From the NCBI RefSeq assembly GCF_040219335.1, contig NZ_JAVJSQ010000029.1, forward strand, positions 372,001 through 436,000: a stretch of DNA of 64,000 bases. Reading direction: 5' to 3'. The translations under genes were made by a program, and so were the position numbers. The notes under the pieces are model-generated. The model did not search any database, was not told the origin of the DNA, and saw only the letters and a list, made by a program, of their open reading frames with translations. Source of the stretch: Gimesia sp. Its GTDB lineage: Bacteria; Planctomycetota; Planctomycetia; Planctomycetales; Planctomycetaceae. Of the stretch, positions 1 to 64,000 are shown piece by piece. Numbering within the stretch: position 1 is the stretch's first letter; the number at the start of each line of letters is the position of its first letter.

Positions 1-183
1 CAGAATCACTGCCGGATTGGCTTGTACGCCGGAGTGTACGATCAGCTCGTCAAAACCGCCGTTCAGCCGGTTGCTTAACTGGGTCGAATCCGGAACTGCG
101 TAGCGGTCCCGATCACGCAGGATATCGCTGAAATCGGCTGCGGTAGCAGAGCTGCTGGGGTTCAGTGTGGCATCAGTTGCCAT
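1..183 (-). CDS. TadB-like type II secretion F protein, N-terminal fragment
   Basis: The first 61 residues of a gene that runs off the left edge. The ATG sits two bases after the cpaF stop codon and is preceded by a good ribosome-binding site (GGAGAG) inside the end of cpaF, so the two are translationally close and surely co-transcribed. The visible part has a polar Ser/Thr/Ala-rich start, then a stretch of the type LxxLIxxxGxxxxPxxxL that commonly precedes the first membrane helix of TadB/TadC proteins. In Tad loci the gene after the CpaF ATPase is usually tadB, the inner-membrane platform protein. The assignment rests mainly on position, because the GspF domain itself lies outside the window. 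Confidence 0.55.
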   Translation of the reverse strand, partial: MATDATLNPSSSATAADFSDILRDRDRYAVPDSTQLSNRLNGGFDELIVHSGVQANPAVIL

Positions 184-185
184 GA

Positions 186-1547
186 TTAGCTCTCCTGTTC
201 ATTCTGCTGGTCGTTTTGTCTACCAGACAGTGGCAGTTCCCGGGCATGGAACAGATCAGTATTTTCATTGAAGTTGGTCTGGGTTAACCAGTTCAGGGCC
301 AGAGGCTGATGACCGGTCGCATAGAAGTTGCCATGCACGGTTCCATCCGGATCGACGTTGGTAATGCGGTAGACAAACAGGTCCTCCACCATGTATTCGC
401 CGTTCTGATACCCGATCAGTTCCGAAATACGCATCACTTTACGTTCCCCGTTTGGCAGACGGGTGATGTGTACCAGCAGATGGATCGCGGAAGCGATGTA
501 CCGCCGGGCAATCGCGTTCGGAAGTTCTGCCCCGGAAAGGGCGATCATCAACTCGAGACGGTCCAAGGCGTCACGCGTATCGTTCGCGTGGACGGTACTC
601 ATGGAACCATCGTGACCGGTATTCATCGCCTGCAGCATTTCCAGAACTTCACCGCCGCGGGATTCGCCGACGATGATGCGGTCAGGACGCATTCGCAGAG
701 AGTTCTTCAACAGCTCACGCTGGTTGATTTCCCCCTGACCTTCGATGTTGGAAGGTCGGGCTTCAAGCGAAACCACGTCCGGCTGCTGCAGCTGGAGTTC
801 TGATGTCTGCTCAATCGTCACAATACGTTCGCGGTTGGTAATGTAGTTACTCAGGTTATTCAAGAGGGTCGTTTTACCGGCACCGGTACCACCACTGATC
901 AGAATATTCAGCCGACCTTTGACAGCCATTTCCAGGAAGGTTGCCATGTCTGGAGCGAGTGAGCCCATCTGAACCATGTCATCAAACAGGAGGGCCTGGG
1001 TTCGGAAACGACGAATGGAAAGTGTAGGGCCCTTCAATGCCAGGGGAGGAATTACCGCGTTCAGACGAGAACCGTCAGGCAGCTTGGCGTCGACCATCGG
1101 CGAAACTTCATCGATACGACGTCCGGCCCGTCCCACCAGACGGTGGATCAACTGCAGCAGGTGTTCGTCATCAGCAAAACTGATATCGGTTTCTTCCAGC
1201 AGCCCCCGGCGTTCCACGAAGACCCGATCGGCTCCGTTGACCAGCACATCGCTGACTTCCGGATCGCTCATCAGTGGTTCCAGTGGACCAAAACCATAAA
1301 TTTCATCCAGGATCTCCCGCACCATGATATCGCGGTTCTTCTGATCCAGTGCGATATCCTGCTGCATACAGAGATGCTCGGCGAGGCCGCGCAGTTTCTG
1401 ACGCAAGTCGGCTTCCTGCAGTTCGCCCGCTTTGGAAAAGTCGATCGCATCCACCATCTGCCGATGCAGCTTGGTTTTCAGACGCTGAAAGGCTTTGCGG
1501 GAATCCGCAGAGGAATTGGCAACAGGAGTTTCACTTTGTAAAACCAT
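186..1547 (-). CDS. cpaF: CpaF/TadA-type pilus assembly ATPase
   Basis: Cytoplasmic hexameric ATPase that powers Flp pilus assembly at the inner membrane. 453 aa, typical length. Visible motifs: the N-terminal region with GFGPLEPL near residue 85; Walker A GGTGAGKTT at 219-227; Walker B region RIIVGESRGGE at 290-300; the His-box GHDGSMSTVHAN at 311-322. The Asp-box, usually TxEDxAELQL in this family, reads TIEQTSELQL here, so the usual Asp is Gln247, and the usual VRGGE is SRGGE. The start ATG has GGAG nine bases upstream. It lies 15 bases downstream of the tadG-like gene and two bases before the tadB-like gene, in one minus-strand operon. Confidence 0.95.
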   Translation of the reverse strand: MVLQSETPVANSSADSRKAFQRLKTKLHRQMVDAIDFSKAGELQEADLRQKLRGLAEHLCMQQDIALDQKNRDIMVREILDEIYGFGPLEPLMSDPEVSDVLVNGADRVFVERRGLLEETDISFADDEHLLQLIHRLVGRAGRRIDEVSPMVDAKLPDGSRLNAVIPPLALKGPTLSIRRFRTQALLFDDMVQMGSLAPDMATFLEMAVKGRLNILISGGTGAGKTTLLNNLSNYITNRERIVTIEQTSELQLQQPDVVSLEARPSNIEGQGEINQRELLKNSLRMRPDRIIVGESRGGEVLEMLQAMNTGHDGSMSTVHANDTRDALDRLELMIALSGAELPNAIARRYIASAIHLLVHITRLPNGERKVMRISELIGYQNGEYMVEDLFVYRITNVDPDGTVHGNFYATGHQPLALNWLTQTNFNENTDLFHARELPLSGRQNDQQNEQES

Positions 1548-1562
1548 AATCCATCTCCACCC

Positions 1563-2831
1563 TTACTGGGTCAGATAAAGCTTATAAATATATTTGTTTT
1601 GATTTGATTCTTTCAGGCCGGTAGTCTGTCCGACCTTGTTCACAGTCTGCTCAATTTTCTGAACCGGTTGATTCAGGCTGGCCTCATCTTCAGGAGCCGC
1701 CAGTACGACGGAACGTGAAGACAGTACCCCAGGTTGCAGAATGATTTCACATGCCTGGTTATCCAGCCGCTGGACTGCCATAATCCGACCACCCACCAGA
1801 TTGGTGCAGAAAGCAGTCCCTTCAAACGAACCGGACTGTTGTTCCAGTTGATCGTATAAAAAGCAGATGCGACATTGGCCGATCATTTCCTGAAACGCAT
1901 CCTGCTCACCATTTTCGATATTCGGGCTGCACTTCACGGGCAGGGGACCGGCATCGAAGTGCAGTTCGCCCTGGAATTGCTTCAGGTTTTTGCGGGTCAG
2001 TCCCGACAGAATCTGCTGCATCACGGTATCTGTATTAAAGTGAGAACCGAAATCCAGGATCTGCATGTTGGCATCACTGATCTCACCCCGACGGGGTTTC
2101 CCTGTAAGAATGATCTCTGGTATTCCGTCAGATCCTTTGGAGACTGTTTTGGTTTCCAGATCGTAGCGGTATTCATCTTTTCCCTGTTTCTGATCGATCT
2201 GCAGTTCCCAGGTCTGCGTATGCTTGCCCGAAGGGTCCGTTTTCAGGATCGCCAGGGGATATGCGGGGACCGCCACGTTTTCAAAAGGACGAACACCACG
2301 GACATGGTTGTCGAGTGTGGCCTGAATCTGGGCTCCCGCTGCTCCCGGATGGGAACGGGTCAGGTCTGACAGAAATTCAGCAACCGGATTGGCAATCCGG
2401 CCCGGAGATTGTGTCTGAATCTGAATACTCCGCGGTTCATATTCGGTTTGCAGAAAACGTCGACTTCCCGTTTCAACCACGGGTACTGATTTACCGAACA
2501 GTAAATTCTCACCTTTAGTCAACTTGATACCGACCTGCTGGCCCGCGACAGAATTTAATTTTAGAGCCTCATTGGCTGAATGCTCGGCCCGCTGCATCAA
2601 AGTCTCATAGTCCGGCTGATCCTTGATCAGTTCATCCGAAACCATCTCATGACCAGCGGCCAGGACTGCTGTTTCGATGCAGGTCGTCACTTCCAGAGAC
2701 GCTGCATCGAGCCAGAGCCGATTGATGATCAGCGCAATCCCAGCCAGCACGACCAGCAGCACGCCGGCTGCCAGAGGGGTGATCACCCCTCGTCGTTGAT
2801 GCGCAGATCGGATTGTCTGGTGACGTCGCAT
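1563..2831 (-). CDS. TadG-like pilus assembly protein
   Basis: 422 aa. After a short basic segment (RRHQTIRSAHQRRG) there is one hydrophobic helix at about residues 17-40, beginning GVITPLAAGVLLVVLAG, which is the pattern of the Flp pilus-assembly TadE/TadG N-terminal domain. The remainder is predicted extracytoplasmic and lacks a recognisable VWA MIDAS motif. TadG-like proteins are minor pilin-like anchored proteins of the Tad system. It lies between cpaB and cpaF in the minus-strand Tad operon. The role is inferred from the N-terminal signature and the context; the long C-terminal region has no recognisable domain. Confidence 0.75.
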   Translation of the reverse strand: MRRHQTIRSAHQRRGVITPLAAGVLLVVLAGIALIINRLWLDAASLEVTTCIETAVLAAGHEMVSDELIKDQPDYETLMQRAEHSANEALKLNSVAGQQVGIKLTKGENLLFGKSVPVVETGSRRFLQTEYEPRSIQIQTQSPGRIANPVAEFLSDLTRSHPGAAGAQIQATLDNHVRGVRPFENVAVPAYPLAILKTDPSGKHTQTWELQIDQKQGKDEYRYDLETKTVSKGSDGIPEIILTGKPRRGEISDANMQILDFGSHFNTDTVMQQILSGLTRKNLKQFQGELHFDAGPLPVKCSPNIENGEQDAFQEMIGQCRICFLYDQLEQQSGSFEGTAFCTNLVGGRIMAVQRLDNQACEIILQPGVLSSRSVVLAAPEDEASLNQPVQKIEQTVNKVGQTTGLKESNQNKYIYKLYLTQ

Positions 2832-2890
2832 GAGTTACGAATTCAATCTATGGAAACAGGATAAAGATTTCAGCCGAGACGCTGGTTCGC

Positions 2891-4000
2891 TTAACGTCCC
2901 ACTGAAGGATTCTGCGGATACACACTGCGGGCATAAGATCCCTGCTGACGCATTGGACCACCCGGATAATTGGCCGGAGGTTGTCCCTGCTGCTGCTGGG
3001 CTGTCGGTCCATTGGAATTCTGAGCAGGGGGGGCCTGCTGACGCCGTGGAGCACTGATGGAATCACTGTCCAGGTCAGAACCGTTACCACCGCCCCAATA
3101 TGGATCCAGGTAGCCACCTGAATTGAAACCACGACCGCCTCCACGACTGTTAGAGTCGTAGTCACCGACCCGCAGGCCGTTCTGGTCGAACCGGTTCACG
3201 CTGCGACTGGTGCCATAGTAGCCTTCGACCACGAAGGGTTCAGGTGGTTCTTTTTCTTTGGGCTTTTCGGGGGTTTTGAGGCCCAGGATTTCATAGAGAG
3301 TCGCTTTGTCTGCATTACTGACAGCCACACCACCATCCCCTTTACCCTCGGGGGTATAACTCATGGTGATTGCACCACGATCGCGGGCCAGAATCATGAT
3401 ATTGGCCTGTTCGGGCGTCAGTTCCAGAGTCACGTTGGTTCCCCGACGGGAGTTGCTGATCTGGGTATAACTGCGGTTAATCGCGATCACCCGCACCCCT
3501 TTGAACAGGGTCAAAGTCATCCCACCGTTCATACGTCTGTCGTTGTTCAATCCACTGGGAGTCATGTGCACGTCGACATATTCACCCGGCTTGATCAGGC
3601 CATCGACCAGATCGACTGTAGATTCCAGCGGCACGGATATCGCCCGCATGCCCGGTTCCACTTTCAGTGGGGGAGTTTCACCAGCAGGGTAGAGCTGACT
3701 CGTGGAAATCGGGGTCGCTGCAGGAATGCGTTCCTTAACGACACGACCGACAATGACCTTATTCGAAGTCATCATTTCCGGCTTCAGGTTCTTGATGGCA
3801 ATCGGACCCAGACCGAGGTGTTCTTCGGTGACCAGGGTACCCGGCTCCAACTCACTGATGGCCATGGGAATGTTTCGAGTTGCAACTGGCGGAGCTTCCT
3901 CTTTTCCTGCCAACAGTCTTTTACCGATATATGCTGCAATCAGGACACCGAAGACGCCAAACATCAACAGAGTCACTTTTGCAGGGGTCAGGCTTTTCAC
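2891..4000 (-). CDS. cpaB: Flp pilus assembly protein CpaB/RcpC
   Basis: 369 aa with an N-terminal membrane helix (residues about 8-30, VTLLMFGVFGVLIAAYIGKR) followed by a SAF-type domain (RNIPMAISELEPGTLVTEEHL) and the CpaB core containing GMRAISVPLES and PGEYVDVHMT, hallmarks of this family. CpaB/RcpC is a periplasmic component that supports the secretin pore of Tad pili. The last 70 or so residues are low-complexity, rich in Gly, Gln, Pro and Asn, and are probably disordered. The start is GTG with GGGAG nine bases upstream. 131 bases separate it from the upstream tadE gene, with no gene between them. Confidence 0.9.
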   Translation of the reverse strand: MKSLTPAKVTLLMFGVFGVLIAAYIGKRLLAGKEEAPPVATRNIPMAISELEPGTLVTEEHLGLGPIAIKNLKPEMMTSNKVIVGRVVKERIPAATPISTSQLYPAGETPPLKVEPGMRAISVPLESTVDLVDGLIKPGEYVDVHMTPSGLNNDRRMNGGMTLTLFKGVRVIAINRSYTQISNSRRGTNVTLELTPEQANIMILARDRGAITMSYTPEGKGDGGVAVSNADKATLYEILGLKTPEKPKEKEPPEPFVVEGYYGTSRSVNRFDQNGLRVGDYDSNSRGGGRGFNSGGYLDPYWGGGNGSDLDSDSISAPRRQQAPPAQNSNGPTAQQQQGQPPANYPGGPMRQQGSYARSVYPQNPSVGR

Positions 4001-4131
4001 CGGATCAGTCTCCCATATTTTAAATCAGCGAGGCAACCGCCTGGCTTCTAATCTTTCCCTCCCGTTACTTCGTCGGAGGGGTTTACGAATTCTTCCAATG
4101 TTGACTTTTCGAGCAGTTTCCCGAGGGAAGC

Positions 4132-4548
4132 TTACTCTTTAATCATTCTTGTTTCCGAGTACAGGTTCTGCCCCTTGAGGTTATAACCCACGGGCCAGAG
4201 CAGGTTGGGTGAGGCGAGTGTCATGGGGATGCTTACCGCCACCATGACCACATCACCCGAATGTTTTCCTATTTCTGTTTTTATCACGGCTCCCTGTCCC
4301 AGTTGGGGAGGCAGAATTTTTTTGACTTCCGCTTCCACGTTCTGCTGGGTGATGCCGGGCATGGTTGCCAGGCGGGCACCGATTCGGCTGGCTTCGACCA
4401 CATCCGCCCGCGCGTAAAACAGGAGTGTAAACTCCACCAGCGCGAACAGAACGATTGCGAAGATCGGCAGAACCAGAGCCAGTTCCATGCTCAGGAATCC
4501 GCGACGTTGCAATCGCCGTTGTTTATTTTGTTTGCGTTTGACTCTCAT
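4132..4548 (-). CDS. tadE: TadE-like pilus assembly protein
   Basis: 138 aa. A strongly basic N-terminus (KRKQNKQRRLQRRG) is followed by the diagnostic TadE segment LSMELALVLPIFAIVLFALVE, a type-IV-pilin-like hydrophobic helix whose first Glu is conserved. The rest is a small extracytoplasmic domain with the common YARADVVEASRIGAR stretch. TadE proteins are pseudopilins processed by the prepilin peptidase of the same locus, encoded just upstream here. Length is normal for the family. GGAAAG lies about ten bases before the ATG. Confidence 0.9.
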   Translation of the reverse strand: MRVKRKQNKQRRLQRRGFLSMELALVLPIFAIVLFALVEFTLLFYARADVVEASRIGARLATMPGITQQNVEAEVKKILPPQLGQGAVIKTEIGKHSGDVVMVAVSIPMTLASPNLLWPVGYNLKGQNLYSETRMIKE

Positions 4549-4601
4549 AGCAGAAATGCTTTCCTCAATTTCTTCTGGCTATGTATTACCGTTTCGCAGG
4601 C

Positions 4602-5171
4602 TTACAGAACCGCTGCTTTGATAATCATCCAGGTCGTGACGCTCCAGGTCGCCAGAACCACGGGCAGTGCGAACGGCATGATTCCCCGTTCCAGTTTCTG
4701 TTTTTCTGTCTCTGCGACGTATTTCTTTTTCTTGCCTTTAAACTGTTTCCCGGTCGCCAGGTATTTCTCTTTGGTTTTTCGGGCACCTTTGGTTACCACA
4801 CTCCAGAACAGCACCAGCAGCGTTCCTGCCAGCACGAATACCGTACCGACAATCATCACGGCAATCGTTGCTCTGAAACCCAGCCACATGGACAGGGCAC
4901 CCATCATTTTGACATCACCGGCGGCACCACTGCCTGCCATCCAGATCAGGAAGAAGATGCCGAAACCAGCAAGGAATCCGAGGAACCCATACAGCAGTCC
5001 TTCCCAGCCATTGAAGGCCAGCTGGTAAACGATGCCCAGCACAAAGAAAGGGACTGTCAGCACGTTGTAGATTTTGCGCGACTTATAGTCAGTGATGGCA
5101 GCGATGATCGTGAAGATTCCCACGCTGATGGCCATGACATACAGGGATAATTGGGTGAGCTCAAAATCCAT
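4602..5171 (-). CDS. cpaA: Prepilin peptidase CpaA/TadV (A24 family)
   Basis: 189 aa polytopic membrane aspartyl protease that would mature Flp pilin and TadE-type pseudopilins. The two catalytic aspartates are visible: Asp28 in AAITDYKSRKI and Asp86 in the GxGD-type motif GAAGDVKMMG. Hydrophobic helices cover residues 9-27, 40-55, 60-80 and the region after 95. It is the short, methylase-less form typical of Tad loci. A Lys-rich cytoplasmic loop (GKQFKGKKKKY) precedes the last helix. This is the first gene of the minus-strand Tad operon, so its promoter should lie in the gap up to about 5800. Confidence 0.93.
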   Translation of the reverse strand: MDFELTQLSLYVMAISVGIFTIIAAITDYKSRKIYNVLTVPFFVLGIVYQLAFNGWEGLLYGFLGFLAGFGIFFLIWMAGSGAAGDVKMMGALSMWLGFRATIAVMIVGTVFVLAGTLLVLFWSVVTKGARKTKEKYLATGKQFKGKKKKYVAETEKQKLERGIMPFALPVVLATWSVTTWMIIKAAVL

Positions 5172-5801
5172 CGGTTATCTTTTCAATCAAGTAGTCTGGT
5201 TTTGGTATTTCTGCCGATTCAGGCAGCTCATATACGTATTAATTCCAGTCTGTCACATGACAGCAGATGTTGAAAATATACCTCACGTTTCTCTCCTGAA
5301 ACTTTCAATCTGGAAAAATTCCACACCTTCGCAGCTCTGCCTGTTTTCAAAAAGCGACACCAATCCGGGGAATCATTGCGATCGCTGAAACTGACATAAT
5401 CATCGCAGACAGCAGAACCCGTTGTGCACTGTTCAAATCCTGGTGCCACCCCGAAGCGAGCTATCACTGATCTGTGGCTGTGACCACTGGCAGACTGAAA
5501 TGAGTCACGTAAATCGTTACGAGGCTTGAGACTTCACCACTGGTATTTCCTCCCGCCGGTCAGAGGACGAAGATTTCGTGAAGAGCACAAAGAATTGTGA
5601 AATCGTAATCCTGACGGTTCGCGCTGCGCTGTACGATTCATAAAATAGGTAAAACCCGCTGAAGCGGTACGATCCGCATCATCGGACCGGTTTTGCAGGT
5701 TTTTCCCTGCTGGCTGAACGGACCAGACGGAATCAGTGTCAGGAACAGCGACACTTACGCAGAATATCACGAGTCAAATGTGTTTCACGGAAGGATCAAC
5801 A
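5172..5801. other. Intergenic region between the divergent Tad operon and IMPase gene
   Basis: About 630 bases that should contain the promoters for both flanking transcripts. Open frames here on either strand have no recognisable domain or ribosome-binding site and lack the hydrophobic Flp-pilin pattern, so I do not call a gene. A short perfect stem, CCGCT-GA-AGCGG, lies near 5656. I cannot name a promoter with confidence. Confidence 0.5.
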
Positions 5802-6578
5802 GTGCATTCCACGGAATTGCTTGAGGTAGCAGAGACCGCAGCTCGTAAAGGAGCGAAATGTCTGCAGGACTGGGTCAACGAATTTCGCGTTTCGGAAAAA
5901 GGACGTGCCGATCTGGTCACCGACGCCGACTTCGCTTCTCAAAAAGCGATTGTTGAGCATATCACCACACACTATCCCGATCATAAGATGCTGGGCGAAG
6001 AGGGACTGACCCGACATGAAGGGGACTCAGAGTATCGCTGGGTGATCGATCCTCTGGATGGAACATCCAATTACGTACATGGCTTCCCCTACTACTGCGT
6101 CTCCATCGGCCTGGAGTATCAGGGAGATCTCATTCTGGGAGTGGTCTATGATCCCAATCGGGATGAGCTCTTTTCCGCGCTGGAGGGGCACGGAGCGAAA
6201 CTGAACGGAACGCCCATTTCACCTTCCCGTATCCCCTCCATGGATCAGGCTATGCTGGTGGCCAGTCTGCCCGTCGGTACCAATGGTCGAGATGTCTCCA
6301 TTGATCGATTTCTGAAAGTACTTCCGGCAGCACAGACACTGCAACGTACCGGATCTGCGGCCTTGAATCTCTGTTACGTTTCTGCCGGTCGTATCGAAGG
6401 TTACTGGTCCAGTAATCTGAAGCCCTGGGATATGGCAGCGGGGGTCCTGATCTGCAGAGAGGCGGGCGGCCTGGTGACCTCAATTGAAGATGCAAGTTTC
6501 ACCATCGAAAACCCCAGTATCCTGGCGACAAATGGAACAAACATTCATTCTGATTTACAGTCATTGCTTACAACATAG
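5802..6578 (+). CDS. Inositol monophosphatase family protein
   Basis: Mg-dependent, Li-sensitive phosphatase superfamily (IMPase/SuhB/CysQ type). With the chosen start it is 258 aa, a normal length. Visible: GEEG metal-binding Glu at about residues 65-68, the core motif DPLDGTSNY at 83-91, and the second signature WDMAAG at 209-214. The substrate could be inositol-1-phosphate, PAP or a related sugar phosphate and cannot be decided from sequence. The frame is open upstream to a GTG at 5736 and an ATG at 5778. I prefer the GTG at 5802 because GGAAGGA stands six bases before it and the protein then begins just ahead of the usual AARKGA helix. Confidence 0.9.
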   Translation: MHSTELLEVAETAARKGAKCLQDWVNEFRVSEKGRADLVTDADFASQKAIVEHITTHYPDHKMLGEEGLTRHEGDSEYRWVIDPLDGTSNYVHGFPYYCVSIGLEYQGDLILGVVYDPNRDELFSALEGHGAKLNGTPISPSRIPSMDQAMLVASLPVGTNGRDVSIDRFLKVLPAAQTLQRTGSAALNLCYVSAGRIEGYWSSNLKPWDMAAGVLICREAGGLVTSIEDASFTIENPSILATNGTNIHSDLQSLLTT

Positions 6579-6801
6579 GTTTTTTGGGCAGCTTTGAGAT
6601 TACTGCTTTAATGTCCCCAAAAGACGACGTATGATAATAAGGGTCAACAGCATTTCTGATAACACAGAGTATACGTCTGACTACAAAGAGCTGGTTGCAG
6701 GCTGACCAGACCAAATTCGTCAGCAGACGCGGATGGAGCCGCCTGATGTCGAATTGATTCAGAGGTTTTCTGCTCCCGAAGTTGGGGATCAATTGACGAA
6801 C

Positions 6802-9800
6802 ATGTCACAGCTGAAACGTTTCATCTTAGTCGCAGCGGGTCTATGCGGGCTTTGCATGCTGCTTCCATTGGAGTACGTGCATGCACAATCTTCAGGGAGT
6901 GGTAGTTCTGCGCCCATGGAACGACCTGGTTCTCCTGCGTTTGACAGAACACTACCCAATTCCAGCCAGCCTGCGTCATCTGATAAGCAGAACGGCACAC
7001 CCCCTTCGGCAGCAGAATCGACAGGCAAACCGGCTACAGAAGAAGCAACTCAACAGGGGCTCTACATCCGAGGAGCCGATGGCCAGTTTTTACCACTGCC
7101 CAATCTCAACCTGGATCAGGTACTGGAATATTTGAAACAGAAACAGGCTCCCCAGACGACAGCCTCGCCTGAATATGCTATCTCTTCGGTTTCCTTGCAG
7201 GGAAACATCAAAGAAGACCGCGCGATCCTTGATGCCCGCCTCGTGATCCTGATCAATGAAGCAGATCAGTGGGTGCGCGTGCCTTTGAAACTGAACGAAT
7301 CCATTTTCCTCAAGACGAATTATAACGGTGCAGGTGAGTCGAGCCCGGGCGGTTTCAACCGGACGGACGGTTATCTCTGGTGGTTCAAAGGCAAGGGGAC
7401 TCACGAACTCAATCTGACACTGAGCGTCTCCCTCAAACAGCAACTGCCTTCCCGGCGTCTGCAACTGGTCTTACCTCAGACCGCGGTCAGCAATCTCAAA
7501 CTGACCGTTCCACTTCCCCAGATCAGCCTGGAAGTTCCTACGGGAGTCGCCGTCTCCAAGAAGTCGCTGGATGACGATCAGAGTCAGATTGAACTGTTCG
7601 GCCTGGGGGAACAGCTGGATTTGTCCTGGCAGCCGATTCCCGATGAGAAAAAAGTCGACACGGTTCTTCAGGCCGAGACTTTGTTAACGACCGATTTCAC
7701 TACGGATTCGGTATTACTCAACGCGACACAGTCTATCAAAGCGCTGACCGGCAGTTTTCAAAATGTGCAGGTTAAACTGCCCGAATCATTTCGACTGCTG
7801 GATGTGAAGTGTGATGGCTATAAAAGCCATAAAGTGATCAAAGACAATCTGGTGGAAGTCTCACTGATTGAGCCCACGGTCGGTCCCATCGAAGTGCAGT
7901 GGACACTGGAGACCGATTTCCCCGAACAGAGTGGGAAATTCCTGATCGATGGATTCGAAGTCAGCCGTGCCAAGCGGCAAACCGGCTTGATCGATATCCA
8001 GACACTGGATGGATATCGTATCTTTCGCATGGAAGGTCAGAACCGGTCGGTGTATCAAATCAAAGCCAATCAGAAAGATCTGGACAGTTCCTATCGCTTC
8101 CTGAAACAGCCATTCCAGTTACCGCTGAATATCGAGCGAGTGAAACCCTACTTCTCTGCAAAGCCATTTTACCTCGTGCAGATGTTTGGTAACCGGGCTG
8201 AACTGGATGCCCGCGTGCAGATCAATGTATTTCAGGGTGCCCTGGATAAAGTTGCACTCGACTGGCCCAATCGGACGGAGGAAGGCTGGGAGCTCGAACT
8301 GATGCAGGAGCCTTCGCTGACAGAAGCGATCGTGGTCGACCCGTCACAGCCTAACCGGGTGAATATCAATCTGTTGAAACGATCCAAGGGAACTTTCGAA
8401 ATCACGTTTCGTGCCCGACGTCCCGTGATTGCTGACCGTGAACCCTTCAGCTTTACCTTACCCGAAATCAAAGCACCCAGCCTGTCAGCCACTTCACTGG
8501 TCATCGCCAATGATACGAATGTTGTGACGGACCTGACCCCGGCTCCCAAAACGCAGGTGATCTCCTCTCCCGCAGCCCAGCTCAAACAGTTCGAACTGCC
8601 TGCAGAAGTTCAGAGTCTGCGGAAGACCGAATACCAGATCCAGCCGGGGCCCAATGAATTTTCAGCGATTGTCTCGATTCACAATCAGCAGATTACCGCC
8701 AACAGCAACGCCCTCCTGGAACTGGATGGTTCCGAGATTCGGGTCGAACAGGAAATACAATATCAGATCGAATACGATCCCCTCTCCGAAATCCGTCTCC
8801 GCGTCCCACAGGCGCTCAGGAACCGGGTCAACTTCTACCTGGACAACGAACAGAATCCGCTGGTTCCGACCTGGACTTCGGACGATACCGATCCGATTCA
8901 AAATGCCCGGCTCTCTCTTCGCAGCAAACAGCTGGGCCCCGTTAAAATTACGGCCGTTTATCTCCTGCCTCAGGATTCCCAGGCTGAACTCAACGTACCT
9001 CTGATTCGTTCTGATGATGTTCCATTTACGGAAAGTCAATTCGAGTTATCTCTCTCCAATGAGGAAGATACACAGTACCTGGAAGTCTCCAGCCTCAATG
9101 ACGCCTGGCAACAGCAACTGGGGATGAATAACATCGCCTTCTGGCGTGCCGTCGATCCCCAGGCTGACATCAGCCTCAAGTTGAAAAAAAGTGATACCGG
9201 TTCGTTATTCTCTTACTCGATCAGCCAGGCCTGGATTGACTGCAGCCTGGATGCTGCTGGGTCTTATCTGGCCCGGGCCCAGTATCAGTTTCCGGTCTCT
9301 CCGCGCACACTGGCATTTCGCCTGCCGGAGAACGCGGGAATCAAAATCGAAGCGGTCTGGTGGAATAATCAGCGAGTCACAGAGAACCTGGTACAGCAGG
9401 GGCAGGCAACCGAATTTCAACTGATGCTGCCTGCACCCAAAGAAAAAGAAACTACTTCTCATATTCTGACAATCGACTACGGCTCAACGCGGCACCAGCG
9501 CGATTCTCAGTTCAGTCCACTGTCAGTTGTCGCTCCTGAATTCGTAAATAATCTCTGGGTGGAGAAGACGTTCTGGAAAGTCAATCTGCCCAGCAACGAG
9601 CATCTGTTTACAATTCCCCGCGGCTACACTCCGCAATTCAGCTGGGTTCATCAGGGAGTCTTCTGGTCACGCGAATTTGCAGGCGAAGATGAGATTCCGG
9701 TAAAACTGAAGAATGCACCACCCGAACGACAGGACTTCCTGGGCGTGAACCATTATCAGTTCTATCGGCTGGGGCCTGCCACGAGCCTGCAGTTTCAGGC

Positions 9801-10209
9801 ATTGTCCCGTTCGATGATTGTCTTCATCGGAGCCGGAACGGCCCTGCTGCTCGGCTTCATCCTGATGAGTATCTCCGTATTGCGCAGCATGCTGGTTCTG
9901 CTGGTTATGACCACTGTCGTTTCCGCAGTTGCCCTCTGGTATACCGCTCCTGTGGAAGTATTGCTCCAACCTGCTGTGTTCGGTTTACTATTGGCAATTG
10001 TGGCTGCACTGATTAACGGAACTTCACGCAAACGCAGAGAGACTAAACTGCTCACGATGTCGGCACCAAGTGACTTTATTCCGCCGCCTTCCTTCTCAGA
10101 GCGAATTCATCCTTCCGAGGTCGATCCGGAAGATATTACAGCAGTGCGTCCCGGATCTGAAATTGTGGACAAACCCGTCTCATCCTCGGAAGCCGGGGCG
10201 AACCGATGA
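6802..10209 (+). CDS. Giant secreted, membrane-anchored beta-rich protein (unknown function)
   Basis: No known family recognised. With the ATG at 6802 it has 1135 aa and begins with a clear signal peptide (SQLKRFILVAAGLCGLCMLL... ending near AQ), which is why I reject the in-frame start at 6733. A Ser/Pro/Gln-rich linker follows, then about 900 residues of alternating polar/hydrophobic segments typical of repeated beta-sandwich domains. Two or three membrane helices lie at about residues 1003-1073, followed by a short Pro/Glu-rich, probably cytoplasmic tail. Its stop overlaps the next gene's start by four bases (ATGA), implying translational coupling. Segments such as LPESFRLLDV and the following VSLIEPTVGP have counterparts in the downstream protein, so the pair looks paralogous. 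Confidence 0.85.
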   Translation: MSQLKRFILVAAGLCGLCMLLPLEYVHAQSSGSGSSAPMERPGSPAFDRTLPNSSQPASSDKQNGTPPSAAESTGKPATEEATQQGLYIRGADGQFLPLPNLNLDQVLEYLKQKQAPQTTASPEYAISSVSLQGNIKEDRAILDARLVILINEADQWVRVPLKLNESIFLKTNYNGAGESSPGGFNRTDGYLWWFKGKGTHELNLTLSVSLKQQLPSRRLQLVLPQTAVSNLKLTVPLPQISLEVPTGVAVSKKSLDDDQSQIELFGLGEQLDLSWQPIPDEKKVDTVLQAETLLTTDFTTDSVLLNATQSIKALTGSFQNVQVKLPESFRLLDVKCDGYKSHKVIKDNLVEVSLIEPTVGPIEVQWTLETDFPEQSGKFLIDGFEVSRAKRQTGLIDIQTLDGYRIFRMEGQNRSVYQIKANQKDLDSSYRFLKQPFQLPLNIERVKPYFSAKPFYLVQMFGNRAELDARVQINVFQGALDKVALDWPNRTEEGWELELMQEPSLTEAIVVDPSQPNRVNINLLKRSKGTFEITFRARRPVIADREPFSFTLPEIKAPSLSATSLVIANDTNVVTDLTPAPKTQVISSPAAQLKQFELPAEVQSLRKTEYQIQPGPNEFSAIVSIHNQQITANSNALLELDGSEIRVEQEIQYQIEYDPLSEIRLRVPQALRNRVNFYLDNEQNPLVPTWTSDDTDPIQNARLSLRSKQLGPVKITAVYLLPQDSQAELNVPLIRSDDVPFTESQFELSLSNEEDTQYLEVSSLNDAWQQQLGMNNIAFWRAVDPQADISLKLKKSDTGSLFSYSISQAWIDCSLDAAGSYLARAQYQFPVSPRTLAFRLPENAGIKIEAVWWNNQRVTENLVQQGQATEFQLMLPAPKEKETTSHILTIDYGSTRHQRDSQFSPLSVVAPEFVNNLWVEKTFWKVNLPSNEHLFTIPRGYTPQFSWVHQGVFWSREFAGEDEIPVKLKNAPPERQDFLGVNHYQFYRLGPATSLQFQALSRSMIVFIGAGTALLLGFILMSISVLRSMLVLLVMTTVVSAVALWYTAPVEVLLQPAVFGLLLAIVAALINGTSRKRRETKLLTMSAPSDFIPPPSFSERIHPSEVDPEDITAVRPGSEIVDKPVSSSEAGANR

Positions 10210-13200
10210 CAGCGGTTCGATCTATTTTTTTAAGCGAGCGCTTGCGCATCACCCGGTTCTGGATGTGGTTCACCATACTCTGCAGTGTTCTGGGGCTAAA
10301 CCAGTTACCAGCCGCTGAACCACAGACCGTTGACCTTTCTCCAATAGCACGGATCAGAGAAGTCACGGTGCCCGGGCAGGACCCTTCGCGCTGGCCGGAA
10401 GGCAACTGGTATCCGGTACCTCTCAAAAAGTATGCAGCCCTTAAAGCGGCAGCATTGAAGAAAAAGAATACGCCCCCCAATTCCTGGATCCAGCAGGCGA
10501 CATATACAGCCACGCTGAGGGGGGATCACCTGGTGGACGGACAGTTGACCTGGGTGATGCACTGCTCCCGCAATGAGCCGGGGTTTATCGACCTTTCGCG
10601 TCTGAATCTGGCGGTTCATGAACTCAAATGGGGAAATCACCAGGCGGTCTGGGGACTGGCCCCCGATCAGCGAACCTTACTGCTCGTCGATCATTTCAGT
10701 GAAGATCTCACGGGCAGTTGGAGCCTTAAAGGCAGACAGCAACCGCTGCGTACGGAATTTCAGTTTGAACTTCCGGAAACGGTAGTTTCACAGGTTCATT
10801 TAAAGATTCCCAAGGGGAAAGTGTTGACCACTTCAGTGGGGTATGTAAGTGGTCCCTTAAAAGCAGACGACTCACAGTACAATTTGTGGCAGATCGAACT
10901 GGGGGGGCAATCTGCTTTTAAAGTGACCGTGCATCAGGCAGAGAAACCACAAAGTGCACCACAGCAGATACTGTATCACCAGTTTGCTCAAGTGGGAGTT
11001 CGCGAAGACGGTCTGCGTCTGAGAGAAGATTTTCAAATTGAAGTTCTCAACACCCCCATTCAAAAGCTCGAATTCGAGGCACCTGCCGAATACGAAATCT
11101 ATTCGGTGAACCTGGGCAATGATCTTTCTCTTCCCTTTGAAATCAAAAAACAACAGGGGAAACAACTGGTCATTGTCGATCTGATTGATCCGCTGCTGGG
11201 GATCAGCCGCCCCCTGTCAATCCGGGCACTGAGTTCTCCCTCGCTGGATAATGAGATCGAAATTCCACGACTGAAATTAAAGCAGGCACACTTCCTGGGG
11301 GGAACCGTTCACCTGGATATCTCCTCGCCCCTGGAAACACATGCAATTCGCTCATCCGATTTAAGGCAGACAGGCGTCCTGATTCAGGATGAGCAGGGCG
11401 AAGCCTATGATTTCAAACAGTATTCTCCCGACGCCAGACTTTCTTATCAGCTGGCCCTCCCTGATCTGAACCTGTCGGCAAAAGTGCATAGCCTGGTGCA
11501 GATCGAAGAGAAGAGCTGGCGTCTGAAAACACTCATTAACTGGTCTTCAGCCGCTGGCTCCACGTATCGACTGGAAGCCATGATTCCTGCCGGTTGGGAG
11601 ATTACTCAGGTCAGCAGTCCCGCCGAGACAAGTTCAGGTAATCTCGTCTGGGACGTGGAGCAAAGTGAAAAACAACAGAAACTGAGCGTGCGACTTCCAG
11701 TCTCTGTCTCACCTGAAGCACCCTACACACTGGAGATTCAGGCGCGCAGACTGGTCCCCGTTGCAACCCGCAACATGAATCTGTTTGGCGTCAAACCTCT
11801 CGGATGTTACAGCGTGGATCGGGTTCTGGAAATCTCTGCTCCCGAACAGGTCGCCTTGCTCTTTCAGCCCGACAAGGAAGTGCAGGAACTGACTCCCGCT
11901 GAGTTGCCTGCCAGTTGGAAATTTCCGGCCGTGAATCAGGATGATTCCCGTTATTTCCATCTCTCTCCTTATTCTGGAACTCACTGGGGAAGCCTGAGAC
12001 GTTCCGATCTGGAACAGAAGTTTGAGGTCGTTGCCAGTTCCTATATCGCATTGAATGACAAGTCGATCCAGGAAAACTTTATTCTGAACTGTCTGCCTCC
12101 GGTTGGCGGGATTCAGCGAGTGCTGGTCTATCTGTCTGAACCTGGTCCGCCGGTGGAATGGACCTTACCCGCCAGCAGTGGATTACAATCCAGGCTCTCC
12201 ATCAAAAAACTGCCAGTCTCTGCACATCAGAAATGGTATCTCCCCAACCTGGGAGAACTCTGGGAACTCTCTTTTACGGCTCCCGTATTTAAAGAGATCG
12301 AACTACGGGGAGAGCGTCAGCGACCGTTTGGAAAAAACGTGCGTGCTTCTCTGGTCTTCGCACCGCAGGCTCAGCCTTTTCAGGGAGTCGTACGGGTCCT
12401 CAATTCGAATGAACTCAATCTGCGCATGAAAACGGAAGGACTGCTGCTCCCTCCGGATTCACAGGAACGAACTGGTAATCAGCGCAATCAGCGAAACTAT
12501 GAATGGAACTACGAGCAGCCTCTCGGATCTTTGACGATTACTCGGGCTTCCGATTTGCCAGAGAACGCACTCGAGCAGGGAACCGCTACACTCGTGATCG
12601 ACTCCCGGCTGGGGCACGGGAATGGCGAACCGGACGTGCATGAGGCTACGATTACACTGGATTTGTCTAAAACATTTGAAGATAAATTTCTGTTCCGGTT
12701 TCCGGCTGCGGTAAAACTGATCTCTACTTCTGTCAACGATCGCCGCATCACACCGATCGAGGCAGAAGGCCAGTTTCTGGTTCCACTGTTCGACCAGTTG
12801 GATACGTATCGAATTACGATTCACTACCAGACCCAGGCACCGGAAAACCAGTTGACCGCCTCCAGACAGATTCCTTTCCCGCAGATCAATCAGCGAGTCC
12901 TGGAGACAGACTGGAATTTTATCGTTCCCAAAGGGATCCGTCTGCTCAGCGGACCAGCAAAAATGGTGCTTCAGGAACCTCTGCCGGCTGAATCATTGAC
13001 TCGCCGCTTTCTGGGAGTGCTGGGCAGAGAGTCTACCGCGAACCCGACTGAAGGGACTGAGTGGAATGCCCTGGTATTATTTCCGGTAAGCTTCGGTACT
13101 CTAGAGACAACGAATATCACTGAATCTGGGATTCTGTCCTGGATGATGCTGCTTTTAACGCTGTTTTGCGGATTGTTGCTGCGAATATTCCGCGTTGGTT

Positions 13201-16200
13201 TACGGGATAAAATCTGTATCGTGGTAGCATTGAGTGCGCTCCTGCTTTCCTGGAACCTGTCCTACCCGCTGGCCCAGATATCCGGGAGTTGCTTTACAGG
13301 TCTGTTGATCGTAATGTTGATCCCCCGACGGTTCCTTAGACAGGAAATCGTCAAACCGGTTGAAGATCAGAGCACAAAAGCCTACGAGCAACCTCTGTCA
13401 TCTCTGTATTCTGCTGCTCGGCTGCTGCTGTTTCTCGTACTGGGCTATTCTGTAGCGACAGCTCAAGCCCAGAACGGGTCAGCGCCTGGGCAGACGCCAG
13501 ATAGACGCCCCACAGTCACACTGAATGAAATGGTTCTGATACCGGAATCCACAGATACTTCGCGCGAGTCTTATGCTTACCTGAATCCACAACTGCTGCA
13601 GGTATTGGAAAACTTCGTCAATGAAGCCGCTCAGCCGGATTATCTTCTCTCAGCGGCTCATTACCAGGGTGAGATCCAGGATAACCAGCTGTTAACACTC
13701 CAGGCCCGCTTCAGTGTTGAAATTCCCTCGGAACGTACGGAGGTGAAGATTCAACTGCCCATTCAGGGGGGGAATCTGAGCGGACCGGAATCCTGCCGCG
13801 TTGACGGTAAGGTCGTTCCGGTATTACTGGCGGCTGATGGACAGAGTATTCTGGTTACAGTTGATAATGAAGTCCCGCCTGTAACGAATTCCAGGTCAGC
13901 ATCAGATGGCCCTGTAGAAGCAGTCCGACCTGTCCTGCCTTATTCCTATCAGAAACATGAGATTGAACTGACGCTGCATCCCGCAGTCAGGTTCAATGCA
14001 AACGGCGGACAGTTTGAACTGGCGATTCCGCCCGTAGCCACAAATGATTTTGTGTGTGCGTTTCACGAACCGGTTCAACTCGTCGAACTGTTTGAATCAA
14101 CGGGGATTTCACGTTATCAGCTGGGCGGTAAAAAAGAGTTTTCCACCTTCTTCAAAGAAAACAGGCAACTCAAACTGAAGTGGTTTAATAACCGGGACTC
14201 AGAGGTCAGCCCCTTGAATCTGTCCGCATCGGTTTTGACCAACGCCGATATTTCTCCGTCACTGATTCGTATGGATGTGCAGGTGAAATACAATGTGCTG
14301 AACGGAAAAGTCGATTACCTGTTCTGGAAACTACCTGTAGGTACAATTGTCCGCAGCATCAAAGTGGCGGGCATGACAGTCACGCCTGCCATCACCAGAT
14401 CTGAAGATGGTAAGCAGGAAGAACTGCTGCTCGAACTGTCAGAATCGAAAGAAGGAGAGTTCGTCGTCGATGCGGTACTCGAAATGCCCGTCAATTATGG
14501 ATTAGACTCCGTCATTCTGCCTTCACTCGATTTCAGCTCTGGAAAGCTGGACTCGCAATCTGCCACCATCAAAATCAATTCGTGGCAGGTAGGCGTCCGA
14601 AGTGGCCCTGAGTTCGATATTGAGCAGGCAGGTGCATTGCCCGAAGGGGTACTTTCGATTTCGTCCAAGACACCCAGTAAACAGATTGAAAGCAGTATTC
14701 TCAAGTCTTCCGCTCTGCTGTTTCAGCTCAACCAGCCTGCCCAGATCGCATTGAAGCTGATTCCTAAAAATCCACAGCGATCGGCACGGGTCAATCAGTC
14801 ACTGGTCGTAAATCAGAAGAACATCGACTGGACCTTTACTGCAGAATTGCGCATCAGTCAGGCACCGGCATTCCGGCATACCCTGATCGTGCCCGAGGCC
14901 CTGCGGATTGAATCCCTGTCAGTCAAAGAAGAAGATGTGGAACGCCTGGCACACTGGCATCGTATCGGCAACCGTATCACGCTGTTCCTCAAAAATAAGA
15001 CATCCGGTTTACAGGATCTGACACTCAAAGGCTGGCTGCCGGTTCGGAAGATGGGAAGCATGTCTATTCCCAATATTCAGATTGTAGATGTAACCGTTGA
15101 TGACTCAATTCTGACATTGTTCAAAAAACCCCAGGTTGATGTGAAACTGATTTCATCCAATTATCGAACTCTGCAGGACGAGGCACCACAGCCAGCATCC
15201 GCCGAACACTCGACTCTGGTAGGCCGCTATCAGATGCTGAATTCCGACTCGGGGCCGATCCAGCTCTCGCTCAAGCCGCGTAATTCGGTGACAACTGTTG
15301 ATATCCTGACCATTGTGGATGCTCTGGAAGATCATCGGATGGAATTGACACAGACACTCAGGTTTACTCAACCCGTGGGTGAAGTTCAGAAACCGCAGAT
15401 CCTGATTCCCGCTGAATATGGCGATGAATTTTCACTGGACGGCATGCCTTTCGAACTGCTCGACAAAATGGCTGATGGACTCCAGCGTGTTGAACTGGAT
15501 CCGACTGGTTCTCCGACACGTGAAAAAACAGTCACCGTCCGGGGTACCGTTATTAAACCTCTGGGAGAACTGACAATTCCTCCTGTAATCCTGGAGAATG
15601 CCCAAGGACAAAATCACTATCTGCTGCTGTCTGACAATCAGGAATTTAAGCTGGTAGACAAAAAACTACGGAAACCATTGGCAGCCGACCAGGTACCACG
15701 TTGGGTTCAGGCCCGTTGCGATTCAGCGCCGCACTTCGACTGTAATCGCGTATTCTCTACCACCCAGCTTCCCTGGCGGCTGACTCCTGAAAACCAGAAA
15801 GAAGGAGTTGCGAATGCTGAGTCCATTCCTTTTATGGAAACGGAAATCATCCTGAGCAATCAGGATTTCGTCCACGGACTGACGCATATCAGACTTTTTA
15901 ATCAGACCAGTCGTGCACTCACTCTCACCTGGCCGGGTAAAACCAAGCTGATGGCGGTACTGATTAACGGAGAAAATGATACGACGCTTAAACAGGATAC
16001 CGGAACACTGGAAATTCCCCTCAATGGAGGACCGCAGTTTTACAACATCACTTTGTTCTGGGAATCGTATCAGATTGAGCACGAATATTTTGTGGATCAT
16101 GTCTGGCTGGAGACACCGCGACCGGTTAACTTCCCGGTGGATCAGAATCTGGTCAAAATCGTAACCTCAGAAAATCATCGTACGTTTCTGACCGACTATG

Positions 16201-16877
16201 TGAACCCGTTTACTTATTATGCAGACAAGCTCGAAGCGCAAATCAAAATTGCCGGAATTGAACTGGAGCTGTCAGAAGATGGATTCATCTCTCCCGAAAC
16301 CTGGAATTCGATTTCACGCGAATACAATGAACTGGAATCAATCGCGACCGACTCTCGACAGCAGCGAGATACTGTCAGCGAAGAGTTAAACCGTTTTGCG
16401 GATTTACGGGAACGGGTCTTTTTCCTCAGGCAATACGTGGACTCTGACCAAAAATCCAAATCAGCCCCCGATTCCTTCGTCAGCCAGTTTCATCAGAAAC
16501 TGGAACCGGTCTCAGCCAGTAAAATCCGTTATTATGCCGGACCATTGATCAGTGATTCCGATACGGTTCCTCTCTCAGCCTGGGTGATCCCGAATCTGTA
16601 TCTTAACCTCATCCTGGGAGGACTGGGCTTGCTGATCCTGTTGCCAATTCTGGGGCGATGTGTGCAATCTCGTTCGGCTGACTGGTTGAATCTGCACCCC
16701 GCAGTTGCCTTGCTGGTGCTGGGGACCATCTGGTTATTCTTCCTCTCACCCGTTTACCTGGGACTGTTTATTTTAGCCACGGCGGTTCTGATGGCTTATC
16801 GCAACCGGGAACCGGAGATCCAGGAATCAAATCATTCCGTAGCCAGTTCTACGGGAACTCCCAGTGCTCAAGAATAA
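10206..16877 (+). CDS. Giant double-unit envelope protein, paralogue of upstream gene (unknown function)
   Basis: 2223 aa, unrecognised family. It begins with a hydrophobic signal or anchor at residues 17-33 (FWMWFTILCSVLGLN) and a long beta-rich ectodomain. Three hydrophobic helices lie at about 975-1042. A second signal-like segment at about 1070-1089 ends in ATAQAQ, and a second long beta-rich region follows. A short heptad-like coiled coil sits near 2032-2075, and C-terminal helices at about 2127-2198. The second part (about 1066-2223) is almost the length of the upstream protein, so the gene looks like two signal-ectodomain-membrane units fused in frame. The match between VDLIDPLLGISRPLSI here and the corresponding stretch of the neighbour supports common ancestry. 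It ends six bases from the convergent pseudo-HtrA gene. Confidence 0.85.
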   Translation: MTAVRSIFLSERLRITRFWMWFTILCSVLGLNQLPAAEPQTVDLSPIARIREVTVPGQDPSRWPEGNWYPVPLKKYAALKAAALKKKNTPPNSWIQQATYTATLRGDHLVDGQLTWVMHCSRNEPGFIDLSRLNLAVHELKWGNHQAVWGLAPDQRTLLLVDHFSEDLTGSWSLKGRQQPLRTEFQFELPETVVSQVHLKIPKGKVLTTSVGYVSGPLKADDSQYNLWQIELGGQSAFKVTVHQAEKPQSAPQQILYHQFAQVGVREDGLRLREDFQIEVLNTPIQKLEFEAPAEYEIYSVNLGNDLSLPFEIKKQQGKQLVIVDLIDPLLGISRPLSIRALSSPSLDNEIEIPRLKLKQAHFLGGTVHLDISSPLETHAIRSSDLRQTGVLIQDEQGEAYDFKQYSPDARLSYQLALPDLNLSAKVHSLVQIEEKSWRLKTLINWSSAAGSTYRLEAMIPAGWEITQVSSPAETSSGNLVWDVEQSEKQQKLSVRLPVSVSPEAPYTLEIQARRLVPVATRNMNLFGVKPLGCYSVDRVLEISAPEQVALLFQPDKEVQELTPAELPASWKFPAVNQDDSRYFHLSPYSGTHWGSLRRSDLEQKFEVVASSYIALNDKSIQENFILNCLPPVGGIQRVLVYLSEPGPPVEWTLPASSGLQSRLSIKKLPVSAHQKWYLPNLGELWELSFTAPVFKEIELRGERQRPFGKNVRASLVFAPQAQPFQGVVRVLNSNELNLRMKTEGLLLPPDSQERTGNQRNQRNYEWNYEQPLGSLTITRASDLPENALEQGTATLVIDSRLGHGNGEPDVHEATITLDLSKTFEDKFLFRFPAAVKLISTSVNDRRITPIEAEGQFLVPLFDQLDTYRITIHYQTQAPENQLTASRQIPFPQINQRVLETDWNFIVPKGIRLLSGPAKMVLQEPLPAESLTRRFLGVLGRESTANPTEGTEWNALVLFPVSFGTLETTNITESGILSWMMLLLTLFCGLLLRIFRVGLRDKICIVVALSALLLSWNLSYPLAQISGSCFTGLLIVMLIPRRFLRQEIVKPVEDQSTKAYEQPLSSLYSAARLLLFLVLGYSVATAQAQNGSAPGQTPDRRPTVTLNEMVLIPESTDTSRESYAYLNPQLLQVLENFVNEAAQPDYLLSAAHYQGEIQDNQLLTLQARFSVEIPSERTEVKIQLPIQGGNLSGPESCRVDGKVVPVLLAADGQSILVTVDNEVPPVTNSRSASDGPVEAVRPVLPYSYQKHEIELTLHPAVRFNANGGQFELAIPPVATNDFVCAFHEPVQLVELFESTGISRYQLGGKKEFSTFFKENRQLKLKWFNNRDSEVSPLNLSASVLTNADISPSLIRMDVQVKYNVLNGKVDYLFWKLPVGTIVRSIKVAGMTVTPAITRSEDGKQEELLLELSESKEGEFVVDAVLEMPVNYGLDSVILPSLDFSSGKLDSQSATIKINSWQVGVRSGPEFDIEQAGALPEGVLSISSKTPSKQIESSILKSSALLFQLNQPAQIALKLIPKNPQRSARVNQSLVVNQKNIDWTFTAELRISQAPAFRHTLIVPEALRIESLSVKEEDVERLAHWHRIGNRITLFLKNKTSGLQDLTLKGWLPVRKMGSMSIPNIQIVDVTVDDSILTLFKKPQVDVKLISSNYRTLQDEAPQPASAEHSTLVGRYQMLNSDSGPIQLSLKPRNSVTTVDILTIVDALEDHRMELTQTLRFTQPVGEVQKPQILIPAEYGDEFSLDGMPFELLDKMADGLQRVELDPTGSPTREKTVTVRGTVIKPLGELTIPPVILENAQGQNHYLLLSDNQEFKLVDKKLRKPLAADQVPRWVQARCDSAPHFDCNRVFSTTQLPWRLTPENQKEGVANAESIPFMETEIILSNQDFVHGLTHIRLFNQTSRALTLTWPGKTKLMAVLINGENDTTLKQDTGTLEIPLNGGPQFYNITLFWESYQIEHEYFVDHVWLETPRPVNFPVDQNLVKIVTSENHRTFLTDYVNPFTYYADKLEAQIKIAGIELELSEDGFISPETWNSISREYNELESIATDSRQQRDTVSEELNRFADLRERVFFLRQYVDSDQKSKSAPDSFVSQFHQKLEPVSASKIRYYAGPLISDSDTVPLSAWVIPNLYLNLILGGLGLLILLPILGRCVQSRSADWLNLHPAVALLVLGTIWLFFLSPVYLGLFILATAVLMAYRNREPEIQESNHSVASSTGTPSAQE

Positions 16878-16883
16878 GTGTCC

Positions 16884-18881
16884 TTAAATCCGGTCCAGGC
16901 TGTCGGCCCAGCGACCAATTTCTTCGAGAAATGGTTTCTCAGGATACTCGCCCGGTTGCTGATCATTTTTGATGAGCTGAAACACCGTGGGGTAATTCAT
17001 CTCGCGGATCAGGTCCAGCCGGGGTTGAAGTAGCTGGTTCAATGGATTGTGGGCATTCAGAGCGAAGTACAGGCTCAATGGATAATCCGGGTCAGTTTCC
17101 GGAGGAAGGCTTTTGAGAGACCCTTCGGTGACTGCAACCCCCCGAAACAGTTCTCGATATTTAAATGCGAGATCAAAGGCGAAATCAGCTCCGTCAGCAT
17201 GACTCAGCACGAAGATCCGCGTGGGATCAATGTCATACCGCTGCTGCATCGACTTCACAACCGCCTCTACAAACTCTGTTTCATCCCGGTTCCAGCGAAT
17301 CACATCTTCTGCTGCTGGCCCGACGATGATGATCCCCCGCTGCTCACAGATACTCTTCCATTCATTGAAGATGGTCGATTCCATTGTGTTTCCGGGAGGA
17401 TGAATCCAGACCATCAAACCGTACTCGTAGTCAGGATGATAATTCTCCGGCACATAGGCCCAGTAACTCGAATCACTGCCAGGCAGCTTCTCTTTATAGT
17501 GGCCGACTTTGATCTTCTGTGTTTTATTTTCCTGGGCGGTCCGGGAGGGGATCGCCTGTGTGGAAAGTTCTGCAGGAACGGCATCGGGAGTCTTCTGCAG
17601 TTTGACGTCCAGTTTCACAGGTTTATCGTCACGGGAAATCAGCAGGGATGCCTGGTCTTCAGGACGCAGATGGTTTACCAGAAATGCCAGCATTTCCGCA
17701 CTGGTAACTTTCTGCTGATTGAATTCCAGGATTCGATCTTTGGCTTTCACACCGGCTTTCTCAGCAGCGGAATCGGGAATTACATAACGTATCCCCACAC
17801 CGGTGGTTGTCTGATTCTGAGCCTCTCTGACAGGGAGAATCCCCAGGAAGCCGGATTCGAAGGGTACCAGTTTTTCTGTCAGAGTGGCTTTGAAGGTTAA
17901 CGGTTCTTTGGCTCCTTCACGGGTCACGGTCAGGCTGACTGTGTCGCCTGCGTACAGGCTCATCAGGACCGATTTCACCTCGGAGTGCAATCCCACCGGT
18001 TTGTCGTTCAACTTGATAAGCGTGTCCCCTGCTTTGAGACCCGCTTCCTGTGCAGGACTGCCATAACGGACACGATCCAGATTCATTTCGGTCGAGAGAT
18101 CCCCTTTGCCACTCAGGGTGATTCCCAGCAGCCCGGGATGGAGATCCTTACCGGTATTCAGGCGGGGGATGACTTTCAACACGTCGGTCATGGGGATCGC
18201 AAAACCGATCCCTGAGTCATACCATTCGACTCCTGCCGTCTCTCCTGTTGCACCGGGAGAAAGCGGAACGAGGATGCCCATCAGCCGTCCCTGGATGTCA
18301 ACCAGGGGACCACCATAATTGATGGGAGAAATCTTGGCATCGGTCTGGATCGCCTTCCCCCAGATACGTTCCAGGGCGCTGACAATACCAACCGAGATAC
18401 TGGGCTGATCCAGTTCAAAGGTGCGTCCCAGCGCGATCGACCACATCCCGACCTGCAGATCTTTTTCCGGGACAGCGGTCGGAATCGGCAGATTATCCGC
18501 TTCAATTTTAAGCAGAGTCAGCATCCGCAGATGGTCGGTAGCCACAACGACGGCAGGGAAGCGACGCCCATCGGGCAATGTCACCAGGATTGAGGACGGC
18601 TTGCCGATGAAATTGAAGGCGCTGGAGATAATCAGGCCGTCCCGGCTGACGACGACTCCTGATGTTGGGCCGGTGCCGGTAATCAGCTTTCCTACCCGGT
18701 CCTGTCCGCCTACCGTTTCGATACGTACGATGGATGGGTTCATCAGCGCTGCAGCCTGTTTGAAGGCACGTTCCTCCAGGCTCTCCAGATCAGAGGCAGG
18801 GGCCTGGGCCGGCAGGGGAGAATTCCCCAGACCGCACACGGTCCAGAACAGCAGCAGTGACAGAATTAAATGTCTTCTCAT
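16884..18881 (-). CDS. Degenerate HtrA-like protein with PDZ domains and inactive-looking alpha/beta-hydrolase domain
   Basis: 665 aa: signal peptide (about 1-26), trypsin-like domain (about 35-240), two PDZ domains (about 245-335 and 340-430), and a C-terminal alpha/beta-hydrolase/esterase-like domain (about 455-665). All three protease catalytic positions appear lost by alignment to the usual HtrA motifs: the TNxHVV His is Phe89 (SSAFNF), the DLALLK Asp is Met120, and the GNSGGPL Ser is Tyr189 (INYGGPL). In the C-terminal domain the usual GxSxG nucleophile elbow reads SHADGA at 560-565, with Ala562 at the Ser position. It is therefore probably a binding or scaffold protein rather than an enzyme. 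Last gene of a long minus-strand array, 18 bases downstream of the next pseudo-HtrA gene. Confidence 0.88.
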   Translation of the reverse strand: MRRHLILSLLLFWTVCGLGNSPLPAQAPASDLESLEERAFKQAAALMNPSIVRIETVGGQDRVGKLITGTGPTSGVVVSRDGLIISSAFNFIGKPSSILVTLPDGRRFPAVVVATDHLRMLTLLKIEADNLPIPTAVPEKDLQVGMWSIALGRTFELDQPSISVGIVSALERIWGKAIQTDAKISPINYGGPLVDIQGRLMGILVPLSPGATGETAGVEWYDSGIGFAIPMTDVLKVIPRLNTGKDLHPGLLGITLSGKGDLSTEMNLDRVRYGSPAQEAGLKAGDTLIKLNDKPVGLHSEVKSVLMSLYAGDTVSLTVTREGAKEPLTFKATLTEKLVPFESGFLGILPVREAQNQTTTGVGIRYVIPDSAAEKAGVKAKDRILEFNQQKVTSAEMLAFLVNHLRPEDQASLLISRDDKPVKLDVKLQKTPDAVPAELSTQAIPSRTAQENKTQKIKVGHYKEKLPGSDSSYWAYVPENYHPDYEYGLMVWIHPPGNTMESTIFNEWKSICEQRGIIIVGPAAEDVIRWNRDETEFVEAVVKSMQQRYDIDPTRIFVLSHADGADFAFDLAFKYRELFRGVAVTEGSLKSLPPETDPDYPLSLYFALNAHNPLNQLLQPRLDLIREMNYPTVFQLIKNDQQPGEYPEKPFLEEIGRWADSLDRI

Positions 18882-18899
18882 AACAGGGGTATCACTCTT

Positions 18900-19946
18900 T
18901 TATTTTTTTTCGGGCGGGACCTGGAGTTCAACGGCAACCAGCTGGTTTTCTCTGCGGACGACCAGTCTGACGGTATCACCGGCTTCCAGTTTCCCCAGCT
19001 CTGATTTGAGGGTTTTACAGGACTTGATCAATTCATCGTTTACGAAGACCACCAGATCGTCGGGTTTAAGACCTGCCTCGGCGACCTGGGAACCGGGGAG
19101 AACAGTGTCGATAAAAGCGGGGGTACGAAATAAAACATCGGGGACCATCACCAGGCCAAAATCGATCGGTTTGTAGCGTTCAACGATGGAAGGTTCCGGT
19201 TCATTCTGGTCTTCGCTGGATTCGAATTTGCCGGTCACGATCTGCCTGATGCTTTTGCTTAGTACATCGATGGGCAGGGAATAATTCACCCAGGTATTCG
19301 TCTTGGCGTTACGTACCTGTTTGCCAATCATCCCCAGCAGTTTGCCATCATAGGTCATGATCACCCCGCCAGCAGCTCCGGGGTTATTCGTGATCGCGTC
19401 TACCACGTATACATCACCCGTATAAGACAGCTCGAAGGCGCCTCTCCGCCGGGGCAGATCGGTGCGGGCTTCAATGACGCCGTGCAGCACGGAGACCGGT
19501 TCGTCTCCCGTAGCGACACGAAACATGTTGCTGAAACCCAGGATCCGTGTGCCTGCGCCTGCGGTCGCTTTTTCTTCATAATTGAAGTAAGGCAGATTCA
19601 GGTCACGTTCGGATTTGAGTTTAATAATCGCCAGATCCAGGTGAGGTTCGGCTCCGAGAACTTCCGCTTCAAAACGTCTCCCGTCGTGCAGTACGACAGA
19701 CAACTGGTCCGTATCCAGCACCGGGCTCCAGATCGTGGCAATATGACCTTCTGGAGAAACCAGAAAACCGGAACTGTAGCCGTATAGATTTTTAACTCCC
19801 CCCGCCCCAAAAATTTTGACCAGGCGTGGCAGGGCATACTGAATCGTCTCGCGCGAAGAGGCATCCAACCTGTGCATGGGAACCAACAGTACTCCCAACA
19901 GACAGATACAGATCAGGATCGGTTTAATTAATTTAGCTTGATTCAC
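18900..19946 (-). CDS. Degenerate HtrA/trypsin-like protein with one PDZ domain
   Basis: 348 aa with a signal peptide or anchor (about 8-29), a trypsin-like domain to about residue 240 and one C-terminal PDZ domain (GSQVAEAGLKPDDLVVFVND). The Asp of the triad is kept (Asp104 in HLDLAIIKL). The His position is Ser74 (TIWSPV where TNxHVV is usual) and the Ser position is Ala192 (NPGAAGGV where NPGNSGGP is usual). I expect no proteolysis but retained fold and PDZ ligand binding. The intact HtrA-type protease gene lies 29 bases upstream on the same strand, and the other degenerate protein follows, so the three are probably made together. Length is about that of a DegS-type protein. Confidence 0.88.
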   Translation of the reverse strand: MNQAKLIKPILICICLLGVLLVPMHRLDASSRETIQYALPRLVKIFGAGGVKNLYGYSSGFLVSPEGHIATIWSPVLDTDQLSVVLHDGRRFEAEVLGAEPHLDLAIIKLKSERDLNLPYFNYEEKATAGAGTRILGFSNMFRVATGDEPVSVLHGVIEARTDLPRRRGAFELSYTGDVYVVDAITNNPGAAGGVIMTYDGKLLGMIGKQVRNAKTNTWVNYSLPIDVLSKSIRQIVTGKFESSEDQNEPEPSIVERYKPIDFGLVMVPDVLFRTPAFIDTVLPGSQVAEAGLKPDDLVVFVNDELIKSCKTLKSELGKLEAGDTVRLVVRRENQLVAVELQVPPEKK

Positions 19947-19975
19947 AGAGTATTTACTTTCATCACGAAAGGATG

Positions 19976-21733
19976 CTATTTCCCGCTGGCGTCCGTGGTT
20001 TCCAGTTTCAGCCGATCAATTTTCAATTTCATGACAGGACGGTTTTCATACTGGACATCAAGCTCACCCGGAAATTTCTGTCCGTTGAGCGTGCGAAACT
20101 GTTCAAAGCGGATTGAACAGGGTTCTGAATTCTCCGTCAGGTAGAAATCACATCCACGCAGTGAAAGGTCCGACTTGTTGAAATACCAGCGGGAGATGGT
20201 GCCGGTTTGTGTGGCTACCATAACGTCGACCATCTCGTTCTTCCCATCCAGGGGTTCGCTGCCCAGATAATAGAAATCCGTAAAACGATCTGTCTGTCCG
20301 GAGAGTAAGAGACGGAAGTGATGCAAGGCTGCCAGCAGTCCGCCTGTTCCTGGAGGCTCGTCGACAGGCATCCCTGTTTCCAGTGATTGCAGGAAGACAT
20401 CATTACCCGATTCCAGGCCGATCCCTTTATCAGCCAGCGTGAGTGTGAAGTCTGCTCCGTTATCCAGCTTCCCGATCAACGTCCAGTTGCCTTTGCGATC
20501 AGCGAAGTTACTGTGAGCGTGCAGCGCCTGTAACAGACGCTCCTGTTGCTTTTGATTGAAGTAATAATTGGTAAAACCGGTTTTGGGAACATACAGATGT
20601 TTGTACTGTTCCGGCGGTGCAGGGGGAGCGGGATGTCCATGAGGCATGGGGATCGGCATCTTCGGCTGTTTGGGATCCTCGTCGTCCGGTTTTTCCTCGG
20701 GGAGCATCTTGGGGGAACTTACATGTTCCTGGAGTTCCGCAGCCGTGTGCAGTGGCTGCAGACGGACGTAAATTTTCGTTTTCTGCTCATCTCGACGATA
20801 GACCAGAGGCAATGTCCAGCCTGCAGGGTAAATCCCCAGGATGTTCTTGAATTGATTCACACTGCGGATCGGGCGACCGGCGAAGGAGACAATCTCATCT
20901 CCGAGCCTCAGCCCTTTGCGATACGCGTCTGAGTCCTCCAGAATCTCAGCCACATCCACTTTGGCATCAAAACCGGTCGCCACGGTGGCTCCCAGCGACG
21001 CGTGGTCGACAATTCGGCCGCTCTTGAGATGATCCCAGAAGTGTTTGATCTGATTGATCGATATCGCGTAGCCTGCTCCCGAATTGACGCGTCCCCGCTT
21101 TTCAAACGAGCCACGGCCATTGATGCCGATCAACTCACCCTGGTCATTGAACAGGGGGCCGCCCGAGTTTCCGGGGTTGATGGATGAGTCTACCTGGATA
21201 CAGTCGGTGTATTCCAGGAATGTTCCAGCCGGGTACTGGTAGCGATGTACGCCGCTCACAATCCCATAGGTAATGGTCGGTTGGAAATCGGTTGCCAGCA
21301 GGAACGGGTTACCCATCGCGTAGGCCCAGTCACCCACCTGAACTGTGTCGCTGTTCCCCAGTTTCGCGACGGGAAAATCATTACGGCCCAGCAGTTTGAT
21401 CAAAGCCACATCCCCGGTCGGGTCAATGGAGACAATGACAGCGTCATACAGCTTGCCGTCATTCAGTCCACACTTCATGAAGTTACCCGCACCGGAAACG
21501 ACATGGAAGTTGGTCAGCGCGTAGCCATCAGGAGTGACGAGCACACCCGAGCCACCTCCATCACCAGCACCACCGAAGATGGCAACCACTGAAGGTGAGA
21601 CTACTTTGATGACATCAATTCGCTGCTTCTGGGCAGCCAGTACAGCTGGATCTACATTCGAAGTGTCAGCTGACGCGGGAGCCTGGCAGAGCAGGCCGAT
21701 GATCAACAGCGCACAGACAAAAACGTTCTGCAT
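19976..21733 (-). CDS. HtrA-type serine protease with PDZ and extra C-terminal domain
   Basis: 585 aa secreted or periplasmic S1C protease. Signal peptide at about 1-22. The complete triad is visible: His77 in TNFHVV, Asp108 in GDVALIKL, Ser190 in NPGNSGGPL. One PDZ domain follows (ASLGATV to about 330). A Pro-rich linker (PKMPIPMPHGHPAPPAPPEQ) leads to an approximately 200-residue C-terminal domain that I do not recognise. That domain includes phrases such as GNWTLIGKLDNGADF and resembles lipoprotein-carrier-like beta folds only loosely. This is the only member of the local HtrA trio with a plausible active site. The NPCBM gene is 69 bases upstream on the same strand. Confidence 0.92.
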   Translation of the reverse strand: MQNVFVCALLIIGLLCQAPASADTSNVDPAVLAAQKQRIDVIKVVSPSVVAIFGGAGDGGGSGVLVTPDGYALTNFHVVSGAGNFMKCGLNDGKLYDAVIVSIDPTGDVALIKLLGRNDFPVAKLGNSDTVQVGDWAYAMGNPFLLATDFQPTITYGIVSGVHRYQYPAGTFLEYTDCIQVDSSINPGNSGGPLFNDQGELIGINGRGSFEKRGRVNSGAGYAISINQIKHFWDHLKSGRIVDHASLGATVATGFDAKVDVAEILEDSDAYRKGLRLGDEIVSFAGRPIRSVNQFKNILGIYPAGWTLPLVYRRDEQKTKIYVRLQPLHTAAELQEHVSSPKMLPEEKPDDEDPKQPKMPIPMPHGHPAPPAPPEQYKHLYVPKTGFTNYYFNQKQQERLLQALHAHSNFADRKGNWTLIGKLDNGADFTLTLADKGIGLESGNDVFLQSLETGMPVDEPPGTGGLLAALHHFRLLLSGQTDRFTDFYYLGSEPLDGKNEMVDVMVATQTGTISRWYFNKSDLSLRGCDFYLTENSEPCSIRFEQFRTLNGQKFPGELDVQYENRPVMKLKIDRLKLETTDASGK

Positions 21734-21802
21734 TGATTTCCCTTATCATTCAGGACCGTGGTAGACCAACCCGTTTTCGGGAGAGTCATCAACGAATCCG
21801 GG

Positions 21803-22969
21803 TTATTTAATCAGGCGGGCATTACACAGATCCAGGTGATCGCAGATCTCCAGGTTGTCTCCAAAATCAACCAGGATCTCCAGGTCACGGACGCCACTGA
21901 CATCCAGATCTAAATCGACAGGTGAGTCAGAACTTTTCACGTTGCCGGCGAAGAGCGTACGGCCATTGCCTTTAATTTCCACATATACAAAACCGATACC
22001 AGGGACCGAGTCATCAATTCCCATCACAGCCCGGAAACGGCGGTAATCGTCTTTGAGTCGATACTGCAGCAGGGTTTTGGAATGAATATAGAGTCCCCGT
22101 GAGTATTCTTTGCCACCCACACGCAGCGGTCCTCCATCGCGATGTTTGTCACGGCGATACTTCCAGACGGTGTCGAAGAAGGGCGTGTATTCAATGTTGC
22201 GTGGTTCCAGATCGGACAGGTAACGTACCTTTCCCTGGCTGAAATCCAGATTCGCGATTACCGAAGGAGAAAGCCTGGTGCGGGCGCCTGTCTGCAGAGT
22301 GGCTTGGAAAAATGTCCCATTATAAGAAATCGCTGAAGCCTGCAGGGTGCCTTCGTCGGTCAGCTTGACTGAACAGAAGGGGGTTGTCTCTGCCGTCGCT
22401 GGACGAGCGTAAATAATACCGAAGACCCGCTGACGATTCACGGGGACTTCATCTTCACCGGCAAAGAACTGAATCCGGTCAGCGGAGATGTTGCCGACAA
22501 CACCATCAATGTAGTCGAGCACATTTTCTTTCTGGACGACCAGCAGATCCTTATTGTTTTTGCCGTTGAGTAGTTTGTCCCATGATTTCTCAAGATCGGA
22601 ATTCAGGGCTCCGAAGCGAACGGATGTGACCGCTTTGGTAGGAACAGTCAGGCTTCCCGTCTGCTCCCCCTGCAGAACAGTCTCCCGATCATTGCTCTTC
22701 AAATCCTGAATCGGAAAGCGGGAACCATCAGCCAGCCGCACCATTAGAGGAGATTCGAGTGTGCGTTGAAAGCGATTCTGAGTGAACCGGACATTCAACA
22801 CACCTGAGAGAGGATACTGTCGATCATCCTGCCCCTGCTTCAGCTGGATTGTACCCTGGTTCAATGACTGCAACTGACCAGAAACGCTTGTTCCCGTCAG
22901 AGAGGTCACTTCGACTTCGGGGGAGGCTGCCAGCAGCATGGTCATGGTGGCACAAAACAGGGAATGCAT
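21803..22969 (-). CDS. Secreted NPCBM-domain protein
   Basis: 388 aa. A short signal peptide (HSLFCATMTMLLAAS) is followed by a beta-rich N-terminal half. The C-terminal part, from about residue 270, matches the NPCBM (novel putative carbohydrate-binding module) pattern: SRGLYIHSKTLLQYRL, then VMGIDDSV, GNGRTLFAG, and DLEILVDFGD near the end. Such modules are usually attached to glycoside hydrolases, but no catalytic domain is visible here, so it may bind glycan or another envelope ligand. GGAG stands eight bases upstream of the ATG. It is co-directional with the HtrA genes downstream and the helical secreted protein gene upstream. Confidence 0.85.
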   Translation of the reverse strand: MHSLFCATMTMLLAASPEVEVTSLTGTSVSGQLQSLNQGTIQLKQGQDDRQYPLSGVLNVRFTQNRFQRTLESPLMVRLADGSRFPIQDLKSNDRETVLQGEQTGSLTVPTKAVTSVRFGALNSDLEKSWDKLLNGKNNKDLLVVQKENVLDYIDGVVGNISADRIQFFAGEDEVPVNRQRVFGIIYARPATAETTPFCSVKLTDEGTLQASAISYNGTFFQATLQTGARTRLSPSVIANLDFSQGKVRYLSDLEPRNIEYTPFFDTVWKYRRDKHRDGGPLRVGGKEYSRGLYIHSKTLLQYRLKDDYRRFRAVMGIDDSVPGIGFVYVEIKGNGRTLFAGNVKSSDSPVDLDLDVSGVRDLEILVDFGDNLEICDHLDLCNARLIK

Positions 22970-23024
22970 AAACGTCTCCAGTATTTATATTAAAATCGAG
23001 GCGAAATACGGTCTGGCATGTCGC

Positions 23025-24167
23025 TTATTTGCCGGAACTCGCTTTCTCGGTCGCCAGCTTTTTAAAGTACTTTTCGATCGCCTTCCGATAGTGGGAAGGG
23101 AAGTTACGGTTAATGATATTTTTGGCCGAAGCCTGTTTCTTGGGAGGCAGTGTTCCCCAGCCTCCATTATTCGACAGCTTCTTCTTATCGACCTCGCCGG
23201 GGGCTGTAGACCCTTTGACGCGGCTTTCATCTGCGCCCTGCTCAGGAGAACCGGAACTGCTGGAACCCGAACCGGAAGAGGGGCTGTTCTTGGACTGGTC
23301 TTCCATTTTCTTGATCATCTTGTCGAGTGCCGCGATGATTTCGTCTTCAACTTTCTGAGTGTCTTTTCCCGACTTACCCAGATCAAGACGTCGCTCAACA
23401 TCGCTCATCTTACGGGAAATTTCATCAAGACTGTCTTCTTTAAGCGATGTAAGATCTGCCTGCATCAGTGTGGCCAGCTGTCGATAGCGTTCAGGGATTT
23501 CCTGAGTCCGATCAAGCAGTTGTGTCAGTGTCTTTTCACAAGCTTCTTTCTGCAGGAGATGATGCTCGCAGACCGCTTTGTAAAACAGGTATCCGGCTGG
23601 ATCGACCAGTTGGACGGGTTGGATGGTATTGAAAATGACCAGTGCCTGATCAACCATGCGATACTGCGTCAGGTTGCGGGCGACGTAGTATCGCAGATTG
23701 GCGAGATAGAATTGATCGGCTTTGCCCTCTACTAGAAGTGGTTGATTGGAAAACACCGGGTACTGATCCGACAGCTGATAGGCGCGGGCCACTTCACGGG
23801 CTTCCGGTTTCACTTCGGCAAAGACCTGCATGGTCAGATTCAGTTTGTCTTCCGCATTCAGGCTGGGATCCAGTTTGGCCAGCAGGGATGCGACCCGCTT
23901 TAACAGTTCCGGATCTTTGGCTTTCTGTTCGACGGTCCAGGTCTCCAGCTGAATTTTCAGATCGACGGCTGATGGAGCCGCGTAGAGTACCGTCTTTTCT
24001 TCTTCAGCCGGTTTCTGCGCTTTCGTTTCCAACGGAAGGGCGTCTTTCTCTGAAATCTGCCCATACACCGTCAGGGCAGGACCGTTCCACAGGAGCAGCA
24101 GAACGCATACTTTGAGCAGATTTCTGATGCCGCTTTGATTCTGACAGTTGAGTAACTGCTGTTTCAT
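23025..24167 (-). CDS. Secreted helical protein of unknown function
   Basis: 380 aa. Hydrophobic signal sequence at about residues 17-36 (LLKVCVLLLLWNGPALTVYGQ). The middle is mainly helical and TPR-like in texture (AYQLSDQYPVF, ANLRYYVARNL, YLFYKAVCEHHLL), and a charged coiled-coil-like segment follows. A Ser/Gly-rich linker comes next, then a short basic C-terminal motif (FPSHYRKAIEKYFKKLA). That ending occurs in planctomycete proteins of similar layout as far as I recall, without a known function. It lies between the Gln-rich coiled-coil gene and the NPCBM gene, 36 and 55 bases from them, and is probably part of the same transcript. Confidence 0.8.
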   Translation of the reverse strand: MKQQLLNCQNQSGIRNLLKVCVLLLLWNGPALTVYGQISEKDALPLETKAQKPAEEEKTVLYAAPSAVDLKIQLETWTVEQKAKDPELLKRVASLLAKLDPSLNAEDKLNLTMQVFAEVKPEAREVARAYQLSDQYPVFSNQPLLVEGKADQFYLANLRYYVARNLTQYRMVDQALVIFNTIQPVQLVDPAGYLFYKAVCEHHLLQKEACEKTLTQLLDRTQEIPERYRQLATLMQADLTSLKEDSLDEISRKMSDVERRLDLGKSGKDTQKVEDEIIAALDKMIKKMEDQSKNSPSSGSGSSSSGSPEQGADESRVKGSTAPGEVDKKKLSNNGGWGTLPPKKQASAKNIINRNFPSHYRKAIEKYFKKLATEKASSGK

Positions 24168-24203
24168 CTTGGTCTGTTACCTTTGTGTAAAACAGGTACG
24201 CTG

Positions 24204-25967
24204 CTATTTGTTTTTTCCGGTGGCCAGAATGTAGGTGGCATTCTGGATGCGTGTCTGTCGATCCGCCAGATTCTGCAACTGTTCCAGCAGGTCAGCACGA
24301 TTGGCATCCTTTTCCTGGGCCAGTTTTTCGATGCGGCGGGTTCGGTTATTCACTCGTAGCTGCATGGAACGGAGCATCTTGATCTCAGCCAGCATGTCGA
24401 CCAGGGATTTATCTTTGGGAGAGCCCTGTTGTTGCTGCTGTTGCTGTTTCTTCTCGTCTTCCGATTTCTCCATCTCTTTCTGCAGCGCTTCGATCATTTC
24501 TTCCAGCGTGCTGATTATGTCCTGCTCGATTTCCTGTGTCAGGGTACCGACTTTAGTCTGGTTGAGCCGATACGAGACCGACTGCACATCTTCCCGCACC
24601 TCAGTCAGAGCTTCGCCAAAGGCGACAGAAGAACCTTCGTCTTTGATCATCAGAATCGCTTTATCAACTTCGGTCCCGATCATGGTCTCTTCACGCGATA
24701 ACTGTACCGCTCTTGCGGTATGACGGCTGTTGCGTTCTTTTTCTGGTACCTGGTCGATCGACAGGGTGCCGGCATAGACACGTTTCTGCTGTGCGAGAAT
24801 CTTCTGCAATCGGGCCTCCATGGCAGCCAGCTTCAATTCGCGTTCTTCTTCGCGTAACTGACGCAGCATCTCTTCCAGCTTCTCTTTGGCCTCTGTCAGT
24901 TTACGAATCGCTTCGTCCTGATGTTTTGAAGCGTTTTCCTTCTGTTGCTTCTTCAGTTCTTCAATCGCTTTTTCCATCTCCTGACGGGCTTTTTCCAGTT
25001 CTTCGCGTCCCGGAGTTTTCTGCTGTTGCTGCTGGTTCTCTGACTGCGGAGACTGTTGCTGTTGCCCCTGCTGGGACTGCTGCTGTTGCTGCGATTGTTG
25101 CTGTTGAGACTGCTGCTGTTGCTGTTGTTGAGACTGCTCTCCCTGTTGAGGAGACTTTTCCTGGGGAGAGCCTTTCTGACTCTGGTCTGATTTCCCTTGT
25201 TGGGGAGATTTATTCTGAGATTTGGAATCCTGAGACTGATTCGATTTTTGATCAGACTTTGATTCGGGCTTGCCTTCTTTCGGGTCAGATTCTTTCTGCT
25301 CTCCTGATGGCTTCTGATCCGAATCTTTCTGTTCCTGATCGTTTTTATTTTCAGACTGCTGTGAGTTCTTATTCTTCTCTGCATCCTGCTGGTCGATCTT
25401 CGCCTCCAGCTTTTTGGCGTTATCAGCGGTCTTCTGCTGTTTATCCTGGAGGTCAGCCGGGTTCCCCCCGCGTTCCGTTGCCGCTCTGACATCCCGTTCC
25501 TGGCCGATCAACCGGTTTACATCTTTAAGCAGATTCTGCAGCCGTTCTTTTTCTTTCTCCACTTCGCTCATGCGGTCTTCGCTTTGAAGCAGTGCGAGCA
25601 GGGCCTGCATGTTTTGAAGCAGGTTTTCCTGCCGTTCGACCGCTTCGCCCAGCTGTCCGTCCTGCAGCATCTGCAGGACCCTCTGCATTTCGACCGTCAT
25701 CTGGTTCTGCTTACTCTGACCAAACGCACGAAACAGCAGGTCGGCCCGGGCAGGGTCAGTCTTTTTCATGTACTCGCCCAGATCGTGCAGAGTCGATTCA
25801 AATCGTTTGAACTGCTGGGAGATGGCTTCTTGTTTGTCAGAGAGATCCCGTTTCCCATTTGCGGTCCCAGAGTCTGCGGCATTATCCTGAGCGAAGGTGT
25901 AAGGGGCACAAAACAGAACGCCTGTGATCGCGAACAGCAGGCAGGCGATGCGGGGGCGATTCAACAT
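24204..25967 (-). CDS. Secreted Gln-rich coiled-coil protein
   Basis: 587 aa with the start chosen at the ATG at 25967, which has AGGAG about eight bases upstream and is followed at once by a signal peptide (LNRPRIACLLFAITGVLFCAP...). An in-frame start at 26075 would add 36 residues without a ribosome-binding site. After the signal come long heptad-type helices, a Lys/Gln/Ser/Asp-rich stretch, an almost pure Gln/Ser tract, more coiled coil (EKAIEELKKQQKENA) and a conserved-looking C-terminal helical end. No enzyme domain is visible. Length may vary between strains because of the repeat. A structural or partner-binding role next to the VWA/MoxR genes is inference. Confidence 0.85.
   Translation of the reverse strand: MLNRPRIACLLFAITGVLFCAPYTFAQDNAADSGTANGKRDLSDKQEAISQQFKRFESTLHDLGEYMKKTDPARADLLFRAFGQSKQNQMTVEMQRVLQMLQDGQLGEAVERQENLLQNMQALLALLQSEDRMSEVEKEKERLQNLLKDVNRLIGQERDVRAATERGGNPADLQDKQQKTADNAKKLEAKIDQQDAEKNKNSQQSENKNDQEQKDSDQKPSGEQKESDPKEGKPESKSDQKSNQSQDSKSQNKSPQQGKSDQSQKGSPQEKSPQQGEQSQQQQQQQSQQQQSQQQQQSQQGQQQQSPQSENQQQQQKTPGREELEKARQEMEKAIEELKKQQKENASKHQDEAIRKLTEAKEKLEEMLRQLREEERELKLAAMEARLQKILAQQKRVYAGTLSIDQVPEKERNSRHTARAVQLSREETMIGTEVDKAILMIKDEGSSVAFGEALTEVREDVQSVSYRLNQTKVGTLTQEIEQDIISTLEEMIEALQKEMEKSEDEKKQQQQQQQGSPKDKSLVDMLAEIKMLRSMQLRVNNRTRRIEKLAQEKDANRADLLEQLQNLADRQTRIQNATYILATGKNK
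25020..25136. repeat. CAG/CAA-type Gln/Ser codon repeat inside the coiled-coil gene
   Basis: On the plus strand the tract reads as runs of CTG/TTG triplets; on the coding strand it is CAG/CAA with occasional TCC/TCT, giving runs of up to seven Gln broken by Ser. A second, shorter Gln run is encoded near 24428-24448. Such triplet tracts are prone to length change and also create open frames in the other reading frames. Confidence 0.85.
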
Positions 25968-26125
25968 AAGAAGTGCTCCTGACAGAAAATTCATATCGAA
26001 CTCAGAACCGATAGGGAGGGAATACGTAAGGGCTGTGTCTTTCTCAACATAATGAGCGCGCTGAGAAGAAAGCACAGCAATTTATTATATCATGTCGGGG
26101 ACCATGTTCGAAGCATGTTTTTGTG

Positions 26126-26164
26126 TTCAGTCAAAAGCGGGTTGAAAATCGTATTTTGACTGAA
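26126..26164. repeat. Perfect 11-bp inverted repeat between operon genes
   Basis: TTCAGTCAAAA at 26126-26136 and its exact complement TTTTGACTGAA at 26154-26164, with a 17-base loop. It lies about 20 bases beyond the stop of the DUF4175-like gene on the transcribed (minus) strand. There is no T-run after it, so it is not a standard intrinsic terminator. It could be an RNA-processing, stability or attenuation hairpin. Confidence 0.6.
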
Positions 26165-26182
26165 ACGCGGATTGGCGACAGA

Positions 26183-28657
26183 TTATTCCAGTCCCAACCC
26201 TTTGAGACGATCGAGCAGCTTGTTTTTGCGATATTTTTTTGTCTCTTCGGTTAATTCTTTTTCGCGTTCAATCAGATTCTTCAGCATTTCAATGGCTTCG
26301 TGAAACTCCAGCAGGTCCTGCATTTCATCAAGGACACTCTGCATCCGATTCAGCATGGCATTCAAAAGTTCAATACTGGTCTGCATTTCCGGTAACGGGT
26401 CGTTTTGTTTCTCGATGGCCAGTCGGAGCAGTCCCAGGTGTTGATCGACCTCTGGGAAGTCCTGCTCGTGGATCATAGTCAGGGGGCTGAGAATTTTGTC
26501 GTCAATCCGGCCCAGAATCTGTGCTGTGGCGACTCCGTTGTTCACCAGTTCTTCGCGGATGTCATGAAATGATTCTACGATCGACGCCGTTTCTGTCGCA
26601 TTCTTACGACTCCCATACAAACTGCGGTCGGCTGAAACTGCGACCGCCGTCTGGATTTCCAGCAGCGTGTCATTCCATTTGGGATCGCTTTGTCCCTGCT
26701 TTTGTTTCGCTTTGATCGATTCTGCCTGCTTGAGTTGTTCGATACGCTCGCTCAGTTCATCGCGCGTCTGTGTGACTTCTTTGAAGATTTGTTCGAAGCG
26801 TTTCCGCAGGTTGAGTTCCTTGGAATAGAGCTGGGAGAGCAACTCTTCGTCGGTAACAATTTCAAAGTGATAGGTTTCGCCATGCACCTGATGCGGACCG
26901 CTCAGATTGTCTGCATCTTCCGCATGGACGGTGAGGCTGATTTTCTGACCGACTTTCAGATCCAACGGGAGAACTTCAAAGCGTTCCCACTCCTCCCGGT
27001 CATTCCGCTGCAGGGTGAATTCCCGGGGGCGTTCACTTGGTTTCTTGCGGAACGGCCGGGGGCGGAAGTTTTTATCTTCATCGACCAGGAAATCAAATCG
27101 TGCTGCCTGAATACCGTAATCATCGGTAATGGTTCCCTGTACCGGAATCATGGCCTTACGGGTAATCGATTTGCCAATTCCTTTGAGCTGCGTATCAATT
27201 TGGGGTGGTTGATCGACAATTCCGTTGATGCTCAAACGGATCGGCTCGGTTACCAGCAGCCCGTCTGCATCCTCCAGATAAATCCGGATCGGTTCGTCCG
27301 CCATGAGTGGAATGCGGGCAGGCAGAGAGCCACTCTGGGCCTCAGACTGAGGTTTACTTTCACTGATCAGCGTGAAGGGAATCTGGAACTGTAACTGGTC
27401 TGACCCACACATCTGTGACAGTTGGGGGCCCGTGATCTCAACCTGCGTGACAATTTCTCCCTGAGGGTTTTTCCAGGCCAGATAACTCTCGGTCTGGCTA
27501 TTTTCCTGCGGTGTTTCGAGTTGCAGTTTGAGACGATCTGTTTCGAACAGGTATCGGGTGATCGGTTTATTGGCGCTTGAGATCAGATCAAACTCAGTAT
27601 TTACAGGGATCGAAATCTGAGTGCCCTGTACGGCCAGAAGATCGGGGACTGGTTTGCCCGAAGCCGGCTCAACCTGGTTCAGGCCCATATAGGGCGGGTA
27701 CACACATGAGAGTTGAATCTGGTCCAGCACGGGATTTTCCACAATCTCAATAGTGTAAGGCTCGGGATTGGTATAATCATTCCCCGACACCCAAACCTGA
27801 ATGTCTTCCAGCAGATCGGTAATCGTGTGTTTAAAACGGCCTTCTCCCATACGGGACATCACAGTCCGGCCGCCTCCCCGTCCACTTTGCATCCGATAAG
27901 TCAGTTGGACGCGTTCGGGAGCCTGCTTTCCATCTGCCGTTTCCACCAGCAGGGTCAGATCGTTACCCAGCCCGTGTTTGTAGACTTGATTCTGAAAATC
28001 TTTGACCCGGTCACCAGGCTGTGCGATGACTTTAACCACCAGTCCCGTCTCTCGATTCCAGTAATCGGTTTTTAGCTCGAGGTAACCCTTGGCCCAGCGG
28101 GCCATTGCCGGTTGATTGAACACCGCCAGCGTCAGGATCGAAATACACAGGGCCAGCGCACAAAGAAAGGCACGCCGCAGCGGACGTTTGTCAAACACAT
28201 CTTCCAGCGGGAGCTGTCTGCTGCCCTCGGCGACCTCATGCACGGTCCGTTCCAGCATCGCACGGGTCAGGGCATTCTGTGGTTCTTGGGTCTCGTGCAG
28301 TTCAATCGCGGTCGCCAGCCGGTCATTCAGTTCGGGGAAGCGTCGCTCCAGCACCAGTGCGAGTGCTTTGCGGCGCATTTTTTTCATCAGGCGAAAGAGC
28401 AGCAGACTGACCGCCAGCATGAGAATTGCCGAAACGGAAATCAGGACCAGCGAGGCACGAAACCAGACCGGCAGTTCAAAATGGCTCAGCTGAAAGTAAC
28501 CCCAGTCAACCAGGAAGCTGGCCCAGAAGATCAGACCGATCACTGCCAGCAGCCGGGCAACTCCTTCCAACAGAATGTATCTGCGGATTTTCCCACGCAA
28601 CCGATTGAGGAGATCGGTGATTTCCTGGGGGAGCGTGATTTTTGATGGTTCATTCAT
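26183..28657 (-). CDS. DUF4175-like membrane protein
   Basis: 824 aa. Two membrane helices near the N-terminus (about 36-52 and 66-88) are followed by a cytoplasmic segment (ALALVLERRFPELNDRLATAIEL) and a third helix near 165-180. A large extracytoplasmic beta-rich region and a long helical, charged C-terminus (ELNLRKRFEQIFKEVTQTRDEL) complete it. The pattern of N-terminal helices with ERRFPxLxDRL resembles DUF4175-type proteins found beside MoxR/VWA genes; this is from memory and not certain. The upstream VWA gene ends 75 bases before it on the same strand. Function unknown; likely an envelope component of the same system. Confidence 0.8.
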   Translation of the reverse strand: MNEPSKITLPQEITDLLNRLRGKIRRYILLEGVARLLAVIGLIFWASFLVDWGYFQLSHFELPVWFRASLVLISVSAILMLAVSLLLFRLMKKMRRKALALVLERRFPELNDRLATAIELHETQEPQNALTRAMLERTVHEVAEGSRQLPLEDVFDKRPLRRAFLCALALCISILTLAVFNQPAMARWAKGYLELKTDYWNRETGLVVKVIAQPGDRVKDFQNQVYKHGLGNDLTLLVETADGKQAPERVQLTYRMQSGRGGGRTVMSRMGEGRFKHTITDLLEDIQVWVSGNDYTNPEPYTIEIVENPVLDQIQLSCVYPPYMGLNQVEPASGKPVPDLLAVQGTQISIPVNTEFDLISSANKPITRYLFETDRLKLQLETPQENSQTESYLAWKNPQGEIVTQVEITGPQLSQMCGSDQLQFQIPFTLISESKPQSEAQSGSLPARIPLMADEPIRIYLEDADGLLVTEPIRLSINGIVDQPPQIDTQLKGIGKSITRKAMIPVQGTITDDYGIQAARFDFLVDEDKNFRPRPFRKKPSERPREFTLQRNDREEWERFEVLPLDLKVGQKISLTVHAEDADNLSGPHQVHGETYHFEIVTDEELLSQLYSKELNLRKRFEQIFKEVTQTRDELSERIEQLKQAESIKAKQKQGQSDPKWNDTLLEIQTAVAVSADRSLYGSRKNATETASIVESFHDIREELVNNGVATAQILGRIDDKILSPLTMIHEQDFPEVDQHLGLLRLAIEKQNDPLPEMQTSIELLNAMLNRMQSVLDEMQDLLEFHEAIEMLKNLIEREKELTEETKKYRKNKLLDRLKGLGLE

Positions 28658-28731
28658 AGGTCTGCTTTACAATCATTTGGGACGTCGATTGATGTGCCGG
28701 AGTTCCCTGAAATTCTTTCCATTACTGATTA

Positions 28732-31191
28732 TCATGATAATTTAAACAGTTTTCGTGTCAGCCACTCCGTCGCCAGCAGGCCTGCTAACAGGAAGAAGAC
28801 CCAGGCCTGATCCCAGAGGGTTCTCAAGCGTTCGTCGATCAAAAACTCTTCACCCTGGTCGGGCAGCAGTGCGGGAATTGTTTCCGCTTCTTCCAGTGCA
28901 AGATACGCACCGCCCGTATCGCGGGCCAGTTCCTTGAGGCCTTTGACATTCTGGCTCAGTGATTCATCCTCCAGTCGGGGCAGCAGGACATTCAGACTGC
29001 CTTCGACGGCCTGTCCCTTGGAATTTGGAACGGTCACATTGAAACGATACTTCCCGGGCAGGCTGGCTCGGAAGCTGGCCGTGTATTCCCCCGGACGGTT
29101 CCGGTCCTGCATTAAGAGCAGATTGGGTACCAGAGGGCGTCCGCGTGGATCAATGACTTCCATTGGCACCGATTCCTGAACCAGCGGCTGGAATTCCGGA
29201 TCCAGCAGTCGAACCCGTACCGAGACGGTCTGTCCCAGAACGTATTCATCCCGTTCGAGAATCAGGGTCCCCCGCTTCGTACCCCGTCGAGTACGTCCCT
29301 GTCCGACATTGCGGATCAGTTTGGTCCAGAAGCGGTCATAATAATCTTCATCAACGGATCGGAGACGCCACATTTCGGGACTGCCGAGGTAGAAGCAGCG
29401 GCCTTCACCGAAATACTGCGAAGCCATCAGAATCGAAAAACCGTGTTCGGTTTGCGTTTTGGGATCGGGGAAATGAGCATAGACTGTCGCCGCAGCTTTG
29501 GCTCCGTTAGAGGGATAACAGCGATACAGCCCCGGGAATGTTTCCCAGAGCTCTTTCGAGGTCGCCGGATCGTCGGTCAGCATGAGGAAACCGGCATCCA
29601 GTCCCGCTTGTGTCCATTCGATGCGGCGAATCTGTGTCGCTTCCTGATCGAGATAATCCCTTACAAAGGAATTAATGAAGACTGGGTACAGATCGAGAAT
29701 CGACTGATACTTGTCACTTTCCAGTGACATTTTAGGGGTATAGACATCACCGGCAACCAGCACGATGCCACCGCCCCCGGAGGAGACCCACTCATTCAGA
29801 TTCAGCATCTGTTCTTCGGATAACAGGCTCCAGTTCACATCGAAGGCCAGCACGACGTCATATTCAAACAGGTCAGCTCGTTCGGGAAATTCATACAGCA
29901 ACTGGTCTGCATCTTGTGAGACACCCGGGGGAGCAGATTGCAGCCAGACATCTGACTTGATGGAGGGGTGGCGGTAAAGCATTGTACGGGCGAAGCGGTA
30001 ATCCCGCATCGGACCACCTGCGATCACCAGGACCCGAGTCGGACGGCTGAAGACATTCACTGTGTGTTCCAGTTCGTTGTCCATCGCGTTCGCATCCTGG
30101 GCCAGCTGATTGCCGCGCACCCGGATTGCGTAGGTGATTTCTCCCTCTTCGGCGGGCGTCCGTTCAAATTTGACATCCAGAGGCAGACCGTCTTCTGTCG
30201 GCAATAGAATGTCGCGAGACTCAATCACCGTTGGTTCTGCATCTCCCGGCAGCTTTTTCAGCAACTCCAGTGTGATATTTTTTCCTGGCATTCCGACCGC
30301 CTGCAGCAGAGCGGTGATTTCAAAGGCATCACCGAACTGTACATCGGTGGGAGCGATGATTTTTGAAACCTGCAGGTTAGCCGGTCGTGTCGGGCTGCCG
30401 ACCCCGAGAGTAATCAGACGAACTTTGGCTTCCTTTGCTGCTTCGTTGGCAGAGAGTAAATCAGTGCCTGCATTAGAGGCACCATCGGTGGCCACGATAA
30501 TTCCCGACAGCGTTGAACCATTGATTTCGCGGATCAGTTGCCCCAGTTGTTCCCCCAGTCTCGTTTCGAGCCCTTGAGGTTGCAGCAGAGTGCTCCAGTC
30601 AACTTTAGTATCCGTCTCTGTGGATGTAGTATCAGCTGATTCTTCAGTATTGGAAGTTTTGTCTTGTAACTCACGCTGGAAGACATGGTGTGGCCCTTTC
30701 AGGGCCTGGTCGAACGTGTAGACACTGACCTGGTGACTCTTCTGCAGGTCTGCGATCAGAGGAGAATCCGCGAGCAGTTTTTCTATGGCTTCCATCCGAC
30801 TGGGGACGTTTCGACTGGCAGGGGAACTTGCATTTGCAGAGACTAGCTCATTCGGGTGCCTCATGGAGAGTGATGTATCGACCAGCACCGCAACCCGGGA
30901 TGGGCGGAACGACATTTTCTGTGTGCGTTCATGCGGGTTGAATACGATGACAATCAATGCAATCAGCACCGCCAGACGCAACCCGGTCAACCAGCACCGC
31001 CAGAACACGGGCAGCTGAAACGAATCTTTCCAGATGGTGCGAATCGACAGGACCAGTACCAGTGCCAGCCCCCCCAACAGTAGCAGCCAGCCCCAGCCGG
31101 TATCGGGCGTATCGTATTCGATCGAACGAAACGCCGTGGTTTCGTCGGCAGCCAGCATCATGAATTGGGAGACAGAGCTCAGTAGGTTCAT
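28732..31191 (-). CDS. Membrane VWA protein with GATase-like region
   Basis: 819 aa. Membrane helices at about 33-50 and 67-85, then a VWA domain beginning VAVLVDTSLSMR, whose D105-x-S107-x-S109 is a complete MIDAS start, with IIVATDGASNAGT further on. A middle part resembles the class I glutamine amidotransferase-like fold seen in related proteins (LNEWVSSGGGGIVLVAGD) but no catalytic Cys is apparent. Beta-sandwich segments follow, and a C-terminal helix (WVFFLLAGLLATEWLTRKL) anchors the end. So most of the protein sits outside the inner membrane. Its ATG overlaps the BatA gene's stop by four bases, indicating coupled translation. Confidence 0.87.
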   Translation of the reverse strand: MNLLSSVSQFMMLAADETTAFRSIEYDTPDTGWGWLLLLGGLALVLVLSIRTIWKDSFQLPVFWRCWLTGLRLAVLIALIVIVFNPHERTQKMSFRPSRVAVLVDTSLSMRHPNELVSANASSPASRNVPSRMEAIEKLLADSPLIADLQKSHQVSVYTFDQALKGPHHVFQRELQDKTSNTEESADTTSTETDTKVDWSTLLQPQGLETRLGEQLGQLIREINGSTLSGIIVATDGASNAGTDLLSANEAAKEAKVRLITLGVGSPTRPANLQVSKIIAPTDVQFGDAFEITALLQAVGMPGKNITLELLKKLPGDAEPTVIESRDILLPTEDGLPLDVKFERTPAEEGEITYAIRVRGNQLAQDANAMDNELEHTVNVFSRPTRVLVIAGGPMRDYRFARTMLYRHPSIKSDVWLQSAPPGVSQDADQLLYEFPERADLFEYDVVLAFDVNWSLLSEEQMLNLNEWVSSGGGGIVLVAGDVYTPKMSLESDKYQSILDLYPVFINSFVRDYLDQEATQIRRIEWTQAGLDAGFLMLTDDPATSKELWETFPGLYRCYPSNGAKAAATVYAHFPDPKTQTEHGFSILMASQYFGEGRCFYLGSPEMWRLRSVDEDYYDRFWTKLIRNVGQGRTRRGTKRGTLILERDEYVLGQTVSVRVRLLDPEFQPLVQESVPMEVIDPRGRPLVPNLLLMQDRNRPGEYTASFRASLPGKYRFNVTVPNSKGQAVEGSLNVLLPRLEDESLSQNVKGLKELARDTGGAYLALEEAETIPALLPDQGEEFLIDERLRTLWDQAWVFFLLAGLLATEWLTRKLFKLS

Positions 31192-33455
31192 GCGGCAACG
31201 CTCGCAGTCTGGGGATGGTAGCTCAGGCGGTAAGCCAGCAGCTGTTCACAGAGCAATAGTATAAACAGGATGATCAGAATCGTGTTGGTGATTTCCCGCC
31301 CCGCTTCCTGACCCTGAATCCACTGGAATTCACCGGGTTCCTGAATCTGAATTGAGGGCGAGTTTCCTAGCTCGGCTGTGAGTTCATCTGTCGTCGCCAG
31401 TTCCAGATTGCTTTCGGTGACAGGGAAATTGAACGCATACATCTGGGATTCAACAGTCTGGTCCTGACGCTTCAGCTGTACTGTGTAGACACCCGGCTGG
31501 TCGGTCTCGCGAAAAGTCGTAATCAGTTTCAGGTCACCTGAGTTACTCGCGTCACTGTCCTGTTGGGGAGTGGCTTTGAGTCGTACGGTCCGTCCGCCGG
31601 CGGTCACGGGTGTTTGGATTTCTACTTCATCGGTGTAGGCGGCTGCATCCAGTGAGAAGGCGATCGGATCCCCGGATGTCTCAGCCTGCTCGTGGGAGCG
31701 AGACTGGACCAGGTATTTCTGCAGTTCCAACTGGAAGACGATATAACTTGGATTCAGCGCCCAGGAATTCCAGGGCTCTCCCTGGCTGGTCTGGACAGGA
31801 CCGGCAGAAGTCAGACAGGTAATAATGCGTCCTTTCCCCAGTCGGTGTTCCAGGATCAGCGGATCCTGATTTCTCAGCTTGGCGATGATGCTGACTCCCG
31901 AAGCGGCGGCAGCCTTGTTTTGCAGCCACTGGGCAGAAATCGGGAAGTAACGCATGATCGACACCGCTTCGATCAGGGGATTGTCCTGACCTGCGAAAAC
32001 GGAAAACAGCGGATGGTCACCGACCTCCAGGTCGACCAGGGTATTCGAGTCACGTGCAGGCAGGTCACGAGGCGCAATTTCCAGCGGCGCCGGGAACAGT
32101 CCGTTCCCTTCCTTGTAAAGTTTGTCGTTGTAAAACGCAGGCTGGACCGAAGGACCTGCGAACCAGATCAGGCCGCCCCCGTTTTTGACGAAAGTCTCCA
32201 GGGCATCAATTGCATCGAGAGGCAACTCGGCCACATTGAGCAGGTAGATATTCTTAAACTGATTCAATGGGTGTCTGCGCAGGTAGTCGACATTTTCGAC
32301 CGAGGGCGCAAATCCTGTGATGGCGGCGTCGGGAGCAATCGCGGTCTGGACGTACATCCATTCGTTGCCGGAAGGATTCCCGTCCACAATCAGAACTGGA
32401 TTTGACTGCTTGACGTTGATGGACAGAAAACGTTCGTTGTCGCTGTCGAGTGCATCGTTACTCAGACTGACATTAATCTGATGCAGATTCGGTTTATTGA
32501 ACACGACATCAAAATCCTGGGAGACTTCGCTGCCGGCTTCAATCTTGTCAAATACAATGCTCATCGGCAGTTTGTTCTGATCCACGAAAGCCGAGACGCG
32601 GACATCTTGAGCCACCTTGTCACCAAAGTTTTTAACGCTGACACGTAAGCGGAGCGGGACATCGACGGCTGCGACCTCCGTAGCGCCCGAGAGTTCCGTA
32701 ATCGCCAGGTTGGGCTGTGAGTCCGGAACTGTTTTGACCAGATTGACCGTAGTATCGTTGCTGCTCAACTTTTCGATCGTCGCTGCGACCGATTTTTTCT
32801 CCTGCCAGTCTGCTTTACGGAAGTCGGAAATCAGGTGCAGGGTTTTAATCACCGCCCGGTCTTCATTCAGCAGATCCGCGGCCGCTTCCAGACCCTGATT
32901 CAGGTCCAGGCTCTGATGGGAACAGGTGAGATTTCCGAGCTTGGCATCGAGTTCGTTGATCAGCTCCTCGTTGATGTCACGTTGCAGGAACAGTGGCGCG
33001 TCCGCGCGGGAGAGCAGGATCAGAGAGAATTTTTCGGTGTTGGGACGACTCGTCCCCTCCGCGGCAATTTTACGGACGACCTGCAGTCCTTCCTGAAACG
33101 CCGACTGCTCACCCCAGACATTGCGCATAGAGCCGCTGTCGTCGAGTACGATCACGTGATGCGACTTGGCTCCTTGAAACATCGAGAGCTGATCCGGATC
33201 GAGAATCAGCCGCGCAATCAGCAGCAGCAGACAGACGATTAACAGGATCCGCAGCAGCAGAAGCAGCAGTTGTTCCAGAAGCACCCGCCGCTGGTTGGTC
33301 TGCTGGCTTTGCAGCAGGAATTCCATGGCGGCAAATCGGACGCGTTTATACTGGAAGCGGTTAATCAGATGGATAATGATCGGCGCAGCGACCATCGCGA
33401 CACCGGTATAGACCAGTGCTGAATTCACAAAATGTTGTGTTAACCAGGCTTCCAT
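31188..33455 (-). CDS. BatA-type membrane protein with VWA domain
   Basis: 755 aa. The N-terminus matches the aerotolerance regulator (BatA) N-terminal domain: a helix, then APIIIHLINRFQYKRVRFAAMEFLL, and a second helix at about 60-85. A VWA domain follows with MIDAS D105-x-S107-x-S109 in VLDDSGSMR. A long beta-rich region and a final membrane helix near the C-terminus (ITNTILIILFILLLCEQLLAYRL) complete it. Such proteins usually sit beside MoxR and DUF58 genes, as here, and are thought to be acted on by the MoxR ATPase. A small gap of 46 bases separates it from the DUF58 gene. Confidence 0.9.
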   Translation of the reverse strand: MEAWLTQHFVNSALVYTGVAMVAAPIIIHLINRFQYKRVRFAAMEFLLQSQQTNQRRVLLEQLLLLLLRILLIVCLLLLIARLILDPDQLSMFQGAKSHHVIVLDDSGSMRNVWGEQSAFQEGLQVVRKIAAEGTSRPNTEKFSLILLSRADAPLFLQRDINEELINELDAKLGNLTCSHQSLDLNQGLEAAADLLNEDRAVIKTLHLISDFRKADWQEKKSVAATIEKLSSNDTTVNLVKTVPDSQPNLAITELSGATEVAAVDVPLRLRVSVKNFGDKVAQDVRVSAFVDQNKLPMSIVFDKIEAGSEVSQDFDVVFNKPNLHQINVSLSNDALDSDNERFLSINVKQSNPVLIVDGNPSGNEWMYVQTAIAPDAAITGFAPSVENVDYLRRHPLNQFKNIYLLNVAELPLDAIDALETFVKNGGGLIWFAGPSVQPAFYNDKLYKEGNGLFPAPLEIAPRDLPARDSNTLVDLEVGDHPLFSVFAGQDNPLIEAVSIMRYFPISAQWLQNKAAAASGVSIIAKLRNQDPLILEHRLGKGRIITCLTSAGPVQTSQGEPWNSWALNPSYIVFQLELQKYLVQSRSHEQAETSGDPIAFSLDAAAYTDEVEIQTPVTAGGRTVRLKATPQQDSDASNSGDLKLITTFRETDQPGVYTVQLKRQDQTVESQMYAFNFPVTESNLELATTDELTAELGNSPSIQIQEPGEFQWIQGQEAGREITNTILIILFILLLCEQLLAYRLSYHPQTASVAA

Positions 33456-34378
33456 AAACTATTTATCAGTTGAGTGTGTCAGGGGGTGGTCAATTCGTTG
33501 CTTATTGTCTGATCGACTGTTGCATCCCGATCCGGTGGTTCAGGTAATGCGCCAGGGCGGCATCAAGATACTCGCTGGTGCGAATGGTCTGATAGTCAAA
33601 TTTATTGCGGGCACAACGGCGTTTTACGTCATGCAGAAACTCATGCATAGCCTTAAGATAGCCCTCGCGCAGCGAGCGGGGATCGCAGACCAGTTCGCCT
33701 GTTTCTTCCATTCCTTCAAACCGAGTCGTACCTGCATAATCAAAATCGAGCTCCTGATCATCCAGAATGTGCAGGAGCATCAGATCGTGTCCGCGATACT
33801 GCAGCAGTCGCAGCCCTTTGAACAGACTTTCACGGTTAACGAATAAATCGGATATGAGGATGATCGTCCCTTTTTGCGATCGCGTTTCGGCGACCTCTTT
33901 TAGTACGTCATAAATGTCCGTTTTTTGAGCAGGTTTTTCTGCCGCCAGGGCACTCAGTAGTGAATTCAGGTGAGTTCGCTTACTTAGTGCAGGAACTTTG
34001 GAGCGAATGGCGTCATCAAAAGTGACCAGTCCCACTGAGTCCTGCTGTTTGAGCAGCAGGTAAGCCAGGGCGGCTGCTGCCGTACACCCATATTCATATT
34101 TATTCAACGGTCCCGTACCAAACTGCATCGATTCGCTGACATCGACGAGCAGGGTGGTGCGGAGGTTGGTATCTTCTTCGTACTGCTTAATGTAATACTT
34201 GTCGGTTTTCGACCAGACCTTCCAGTCGATATTCCGGACGTCATCACCCGGGGCATACTCGCGGTGCTGAGCGAATTCCACCGACTGGCCGAAAAAAGGA
34301 CTACGGTGCAACCCGGACAGAAAGCCTTCGACGATCGAGCGTGCCCGAATTTCCAGCCGCGAGATGCGGGAGATGGCT

Positions 34379-35455
<1,077 letters not shown>

Positions 35456-35890
35456 CCGTTTAAACACCTTTCTACAAAGGTAAACACTGCCTGCAGCAGA
35501 ATGTTCCGTAAGAACTGCTGGTTCATCTTTCCTGTCTTCACAGGTAATCGACGCCGGGCGAGCACGCCAACGAGCATGCGAACCATTTCAGACAACGTGC
35601 CATTCCAAGTCTGACAAGACTCTATCGTAATGCCTGAGAATAGACTTTGCGACCATAAACCGAGAAATTACAGGGGTTTCCCGTCAATCTGGACTACCGG
35701 GAATATTCCGTACAGATCCCCATGATCAGTATAAAATCCATTTTCAGACGTCTGTCATTATTCTACTCGAACCGGCCCCCCGGGGAAGGATTATTCTGGG
35801 GGGAACCGGGAGTTCTCAGGGAAGAGGTGCGCAGGGAAAAGCAAATTTTGTTTGTAAATCAGATCAGAAAAATGTCCACTTTGAGACCGC
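35456..35890. other. Intergenic region upstream of the MoxR array and downstream of purL
   Basis: About 435 bases. It should hold the promoter for the moxR-led transcript and the 3' end of the purL transcript. No convincing gene on either strand; the short frames here have no ribosome-binding site or known domain. The only obvious structure is the GC-rich inverted repeat listed separately. Confidence 0.5.
35772..35809. repeat. GC-rich stem-loop downstream of purL
   Basis: CCGGCCCCCC (35772-35781) pairs with GGGGGG-AA-CCGG (35798-35809), leaving two unpaired A's and a 16-base loop. It lies about 80 bases beyond the purL stop on the transcribed strand. No T-run follows, so it might stabilise or end the purL transcript by a factor-dependent route, or be incidental. 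Confidence 0.45.
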
Positions 35891-38806
35891 TTAATCCCAG
35901 GCCAGTGGATTTTTCCAGGCGGACTTTAGTTCGTCCAGGCCGAGATTGATTACATTGCTTCCGGAAGTGCCCTTGATCGTGAGCTGTCGATTTCCGATGA
36001 CTTCCCCGATTTCCACCAGGGGCAACTCCCCAAAGCAGAGTTGCAGGGCGGCAATTTTATCCGGAGCGACCTCGATCAGAAAACGGGTATTACTTTCGGA
36101 GAAGAGCAGACTGGCGGTGGACAGTTCCAAAGCTTCCGGTAGCCGGGTTGGATCCAGTTTCATTCCGTAGCCGCCGGCAAACGCCATTTCTGCCGCTGCA
36201 ACAGCCAGTCCCCCTTCGCTCAGGTCGTGACAACTGCGTACGAGCTGCTGCTGAATCGCGGAGTGCAGGGCGTTGAAGATCAGCGGGGCGTCCTCTTTAT
36301 CGACCTGCGGAACCTCTCCCCCCTCCAGGTTATTGACCAGGGCATAATGGCTTCCGCCCAATTCATCACGGGTGGCACCTACCAGGAAGATCCGGTTGCC
36401 GGGAGACTTGAGGTCCATTGTGATCGCTCTGCTCACGTCCGGGATCTGGCCGATAGCACTGATCAACAGAGAAGGCGGAATCGCGACGGTCTCTTTTTCT
36501 CCCTTTTCGTTCTCGTAGGAGAATTCGTTATACAGACTGTCTTTACCACTGATAAACGGTGAACCATAGGCGATTGAGAATTCCTGGCAGGCCAGGGCCG
36601 CAGCAACGAGACTGCCCAGGGTTTCTGGTCGGTCGGTATTGCCCCAGCAGAAGTTGTCGAGAATCGCGATCTTGTTGGGATTAGCCCCCACAGCAACACA
36701 GTTACGAATGGCTTCATCGATGGCCGAAGCCGCCATCCAATGTGTGCTCAGGTCGCCATAACGCGGATTCATACCGCAGGAGATGACCAGTCCTCGTGTT
36801 GAAGTCAGGTCCGGACGTACCACTGCCGCATCTGAAGGACCATCGTTTTGTACTCCAACCAGGGGTTTGACCACGCTACCGGCCTGGACTTCCTGGTCGT
36901 ACTGGCGAATGATCCACTCCTTGCTGCAGACATTTAGTGAACTCAGAATGGAAGTCAGGTCTTTGTTGTAGTCATCTTTCTGTGTTGGAATCAACGGGGT
37001 GAATTCCGGTGTCTTGTAGACCGCATCACGCACGATCGGCGGTCGTCCATCGTGGAGAAACTCCATCTCCAGATCTCCAACAATCTGATCCTGGTATTTC
37101 AGAACAAGATGTTGTGTGTCTGTGAACTGACCGATGACAGAAGCTTCGACTCCTTCACCAGCGCACAGTTTCTCGAAGGCTTCCCAGTTTTTCGGGGGGA
37201 CAGCCAGTACCATTCGCTCCTGCGCTTCGGAGATCCAGATTTCCGTGTACGACAAACCTGCGTATTTGAGCGGGCACTTGTCCAACCAGACTTCTGCGCC
37301 CGTCTTTTCCCCCATCTCACCGACAGCACTACTGAATCCGCCGGCACCACAGTCGGTGATTGCGGAAAACAGCTCTTGATCGCGGGCTTCAAGGATCACG
37401 TCCATTGTCATTTTTTCTGTGATCGCATTCCCGATCTGTACTGCACCTCCTGAAAGGGATTCGCTCTCAGAGGTCAGCTCTGCTGAGGAAAACGTGGCTC
37501 CATGAATCCCGTCTCGCCCGGTCCGGCCACCCACTGCGACAATATAATGCCCCGGCTGTGCCTGTTGTTTGGCCGACTTACCGACGGGCAGCATCGCGAC
37601 GTTCCCACAGTAAACCAGAGGATTTCCCAGGTAGCGTTCATCAAAGTAGACCGCTCCGTTGACCGTAGGAATTCCCATTCGGTTTCCATAATCGCGGACA
37701 CCCGAGACCACACCGGTGGCAACCGCTTTGGGGTGTAAGACGCCTGCGGGCAGTTCATCGTAAGAGATATCCGGAGGCGCGAAACAGAAGACATCGGTAT
37801 TACAGACCGGCTTACCACCCAGACCGGTACCCAGCGGATCCCGAATCACGCCCCCCAGGCCCGTATTGGCACCACCGTATGGCTCCAAGGCTGAGGGGTG
37901 ATTGTGGGTTTCTACCTTGAAGCAGACGTCCTGCTTGTCGTCGAAGGTGATTACGCCTGCGTTGTCGGCGAAGACACTGACGCACCAGTCTTTCTCGCCC
38001 AGTGATTTCCGAATTTCGGTTGTGGCAGCAAAGATGGTTTCTTTGAGCATGTTTTCGAAATGGATATCCCGTTCACCATCCCGGAAATGGATGCGGCCAG
38101 CGAGGGTTTTGTGCGAACAGTGTTCGCTCCAGGTCTGAGCGACACTTTCCAGCTCAACATCGGTCGGATCTTTCTCCTGTTTGACGTAATAGTCCTTAAT
38201 CGTCCGCATCTCAGCCAGATTCAGATACAGCTGGCCTTCGCGACTCAGGGTTTCCAGCTGGCTGTCGTTCATATCCCGAATGGGTACTGTGACCAGTTCG
38301 AACGTGTACTCGCTTCCCAGGCGAATGCTGTCCATCAACAGGGGACCGCGGACGACATACTCGATGGCGTCGTTTGAGAGAACTTTGGACGCCATGCGAT
38401 CAATCTCGTCGCTGTCTGCATCGGAGTTGACCCAGTACTTGCGACAGGTGGCGACATTCTCGATAGCCAGTCCGAGGTCAGCAATCGCATCGCGGGCACT
38501 GTTGGCCACGTTGTCAGTCACGCCCGGCTTGAACATCACATTCAGCAGCGGTTCGCTCGATCCGGACTCAGTCGATTCACCCGAAAGGGTGCGAATCTCG
38601 AAAGTTTCCACCACCGGGTCAGCCAGCAGATTACGGGCAATCTGTTCGAGGCCGGCCTGATCCAGGTTTCCTTCCAGCAGAAAGGAATGAGCCGTCTGCA
38701 CGGAACGAATGGAATTCGCACCCAGAACCTGACATTCCTTGAGAATCCGTGCACCTTCACGGTCAATCTGGTTCTCGGCTGGTTTAATTTCGACTTCGCA
38801 AAGCAT
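35891..38806 (-). CDS. purL: Phosphoribosylformylglycinamidine synthase with two PurS-like domains fused to PurL
   Basis: ATP-dependent amidotransferase step of purine synthesis (FGAR to FGAM). 971 aa. The PurL core starts near residue 185 and shows [11 protein letters not shown] at 224-234, then [21 protein letters not shown] and [15 protein letters not shown], typical of PurL. Residues 1-75 and about 87-155 each look like a PurS subunit (for example [18 protein letters not shown] and [20 protein letters not shown]), so PurS seems duplicated and fused. No glutaminase (PurQ) domain is present, so a separate purQ gene must exist elsewhere. The ATG follows GGAACACACT. It lies 76 bases downstream of tyrA on the same strand. 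Confidence 0.95.
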
Positions 38807-38882
38807 AGTGTGTTCCGTTACAGTTGATTTGAGTCAGTGACAGGCTGAGATTGTGGATTTTTGGGATCAGACTGGTTTCCAC

Positions 38883-39758
38883 TTACGGTGCTGAATTTAA
38901 TGCATCGTGATTCTTTTTGCCATCTTCCAGCAGCTGACGCAGCTGTTTTTCATCCTGGTTGACGATGGCCTCCCTCAACCGGGCGAGGGACTGGGTATAT
39001 TTGTCGATGCTTTCAATAATGGCATCGCTGTTGCTGAGCAGGATATCGATCCAGATCGATGGGTCACCGCCGGCGATCCGGGTCGTATCGCGAAACCCGG
39101 TAGACGTAAACGGACGATTCTCTTCTGACAGAGTCATCGCTAGGGCTGAGGAAATTACATGCGGTAGATGACTGGTTTCTGCCAGGATCCGATCATGATT
39201 TTCAGGCGTGGTCTGCAGAACGTGCATCCCCAGGGCTTCCCAGAAACCTTTAACCCGCTCGATGGCCTCATCCGGTGTTTGATCATCGGGCGTCACCACA
39301 CAGGGACGACCCGCAAACAGTTCGGGGTCGGCAAATTCAAAACCGGCTTTTTCAGATCCGGCCAGGGGATGTGATGCCACAAATGTGACTCCCTCAGGCA
39401 GGCTCCCATACAATTCGGAGCAGATTTTCTGCTTCGTACTGCCAACATCGGTAATTACCGTTCCCGGGCGGCTGTTTTGAGCCACGATGCGAATGAACTG
39501 GACGATGTTGTTGACGGGTGTGCAGACGATCACAAGGTCGGACTGGGCTGCCGTCTCTGCGATGTTGGTTGATCCCCGATCCAGCAGTCCTGACTGCTGG
39601 GCAGCCCGCATCCTGGAAGGATTTCGTCCTGCTCCGAGAATCGTTTCCGCCAGATGTCGCTGTCGCGCTGCAGCGGCAATAGAACCTCCCAGCAGACCGA
39701 CGCCAATGACGCCGATCGTTTTGAAGAGGTGCGAATTTTGAGTCGATGATTCAGTCAT
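38883..39758 (-). CDS. tyrA: Prephenate dehydrogenase
   Basis: 291 aa NAD(P)-dependent enzyme of tyrosine synthesis (prephenate to 4-hydroxyphenylpyruvate; arogenate is the alternative substrate). N-terminal Rossmann motif GVIGVGLLGGS at about 16-26; family signatures DVGSTKQ, HPLAGSEKAG, the catalytic-His stretch TSHLPHV and GFRDTTRIAGGDP. No ACT or chorismate mutase domain is present, so this is the short monofunctional form. GGAG lies just before the ATG. It is upstream of purL on the same strand. Confidence 0.94.
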   Translation of the reverse strand: MTESSTQNSHLFKTIGVIGVGLLGGSIAAAARQRHLAETILGAGRNPSRMRAAQQSGLLDRGSTNIAETAAQSDLVIVCTPVNNIVQFIRIVAQNSRPGTVITDVGSTKQKICSELYGSLPEGVTFVASHPLAGSEKAGFEFADPELFAGRPCVVTPDDQTPDEAIERVKGFWEALGMHVLQTTPENHDRILAETSHLPHVISSALAMTLSEENRPFTSTGFRDTTRIAGGDPSIWIDILLSNSDAIIESIDKYTQSLARLREAIVNQDEKQLRQLLEDGKKNHDALNSAP

Positions 39759-39877
39759 GCTCCGTATTGTAGAGCTCCTGAATCGGGATTTCCAGCGGTT
39801 CGACGGTGGTATCAGGGAGCTACGTCAAAGTCGTGAGCTACGGTAAGTGATTTCACCAGAATCGCTTCGGTCTATTT

Positions 39878-41152
39878 CTATTTCTGCTCCGTAATTCGAT
39901 ACAGATAACCGTTGGTCCGCAGGTAAATACTCCCCTCACTGACTGCCGGCGAAGCATTAAACAGGTCTTCATCAGACTTGATTTCATTCCGTGCCAGTTC
40001 AACGTACTCCGGCACCGCTTTGAGCACGACTACCCCATTGTCGCGGGTCGTGACATACAGTTTGTCATCTGCTAAAACAATTGAGGCATACAGCCGGGAT
40101 TTGGTCGGCAGCCGGTTTTTATAGACGACTTCGCCATTTTTCGCGTTCAGACAGAATGCAATCCCGCGATCGCTGGCCCAATAAAGATGCCCTTCGTGGA
40201 AGACGGGTGAAGTTACGTTGGCACCGACGTTCACTTCCCAGAGTTTATGGGTTTTTGTGACGTCTCCCCGGCCACCAGGCCGAACGGCAATACTGCGATT
40301 GCTGCGCCCTCCAAGGCAGTAGAGGATGCCTTCGTTTTGAACGACGACCGGAACGACATAGTCCTGAATCCCTTCGCAGGTCCAGAGCTGTTTACCGGTA
40401 TCAGGATCGAAGCCCAGGATCTGGTTTTTCTGATTCACTACCAGTTCCTGTTTGCCTCCCGGTACATCGACGATAGAAGGAGTCGTCCAGGCCCGGACAA
40501 TGTTCTCAGCTTTCCAGGCGACTTTCCCGGTGGCTTTCTCCAGAGCATAGACTGTCTCGCTTTCGATACTGGCATTGATGATCACGAAGTCTTTGTAGAG
40601 GATCGGCGAGGAGGCGGAACCGAATCCCGCAGTCTTATTGCCGACATCGGCCTGCCATTTGAGGTTTCCCTTCAAATCGTAAGCGACCACTCCCGAGGTA
40701 CCAAAGAAGGCGTAAACGCCGGTTTCATCACAGGCAGGTGTCCCACTGGCGTAACCATGGTCCACAATACGTTTGGTGATTTTCTGCACCTGGTTCAAGG
40801 GGGCCACTGACTGGTCCCACATGATTATGCCATCTTCCCGATTGATTGAAATCACGTGCAGCCGCAGGTCAGCTGGGTTTCCGTCATCTTCTGCTGTCAA
40901 ACCGTAATCGGTATAAGCAGTCAGAAAAATCTGGTCCCCGTAGAGAACCGGGCTGGAAGAGCCATGCCCGGGAAGTTTCGTTTTCCAGAGGATGTTTTTC
41001 TCGGCACTCCATTCCGTAGGTAATCCCGTCGATTCTGAAACTCCATTCCCGGAAGGACCTCGAAATTGAGACCAGTCAGCAGCCTGGCTGACATGACTGA
41101 CTGAAAGACCAAATCCAACAAAAAGAATGAGCAGGGGAAGGATACGCTGCAT
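39878..41152 (-). CDS. Secreted PQQ-type beta-propeller protein
   Basis: 424 aa. Signal peptide at about 1-24 (ILPLLILFVGFGLSVSHVSQA), then WSQFRGPSGNGVSES, the standard opening of planctomycete PQQ-like propellers, and repeated blades with Trp-containing motifs such as GNLKWQADVG, GKVAWKAENI, GKQLWTCEG. It resembles the fold of BamB and quinoprotein dehydrogenases, but catalytic or PQQ ligand residues cannot be confirmed, so a binding or assembly role is as likely. It follows the DUF1501 gene after 171 bases that contain a spaced inverted repeat. Confidence 0.9.
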   Translation of the reverse strand: MQRILPLLILFVGFGLSVSHVSQAADWSQFRGPSGNGVSESTGLPTEWSAEKNILWKTKLPGHGSSSPVLYGDQIFLTAYTDYGLTAEDDGNPADLRLHVISINREDGIIMWDQSVAPLNQVQKITKRIVDHGYASGTPACDETGVYAFFGTSGVVAYDLKGNLKWQADVGNKTAGFGSASSPILYKDFVIINASIESETVYALEKATGKVAWKAENIVRAWTTPSIVDVPGGKQELVVNQKNQILGFDPDTGKQLWTCEGIQDYVVPVVVQNEGILYCLGGRSNRSIAVRPGGRGDVTKTHKLWEVNVGANVTSPVFHEGHLYWASDRGIAFCLNAKNGEVVYKNRLPTKSRLYASIVLADDKLYVTTRDNGVVVLKAVPEYVELARNEIKSDEDLFNASPAVSEGSIYLRTNGYLYRITEQK

Positions 41153-41197
41153 GATCGGATTCCATAAGAAACAGGAATGAAGGAAAGCGGCTTGATA

Positions 41198-41284
41198 CGG
41201 GAAACAGACATCCCTGGGGGAACTGTTCTCCTTAACAAGTTAGAATCTTTCCTGCGCACTCGCAAGCATTTTCCCTGTTTCCCG
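41198..41284. repeat. Spaced 10-bp inverted repeat upstream of the PQQ-propeller gene
   Basis: CGGGAAACAG at 41198-41207 and its exact complement CTGTTTCCCG at 41275-41284, 67 bases apart, both within the gap between the DUF1501 gene and the propeller gene. It could be a pair of operator half-sites, the base of a long stem, or chance. Confidence 0.4.
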
Positions 41285-41323
41285 GAATTTTCTTCTCTGG
41301 CGGTAGAGTATACAAACGCAGGC

Positions 41324-42592
41324 TCAGACCAGCTTGGCAATCGGAGTTCCATCGCTGAGTGCCAGCGGTCGGCCGATGGGGGAAATCAGTTCTTTGGTGA
41401 AGTCGATTTGAAGCTTCTGCAGAATCGTGGCGTACAGGTCCTGAATGCGAACCGGTTCGGTCGGATCTTTTTCTTTTCCGTTGGGATCGGTTTCGCCGAT
41501 GATTATATCCCCTTTCAAGCCACCTCCGCCCACAATGCAGGAGAAGCCTGAAGGCCAGTGGTCGCGTCCGTCCAGCGGATTGATCTTGGGGGTCCGACCG
41601 AATTCGCCGATACAAAGCACAATTGTCGAATCGAGCAGATCCCGTTCTTTGAGTTCCTTGAGCAGCGTTGCAAAAGCGGGATCGAGGATTTTCGATTGAG
41701 TCTGATGACCAGTGTAGTTATTCGCATGGCTGTCCCAGCCATTCAGATTGACTTCGATTGCATGCACACCCTGTTCGACGAGTCGCCGGGCGACCAGGCA
41801 ACCCCGACCGAACGGAGAGTCGCCGTACGCGGCGCGGACGGCTGCCGGTTCTTTTTCAATTTCGAATGCCTGCAGTTGTTCGGAACTCATCATGGTCAGG
41901 GCACGATCGATAGTCGACTGATGCAACGTTTTTTGGGTCTGGATGGTGCGTCCTCTGCGAAATGCCTGTGAGACGACATTCAGGTTTTCCAGCCGCCGCT
42001 CCTGGCGAGGATCTCCCACCCCGGATCGCATATTGCCAATATTCTTACCGGGATCGGGAACGCGAAACGCATCGAGGTGTGCCCCCAGATAACCGCCTCG
42101 AGCCGGAAACTGGGTGTTACCCATGGAAATATGTTGTGGGATTTCCAGTCCTTTGTCGGGGGCTTCGTGTGTGATGATCGCACCTAGTGCCGGATAGACA
42201 GTCGTCGGTTCAGGGCGGTAACCGGTTTTGAGATATTTCGTACCCCGTTCGTGGTCTCCCTCTTTGGAGACCATCGACCGAATCACGGACATTCCCCCCA
42301 GCTGTTCTGCGAGCAGTGGATACATATCGGAAATCTGTAAACCCGGGACAACGGTAGAGATCGCTTTCCCCGGACCGCCGATTTGAGTCCCCGGGTGTGG
42401 GTCCCATGTCTCAAGCTGACTGGGGCCGCCTCCCATCCAGAGTGTAATCACAGATTTCCGCCGTTCCGGCCCTCGCTTTTGCGCAGCCTGAAGATCAAAG
42501 CCGGGCAGCATGAAGGAGAGCGTACCTCCCAGTGCAACTTTACAGAGGTCCCGGCGACTCAGCGATTGTGAAAATAGAGGAAAGTCGAACAT
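41324..42592 (-). CDS. DUF1501 family protein (sulfatase-like fold, exported)
   Basis: 422 aa. The N-terminus carries a twin-arginine-type signal (SLSRRDLCKVALGGTLSFMLPG). The DUF1501 signatures are plain: ITLWMGGGPSQLETWDPHPG, SMVSKEGDHERGTKYLKTGY, NLNGWDSHANN and CIGEFGRTPKINPLDGRDHW. DUF1501 proteins have an alkaline-phosphatase/sulfatase-like fold, are hugely expanded in planctomycetes and almost always follow a DUF1549/DUF1553 gene, exactly as here with three bases between. Their function is not established; a role in polysaccharide handling has been suggested. Confidence 0.95.
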   Translation of the reverse strand: MFDFPLFSQSLSRRDLCKVALGGTLSFMLPGFDLQAAQKRGPERRKSVITLWMGGGPSQLETWDPHPGTQIGGPGKAISTVVPGLQISDMYPLLAEQLGGMSVIRSMVSKEGDHERGTKYLKTGYRPEPTTVYPALGAIITHEAPDKGLEIPQHISMGNTQFPARGGYLGAHLDAFRVPDPGKNIGNMRSGVGDPRQERRLENLNVVSQAFRRGRTIQTQKTLHQSTIDRALTMMSSEQLQAFEIEKEPAAVRAAYGDSPFGRGCLVARRLVEQGVHAIEVNLNGWDSHANNYTGHQTQSKILDPAFATLLKELKERDLLDSTIVLCIGEFGRTPKINPLDGRDHWPSGFSCIVGGGGLKGDIIIGETDPNGKEKDPTEPVRIQDLYATILQKLQIDFTKELISPIGRPLALSDGTPIAKLV

Positions 42593-42595
42593 GGC

Positions 42596-44233
42596 TCAAT
42601 GATTCCATGAAAATTCAGGTGAATTATACAGCGCCCAGAACAGGTCCTCGGTGACTTTTTCGCGCTGTTCCTGATTCGAGGCAGACTCATACTGTTTCAA
42701 AAAGTGCGTCAGCTCTTCTGCTGTCGGTGGTCGGGACAGGCAGACCAGGAAACAGGTTTCAATCCGCTTTTCGTTCGAGATGTCCAGCGACGTGATCCGA
42801 CCCACGGCATTAAATGGGGAGGCACTGCCGTTATCTCTGGCAAACTGACCGTTCATCCGCAACAGTGCTTGGGGAATCGTTCCCGGAAAGTCATTCAGTT
42901 CGTCACTACCCAGGTCCCCATATTCGCGTACAAAATCGATCTCCGAGAAAAAGCGACGGGCCCGCATGAACAGATTTGAATTCTGGTCAATGGTTTTCAG
43001 CGAGGATGATTGCAGCATGGAACCGATGATCTGCTCGGGACGCAGCCGGACCAGTGGGAACAGTGCCCATGCACGTGTCGCCCGTTGGATCTCTTCTGCG
43101 TCAACCATGTCTGTGGATGATGAACGTTGAAACGGTTTCGATGCCACAATAATCTGAATCAGGCGTTTGATATCGTATCCGTTCTTGCGGAAGTCCTGAC
43201 CCAGAATGTCGAGTAGTTCGGGGGCTTCCTGTGTGAGATCGGTAGGTGCGGGCAGGTCATCCACCGGATCGATATAAGGTAAGCCGAATAATAGCCCCCA
43301 GATTCGATTGGCAGACGCACGTTCGAAACGACGGTTGTCGGGGTGTGTCACCCAGGTCGCCAGTCGCTCACGCAGTGTCCCTTCCTCAGGCAGGCACTCA
43401 TTCAGGAAAGGAACCTGCGGAGCAACCGTTCGCGTTTCCAGCGTATTTCGGTCCTCAACTTCGTACTTCAGTTTTTTGTTCTGCCGCACGCCGAGGATCT
43501 GTACTTCCACCTGGCCATAAAAAGCAGTCAGGCCTTCGAAATCGGTCTGCTTCCAGTGATCGAAGGGATGATCGTGACACTGGGCACAATCGATTCGCTG
43601 TCCCAGAAATGCACGTACCGTACTGCCCGTCAGTTTGTTCCGATCCAGGTTACCATCTGCGACTGCCGCAGTGATGAAATTAGTTTCCGGGTCGCCGGTC
43701 CAGAGCCCTTCGCCGGCAATCAATTTTCTGACCAGTTCATCATAAGGCGTATTGCCCTGAATCTGTTCGCTCAGCCAGGCTTTGAAGCGATCGCGACGAA
43801 AGACAATGAATTGTCCCTGTGCGACTCCAACAAAGGCGCGTGTGAATCGCTCTGAAAAATAATCGGCGAAGCGGCGGTCATCGAGAAGTTTTAAGGTCCA
43901 GCGCTCCAGTCGATCATCCCCCGACATCGCCTGGAATTCACGTATCTCTTCCAGGGATGGGATTGTGCCATGCAAAGCGAGTGAAAGCCGACGCATCTGT
44001 GTCAGTTCGTCTGCCTCCGCTGCGGGGGCGAGATCTCGCTCCCGCCATTCTTGTATGAAGAACTGGTCCACCTGGTCGACCGTGCGGATCAGTGAATCTT
44101 CATTCTGCAGAACGGGGATTGGTTCCGCCTTCTTCAGGGGGCTGCTCGAAGCCCAGGCAACCAGCGAGATCACCAGCGCCACAACTCCCGCGGGGAGGCA
44201 GGTCAGGATCCAGTTGCGAGCGGAAGCGGGCAT
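42596..44233 (-). CDS. DUF1549/DUF1553 family protein
   Basis: 545 aa. Membrane or signal helix at about 10-28. The DUF1549 domain covers about 50-240 with RRLSLALHGTIPSLEEI and the signature CAQCHDHPFD (C216, C219, H220), a c-type-haem-like CxxCH box. The DUF1553 domain fills the C-terminal half (THPDNRRFERASANRIWGLL, GYDIKRLIQIIVASKPFQRSS). It lacks the extra N-terminal cytochrome or LamG domains of longer homologues. It forms a tight pair with the DUF1501 gene and is the first gene of the minus-strand run that ends in purL. Confidence 0.93.
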   Translation of the reverse strand: MPASARNWILTCLPAGVVALVISLVAWASSSPLKKAEPIPVLQNEDSLIRTVDQVDQFFIQEWRERDLAPAAEADELTQMRRLSLALHGTIPSLEEIREFQAMSGDDRLERWTLKLLDDRRFADYFSERFTRAFVGVAQGQFIVFRRDRFKAWLSEQIQGNTPYDELVRKLIAGEGLWTGDPETNFITAAVADGNLDRNKLTGSTVRAFLGQRIDCAQCHDHPFDHWKQTDFEGLTAFYGQVEVQILGVRQNKKLKYEVEDRNTLETRTVAPQVPFLNECLPEEGTLRERLATWVTHPDNRRFERASANRIWGLLFGLPYIDPVDDLPAPTDLTQEAPELLDILGQDFRKNGYDIKRLIQIIVASKPFQRSSSTDMVDAEEIQRATRAWALFPLVRLRPEQIIGSMLQSSSLKTIDQNSNLFMRARRFFSEIDFVREYGDLGSDELNDFPGTIPQALLRMNGQFARDNGSASPFNAVGRITSLDISNEKRIETCFLVCLSRPPTAEELTHFLKQYESASNQEQREKVTEDLFWALYNSPEFSWNH

Positions 44234-44463
44234 GTGATTGTCCTGAATGAAGAAGGTTCAAGGGGAATGGACATCCGGGAATCAGCTCCCGGGAATACCT
44301 TATCATACCAGTTGAGTCATTCGAAAGTTTCACTCATTTCTTGAAACTTCCCGCTTTTTTCCGGGTATCACTCTCTGCGTTCTGGCATCAACCAGGAGAT
44401 GAATTTCTAAGCAATTTAAATAAAGCTGTTATATATTGGACTTACCAGAGGGCAGGTGGTACC

Positions 44464-45822
44464 TTGAAAACGCATGCAGAAACCGGGAATACCTTGAACG
44501 TTCCTGCAACGGCTCATTTCTCAGGAGGCGAAGCAGAGCAGACCGTGAGTGAACATGCGACACATGCCGGCGATTCGAACAAAAACGGACAGGGGACTTC
44601 CGCACTGACAACCCCGACTAGTGACGAAGTTGTTCAACCCGCTGCAGTCAGTCCGACCACCGAGATTGATCAGTTCTATCCCGATGAAGTAGTGGGAAAT
44701 ATCCCGCCATTCCCTCATCTGTTTAAACACCCGCTCAAGGCGACATTCTGGACAATTCGTATGCTGTTTGGCATCGTCTGTCTGGTTTTGTTTCTGGCCG
44801 TGATTGCTGCCATTCCCCTCATTAACTTTATTGCCTTGGGTTACCTACTGGATGTGGAAGGCAGAGTCGCCCGTACGGGAAAAATTCGCCTCGCTTTTCC
44901 GCTGCTGGATATCGCGCCTCGACTGGGAACCATAGTGCTTGGCACCGGTCTCTGGCTGATCCCATTGTTTCTGCTCTCCGGTGCTGCCGCGGATGCTCGA
45001 CTTGTTGATCCGGGGGGCACCAGCTATCAGACGCTCCATTTTATCAATCGTCTGGTTTCAATTTTTGTTGCCTTGCATCTCTGTCTGGCATTGGCCCGCG
45101 GGGGAACCTTTTCCTGCTATCTGCGCCCACTCAAGAATGCGATCTGGTTATTCAAACAGCTTCGCGCCGGCGGGTACTGGGAACGGGCGGCACAAAACGT
45201 CAGTGAGTTTGTCTCTTCGCTCAAACTGGGGCAGAACTTCTCACTGGGGTTGCGTGGTTTTCTGGGGGCCTTAGCCTGGCTCTTGATCCCTTCACTCATG
45301 TTTGCTTCCGCCAGTTCCCCTGATGGAGGCAAGGGAGGTCCGGTTCTGGTCACCCTCCTGGGAGGCTTGATGCTGGTGATCGTCCTGGGCTGGCTACCTC
45401 TGTTGCAGGCTCACTTTGCAGCGGAGAATCGATTGCGGGCTATGTTTGAACTGCGGACCATCCGCAGGAAATTCAAACGGACGCCGATCGCCTGGCTGGT
45501 GGCTTTGATCGTTGTCTATGTGCTCTCGCTTCCTCTCTACCTGTTTAAGGTGGCTGCACTCCCCCGGGATGCGATGTGGGGCATTACCCTGATCTTTGTT
45601 GCCACCATCTATCCCACAAAAATTCTGCTGGGCTGGGTCTATTACCGCGCCTCCTCCAAAACCCGAAATGCCTGGTTTGGTTGGCGCTGGTTGAGCAGGA
45701 CTCTGATTCTGCCACTACTGTCACTGTATGTCTTTCTGTTGTTCTTTACACAGTTTATCGGCATGCATGGCAATCGAGTGCTGATGGAACACCACGTCTT
45801 TTTGTTGCCGGTTCCATTCTGA
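44464..45822 (+). CDS. Polytopic membrane protein of unknown function
   Basis: No family recognised. About 452 aa if translation begins at the TTG at 44464, which has AGGTGG a few bases upstream. The frame stays open upstream to a TTG at 44341, and no ATG occurs before the first membrane helix, so the start is uncertain. A Thr/Ser/Gln-rich soluble segment of about 90 residues precedes six or seven hydrophobic helices (for example LFGIVCLVLFLAVIAAIPL, GLRGFLGALAWLLIPSLMFA, LLGGLMLVIVLGWLPLL). The hydrophilic loop FAAENRLRAMFELRTIRRKFKR lies between helices. Divergent from the DUF1549 gene and 347 bases ahead of the EF-G paralogue. Confidence 0.75.
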   Translation: MKTHAETGNTLNVPATAHFSGGEAEQTVSEHATHAGDSNKNGQGTSALTTPTSDEVVQPAAVSPTTEIDQFYPDEVVGNIPPFPHLFKHPLKATFWTIRMLFGIVCLVLFLAVIAAIPLINFIALGYLLDVEGRVARTGKIRLAFPLLDIAPRLGTIVLGTGLWLIPLFLLSGAAADARLVDPGGTSYQTLHFINRLVSIFVALHLCLALARGGTFSCYLRPLKNAIWLFKQLRAGGYWERAAQNVSEFVSSLKLGQNFSLGLRGFLGALAWLLIPSLMFASASSPDGGKGGPVLVTLLGGLMLVIVLGWLPLLQAHFAAENRLRAMFELRTIRRKFKRTPIAWLVALIVVYVLSLPLYLFKVAALPRDAMWGITLIFVATIYPTKILLGWVYYRASSKTRNAWFGWRWLSRTLILPLLSLYVFLLFFTQFIGMHGNRVLMEHHVFLLPVPF

Positions 45823-46169
45823 CGGAATTCGTTTCTGAGACACGCTTCTCGTTTAAGTCAACACGTTTTTGCGATTTCATTCGACACACTTGAATTTTCT
45901 GAAAATCTCTTAGCCTTTTGAATTCGGGGCGGATATGATTTCAGTAGCGGAATCGCGCTTGATCCGCTCGATCAACTGCCTTTCCGCTGTCATCAATCGT
46001 CGAATTGATCCGGCTTTCCAACGGGGATTCCGGTTACAAGGATATGCAGGGGAAACGTTCTGTTTTTCCCGGCACACGTTCGCATCATTTCCTGGCTAAG
46101 CGTGTTGCCTTTTATTTGGAACGGAAGACAATTGCGCCTGGCCATTTTTACGAAAAGGCAGGACGAGCG
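45823..46169. other. Intergenic region upstream of the EF-G paralogue
   Basis: 347 bases containing the likely promoter of the EF-G paralogue. The EF-G frame is open back to 46005, but that extension carries no EF-G sequence and is probably leader. No RNA gene or terminator is obvious. Confidence 0.4.
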
Positions 46170-48281
46170 ATGAACGATTATAAGGTAGACGACGTTAGGA
46201 ATGTGGCACTGGTCGGCCACGGGGCTGTTGGCAAAACAACTGTAGCCGATCTTTTGCTTTTTCAATCGGGAATGACCCCCCGACTTGGGTCTGTGGATGA
46301 AGGTACCAGTTTGCTGGATACAGACGAGGAAGAAATCGATCATCGGATTTCCATCGCCTCTACCCTGGTTCACTTTGATCATGCCGGTCACCACATCAAT
46401 CTGATCGATACCCCCGGCTATCCTGATTTCATCGGGCAGGTCTCCGGTGCGCTGCGTGCCGTCGAGACCGCCCTGATTCTGCTCAACGCCGGTCATGGCG
46501 TGGAAATCAATGCCCTGCGAGTTTCCCGGATGGCCCAGGAGGCAGGCATCGCCCGTATGATCGTCCTGAATAAATGTGATACAGAGAATATCGACTATGA
46601 TTCACTGCTCGATTCCATCCGTGAGACGTTCGGCTCCAACTGTGTTCCCATTAACCTGCCTGTGGGACTGGGGGCCGATTTTCAAGCGGTGTGTGATCTG
46701 GTTAATTATTCTGAGCCACCTGCAGAGGGAACGCTGGGAGATCCGGAGGCGACCCGTCAGGCGCTGATCGAATCAATTGTGGAATCGAATGAAGGGTTGC
46801 TGGAGCGGTTCTTTGATGGAGAGGAACTCAGTGCCCGTGAACTGTCTGCAAACATTCCTAAGGCAATGGCGGCGGGGACACTGATTCCCGTGCTCTTCAT
46901 GAGCGCAAAAACCGGCGTGGGGGTCAGTGAATTCATGGACGCCATGTCCAACTACACATTGTGTCCGCAGGATATTCAGCGGATGGAACAGACCAAAGAT
47001 GGTCGTTCGGTGGTGATTGACCCTTCGCCGGAGCAGCCGTTTGTTGCTCAGGTGATTAAGACACGCATCGACCCCTTCATATCAAAGATGAGCTATCTGC
47101 GTGTCTTCTCCGGAAAACTGGATAAAGATACGGCTGTGGTCAATGTCCGCACGGGGAAGCCGGTTCGAATCAATCAACTGCTTGACGTCCAGGGTGGCAA
47201 ACAGGAACCCGTCGATTCTGTTTCCGTGGGCGATATTTTTGCGGTAGCCAAAGTTGATGACCTGCAGCCGGGAGATACCCTTACCGCCGATGCGAATGGA
47301 GACGGTCTTTCACTGCCGGAAATCAAGTACCCCCATCCGGTGGTCGGGTTAGCTGTGGAGCCTAAAAGCCAGAATGACCAGCAGAAGATTTCCGGTGCAC
47401 TGCACAAACTGGAAGAAGAAGACCAGACCTTCCATGTGATCCACGATGAAGAGACACATGAAATGGTAATGCAGGGGATGAGTGAACTGCATCTGAAAAT
47501 CATGCAGGAAAAACTGCTACATCGTGATAAAGTAGAAGTGCTGACGCACCAACCCAAGGTCCCGTATCGCGAAACGATCATGGCGAGTGCGGAGGGTAGT
47601 TACCGACACAAGAAACAGTCGGGTGGTGCAGGGCAGTTTGCCGAAGTACACCTGCGGGTCTCACCTATGCCTGCCGGCGTTGATCCCGAGACCTATTTCA
47701 CGAAAGAAAACTTCGATCATCTGCGCAGTTATCAATACGATCCGGATTTGAACTTTGCCTTTGTCGACCGGATTTCAGGTGGCTCAATCCCCAATCAGTT
47801 CATCCCGGCGGTCGAGAAAGGAGTTCGCGAGCGAATGAAGCAGGGGGTGATTGCAGGCTGTCAGATTCAGGATCTGATCTGCGAGGTTTACTTTGGAAAA
47901 GATCATCCAGTCGACAGTAACGAAACTGCGTTTAAAATTGCGGGGAGCAAATGTTTCTCGGAACTCTTCGGAAAAGCACGTCCGGCGCTGATGGAACCGA
48001 TCGTTAAGATTGAAATTCTGATTCCCGAAGAATGCGTCGGCGATATCAGCAGCGATCTTTCCAGTCGACGGGGACGTATGGAAGGTATGCAGGTCTCCCA
48101 AGGAGGCTACGAAATCATTCAGGCGCGTGTCCCTCTGGCTGAAATCATGACCTATGCCCGTACGCTTTCCAGTCTCTCCGGAGGCCGGGGAACCTATGAC
48201 ATTGAACTGAGTCACTACGAAATGATTCCGCCCAACGAGCAATCCAAGGTGATTGAGATTCTCAACCAGGCCAGAGAATGA
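46170..48281 (+). CDS. Elongation factor G-like protein (EF-G-2 type paralogue)
   Basis: Translational GTPase, 703 aa with the ATG at 46170, which has AGGA six bases upstream; starts further 5' add 55 unrelated residues. G1 is GHGAVGKT at 16-23, G3 DTPGYPDF, G4 NKCD. The G2 region, RGITI in true EF-G, reads HRISIAST. Domains II to V follow in EF-G order, with YRHKKQSGGAGQFAEV and LSHYEMIPP at the end. The G1 sequence and overall texture match the EF-G-2/EF-G-like subfamily (as in Thermus EF-G-2), not the main translocase, which is encoded at 61368-63512. Its precise role is unknown. Confidence 0.9.
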   Translation: MNDYKVDDVRNVALVGHGAVGKTTVADLLLFQSGMTPRLGSVDEGTSLLDTDEEEIDHRISIASTLVHFDHAGHHINLIDTPGYPDFIGQVSGALRAVETALILLNAGHGVEINALRVSRMAQEAGIARMIVLNKCDTENIDYDSLLDSIRETFGSNCVPINLPVGLGADFQAVCDLVNYSEPPAEGTLGDPEATRQALIESIVESNEGLLERFFDGEELSARELSANIPKAMAAGTLIPVLFMSAKTGVGVSEFMDAMSNYTLCPQDIQRMEQTKDGRSVVIDPSPEQPFVAQVIKTRIDPFISKMSYLRVFSGKLDKDTAVVNVRTGKPVRINQLLDVQGGKQEPVDSVSVGDIFAVAKVDDLQPGDTLTADANGDGLSLPEIKYPHPVVGLAVEPKSQNDQQKISGALHKLEEEDQTFHVIHDEETHEMVMQGMSELHLKIMQEKLLHRDKVEVLTHQPKVPYRETIMASAEGSYRHKKQSGGAGQFAEVHLRVSPMPAGVDPETYFTKENFDHLRSYQYDPDLNFAFVDRISGGSIPNQFIPAVEKGVRERMKQGVIAGCQIQDLICEVYFGKDHPVDSNETAFKIAGSKCFSELFGKARPALMEPIVKIEILIPEECVGDISSDLSSRRGRMEGMQVSQGGYEIIQARVPLAEIMTYARTLSSLSGGRGTYDIELSHYEMIPPNEQSKVIEILNQARE

Positions 48282-48312
48282 TCTGGTCTGTCAATGAATC
48301 ACGATGGTGGAA

Positions 48313-48359
48313 AAGCACCAGCGAAAGCGTGTACTCCCTTTTGCTGGTGCTTATTTTTT
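48313..48359 (+). terminator. Rho-independent terminator of the EF-G paralogue gene
   Basis: AAGCACCAGC (48313-48322) pairs perfectly with GCTGGTGCTT (48343-48352) across a 20-base loop, followed by ATTTTTT (48353-48359). It is 31 bases past the stop codon. The T-run and the stem's last bases also encode the final Lys codons and stop of the convergent 1328-aa gene. Confidence 0.8.
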
Positions 48360-51300
48360 GCGCTTCCGTTCCCGTCCCAGGGGCTGATTCCAGAGCTTCA
48401 ACTGCTTCTTGATGTCGTCCAGTGACATCGGGACGGGAGAAAGTTTGATCTGTGTCTCCAGGTCGTAATGTTCGCTGGTAATTTTTTCGTCCAGACGATC
48501 AATTTCATCTTCCAGATTACGCATCCAGTCCGGTACATCAATACCGGAGCCGATAGTTGATGCCAGATAGCGTTCGATCTCTTCCTGTAGAATCGAGAAG
48601 GTGGCGGAATCTTCATTGCCGTTGCGGGCATCTTTCATCGCCCGGGGAACGAGGGCCATCATCCGGTTGACTGACAAAGGTTTGACGAATCGTTCATTCA
48701 GATGATCCGAAATCAGCGGCAGATTGATTTTGTATTCCGCTTCGGTCTGCTTCAGCTTTTTCAAATGCTTCTTGGCCATCTCTTCCGAGGTGGCTTCGAA
48801 GACAGCTTCCCAGATCAAGGCTGATTCATTCCGGTCCTGCTGAGCCAGGACCTTGTGGGCAATCAGCAGTGGGACCATCTTCCAGTCGTCCCGTTCGTAG
48901 GCTGCTTCGATCCGCAGGAAGTCGAGCAGACAGTAGAACATTTCGCCGTAGTCCGATTGGGTGGTGGTGCTGTTATACTCGACAAACCGGTCAAATTTAT
49001 CGACCACCGATTCAAAGATGACTTTGAGGTTGGTGACCGCTTCATCCATCTCGATGCTGCCTTCTTCGAGATCGGTGAGCAGCGTCATAGGATGGGCCGG
49101 ATCCTGATACTCAGCCAGATAATTCAGGTACTGTTCGATGCCATTATGCAGGATCGTACGCAGATTACCCAGGGTCAGGTACTGGGCGTGGAACAGGTCC
49201 GCTCCGTACTGCTTGATAAAGCTTTTGACTTCCTGCCAGATATACTCCTGGTTCAATGCTTCTGCGCTGGAAAGTCGCATGGTGCGACTGTGCTTGAGCC
49301 ATTGTTCCCGATATTTATTCACCAGTTTTTCAGCGATATCGATCAGTTTCTCGTCATCGAGTTGCTCGGACTCCCAGTTGCGCGAGGATGTAATGATGGC
49401 CACCAGGGAGCTTTTAAGAGCGGTGCGGAACAGGCGGTCGAACTCGCTGACAGCAATCCCTTCAGGACGCGCACTGCGTTCCATCCGGTAAGCAGTCTTC
49501 AGCAACTGCCAGGTTTCGCGGAGCAGTCCCAGACCGGGAAGCTGTGTCAGCAGGAACCGCAGAATCATCTGTAACGAGCGAACTTTGAGTACGGTGTTGG
49601 GCCTGCCTCCCTGATCGATGGGCGTGTAGAGCAGAGGTGTTTCCGCGATATTGCTCAAGAAGGCCGGGAACTCTTTCCGCACCAGTTCGATGTCGCGGGT
49701 CAGCACACCACGATAGACGGGGACCAGCAGACGTTCGTTTTCGGAAAGTTCGTTTTCTGCTTCTGATTCCGGCAGAGTCGCCAGCAGCATCAAACGAGCA
49801 GAACGGCAATTGACGGTCGTGATAATGATGGCGTGCATCAGATAGAATTTGGTCTGTAACTGCAGATCGTATTCGATATTGGAATCGTGGTCGCCACTCG
49901 GCTTAGGCAGCTGGTAGCTCCAGATGGAATTGAGGAGCACTACCAGTTCCTGCTGCAGATTTTCGGTATGCTGGATCCAGCCTTCAATCGACTCGCGCGT
50001 TTCGGCGTCAAATTCCGTATCGGCTTCCGGGTGAGTGACATGTGAAAGTTCGGCCTCTGCGAAATACGCTGCCGACAGTTGCCAGAGTTGTGAGAGCGTG
50101 TTCAGGAACTTAAGACGAGGTTCGAGCAGGCGGTTGATCGATTCGATTTCGGAGTTGTTGGGTGAGTATCCGGAATCCATCATCTCTCCCTGCACCCCGT
50201 CATCAGCGCTGTCTCGAAAGGTGACATCTTCATAAGCCGCACCAAACAGCTCGTCTTCTTCGTCGGGCTCTGCAGGATCCATGTCAAACGGATCCTCAAT
50301 TGCTTTTTCTGGAACAGGCAGCACAGAATCGAAATGAGGGACCGACCAGTAGTCAGCGGCGTTGGCTTCGAGGTAATCGAACATTTTGCGGATAGACTGT
50401 CCATTGCCGGATCCGGATTGAATATTCGCAGTTAACTGTCGCATCCACTGCAGCAGGACGGAATGAATCGAGTAAGGCCCCGATTCCAGACCTGTCTGGT
50501 CGACCTGGCTTAGCCACTGCATGATCAGACCGATGGCCGCCACATGATCCTGTTTCTGCAGCAAGGCATCGACAGTCAGGGCATAGGCTTTTGCCGATTC
50601 AAATCGGTCGACATGCTGTCGCCAGAAAGAAATATCACCCACCGCCTCGCCGCCGTTCTTCCACTCAGTAAGAATCTGAGAGACATGGGCCGCTGATTCA
50701 AAGGAGTCCTGACCATTCACGTGGGGAAGATCCTCCACGGTGGTCGTTGCGTAACGATCCCATTTTTCAGCAAGCTTCTGGAAACGCTCAGAGATTTCCA
50801 GTTTAAGCCGGTCGTTCCCCTGTGCAGCAGCTTCACTCAGCGTGGCCGAGTACGCTGAGAATGTTTCTTCCATCAGTTCCAGCAGAACTTCGCTCCGCTG
50901 ATCGGGAATACTGTCCTCTCGGGAAATGAACAGGGGGAACAGCCCCTGGAATCCCAGAATGTTCCAGGGATCGATCAGGGCACCGCATTCGATCCCGCGA
51001 GTCAGATGATCTTCGATTTCGGGGATCAGCTTCCAGGCTTCATCCAGCTCGTTCCGTTCCAGGTGCAACTGGACCATGGTAATCCGCCATTGGATTTCAC
51101 ATTCGAAGCGGACCGAGGTGCAGGGAATGACGCCGGCTTCGCAGCGGGCAGCACGCGAAAAACCCATCCGCGCATAGATGCGGGATAACTGGCGGTGCTG
51201 AACCTGCTGGGCGCCGTAGCGTGCCAGATGCAGATTGAGGTAGTGCCGTATGTGTCCGAAAGGCTGCTGAGACTGCTGTGCTTCTTTCAATAAGCGTTCC

Positions 51301-52337
51301 GCCCGGGAACCTGTCGCGGAGGCCAGCAGACGGTTGTAATAATCATCACGCTGGCGGGCGACCTTAGGGAGCAGGGAGGTCAAGCTGATATCACTGGCGT
51401 GGGTATCAGGTCCGGAACCACTGATCGAAGACGCCATCAGCATGGTGCCACTCAAGACGGCTGCCGCATCCTGCAGTCGTTCCTGCAGCGGGATCTCTTT
51501 GTGTTCATCAATCCAGGCCAGCAGGGAATCGAGGATCAGTCTGCGGATGACAAACCGTCGGTAATAGCCCTGGTTGTCAATGATGTGCGGATCCCATTCC
51601 CCGAACATGTAGTTGGTGCGTTTGTTGACCGGGTGCAGGTGATCGTGTGCTCGGAGATCGATGGCGATCTCATCCATTTTTTCCAGATTGAAATGTGCCT
51701 GATGCAGCAGATCTTCGGGAGTCGTTTCCAATGTCTTGATCGTCTGTTCGATCAGACGCTGGTAATTTCCACAGGCGACTCCACTGCCACGAAAAAAGAC
51801 CGGCATCGGGCGAAATTTTTCGTGAGAATAGACCTGCATCTGTCGACCATTTTCCAGAACGGCGACTGGCCGAAAACCGACGAAGTCATTCAGCTTATCG
51901 ATGGCAGCGGTGACCAGTTCCTGGTCGGTATCCCAGCGGCCGGTCTGTTCGAGCAGAGCTTCAAACATGACCGCGAGGAAATAAGGCTGCAGGAACTCTT
52001 TTCGGCAGATATGGAACAGCAGGTCCCGGTGATGGGTGATGTATTGCGGCAGGCATTCCTCGAATGCAATTTTGAGGACTTTCTCTGCCTGATCGATGGA
52101 CTGAAATGCCGGGGTCGTCCCTTTGAGTTCATGTAAGTGAGTGCGCAGCAACGATTCCAGCAATGCAGAATCACGCTGAAGGTCCAGTTCAGCAAAGAGC
52201 TGATTCCAGTTGAAGCGAAACTTGGGATCTGGCTTTCCGTTAGAGAAATTCAAATAGCCCAGAATCTCTCGAATAATATGTTTATCGACGGCGGGCAGAG
52301 TCTCCAGACCCTGCTTTGGATGGCGCGGTACTGTCAT
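48351..52337 (-). CDS. 1328-aa mostly helical protein of unknown function
   Basis: I do not recognise this family. No signal peptide or membrane helix is apparent, so it is probably cytoplasmic. It is almost wholly alpha-helical in texture, with many Trp/Leu-spaced helical pairs reminiscent of TPR/HEAT-like solenoids (for example ITMVQLHLERNELDEAWKLIPEI, here only partly shown). An acidic, Asp/Glu-rich loop lies at about residue 680-710 (EDPFDMDPAEPDEEDE), and the C-terminal tail is basic (GRERKRKK). No catalytic motif was found. It is divergent from the MotA/TolQ operon across 590 bases and convergent with the EF-G paralogue. Confidence 0.8.
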   Translation of the reverse strand: MTVPRHPKQGLETLPAVDKHIIREILGYLNFSNGKPDPKFRFNWNQLFAELDLQRDSALLESLLRTHLHELKGTTPAFQSIDQAEKVLKIAFEECLPQYITHHRDLLFHICRKEFLQPYFLAVMFEALLEQTGRWDTDQELVTAAIDKLNDFVGFRPVAVLENGRQMQVYSHEKFRPMPVFFRGSGVACGNYQRLIEQTIKTLETTPEDLLHQAHFNLEKMDEIAIDLRAHDHLHPVNKRTNYMFGEWDPHIIDNQGYYRRFVIRRLILDSLLAWIDEHKEIPLQERLQDAAAVLSGTMLMASSISGSGPDTHASDISLTSLLPKVARQRDDYYNRLLASATGSRAERLLKEAQQSQQPFGHIRHYLNLHLARYGAQQVQHRQLSRIYARMGFSRAARCEAGVIPCTSVRFECEIQWRITMVQLHLERNELDEAWKLIPEIEDHLTRGIECGALIDPWNILGFQGLFPLFISREDSIPDQRSEVLLELMEETFSAYSATLSEAAAQGNDRLKLEISERFQKLAEKWDRYATTTVEDLPHVNGQDSFESAAHVSQILTEWKNGGEAVGDISFWRQHVDRFESAKAYALTVDALLQKQDHVAAIGLIMQWLSQVDQTGLESGPYSIHSVLLQWMRQLTANIQSGSGNGQSIRKMFDYLEANAADYWSVPHFDSVLPVPEKAIEDPFDMDPAEPDEEDELFGAAYEDVTFRDSADDGVQGEMMDSGYSPNNSEIESINRLLEPRLKFLNTLSQLWQLSAAYFAEAELSHVTHPEADTEFDAETRESIEGWIQHTENLQQELVVLLNSIWSYQLPKPSGDHDSNIEYDLQLQTKFYLMHAIIITTVNCRSARLMLLATLPESEAENELSENERLLVPVYRGVLTRDIELVRKEFPAFLSNIAETPLLYTPIDQGGRPNTVLKVRSLQMILRFLLTQLPGLGLLRETWQLLKTAYRMERSARPEGIAVSEFDRLFRTALKSSLVAIITSSRNWESEQLDDEKLIDIAEKLVNKYREQWLKHSRTMRLSSAEALNQEYIWQEVKSFIKQYGADLFHAQYLTLGNLRTILHNGIEQYLNYLAEYQDPAHPMTLLTDLEEGSIEMDEAVTNLKVIFESVVDKFDRFVEYNSTTTQSDYGEMFYCLLDFLRIEAAYERDDWKMVPLLIAHKVLAQQDRNESALIWEAVFEATSEEMAKKHLKKLKQTEAEYKINLPLISDHLNERFVKPLSVNRMMALVPRAMKDARNGNEDSATFSILQEEIERYLASTIGSGIDVPDWMRNLEDEIDRLDEKITSEHYDLETQIKLSPVPMSLDDIKKQLKLWNQPLGRERKRKK

Positions 52338-52927
52338 ATTGGTAAACGTTAATATAGAAATCAGATTCTTAAATTTGCTGGTGTTGGATTTCGCTCAACA
52401 GCAGTAAAACAGTCTATTTCCTGAATGAACAGTCCAAACGGAATGAATCCCCGAATCAATTATGCATTTTCCGATCTGGCAGTCAAAAGTTCGATCTCTG
52501 TGTCTTGATTAACTGCTTTTCTGGCAGCAGTTTAATGTACCTGTTCTCCCTTGAAATCGCCAGCTGGTATCTCTGAATCAGGGCACTGTTCGCCTGAGCA
52601 TTTGAGATTCCTGCCCGCTTCTCCCGCTGGAGAGCAACTTTTCTTCAACTCGTATGTCAGAATATGACGATTATAACGAATGTGCGTATTTCTCAAACGA
52701 GCCTTAATTGTGTGCCTTTCAGGCGCTGGTATCAAGGCTGACAGGAGTCGGCAGCCGGCGTTGAGGGGTTTTCTTACCAGAAACAGGGCACAAAACACGG
52801 GAATTTACCCAGTTGAATCAGGACAACGGATTCTCAAAAAGTCTTTCATTTCTTGAGTTTCCTGCATTCTAACCTGAGATCTGGAGTCACCGGTGTGAAC
52901 TGTGTCTTCAAGGAAGTGAAAAGTCAG
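52338..52927. other. Intergenic region between the 1328-aa gene and the MotA/TolQ operon
   Basis: About 590 bases between divergent genes, so it should hold two promoters. A minus-strand frame at 52532-52798 would give an 88-residue Cys-containing peptide, but no ribosome-binding site, signal or known motif supports it. Nothing else stands out. Confidence 0.45.
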
Positions 52928-54424
52928 ATGGAACACTTGGATTCGATGCCCGATGGTCAGCCGACACTGCCAGAAGCTCAAACAGAAGATCACTTTTTGA
53001 ACTGGTCCAAGGCAGTCTTGAAGTCTCCTCTTTTCTGGGGAACCGCTGCTACTTTCGGGTTTTATGCCCTGATTCCCCATCTCCCCCTGTATCGCGACCT
53101 GGTAGATCGCTACTTCTGTAGCCACCCGCTTGAGTATGCCACAGCCGCGCTGTTCTTTATCGGAATGGCCATCATTGGTGTGAAGGGCATGGGCATGTTC
53201 GTCCAGAAGAAATCCCTCACCGAAACTCAGATCGACTGGGACACCATTGGCGAGATTGAGAACCTGCACGAGCGGATCGATGTCTTTGAGGAACAGGTTC
53301 AGTCACAACCCTCGTGGCTCAGTGAGACCTACCTGGGCAAACGACTGCTGGATACGGTCTCGTTTGTGAAAAGCCGCCGGTCAGTACAGGACCTGGATGA
53401 GCACCTCAAGTATCTGGCCGAACTGGCTGCCGAGCAACTTCATGCCAGTTACTCACTCATTCGAACAATCACCTGGGCCGTGCCTATCATCGGCTTTTTG
53501 GGTACCGTGATCGGGATTACCATCGCGATTGCCAACGTGACTCCCGATCAACTGGATACATCATTGTCTGAAGTGACTGGTGGTCTGGCTGTCGCCTTTG
53601 ATACCACAGCTCTGGCTTTGGGGTTGTCGCTGGTTCTCGTGTTTTCCACCTTTATTGTGGAACGTATGGAACAAAAACAGCTCGAGCAGATCGAATTGTT
53701 TGGTATCGAGCATATCGCATCCTGTCTGAGTGAATCAGAACGTGTCGTCAGTCCGCTGGAATCTGCCGAAATTGAAGCAGCACAGCAACTCGTATCGCGG
53801 ACCGAAGAAATGATTCAGCGTCAGACCGATCTCTGGCAACAGAACCTGGAGGGACTCCGTGGTCGCTGGGCCGAAATGATGGATCGGCAGCAGTCGTCCT
53901 TCGACCAGACATTGCAGGACGGCATGTCCAGCACGCTGGGTAACCATGCAGTACAACTGGAAGAATTTCGGAGCGAATTTCTGAACGCATATCAGTCTAC
54001 GACTGAGCAGATCGAACTCATGCTCAATCGCTGGCAAAACAAGCAGGAAGAGTCGAACAGTCAGTTCTCAACTCATCTGGCTCAAATCTGGAGTGAAGTG
54101 CATGAAGATGTCATTTCGGCCCAGACGAGGCAGACCACACAAATCGAAGAAGCGACTCGTGATATCGCTGATGAAATCCGCATCTGGAATCAGCAGATGA
54201 AGGACTCGGCCGAAGTCTCGACCCTGCAGATCCAGGCACTGAATAACCAGAGTGAGCACCTGCTGAAAATCGTCGATCAGGAAGAGCATTTGATCGGATT
54301 ACAGAAACGTCTCACCGAGAATCTGGATGCGATTCGTGCTGCCGAAACGTTTGAAGAAACCCTGCACAGCCTGAGCGCTGCCGTTCATCTGCTGACAGCC
54401 CGTTCCGGCCGTAACGCTGCCTGA
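52928..54424 (+). CDS. MotA/TolQ/ExbB-family channel protein with long helical tail
   Basis: 498 aa from the ATG at 52928; a GTG at 52895 with GGAG eight bases upstream is a possible alternative. Four membrane helices: about 37-55, 70-90, then RTITWAVPIIGFLGTVIGIT and GGLAVAFDTTALALGLSL, which carry the conserved Pro and small/Thr residues of the MotA/TolQ/ExbB domain. The last 240 or so residues form a long, charged, heptad-rich tail that would extend into the cytoplasm. The family forms pentameric proton- or sodium-driven stators around a dimer of single-pass partners; the next two genes encode such candidates. The substrate and role are unknown. Confidence 0.88.
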   Translation: MEHLDSMPDGQPTLPEAQTEDHFLNWSKAVLKSPLFWGTAATFGFYALIPHLPLYRDLVDRYFCSHPLEYATAALFFIGMAIIGVKGMGMFVQKKSLTETQIDWDTIGEIENLHERIDVFEEQVQSQPSWLSETYLGKRLLDTVSFVKSRRSVQDLDEHLKYLAELAAEQLHASYSLIRTITWAVPIIGFLGTVIGITIAIANVTPDQLDTSLSEVTGGLAVAFDTTALALGLSLVLVFSTFIVERMEQKQLEQIELFGIEHIASCLSESERVVSPLESAEIEAAQQLVSRTEEMIQRQTDLWQQNLEGLRGRWAEMMDRQQSSFDQTLQDGMSSTLGNHAVQLEEFRSEFLNAYQSTTEQIELMLNRWQNKQEESNSQFSTHLAQIWSEVHEDVISAQTRQTTQIEEATRDIADEIRIWNQQMKDSAEVSTLQIQALNNQSEHLLKIVDQEEHLIGLQKRLTENLDAIRAAETFEETLHSLSAAVHLLTARSGRNAA

Positions 54425-54488
54425 TTGTCACTACGTCTCACTTGAGTCTTTCGTTTTTCCTCTGAGCAGATAAGTTCCGGTTTCATTC

Positions 54489-56765
54489 ATGAGTAGAAAA
54501 GGCAACGAAGCACGTTCGGTATCGCTGTTTCCCTTTCTGGCGGTACTCATCTGTGCGATGGGAGCATTGATCTTCCTGCTGGTTGTCACCACGCGCCGAA
54601 TTCGACACCAGGCGGTCCTGCAGGTGCAGCAGGTGGTGATTGAAGAAACCGTGGAAGATGATCTCTTTCCACCGATTCTGTTTGGAGCAGAAGAAGCAGA
54701 ACCGGTGCAGGCCCCTCCCGTGGTGATGATACCTGAACCCGAGGTCAAAGAGCCGGAACCAGAACCTGAGCCAAAAATCATCAATCTGGCAGCCGATAAA
54801 GAGGCTCGCTTGAGAGCGCTGCAGTTGCAGAAGGCGAAAAAACTGGCTGCATTGAAAGATCAGAATCTGATGCTGGTTCGACTGAAAAATGAGTTGAGTC
54901 GGTCCGAAAGTCAGCTCAATGAAACGCAAAAACAGTTTCAGTCACTGCAGTCAAAAGACAAAGAACTCGACCAGAACCTGGCTAAGTTGAAAGAGCAGAA
55001 GGCACGTGTGGCAGAAATGCTGCAGGAAGAACTGAATTCGCTGGCAAAGAAAAAACAGTCACAAAAAACGGCCCGCAGTAAATATTCCATCGTTCCCTAT
55101 GACGGAAGAACCGGAACAGCCAAACGCCCCATTCTGATTGAATGTACGGATGAAGGACTGACCTTCCAGCCCGAAGGCATCACATTGACTCCAGATGATC
55201 TGCAGGACTTTACGCCGGGACACAATCCACTGCTCTCGGGAACTCAGGCTCTGTTTCGCTACTGGAGTGGTAAAGATCGGAATTCAGGTCAGGAACCCTA
55301 TGTTCTGATTCTGGTTCGTCCCAGCGGTAGTGTGGGTTACTATGTTGCCCGTAAGCTGCTGGGGAACCTGGATCTGGACTCTGGATACGAATTGATTGAT
55401 GCTGACTGGGAACTGGCATTGCCCAAACAGGATCCAATTGCGAAAGAGGTCTGCCAGGATGCGATCGACCGTGTGTTGAGTGGACGAAAGCAACTGGTCT
55501 CCCAACTGAATCAAAAACAGGCAGCCAGTCCCCAGGAACGTCGACTGCAGTTTGATGCTCGTACCGGAATGGTCCGTGTAATCGAACCGGAAGAAGGACT
55601 GGGAACTGGTCAAGGAACCGAAAAATCAGCCGTGGGAGGGACGGGTTCGGGAGATGGTAAATCACATTTCAGTGATGTTCTGACACCGCGACAGCAAATG
55701 GCTCGCGCCGAGTATCTCCGTAAGGTCGCCAATCAGCCAAACATTGTCTACAAAGAAGGCTTTGATGATGGAGACAGTGCACAGGGTGAGCGTGGCTCAG
55801 GCTCTGAGCTGGAACGGATCACAGGGAGAGGCACCTCCACCGGGAAAAGTGGACTGCCCGGAAGTCTGGAAGGGGCCGAAGTCTACGATCTGGATGAACT
55901 CAAACGCAGACCGGGCAGTGGATTCGGCGAAGAAGGAGGTTTGAAGCGGGCCAAGGTTATGGGCCGTGATCAATTGCGGGAAATGGCCGAGCAGCACCTG
56001 GTAGAACTGAAAAAATTACAGGGGCAGGGAGCATCTGGAGAACCAGGTCAATCGGGAGATCAACGAACACCAGGCGACCAGCAACTGGCAGGCAGCGCGG
56101 CCAGTGGTTCGACGAGGTCTGGACAGAGAGTGATCGAAAATCCGTACCTGAAAAAACAGGGGAGTCGAGAGGGAACTGCAGAGTCTGGTCAGACAGTCGC
56201 CGGACAGCAGGGTATGCGGTCTTCGGAATCTACTCCGGGAGCTTCTGCAAATCCATCTTCGTCGAACGCATCTTCCCAATCCAGCAATCCATTCCAGAGT
56301 TCTGCATCCGGTTCCTCGGCAGCAGGAGCAGGGAACGTGAATTCGGTTTCGCTGAGCCGCAGTCGCTCAGCACAGGCAGAGAGCGAGTCCTCAATGAACC
56401 GTCAATGGGGCCCACCTCAATCCCGTTCCGGTATTGGATTTGAAAGAGAAATCAGTATTCAGATCGGTTCAGATCGCATCATTGTCGGAGATGAAAAACA
56501 GCTGCAACTCGATCCGGGAATGTCGCCACAACGCTTACAGGCGTCGCTGTTCGCAGTCATGGATCAGTACGTACGATCCTGGGGACCTGCTCCTAAAGGT
56601 TTCTACTGGGTGCCTTCTCTGCAGTTTACAATCAGTCCCGGTGGGAACCAGTACTACGAACGGATAAAATCATCCGCCCAGAAAATGGGACTTGAGACCG
56701 AGGCACAGTATACGCTCGAGCCTTTACCGGCTGGTCCTGCTGCCTCAACGGGAAAGGAGCAGTAA
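54489..56765 (+). CDS. Single-pass envelope protein with coiled coil and duplicated alpha/beta module
   Basis: 758 aa. A short basic start, one membrane helix at about 13-35 (FPFLAVLICAMGALIFLLVV), a Pro/Glu-rich spacer, and a coiled coil at about 101-190. An alpha/beta module at about 205-315 includes PYVLILVRPSGSVGYYVARK. A long Gly/Ser/Gln-rich region follows, then a second, shorter copy of the strand-helix pattern near the end (LQFTISPGGNQYYERIKSSA). The topology is that of ExbD/TolR/MotB-like partners, but the helix lacks the Asp found in those proteins. The gene is 64 bases after the channel gene and one base before the next partner gene. Confidence 0.82.
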   Translation: MSRKGNEARSVSLFPFLAVLICAMGALIFLLVVTTRRIRHQAVLQVQQVVIEETVEDDLFPPILFGAEEAEPVQAPPVVMIPEPEVKEPEPEPEPKIINLAADKEARLRALQLQKAKKLAALKDQNLMLVRLKNELSRSESQLNETQKQFQSLQSKDKELDQNLAKLKEQKARVAEMLQEELNSLAKKKQSQKTARSKYSIVPYDGRTGTAKRPILIECTDEGLTFQPEGITLTPDDLQDFTPGHNPLLSGTQALFRYWSGKDRNSGQEPYVLILVRPSGSVGYYVARKLLGNLDLDSGYELIDADWELALPKQDPIAKEVCQDAIDRVLSGRKQLVSQLNQKQAASPQERRLQFDARTGMVRVIEPEEGLGTGQGTEKSAVGGTGSGDGKSHFSDVLTPRQQMARAEYLRKVANQPNIVYKEGFDDGDSAQGERGSGSELERITGRGTSTGKSGLPGSLEGAEVYDLDELKRRPGSGFGEEGGLKRAKVMGRDQLREMAEQHLVELKKLQGQGASGEPGQSGDQRTPGDQQLAGSAASGSTRSGQRVIENPYLKKQGSREGTAESGQTVAGQQGMRSSESTPGASANPSSSNASSQSSNPFQSSASGSSAAGAGNVNSVSLSRSRSAQAESESSMNRQWGPPQSRSGIGFEREISIQIGSDRIIVGDEKQLQLDPGMSPQRLQASLFAVMDQYVRSWGPAPKGFYWVPSLQFTISPGGNQYYERIKSSAQKMGLETEAQYTLEPLPAGPAASTGKEQ

Positions 56766-56766
56766 T

Positions 56767-57915
56767 ATGAGCCGCCGCACACCTCAGGGGGAAGCCGGAT
56801 TTGGTTCAGATTCCTTTCTGGATATCGTCGCGAACATTGTCGGGATTCTGATTATTCTGATCGTGATCGCTGGCGTCCGGATGAGTCAGGCACCGGTAAC
56901 GATCGCAAATACCGAAATCATACCACCTGCGGCACCCACTGTGATTGATGCCGATCTCGATGCCTTTCCCCCTGAGTTGGAAGCACCTCCTCTGCCGGCC
57001 CCCGTGGTCATATTGCCGGATCCGGAACCGGAAAAGCTGGTGCCGAAAGAACCGAAGATCATCTATCAACACCCCTCCGCAGAACTGCTGGCACAACTCG
57101 AAGCAGCGGAAGCCGAGCTCTCTCGCCTGGATCGCGTCATGCAGGAGCGGTCATCAGGAGCTCAGGATCTGCAGTCGCGTAAGCAGGCTGTCCGCGGTCA
57201 GGTCCAGTCGATGTTATCCGAGATCAATCAGAAGAGCAGTCGACTGGAACAGGAGTATCGACAGTTACTCAGCCTGGTCGATGAAACGAAGGCGGCACGT
57301 CAGCAACTGGAGCACGTGGTCGCCAAAGCACGGGAAGTCTCTGAGCCACGTGAACAGGTGAAAGAGCTGAAGCACCGTCTCACGCCCGTCAGTCAGTTGG
57401 TGACGGATAAGGAATGGCACTTTCTACTCTCTGAAAACCGTGTTTCTTATGTGCCTATCAATGAACTGCTGCTGGAGTTGAAACATGAGGTCATGAAGCG
57501 AGGCAGCTGGCTGGCCAAGTACCGTGAACATCATGGCAAAGTGGGGCCCATTCAGGGATACACCATGAATTATGTTGTCGAGCGACAACCCCTTTCTGCG
57601 CTGGATCAGTTACGGACCGGTGGCACGGGCGGATTTCGAGTCGGGGTCACCAAATGGGAAATTGGCCGTAGCGATGATGTATCAGGCGAAGCTCAAGAGG
57701 CAGCATTACGGCCTCAATCACAGTTCTCCCGGGCGTTGACTGAAATCGGGACCGGTTCGACGGTTACTTTCTGGGTGTACCCGGACAGCTTCGAACTGTA
57801 TCGAGAGCTGCAAAAATATGCCCATTCACTCGGATACCAGGTAGCCGGTCGTCCGCTGCCTTTTGGGGTACCCATTGCGGGGTCACCCGCAGGAACGCGT
57901 TCTGCAGGACAGTAA
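56767..57915 (+). CDS. ExbD/MotB-like single-pass partner protein
   Basis: 382 aa from the ATG at 56767, with AAGGAG seven bases upstream, inside the end of the preceding gene. A membrane helix covers about 17-38 (SFLDIVANIVGILIILIVIAGV). Asp19 sits at its N-terminal edge, where ExbD, TolR and MotB carry the proton-accepting Asp. A Pro/Glu-rich spacer, a coiled coil (about 100-215) and a C-terminal alpha/beta domain follow. That domain ends TVTFWVYPDSFELYRELQKYA, resembling the C-terminal pattern of the preceding protein. No OmpA-type peptidoglycan-binding domain is visible. It converges with the cnoX-like gene seven bases away. Confidence 0.83.
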   Translation: MSRRTPQGEAGFGSDSFLDIVANIVGILIILIVIAGVRMSQAPVTIANTEIIPPAAPTVIDADLDAFPPELEAPPLPAPVVILPDPEPEKLVPKEPKIIYQHPSAELLAQLEAAEAELSRLDRVMQERSSGAQDLQSRKQAVRGQVQSMLSEINQKSSRLEQEYRQLLSLVDETKAARQQLEHVVAKAREVSEPREQVKELKHRLTPVSQLVTDKEWHFLLSENRVSYVPINELLLELKHEVMKRGSWLAKYREHHGKVGPIQGYTMNYVVERQPLSALDQLRTGGTGGFRVGVTKWEIGRSDDVSGEAQEAALRPQSQFSRALTEIGTGSTVTFWVYPDSFELYRELQKYAHSLGYQVAGRPLPFGVPIAGSPAGTRSAGQ

Positions 57916-57922
57916 ACTACTT

Positions 57923-58786
57923 TTAATAGAGAAGAGTCGCCAGCTTGCGACGGTATGCGCTGGTCAGGGCTGACTGTGGCCCCAGCAGATCGAAGATTCG
58001 CAACATCGTGGCTTTGGCTTCCACGCCAGCTCCCGCCTTATCTTCTGCGATGATCGCCAGACAGATTTCCAGGGCTTCTTCATGTTTGTTGGATATGGCC
58101 AGGGCGTCAGCCAATGCGATTTTCAGGTCTGCATTATCAGGATCCGCCTCCAATGCTTTGCGAGCCTCTTCCACCCCACCCGCTTCGTCCGCGGCAGCCT
58201 GCAGTTCGAGCTGTGATTTAATCTGCTCCGCCTCGGGCTCCAGAAAGCCGCGGGTTTCCAGTTCTGCGATGATCTTGCCAGATTCATCGAAGCGAGACAG
58301 CTTTGCCAGCACAGCGGCCAGTCGCAGTTTGATGGCATCGTTTTTCGGATCGAGTTCTGCTGCTTCACGGTACTTGCCTTCTGCGGCCGCTGGATCGGTC
58401 TCTTCCAGGATCTGACCTTCCTGCAGCAACATATCGAGGGGGGAAGGTACCAGCTGCGTTACCCATTCCCGCAGTGACTCTTCGGGCAGGATCCCCTGGA
58501 AATGATCGACGGGTTGCCCGTTCAGGAAGGCGACCACAGTCGGAATCGACTGCACGCGGAATGCGGCCGCCAGGCCCTGTTGTTCGTCGATATTGATTTT
58601 GGCCAAGTGGACTTTTCCCTGGAATTCGTTGAGCACGTTTTCCAGCATGGGAGCCAGCTGCTGACAGGGCCCGCACCAGGGAGCCCAGAAATCAATGATG
58701 ATCGGTATTTGTTGCGACTTCTGCAGGACTTCGGTTTCGAAGTTCTCTTCGGTAACATCAATGATCCAGGGGGCATTGGCTGACAT
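57923..58786 (-). CDS. cnoX: CnoX/YbbN-like thioredoxin with TPR tail
   Basis: 287 aa. N-terminal thioredoxin domain (about 5-110) with the intact redox centre WCGPC at 37-41 (DFWAPWCGPC). The C-terminal half has helical TPR-like repeats (AAEGKYREAAELDPKNDAIKL, ADLKIALADALAISNKHEEA, each only partly quoted). This domain order is that of CnoX/YbbN chaperedoxins, which hold oxidised or unfolded proteins and pass them to chaperonins. The ATG at 58786 has AAGGAAA eight bases upstream; a TTG at 58840 is in frame but adds nothing typical of thioredoxins. Cytoplasmic. Confidence 0.9.
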   Translation of the reverse strand: MSANAPWIIDVTEENFETEVLQKSQQIPIIIDFWAPWCGPCQQLAPMLENVLNEFQGKVHLAKINIDEQQGLAAAFRVQSIPTVVAFLNGQPVDHFQGILPEESLREWVTQLVPSPLDMLLQEGQILEETDPAAAEGKYREAAELDPKNDAIKLRLAAVLAKLSRFDESGKIIAELETRGFLEPEAEQIKSQLELQAAADEAGGVEEARKALEADPDNADLKIALADALAISNKHEEALEICLAIIAEDKAGAGVEAKATMLRIFDLLGPQSALTSAYRRKLATLLY

Positions 58787-58840
58787 GTTGTGTTTCCTTA
58801 TCTGAGATCCCCAGGAAGGGAAACTCTGGTGGTTTGACAA

Positions 58841-59347
58841 TCAGTTCCGGGGGACAGGGAGTTCGCAGATTGCCCACTGCCCGAAATTTTCTTCTACTTC
58901 AATCTGGACTGATTCGATCTGACTTGCGGTATCTGATCCTATCACAGTCAACAACTCCTGGCCAATCCAGTGCGCGATTAATTCAGCCGTTGTATTGGCA
59001 ATCGGCAGCAGGATGCAGTCCTCACGCGGGAAAACCCAGCGCCGCTCTTCGAAAGTGGCTTCGACTTCATTCTGATCTTCCCTGACTTTAATTTTATCGT
59101 GAAGTGTGGGAAGCAGAACACGGTGATCGAGCGCGTCTACCGTTTTCTGCAACTGATCGCGAAGCGCAATGAAATCGAAGACATAACCGTTTTCGTCGAG
59201 AGGCCCGGTCAGCTCAGCAGCGACACGCCAGTTGTGACCGTGCAGACGCTCACAGATATTGCCGTTGAATGTGATAAAGTGTGCCGCACTGAAGACGAGG
59301 TGGTCTTTGGTAACGCGAACTTTGTATCGGGGGACGCTATCCTTCAT
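58841..59347 (-). CDS. QueD/6-pyruvoyl-tetrahydropterin synthase family enzyme
   Basis: 168 aa. Zinc ligands His23 (SAAHF), His36 and His38 (LHGHNW), with the catalytic Cys32 in the CxxxHGH arrangement, and LDHRVLLP further on, all typical of the PTPS/QueD family. QueD makes 6-carboxy-5,6,7,8-tetrahydropterin for queuosine; other members serve biopterin or folate-type routes. At 168 aa it is longer than the usual 120-aa QueD because of an insertion around residues 85-105. No other queuosine gene is nearby, so the exact reaction is open. It overlaps the CitG-like gene by 11 bases, so the two are translationally coupled. Confidence 0.88.
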   Translation of the reverse strand: MKDSVPRYKVRVTKDHLVFSAAHFITFNGNICERLHGHNWRVAAELTGPLDENGYVFDFIALRDQLQKTVDALDHRVLLPTLHDKIKVREDQNEVEATFEERRWVFPREDCILLPIANTTAELIAHWIGQELLTVIGSDTASQIESVQIEVEENFGQWAICELPVPRN

Positions 59348-60242
59348 GAATTAACGAGCTCAATTCCGCTTGAAGAGGTGGAGGGACTTTTTCTCTGATT
59401 GTAGCCAGTGCAGGGGGCTTGATGAAACCGTCCCGCAGGGCAACAAACAAAGCCGCGACGATTAAATCGGCTGTCGTTCCCGGATTCCTGCGATTTCCTG
59501 TCTCGCGCAACCAGTGGTCAAGTTCCTGCAAGCTGCTCTCAAGGTTTTCCGCCTGTAAGGTCTCGCGAGCTCGCCGGGCAGCTTCCTCCGCTTCAGCTAG
59601 CCCACACTTACGGGCGATCAATGTATCCGGACAGTCGGCCATCAGTTGGAGCTGCAGACGAATGACGGCGGTCTCCCAGTCTGAGGATTGATTCCAGAAT
59701 TCCTGCAGTGCGGGGACCGCTGTCTGGAGGGTGATTTGAAATCCGCTGGCATATTCTCGCGCGATGGCATCCCGCTCAGCTGCCAGGGCCATGACTTCGC
59801 GCAGTGTGCCCGTTGGTTCGTCTGAGATATCCTGCGTTTCCGTCGCTCCCAGGCCCCCCGGACAGGCCACTCTGATTGCCTCGTAAACCAGAAGTGCGTC
59901 GGCGATACTCAATCCATCCAGAATCGATTCAATCCCCTCAGAGATGGTTAGCTCAGTCGGTACGGCCAGCAGAGGGGCCAGTAACAGGACCATGCCCAGG
60001 TTGGAGTTGCTGGCAGAGACATCCCGGGTTGCTGTGATGCAGTTCAAGACGGTTTCGCCTATACTGCCTGGCTCTGACTGTGGGAGCAGGGGGGCAATCG
60101 CCCGTGCAGAGTGGAGGAAATCGACGTATGTCAGATCGGGAAACGAGGCGCCGGGGTGCACATTCCCCGGCTTTTGTGAGGTCGCTTCGAGCAGGCAGGC
60201 CAGATAGCACCAGTTTTCGAGTTGTGCTTTATTTTGACTCAT
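59337..60242 (-). CDS. CitG/MdcB-like triphosphoribosyl-dephospho-CoA synthase family protein
   Basis: 301 aa from the ATG at 60242; a TTG at 60284 would add 14 residues. The family signature LLEATSQKPGNVHPG stands near the start, followed by ASNSNLGMVLLLAPL and, near the end, RNPGTTADLIVAALFVAL, both characteristic of CitG-type enzymes. Classical CitG makes the prosthetic group precursor of citrate lyase, but no citrate-lyase or malonate-decarboxylase gene is near. Its coupling to a pterin-type gene suggests a cofactor role instead; this is inference. Divergent from the aldolase gene. Confidence 0.87.
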   Translation of the reverse strand: MSQNKAQLENWCYLACLLEATSQKPGNVHPGASFPDLTYVDFLHSARAIAPLLPQSEPGSIGETVLNCITATRDVSASNSNLGMVLLLAPLLAVPTELTISEGIESILDGLSIADALLVYEAIRVACPGGLGATETQDISDEPTGTLREVMALAAERDAIAREYASGFQITLQTAVPALQEFWNQSSDWETAVIRLQLQLMADCPDTLIARKCGLAEAEEAARRARETLQAENLESSLQELDHWLRETGNRRNPGTTADLIVAALFVALRDGFIKPPALATIREKVPPPLQAELSSLIHEG

Positions 60243-60406
60243 ATACGCTGGATTGATTGATGGTCGGTGAAAATCTGCGTACAACAGTAAGTAAAGACTG
60301 TTAAGTATCTTGCGGGGGAATTCACTCCGAGGTCAATTCTGCAGAATCCATCCAGAGAATTGAAGTCTCTGACAACTTGAACCGAACAGGTAACAGGAAT
60401 TGTTTT

Positions 60407-61339
60407 ATGAGCCCATCGATTGAGCGTCAACAGCTGCAAACTGTGCATATTGTCCCACTGACCGCCTTCGATCAGCAGGATCGGATCAACGTCGAGATGC
60501 AGTCGGCACACACGGCGAAACTGTATGAGGCAGGCATGCGTGTATATCTACCTGGGGCAGGGACCAGTGAATTTCATAGTCTGCTACCAGAAGAAATTGT
60601 GCAACTGGTGAAGATCACTCGCGAAGTGACCGGTCCGGAAACCCTGATTTTTGCACCCATCGGTTACCAGGTAAATGCAGCAAAGCAACTGGCGGTTGAC
60701 TGTCTGGAGGCAGGGGCCACCGGCATCATGTTCATGCCTTTTGCTCATCCTTACATGAGTGATCGCGGGGCGGAAGAGTATTACCGTGCCGTGATGGACG
60801 CTGCCGACTGTCCTACCTTGTTCTATAAGAAAGCGGCGATTCCCAGTGATGAGCTGCTGCTGGAACTGGCCGCTGACGAGCGGGCCGTGGGAGTCAAGTA
60901 TTCGGTGAATCAGATGCATCAGTTCCGCACAACGGTCAGCGCCGATACGGAAGGCATGGAATGGGTCTGCGGTTCTGCGGAGCGGTTTGCGCCTTATTAC
61001 ATGCTGGCTGGTTCAGGTGGATTTACCAGCGGAGCCGGGAATGTGTGTCCGCATCTGTCGCTGGCGATGCACGCGGCGTTTCTCGCGGGCGACTATGCCG
61101 ACGGAATGCGGATTCAGCAACTAATCCTGCCGATCGAAGATTATCGGGCACGCTGCGGGGACAGCTTCAACATCAGCATGTTGAAGTATGCCATTACTCT
61201 GACCGGTGCAGATTTCGGGCCTCCGCGGCCACCTCAGCGGACACTGACCAGCGAACAGGAAGCAGAAATTCGTCAGCTGATGGAGCCGGTTCTGGCTGCG
61301 GAAGCTGAATTGGCGCAACAAAAAAGCCCCGTTTCGTAA
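60407..61339 (+). CDS. DHDPS/N-acetylneuraminate lyase superfamily protein
   Basis: 310 aa class I aldolase-fold enzyme. Visible: GAGTSEFHSL (equivalent of the GTTGE motif, near 50-59), Tyr140 in LFYKK, and the Schiff-base Lys164 in VGVKYS. These suggest a pyruvate- or 2-oxoacid-type lyase or dehydratase; the substrate cannot be read from sequence, and true DapA seems unlikely given the departures around the Tyr and Lys motifs. The ATG at 60407 has AGGA nine bases upstream; an in-frame TTG at 60377 is less likely. The stop codon lies inside the terminator hairpin. Confidence 0.88.
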   Translation: MSPSIERQQLQTVHIVPLTAFDQQDRINVEMQSAHTAKLYEAGMRVYLPGAGTSEFHSLLPEEIVQLVKITREVTGPETLIFAPIGYQVNAAKQLAVDCLEAGATGIMFMPFAHPYMSDRGAEEYYRAVMDAADCPTLFYKKAAIPSDELLLELAADERAVGVKYSVNQMHQFRTTVSADTEGMEWVCGSAERFAPYYMLAGSGGFTSGAGNVCPHLSLAMHAAFLAGDYADGMRIQQLILPIEDYRARCGDSFNISMLKYAITLTGADFGPPRPPQRTLTSEQEAEIRQLMEPVLAAEAELAQQKSPVS

Positions 61340-61351
61340 AACGGGGCTTTT
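61322..61351. terminator. Bidirectional intrinsic terminator between the aldolase and fusA genes
   Basis: AAAAGCCCCGTTT (61322-61334) pairs with AAACGGGGCTTTT (61339-61351) around the loop CGTA. T-runs on both strands let it serve the plus-strand aldolase gene and the minus-strand fusA gene, whose stop is at 61368. The aldolase stop codon TAA (61337-61339) is in the loop, so the left arm encodes its last residues. Confidence 0.92.
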
Positions 61352-61367
61352 CGTTTGATTCTCAGAA

Positions 61368-63512
61368 TCAGGCAGTTGCCATCCGTTCTTCTTTTTCTTT
61401 CAGACGACGGGCAACGACTTCTTCCTGAATGTTACGTGGAACCTGGGCATAGCGTGAGAATTCCATACTGAATCCACCTTTACCCTGGGTCATGGAACGC
61501 AGTTCGTTGGCATAGTCAAACATGCTTGCCAGCGGGACTTCAGCGATGAAGACACTCGTTCCCATTTTGGTTTCCGATGTATTGATCACACCACGTTTCT
61601 GAGCGATATGACCAGTGACAGCACCCTGGAATTCTTCAGGAACTTCCACTTCGAGTTTCATGATCGGCTCGAGCAGTGCCATGTTTGCTTTCTTCAGAGA
61701 GTCACGCATACAGTTGAATGCGGCAACGTTGAACGCCATTTCTGAAGAGTCAACATCGTGGTAGCTACCGTCTGACAGAGTGGCGGAAACTCCCACAACT
61801 TCACATTCGCACAAGGGGCCTTTAACGAGAGCCCGCTGGAATCCTTTGTCCACAGCCGGAATGTATTCTTTGGGAATACGCCCCTGAGTGATCGCATTAT
61901 TAAATTCGTAGGTTTCGCTGTCGTTTTCCACTGCCATCGGCTCAATTTTACCAACGACGTGTGCGTACTGACCGGAACCGCCAGTCTGCTTTTTGTGCTT
62001 GTGGTTGTATTCCACAGGGATGGTCGGTGTTTCGCGGTAAGCCACACGGGGTTCACCCACGATACATTCGACTTTGTATTCGCGTTTGATACGTTCGATG
62101 TAAACATCGAGGTGCAACTGACCCATACCAGCGATGATGGTCTGATTGGTTTCTTCATCAGTCATCACGTGGAAGGTGGGGTCTTCGCGGTTGAATCGCT
62201 GAATCGCTTTAGCCAGACGATCGGCACCGTCCCGGTCGAGTGGTTCGATCGAGAGACGAATCACAGGCTCAGGTACAAAGATACTTTCCAGAGCGTAGTT
62301 TTCACCATCGCTACAGAACGTATCCCCGGAGGCACACTCCATACCTACAGCTGCGATAATGTCACCAGCTTCACCTACATCAACGTCTTCACGGCTGTCA
62401 GCGTGCATACGCACCAACCGGCCGAAGCGGGTAGAGTTCCCGGTTCGGGTGTTGACGTAGCTCTGACCTTTTTCAATTTTACCCTGATAGATTCGCATGT
62501 AGGTCAGCTGACCGAAGGTTTCGTCGACAATCTTGAAGGCCATGGCGACCAGAGGTTTGTCGGAAGAGTGAGACAGCTTCGTACGGAACGAATCGCTGTG
62601 AGTATCTTCTGCTCCTTCTTTGATGGCTTTCTGCTGGGCGTCCAGGTCAATCGCGGAGATTTCACGATCGAGCGGGCTGGGCAGGAAGCGAACCACGGCG
62701 TCAAGCAGAGTCTGCACACCTTTGTTTTTGAAAGCTGTTCCCATCATGACGGGGGTGATTTCGTGAGACAGAGTCGCTTCACGAATGACTTTGTAAATGT
62801 CGTCAACGGGAATTTCTGCCTCTTCCAGCAGGGCGACCATCAGGTCGTCGCTGAACATGGAGAGGGTTTCCAGCATCGCGGCGCGAGCTTCTTCAGCAGC
62901 AGCTTTGAACTGCTCAGGAATTTCGCCGAGGACTTCTTTTTCACCCTGTTCGCCTTCGTAGGTGACAGCCTGCATGGTTACGAGGTCAACCACACCATCG
63001 AACTGAGCACCTTCGCCCATCGGAATCTGCAGCGGCAGAGGGACAACGTGCAGCTTTTCTTCGATCTGCTTGATTACACTGGCAGAATCAGCACCGGTAC
63101 GGTCCATCTTGTTGATGAAGGCAATACGGGGGACGCCATAACGTTTCATCTGACGGTCAACGGTCAGAGACTGGCTCTGTACACCGCCTACCGAGCAGAG
63201 AACCAGAACGGCACCGTCCAGTACGCGAAGACTACGTTCCACTTCCACGGTAAAGTCAACGTGGCCCGGGGTATCGATGATGTTGACAGTATAGTCTCTC
63301 CACTGCACCTGTGTGGCGGCAGAAGCGATGGTAATCCCACGCTCACGCTCCAGGTCCATACTGTCCATGGTTGCTCCACCGTCACCCCCTCGCACTTCAC
63401 GCACTTTGTGGATTCGGCCTGAGTAGTACAGAATCCGTTCGGTAAGTGTGGTTTTACCAGAGTCGATGTGAGCCGAAATACCAATGTTTCGATACTTGTC
63501 CAGATTTTTCAT
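61368..63512 (-). CDS. fusA: Elongation factor G, mitochondrial-type (spdEFG1-like)
   Basis: 714 aa ribosomal translocase. G1 is AHIDSGKTT, G2 RERGITI, G3 DTPGHVDF, G4 NKMD, all intact. The remaining EF-G domains are complete: YNHKKQTGGSGQYAHV in domain IV and a C-terminal FSRYAQVPRNIQEEV. The AHIDSGKTT form, with RGGDGGATMDSMDLERERG, is that of mitochondrial EF-G1 and the related spdEFG1 group found in planctomycetes and spirochaetes. It stands alone rather than in a str operon (no rpsL, rpsG or tuf beside it). The transcript ends at the bidirectional hairpin 17 bases past the stop. Confidence 0.96.
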   Translation of the reverse strand: MKNLDKYRNIGISAHIDSGKTTLTERILYYSGRIHKVREVRGGDGGATMDSMDLERERGITIASAATQVQWRDYTVNIIDTPGHVDFTVEVERSLRVLDGAVLVLCSVGGVQSQSLTVDRQMKRYGVPRIAFINKMDRTGADSASVIKQIEEKLHVVPLPLQIPMGEGAQFDGVVDLVTMQAVTYEGEQGEKEVLGEIPEQFKAAAEEARAAMLETLSMFSDDLMVALLEEAEIPVDDIYKVIREATLSHEITPVMMGTAFKNKGVQTLLDAVVRFLPSPLDREISAIDLDAQQKAIKEGAEDTHSDSFRTKLSHSSDKPLVAMAFKIVDETFGQLTYMRIYQGKIEKGQSYVNTRTGNSTRFGRLVRMHADSREDVDVGEAGDIIAAVGMECASGDTFCSDGENYALESIFVPEPVIRLSIEPLDRDGADRLAKAIQRFNREDPTFHVMTDEETNQTIIAGMGQLHLDVYIERIKREYKVECIVGEPRVAYRETPTIPVEYNHKHKKQTGGSGQYAHVVGKIEPMAVENDSETYEFNNAITQGRIPKEYIPAVDKGFQRALVKGPLCECEVVGVSATLSDGSYHDVDSSEMAFNVAAFNCMRDSLKKANMALLEPIMKLEVEVPEEFQGAVTGHIAQKRGVINTSETKMGTSVFIAEVPLASMFDYANELRSMTQGKGGFSMEFSRYAQVPRNIQEEVVARRLKEKEERMATA

Positions 63513-63939
63513 GGCTTTAGTGCAGGTTTACTTTAGGGAACGTGTTATGGATACAAAATGATCGGCAACGTACCGACCTTGATCAAGAGCTCAATATTAT
63601 TCGGAACTTTTGAGAAGAAGCTCTCAAGTTTTACAGGGAGGCAGGCCCCGCAAATCGCATCACTCTACTGGTGTGATGGTTGACCCGGCAGGTTTTCACA
63701 ACAAGGGATCACTGACATCCGATACATTCGCAAGTAGATAATCTGAGCGTAAGGTGTGAGCGTAGAATCTTATCGTTGTATCGACTTCGGGGGAAGAGGA
63801 TTTTTGGTTAAATTCCGAAAACTCCCTGATTTATTGCCTCAACATTGTATACGTCAGAAGCCGAATGTGAAAGGGAAAAAAACAGGGAGAATTTCAGATG
63901 AAATTCTCCCTGCAGGTAAGTTCAAACTTTAACTAAGCT
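63513..63939. other. Intergenic region upstream of fusA
   Basis: 427 bases with no credible gene. It should hold the fusA promoter. Two small symmetric elements are visible: CTTGATCAAG at 63578-63587 and an imperfect inverted repeat around 63605-63630 (AACTTTTGAGA with TCTCAAGTT). The right end holds the terminator of the next gene. Confidence 0.5.
63876..63912 (-). terminator. Rho-independent terminator of the gene at the right edge
   Basis: CAGGGAGAATTTC (63883-63895) and GAAATTCTCCCTG (63900-63912) form a perfect 13-bp stem with a four-base loop, and on the minus strand a seven-T run follows (63882-63876). It lies 28 bases beyond the stop of the partial gene. Confidence 0.92.
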
Positions 63940-64000
63940 TATGCTTTTTCTTCCAGCACAGCCTGAGCTGCTGCCAGACGGGCGATTGGAACCCGGAAAG
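63940..64000 (-). CDS. C-terminal end of an unidentified gene
   Basis: The last 19 residues, ending RLAAAQAVLEEKA before TAA, of a minus-strand gene that continues beyond the window. The frame ends just before a strong terminator, which supports it being real. The product cannot be identified from so short an end. Confidence 0.6.

Follow-up and report, generated by a model that had tools for sequence, protein, structure and literature searches.

The usual picture of an HtrA protease is a homotrimer, and assemblies in which active and inactive paralogues share one protease are familiar from the mixed ClpP/ClpR rings, whose fold and family differ from those of HtrA. The DegP, DegQ and DegS proteins of Escherichia coli (Do/HtrA family) combine a trypsin domain and a PDZ domain with a leader. 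The L3 arginine of DegS acts in trans on the LD loop of the neighbouring subunit, and an analogous cluster is described in DegP (PMC11642142). In magnetotactic bacteria, the active HtrA MamE and the dead HtrA MamO are encoded by the same genomic island. MamO, which has no triad of its own and bears Thr at the Ser position, is described as promoting MamE-dependent proteolysis, MamE activation as requiring the TauE domain of MamO, and physical interaction between the two as not detected (PMC4794232). The Arabidopsis Deg5/Deg8 complex, a 1:1 hetero-oligomer of HtrA paralogues associated with photosystem II repair, is presented in a 2016 review as the only known case of such hetero-oligomers and as made of homotrimers (PMC4877387).

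Here, we analysed a window of 64,000 nucleotides from Gimesia sp. in which three intact, co-directional HtrA genes of this Gimesia-like planctomycete, named P1, P2 and P3, close an 11-gene MoxR/DUF58/VWA run. They are transcribed from the minus strand in the order P1, P2, P3 and are separated by 29 and 18 bp. An earlier note on this DNA had proposed three adjacent HtrA-like genes, one with an intact catalytic triad and two without; its coordinates, strand and all nine residues proved correct. The PDZ domains that it had noted are also present, and it had missed the second PDZ domain of P3 and a C-terminal domain of ~210 aa in the same protein. The features are as follows.

19976..21733, minus strand: P1, 585 aa, with signal peptide (judged by eye), trypsin domain, PDZ and ~200-aa C-terminal domain (profile matches)
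21503..21505, minus strand: P1 His77 codon (codon position check)
21410..21412, minus strand: P1 Asp108 codon (codon position check)
21164..21166, minus strand: P1 Ser190 codon (codon position check)
20744..21004, minus strand: P1 PDZ domain, ~residues 244-330 (Pfam and fold matches)
19979..20578, minus strand: P1 C-terminal domain of no assigned family, ~residues 386-585 (model and weak profile match)
18900..19946, minus strand: P2, 348 aa, GTG start, trypsin domain and one PDZ, predicted dead (ORF and profile matches)
19725..19727, minus strand: P2 Ser74 at the His position (alignment and codon check)
19635..19637, minus strand: P2 Asp104 at the Asp position (alignment and codon check)
19371..19373, minus strand: P2 Ala192 at the Ser position (alignment and codon check)
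18912..19181, minus strand: P2 PDZ domain, ~residues 256-345 (profile match)
16884..18881, minus strand: P3, 665 aa, trypsin domain, two PDZ and hydrolase-like domain, predicted dead (ORF, profiles and model)
18615..18617, minus strand: P3 Phe89 at the His position (alignment and codon check)
18522..18524, minus strand: P3 Met120 at the Asp position (alignment and codon check)
18315..18317, minus strand: P3 Tyr189 at the Ser position (alignment and conservation)
18345..18380, minus strand: P3 Ser168, Arg172 and Gln179, the kept part of the activation network (DegP alignment and counting)
17592..18149, minus strand: P3 PDZ1 and PDZ2, ~residues 245-430 (profile match)
16887..17519, minus strand: P3 alpha/beta-hydrolase-like domain of PHA-depolymerase/esterase type, ~210 aa, ~residues 455-665 (NF050058 and 3wyd)
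17196..17198, minus strand: P3 Ala562 at the esterase nucleophile position, aligned with the Ser of the 3wyd GHS motif
16887..16910, minus strand: P3 C-terminal tail WADSLDRI, a possible PDZ ligand
21803..22969, minus strand: neighbouring NPCBM-domain protein, 388 aa (profile match)
23025..35467, minus strand: remainder of the co-directional run, encoding 380-aa, 623-aa and 824-aa proteins, a VWA protein, a BatA-type VWA protein, a DUF58 protein and a MoxR ATPase (ORF list and profile matches)

Pfam Trypsin_2 matched P1, P2 and P3 with E-values of 6.5e-33, 6.9e-16 and 1.3e-19, respectively. All three scored below the NCBIfam Do cut-off of 416.2 bits (P1, 220.6; P2, 91.2; P3, 207.6), and we therefore regard P1 as an HtrA relative rather than a canonical Do protease. 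P1 and P3 share the activation-network Ser, Arg and Gln with DegP, DegQ and DegS; unlike these, the locus combines three fixed paralogues, two of which have no catalytic residues. MamE/MamO likewise pairs an active with a dead HtrA but has one dead partner per active one (PMC4794232), and the NCBIfam MamO cut-off of 800 bits was reached neither by P1 (63.2) nor by P2 (40.5), while MamO was not among the best 25 of 29 NCBIfam matches of P3. The proposed hetero-oligomer of the trio can be likened to Deg5/Deg8, which differs as a plant complex described as made of homotrimers (PMC4877387). The trio was not described in the titles and beginnings of abstracts among the matches listed from the open-access literature.

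The triad of P1 was found in 102/102 rows within the planctomycete class and at 20/20 loci outside it, at two of which (L187 and L199) the match to the trypsin domain is split in two. The GNPF segment has an aromatic position with a role in the HtrA trimer, and this is kept in 100/102 class rows. At the outside-class loci, P1 retains the equivalent of DegP Ser183 in 18/20 and that of Arg187 in 19/20. The P1 PDZ domain matched DegS/HtrA PDZ folds (Z ~12, rmsd 1.8-2.0 over 85-89 residues in the best three matches), and PDZ_2 was matched in 22/25 P1 members (E 0.05), the window P1 lying under Pfam's cut-off. The predicted structure of P1 was of poor quality (mean pLDDT 46.8), and its fold matches covered mainly the PDZ domain. 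The C-terminal domain, beta-rich as modelled, gave a sub-threshold DUF4292 match in 3/25 members and nothing else.

In P2, the triad was found in 0/101 class rows, His being at the His position in 0/101, and at 0/20 loci outside the class. These counts exclude row L129, a fused P1-P2 ORF whose apparent P2 His/Asp/Ser belongs to its P1 half; its P2 half is also dead. The residue at the Ser position varies (A, G, P, H and others in the class; Q, Y, P, F and E outside). The GNPF-segment aromatic position carries Phe or Tyr in 101/101 class rows, again with L129 dropped, and in 19/20 outside rows, and the carboxylate-loop Gly of the PDZ domain is kept in 102/102 rows. On these residues, P2 would be devoid of proteolytic activity. 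Furthermore, the activation-network residues are absent from the aligned P2 positions, so P2 may not signal in DegS fashion. A near-invariant Arg pair lies close to these positions (86/101 and 89/101) and is of uncertain equivalence.

None of the 114 class rows of P3 (0/114) retains His at the His position, Asp at the Asp position or Ser at the Ser position; the last of these is occupied by Tyr in 113/114 class rows and in 20/20 outside-class homologues. Misalignment of the triad was ruled out: in the alignment of the P3 profile with DegP the flanks align and Tyr189 falls on the catalytic Ser. The P3 pocket is specifically conserved (Ser185 in 114, Asn188 in 113 and Tyr189 in 113 of 114 rows), and P3 is predicted to lack proteolytic activity. 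By alignment and counting, P3 Ser168, Arg172 and Gln179 correspond to DegP Ser183, Arg187 and Gln200, and these three residues are invariant in 114/114 class and 20/20 outside rows (134/134). A fourth residue of the DegP cluster, Thr176, is not retained, the aligned position holding S in 56, N in 45, A in 6 and others in the remainder of 114 rows. The carboxylate-loop Gly is kept in 113/114 and 103/103 rows for the two PDZ domains, and the aromatic position is kept in part (F/Y/W in 90/114). The P3 model matched HtrA structures with Z up to 23.1 (rmsd 4.3, 278 aligned). Its mean pLDDT was moderate (70.3) and fell below 50 at residues 174-188, and the model is therefore uninformative on the Tyr189 pocket.

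The C-terminal domain of P3 matched NF050058 with an E-value of 8.2e-13, under the cut-off of that family, which was matched by 22/27 P3 members, and the esterase 3wyd with an E-value of 1.2e-5. This domain is usual on P3 within the planctomycete class. Its GHS-type nucleophile Ser is replaced by Ala562, and Ser occurs in just 7/102 homologues. Of 100 complete long P3 rows, 81 terminate exactly in LDR plus one hydrophobic residue (I, L, V or F), a tail that could possibly serve as a PDZ ligand.

The trio recurs across many planctomycete genomes with conserved dead states, within and outside the class. The three genes lie together, in the same order and on one strand, in 99/119 loci, among them one where two reading frames share P1 and one where P1 and P2 are fused, and are likewise together in order on one strand at 20/20 outside-class loci. 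Before counting, we excluded loci on the same contigs as other loci (L064-L066, L071 and L072) and loci that are not orthologues (L074 and L075). In 11 loci where the sequence extends at least 4.9 kb upstream, P3 is not linked to P1-P2, and genome G036 has P2 while P1 and P3 were not found at the thresholds used. In a tree of 24 rows per paralogue, each of P1, P2 and P3 forms one clade of single origin. P1 was absent from 20/20 P3-negative genomes tested. Furthermore, P1 and P2 are joined in a single ORF in nine genomes, which represent four families: five genomes of one genus, where the P2 leader is gone, and four further genomes of three families. No fusion involving P3 was seen among the loci examined. 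The conservation of this three-gene set suggests that the proteins work as one machine.

MoxR, DUF58 and BatA-type VWA genes occur together in the run, which matches the definition of a Bat/MoxR-VWA operon. We infer that the trio is linked to this operon, and its products are probably located in the envelope. An NPCBM-domain protein is encoded upstream of the trio in 13/20 outside-class loci. The main text of a study of P. limnophila essential genes (PMC10632474) mentions neither HtrA nor MoxR. The promoter-like count was 14 versus 11.8 (sd 3.3) and the terminator-like count 27 versus 19.6 (sd 3.9); neither count enters the interpretation. In the genome that carries the window, 16 Trypsin_2 domains were found, of which 13 keep His/Asp/Ser; one domain (L171) is interrupted by a PDZ. 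P2, P3 and a third protein have no intact triad, and each of them is encoded in a cluster that also contains an intact HtrA. Loss of the triad in P2 and P3 beside an intact HtrA is more than chance.

We lean towards a hetero-oligomeric HtrA system made of catalytic P1 and non-catalytic P2 and P3, with P3 allosteric. The trio would divide the labour of a single envelope protease system, in which P1 would act as the catalytic HtrA and P2 and P3, as ancient pseudoprotease paralogues, would join it in a hetero-oligomer, because HtrA proteins are built from trimers. As a non-catalytic allosteric subunit, P3 would sense ligands through its PDZ domains and signal through its L3 loop, with the retained Ser168/Arg172/Gln179, to the adjoining P1 subunit, much as a DegS subunit acts in trans on its neighbour. 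P2 would also partner P1 without catalysis and would contribute a PDZ domain of its own. We infer physical assembly, stoichiometry and signalling direction. The proposal of the earlier note that the dead members partner the active protease finds indirect evidence in the P1-P2 fusions, the gene order and the invariant P3 residues; the mixed oligomers or the presentation of PDZ ligands that the note envisaged may be the form this takes. Against a hetero-oligomer count the undetected physical interaction in the MamE/MamO precedent, the loss of Thr176 in P3, the missing network residues of P2, the 11 loci with unlinked P3, the lack of P3 fusions, the lone P2 of G036 and the incomplete retention of Ser183 and Arg187 in P1 outside the class. 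More tentatively, the trio could form a 1:1:1 heterotrimer whose only active site is under the control of ligand-sensing dead subunits, in which P3 would signal through its retained L3 residues and its LDR-hydrophobic tail would be a built-in PDZ ligand.

Alternatively, P2 and P3 could be independent PDZ adaptors or chaperones that form their own homotrimers and pass envelope clients to P1 or protect them, with no shared oligomer. The conserved carboxylate-loop Gly of the P2 and both P3 PDZ domains, the unlinked P3 of some genomes and a pseudo-esterase domain that could bind ligands in this class fit such a role. However, P1-P2 fusions force a 1:1 coupling and a pure adaptor would have no obvious need for the invariant P3 Ser, Arg and Gln, and we consider this explanation rather unlikely. 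Repurposing in the manner of MamO, in which the former active sites would bind a new ligand (a metal or small molecule) in a role unrelated to P1 proteolysis, has a precedent in MamO itself and would account for a P3 pocket that is specifically conserved and not relaxed; we find it improbable given the co-absence with P1 and the P1-P2 fusions. Catalysis by unconventional residues such as the nearly invariant Tyr189 of P3 is very improbable, as neither His nor Asp occupies its position in any of 114 P3 rows and the Ser position of P2 is variable. Finally, decay of P2 and P3 into pseudogenes, to which their lost catalytic residues could point, was rejected with near certainty on dN/dS and conservation: frames are intact, both genes are conserved inside and outside the class, and dN/dS is ~0.05 (Gimesia medians: P1 0.036, P2 0.050, P3 0.058; trypsin domains: 0.016, 0.022 and 0.018, respectively). 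These values, the conservation and the co-inheritance strongly support the earlier view that the dead members are under selection; random substitutions and frameshifts do not describe P3 with its nearly invariant Tyr, and the Ser position of P2 does vary, though no P2 row has a triad.

Some of the allosteric wiring seems to survive in P3 without the scissors, which would make it a natural separation-of-function protein for studies of HtrA trans-activation. With one active and two dead paralogues kept within a planctomycete class and beyond it, simple co-expression would suffice to test pseudoprotease control of HtrA, and the trio would give access to an envelope operon, so far uncharacterised, that encodes MoxR and VWA proteins.

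The three minus-strand reading frames lie where the earlier note had placed them. Their HtrA-like identity was borne out by Pfam Trypsin_2 matches (6.5e-33 for P1, 6.9e-16 for P2, 1.3e-19 for P3), and all nine residues that it had named at the triad positions are correct. In order of transcription, the active gene comes first:

19976-21733, minus strand: P1, active HtrA, His77/Asp108/Ser190
18900-19946, minus strand: P2, dead HtrA, Ser74/Asp104/Ala192
16884-18881, minus strand: P3, dead HtrA, Phe89/Met120/Tyr189

Homologues were drawn from 119 loci, mostly one per species, with some genomes contributing two and with near-identical Gimesia and MAG sequences included. Within the class of the window, P1 carried His/Asp/Ser in 102/102 sequences (one fragment, from L104, is without these columns). 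For P2, counted over 101 sequences because the fused L129 was left out, we observed S85 N10 G4 T2 at the His position, D56, E28 and others at the Asp position, and A77 G16 P3 H2 S1 T1 N1 at the Ser position. The 114 P3 sequences had F98 Y9 A3 L2 E1 W1, then M74, K11, Q8 and others but never Asp, and finally Y113 V1. Outside the class, the P1 triad was intact in 20/20 loci (in two matching pieces at L187 and L199), the P2 triad was found in 0/20, with His at its own position in one sequence and Asp or Ser at theirs in none, and Tyr occupied the Ser position of P3 in 20/20.

Among Gimesia pairs with dS of 0.05-1 (12-18 pairs each), median dN/dS was 0.036 for P1, 0.050 for P2 and 0.058 for P3, and 0.016, 0.022 and 0.018, respectively, for the trypsin domains alone. 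In a tree of 77 sequences from within the class (24 of each paralogue and 5 other HtrA proteins from the window's genome), P1, P2 and P3 each form a single group, set apart from the rest by a branch of 100% bootstrap. Therefore, the three paralogues predate the radiation of the class as sampled, and the outside-class loci suggest that they are older still.

In DegS, Arg178 of the L3 loop of one subunit touches the LD loop of the next, and the analogous DegP cluster comprises Thr176, Ser183, Arg187 and Gln200, according to excerpts of PMC11642142. Alignment to DegP and counting from its catalytic Ser assigned Ser168, Arg172 and Gln179 of P3 as counterparts of Ser183, Arg187 and Gln200. All three are invariant (114/114 in the class, 20/20 outside); the Thr176 position is not preserved (S56, N45 and others in the 114 class sequences). 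P1 kept Ser, Arg and Gln in 102/102 class sequences and in 18/20, 19/20 and 20/20 outside, and P2 did not retain the network residues at the aligned positions. P3 thus appears to have lost cutting and kept most of the neighbour-activating part, and we infer that these residues give the strongest hint of mechanism.

P3 also contains two PDZ domains and a C-terminal alpha/beta-hydrolase-like domain of the PHA-depolymerase/esterase type (window 16887-17519), both overlooked by the earlier note. The latter was matched in 22/27 members and in PDB 3wyd (E 1.2e-5). With Ala562 at the esterase nucleophile position, where Ser occurs in just 7/102 homologues, P3 looks like two dead enzymes on a single chain. 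The nucleophile is lost, and the C-terminal LDR plus hydrophobic residue is strikingly fixed: LDR followed by I, L, V or F forms the exact end in 81 of 100 complete long P3 sequences, and 93 end in one of these four residues, although these sequences are not independent, many being from Gimesia. The ending was found in 0/11 short P3 sequences, and most P1 and P2 sequences have K, P, E or R as their last residue. This tail is compatible with a PDZ ligand; it could instead be the structural end of the hydrolase domain. Structures were predicted for P3 and P1 as monomers: the P3 model (mean pLDDT 70.3) matched the HtrA fold, and that of P1 had a mean pLDDT of 46.8.

The trio forms the last three genes of an 11-gene co-directional run whose other members encode a MoxR ATPase, DUF58, BatA-type VWA, VWA and NPCBM proteins and proteins of 824, 623 and 380 aa. 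The same order was found in 12 other Gimesia genomes with long loci (L031-L039, L041, L043, L044) and in other genera (L047, L050, L051); at L045 the MoxR part lies on the opposite strand. Relatives of the 824-aa protein also occur where the trio was not found, and such operons are therefore wider than the trio. Two neighbouring regions were also observed:

23025-35467: MoxR/DUF58/BatA-type VWA run including the uncharacterised 824-, 623- and 380-aa proteins, which had no Pfam family above cut-off; gene order kept in other genera
10206-16877, convergent with P3: 2223-aa reading frame with zero Pfam matches at 0.01, its end adjoining P3 in most Gimesia loci

P3 was present in 242/297 genomes of the class (E 1e-70). 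Twenty of the 55 P3-negative genomes were searched for the partners: P1 was absent from 20/20 (1e-70; two positive controls detected) and P2 from 19/20 (1e-35; exception G036), but few of these absences are independent because 16 of the 20 genomes fall in one family (f2), and the G277 assembly is fragmented and 88% complete. P2 was found in 14/14 genomes searched, namely eight with P3 but without P1-P2 in the stretch examined (one ended by a contig end) and six more of genus g40. Across the phylum, P2 was found in 46/294 sampled genomes (1e-45). Of these, 26 lie outside the class; in 20/20 loci examined from these 26, all three genes were present in order, with no hydrolase part of P3 detected. 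Within the class, the trio was in order on one strand in 99/119 loci (97 plain, one with P1 divided between two frames at L104, and one with P1-P2 fused at L129), P3 was alone in 17 (6 with <3 kb of upstream sequence, 11 with at least 4.9 kb) and P1-P2 alone in 3. P3 can therefore be unlinked while P1-P2 remain together. Some genomes carry a second copy of the entire trio (L142 in G157, L153 in G276, L155 in G273), in which P3 is short and has no hydrolase domain.

Gene fusion between neighbours is a classic indication that the products are coupled functionally, and often physically. Genus g136, with 14 genomes listed, includes five that have P1-P2 as a single reading frame of 929-966 aa, with the active half N-terminal, the dead half following without a P2 leader, and P3 as the next gene. 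Four outside-class loci (L185, L188, L186, L189; two in family f102, one each in f59 and f55) also have P1-P2 as one frame. Many fusion-bearing genomes are fragmented assemblies; an assembly error is hard to reconcile with nine genomes in four families.

The window's genome holds a second pair of active and dead HtrA genes:

contig C40, about 311560-313805 (loci L164, L171, L200): intact HtrA directly beside a 367-aa dead HtrA with a PDZ inserted within its trypsin domain

In a set of 40 genomes, 27 homologues of the dead member were found; 27/27 have Ser/Asp/Cys at the triad positions, and the neighbour has His/Asp/Ser in 24/27 loci, those where a neighbour was found. Judging from these conserved sequences, pairing of active and dead HtrA proteins is recurrent in this group.

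MamE/MamO, as described in excerpts of PMC4794232, shows that an active HtrA can be assisted by a dead one, though physical contact between the two was not detected; plant Deg5/Deg8 exemplify HtrA hetero-oligomers (excerpts of PMC4877387). Our best reading is that P1, P2 and P3 would constitute one system, probably hetero-oligomeric, in which P1 would be catalytic, P2 a coupled partner and P3 the sensing or allosteric member.
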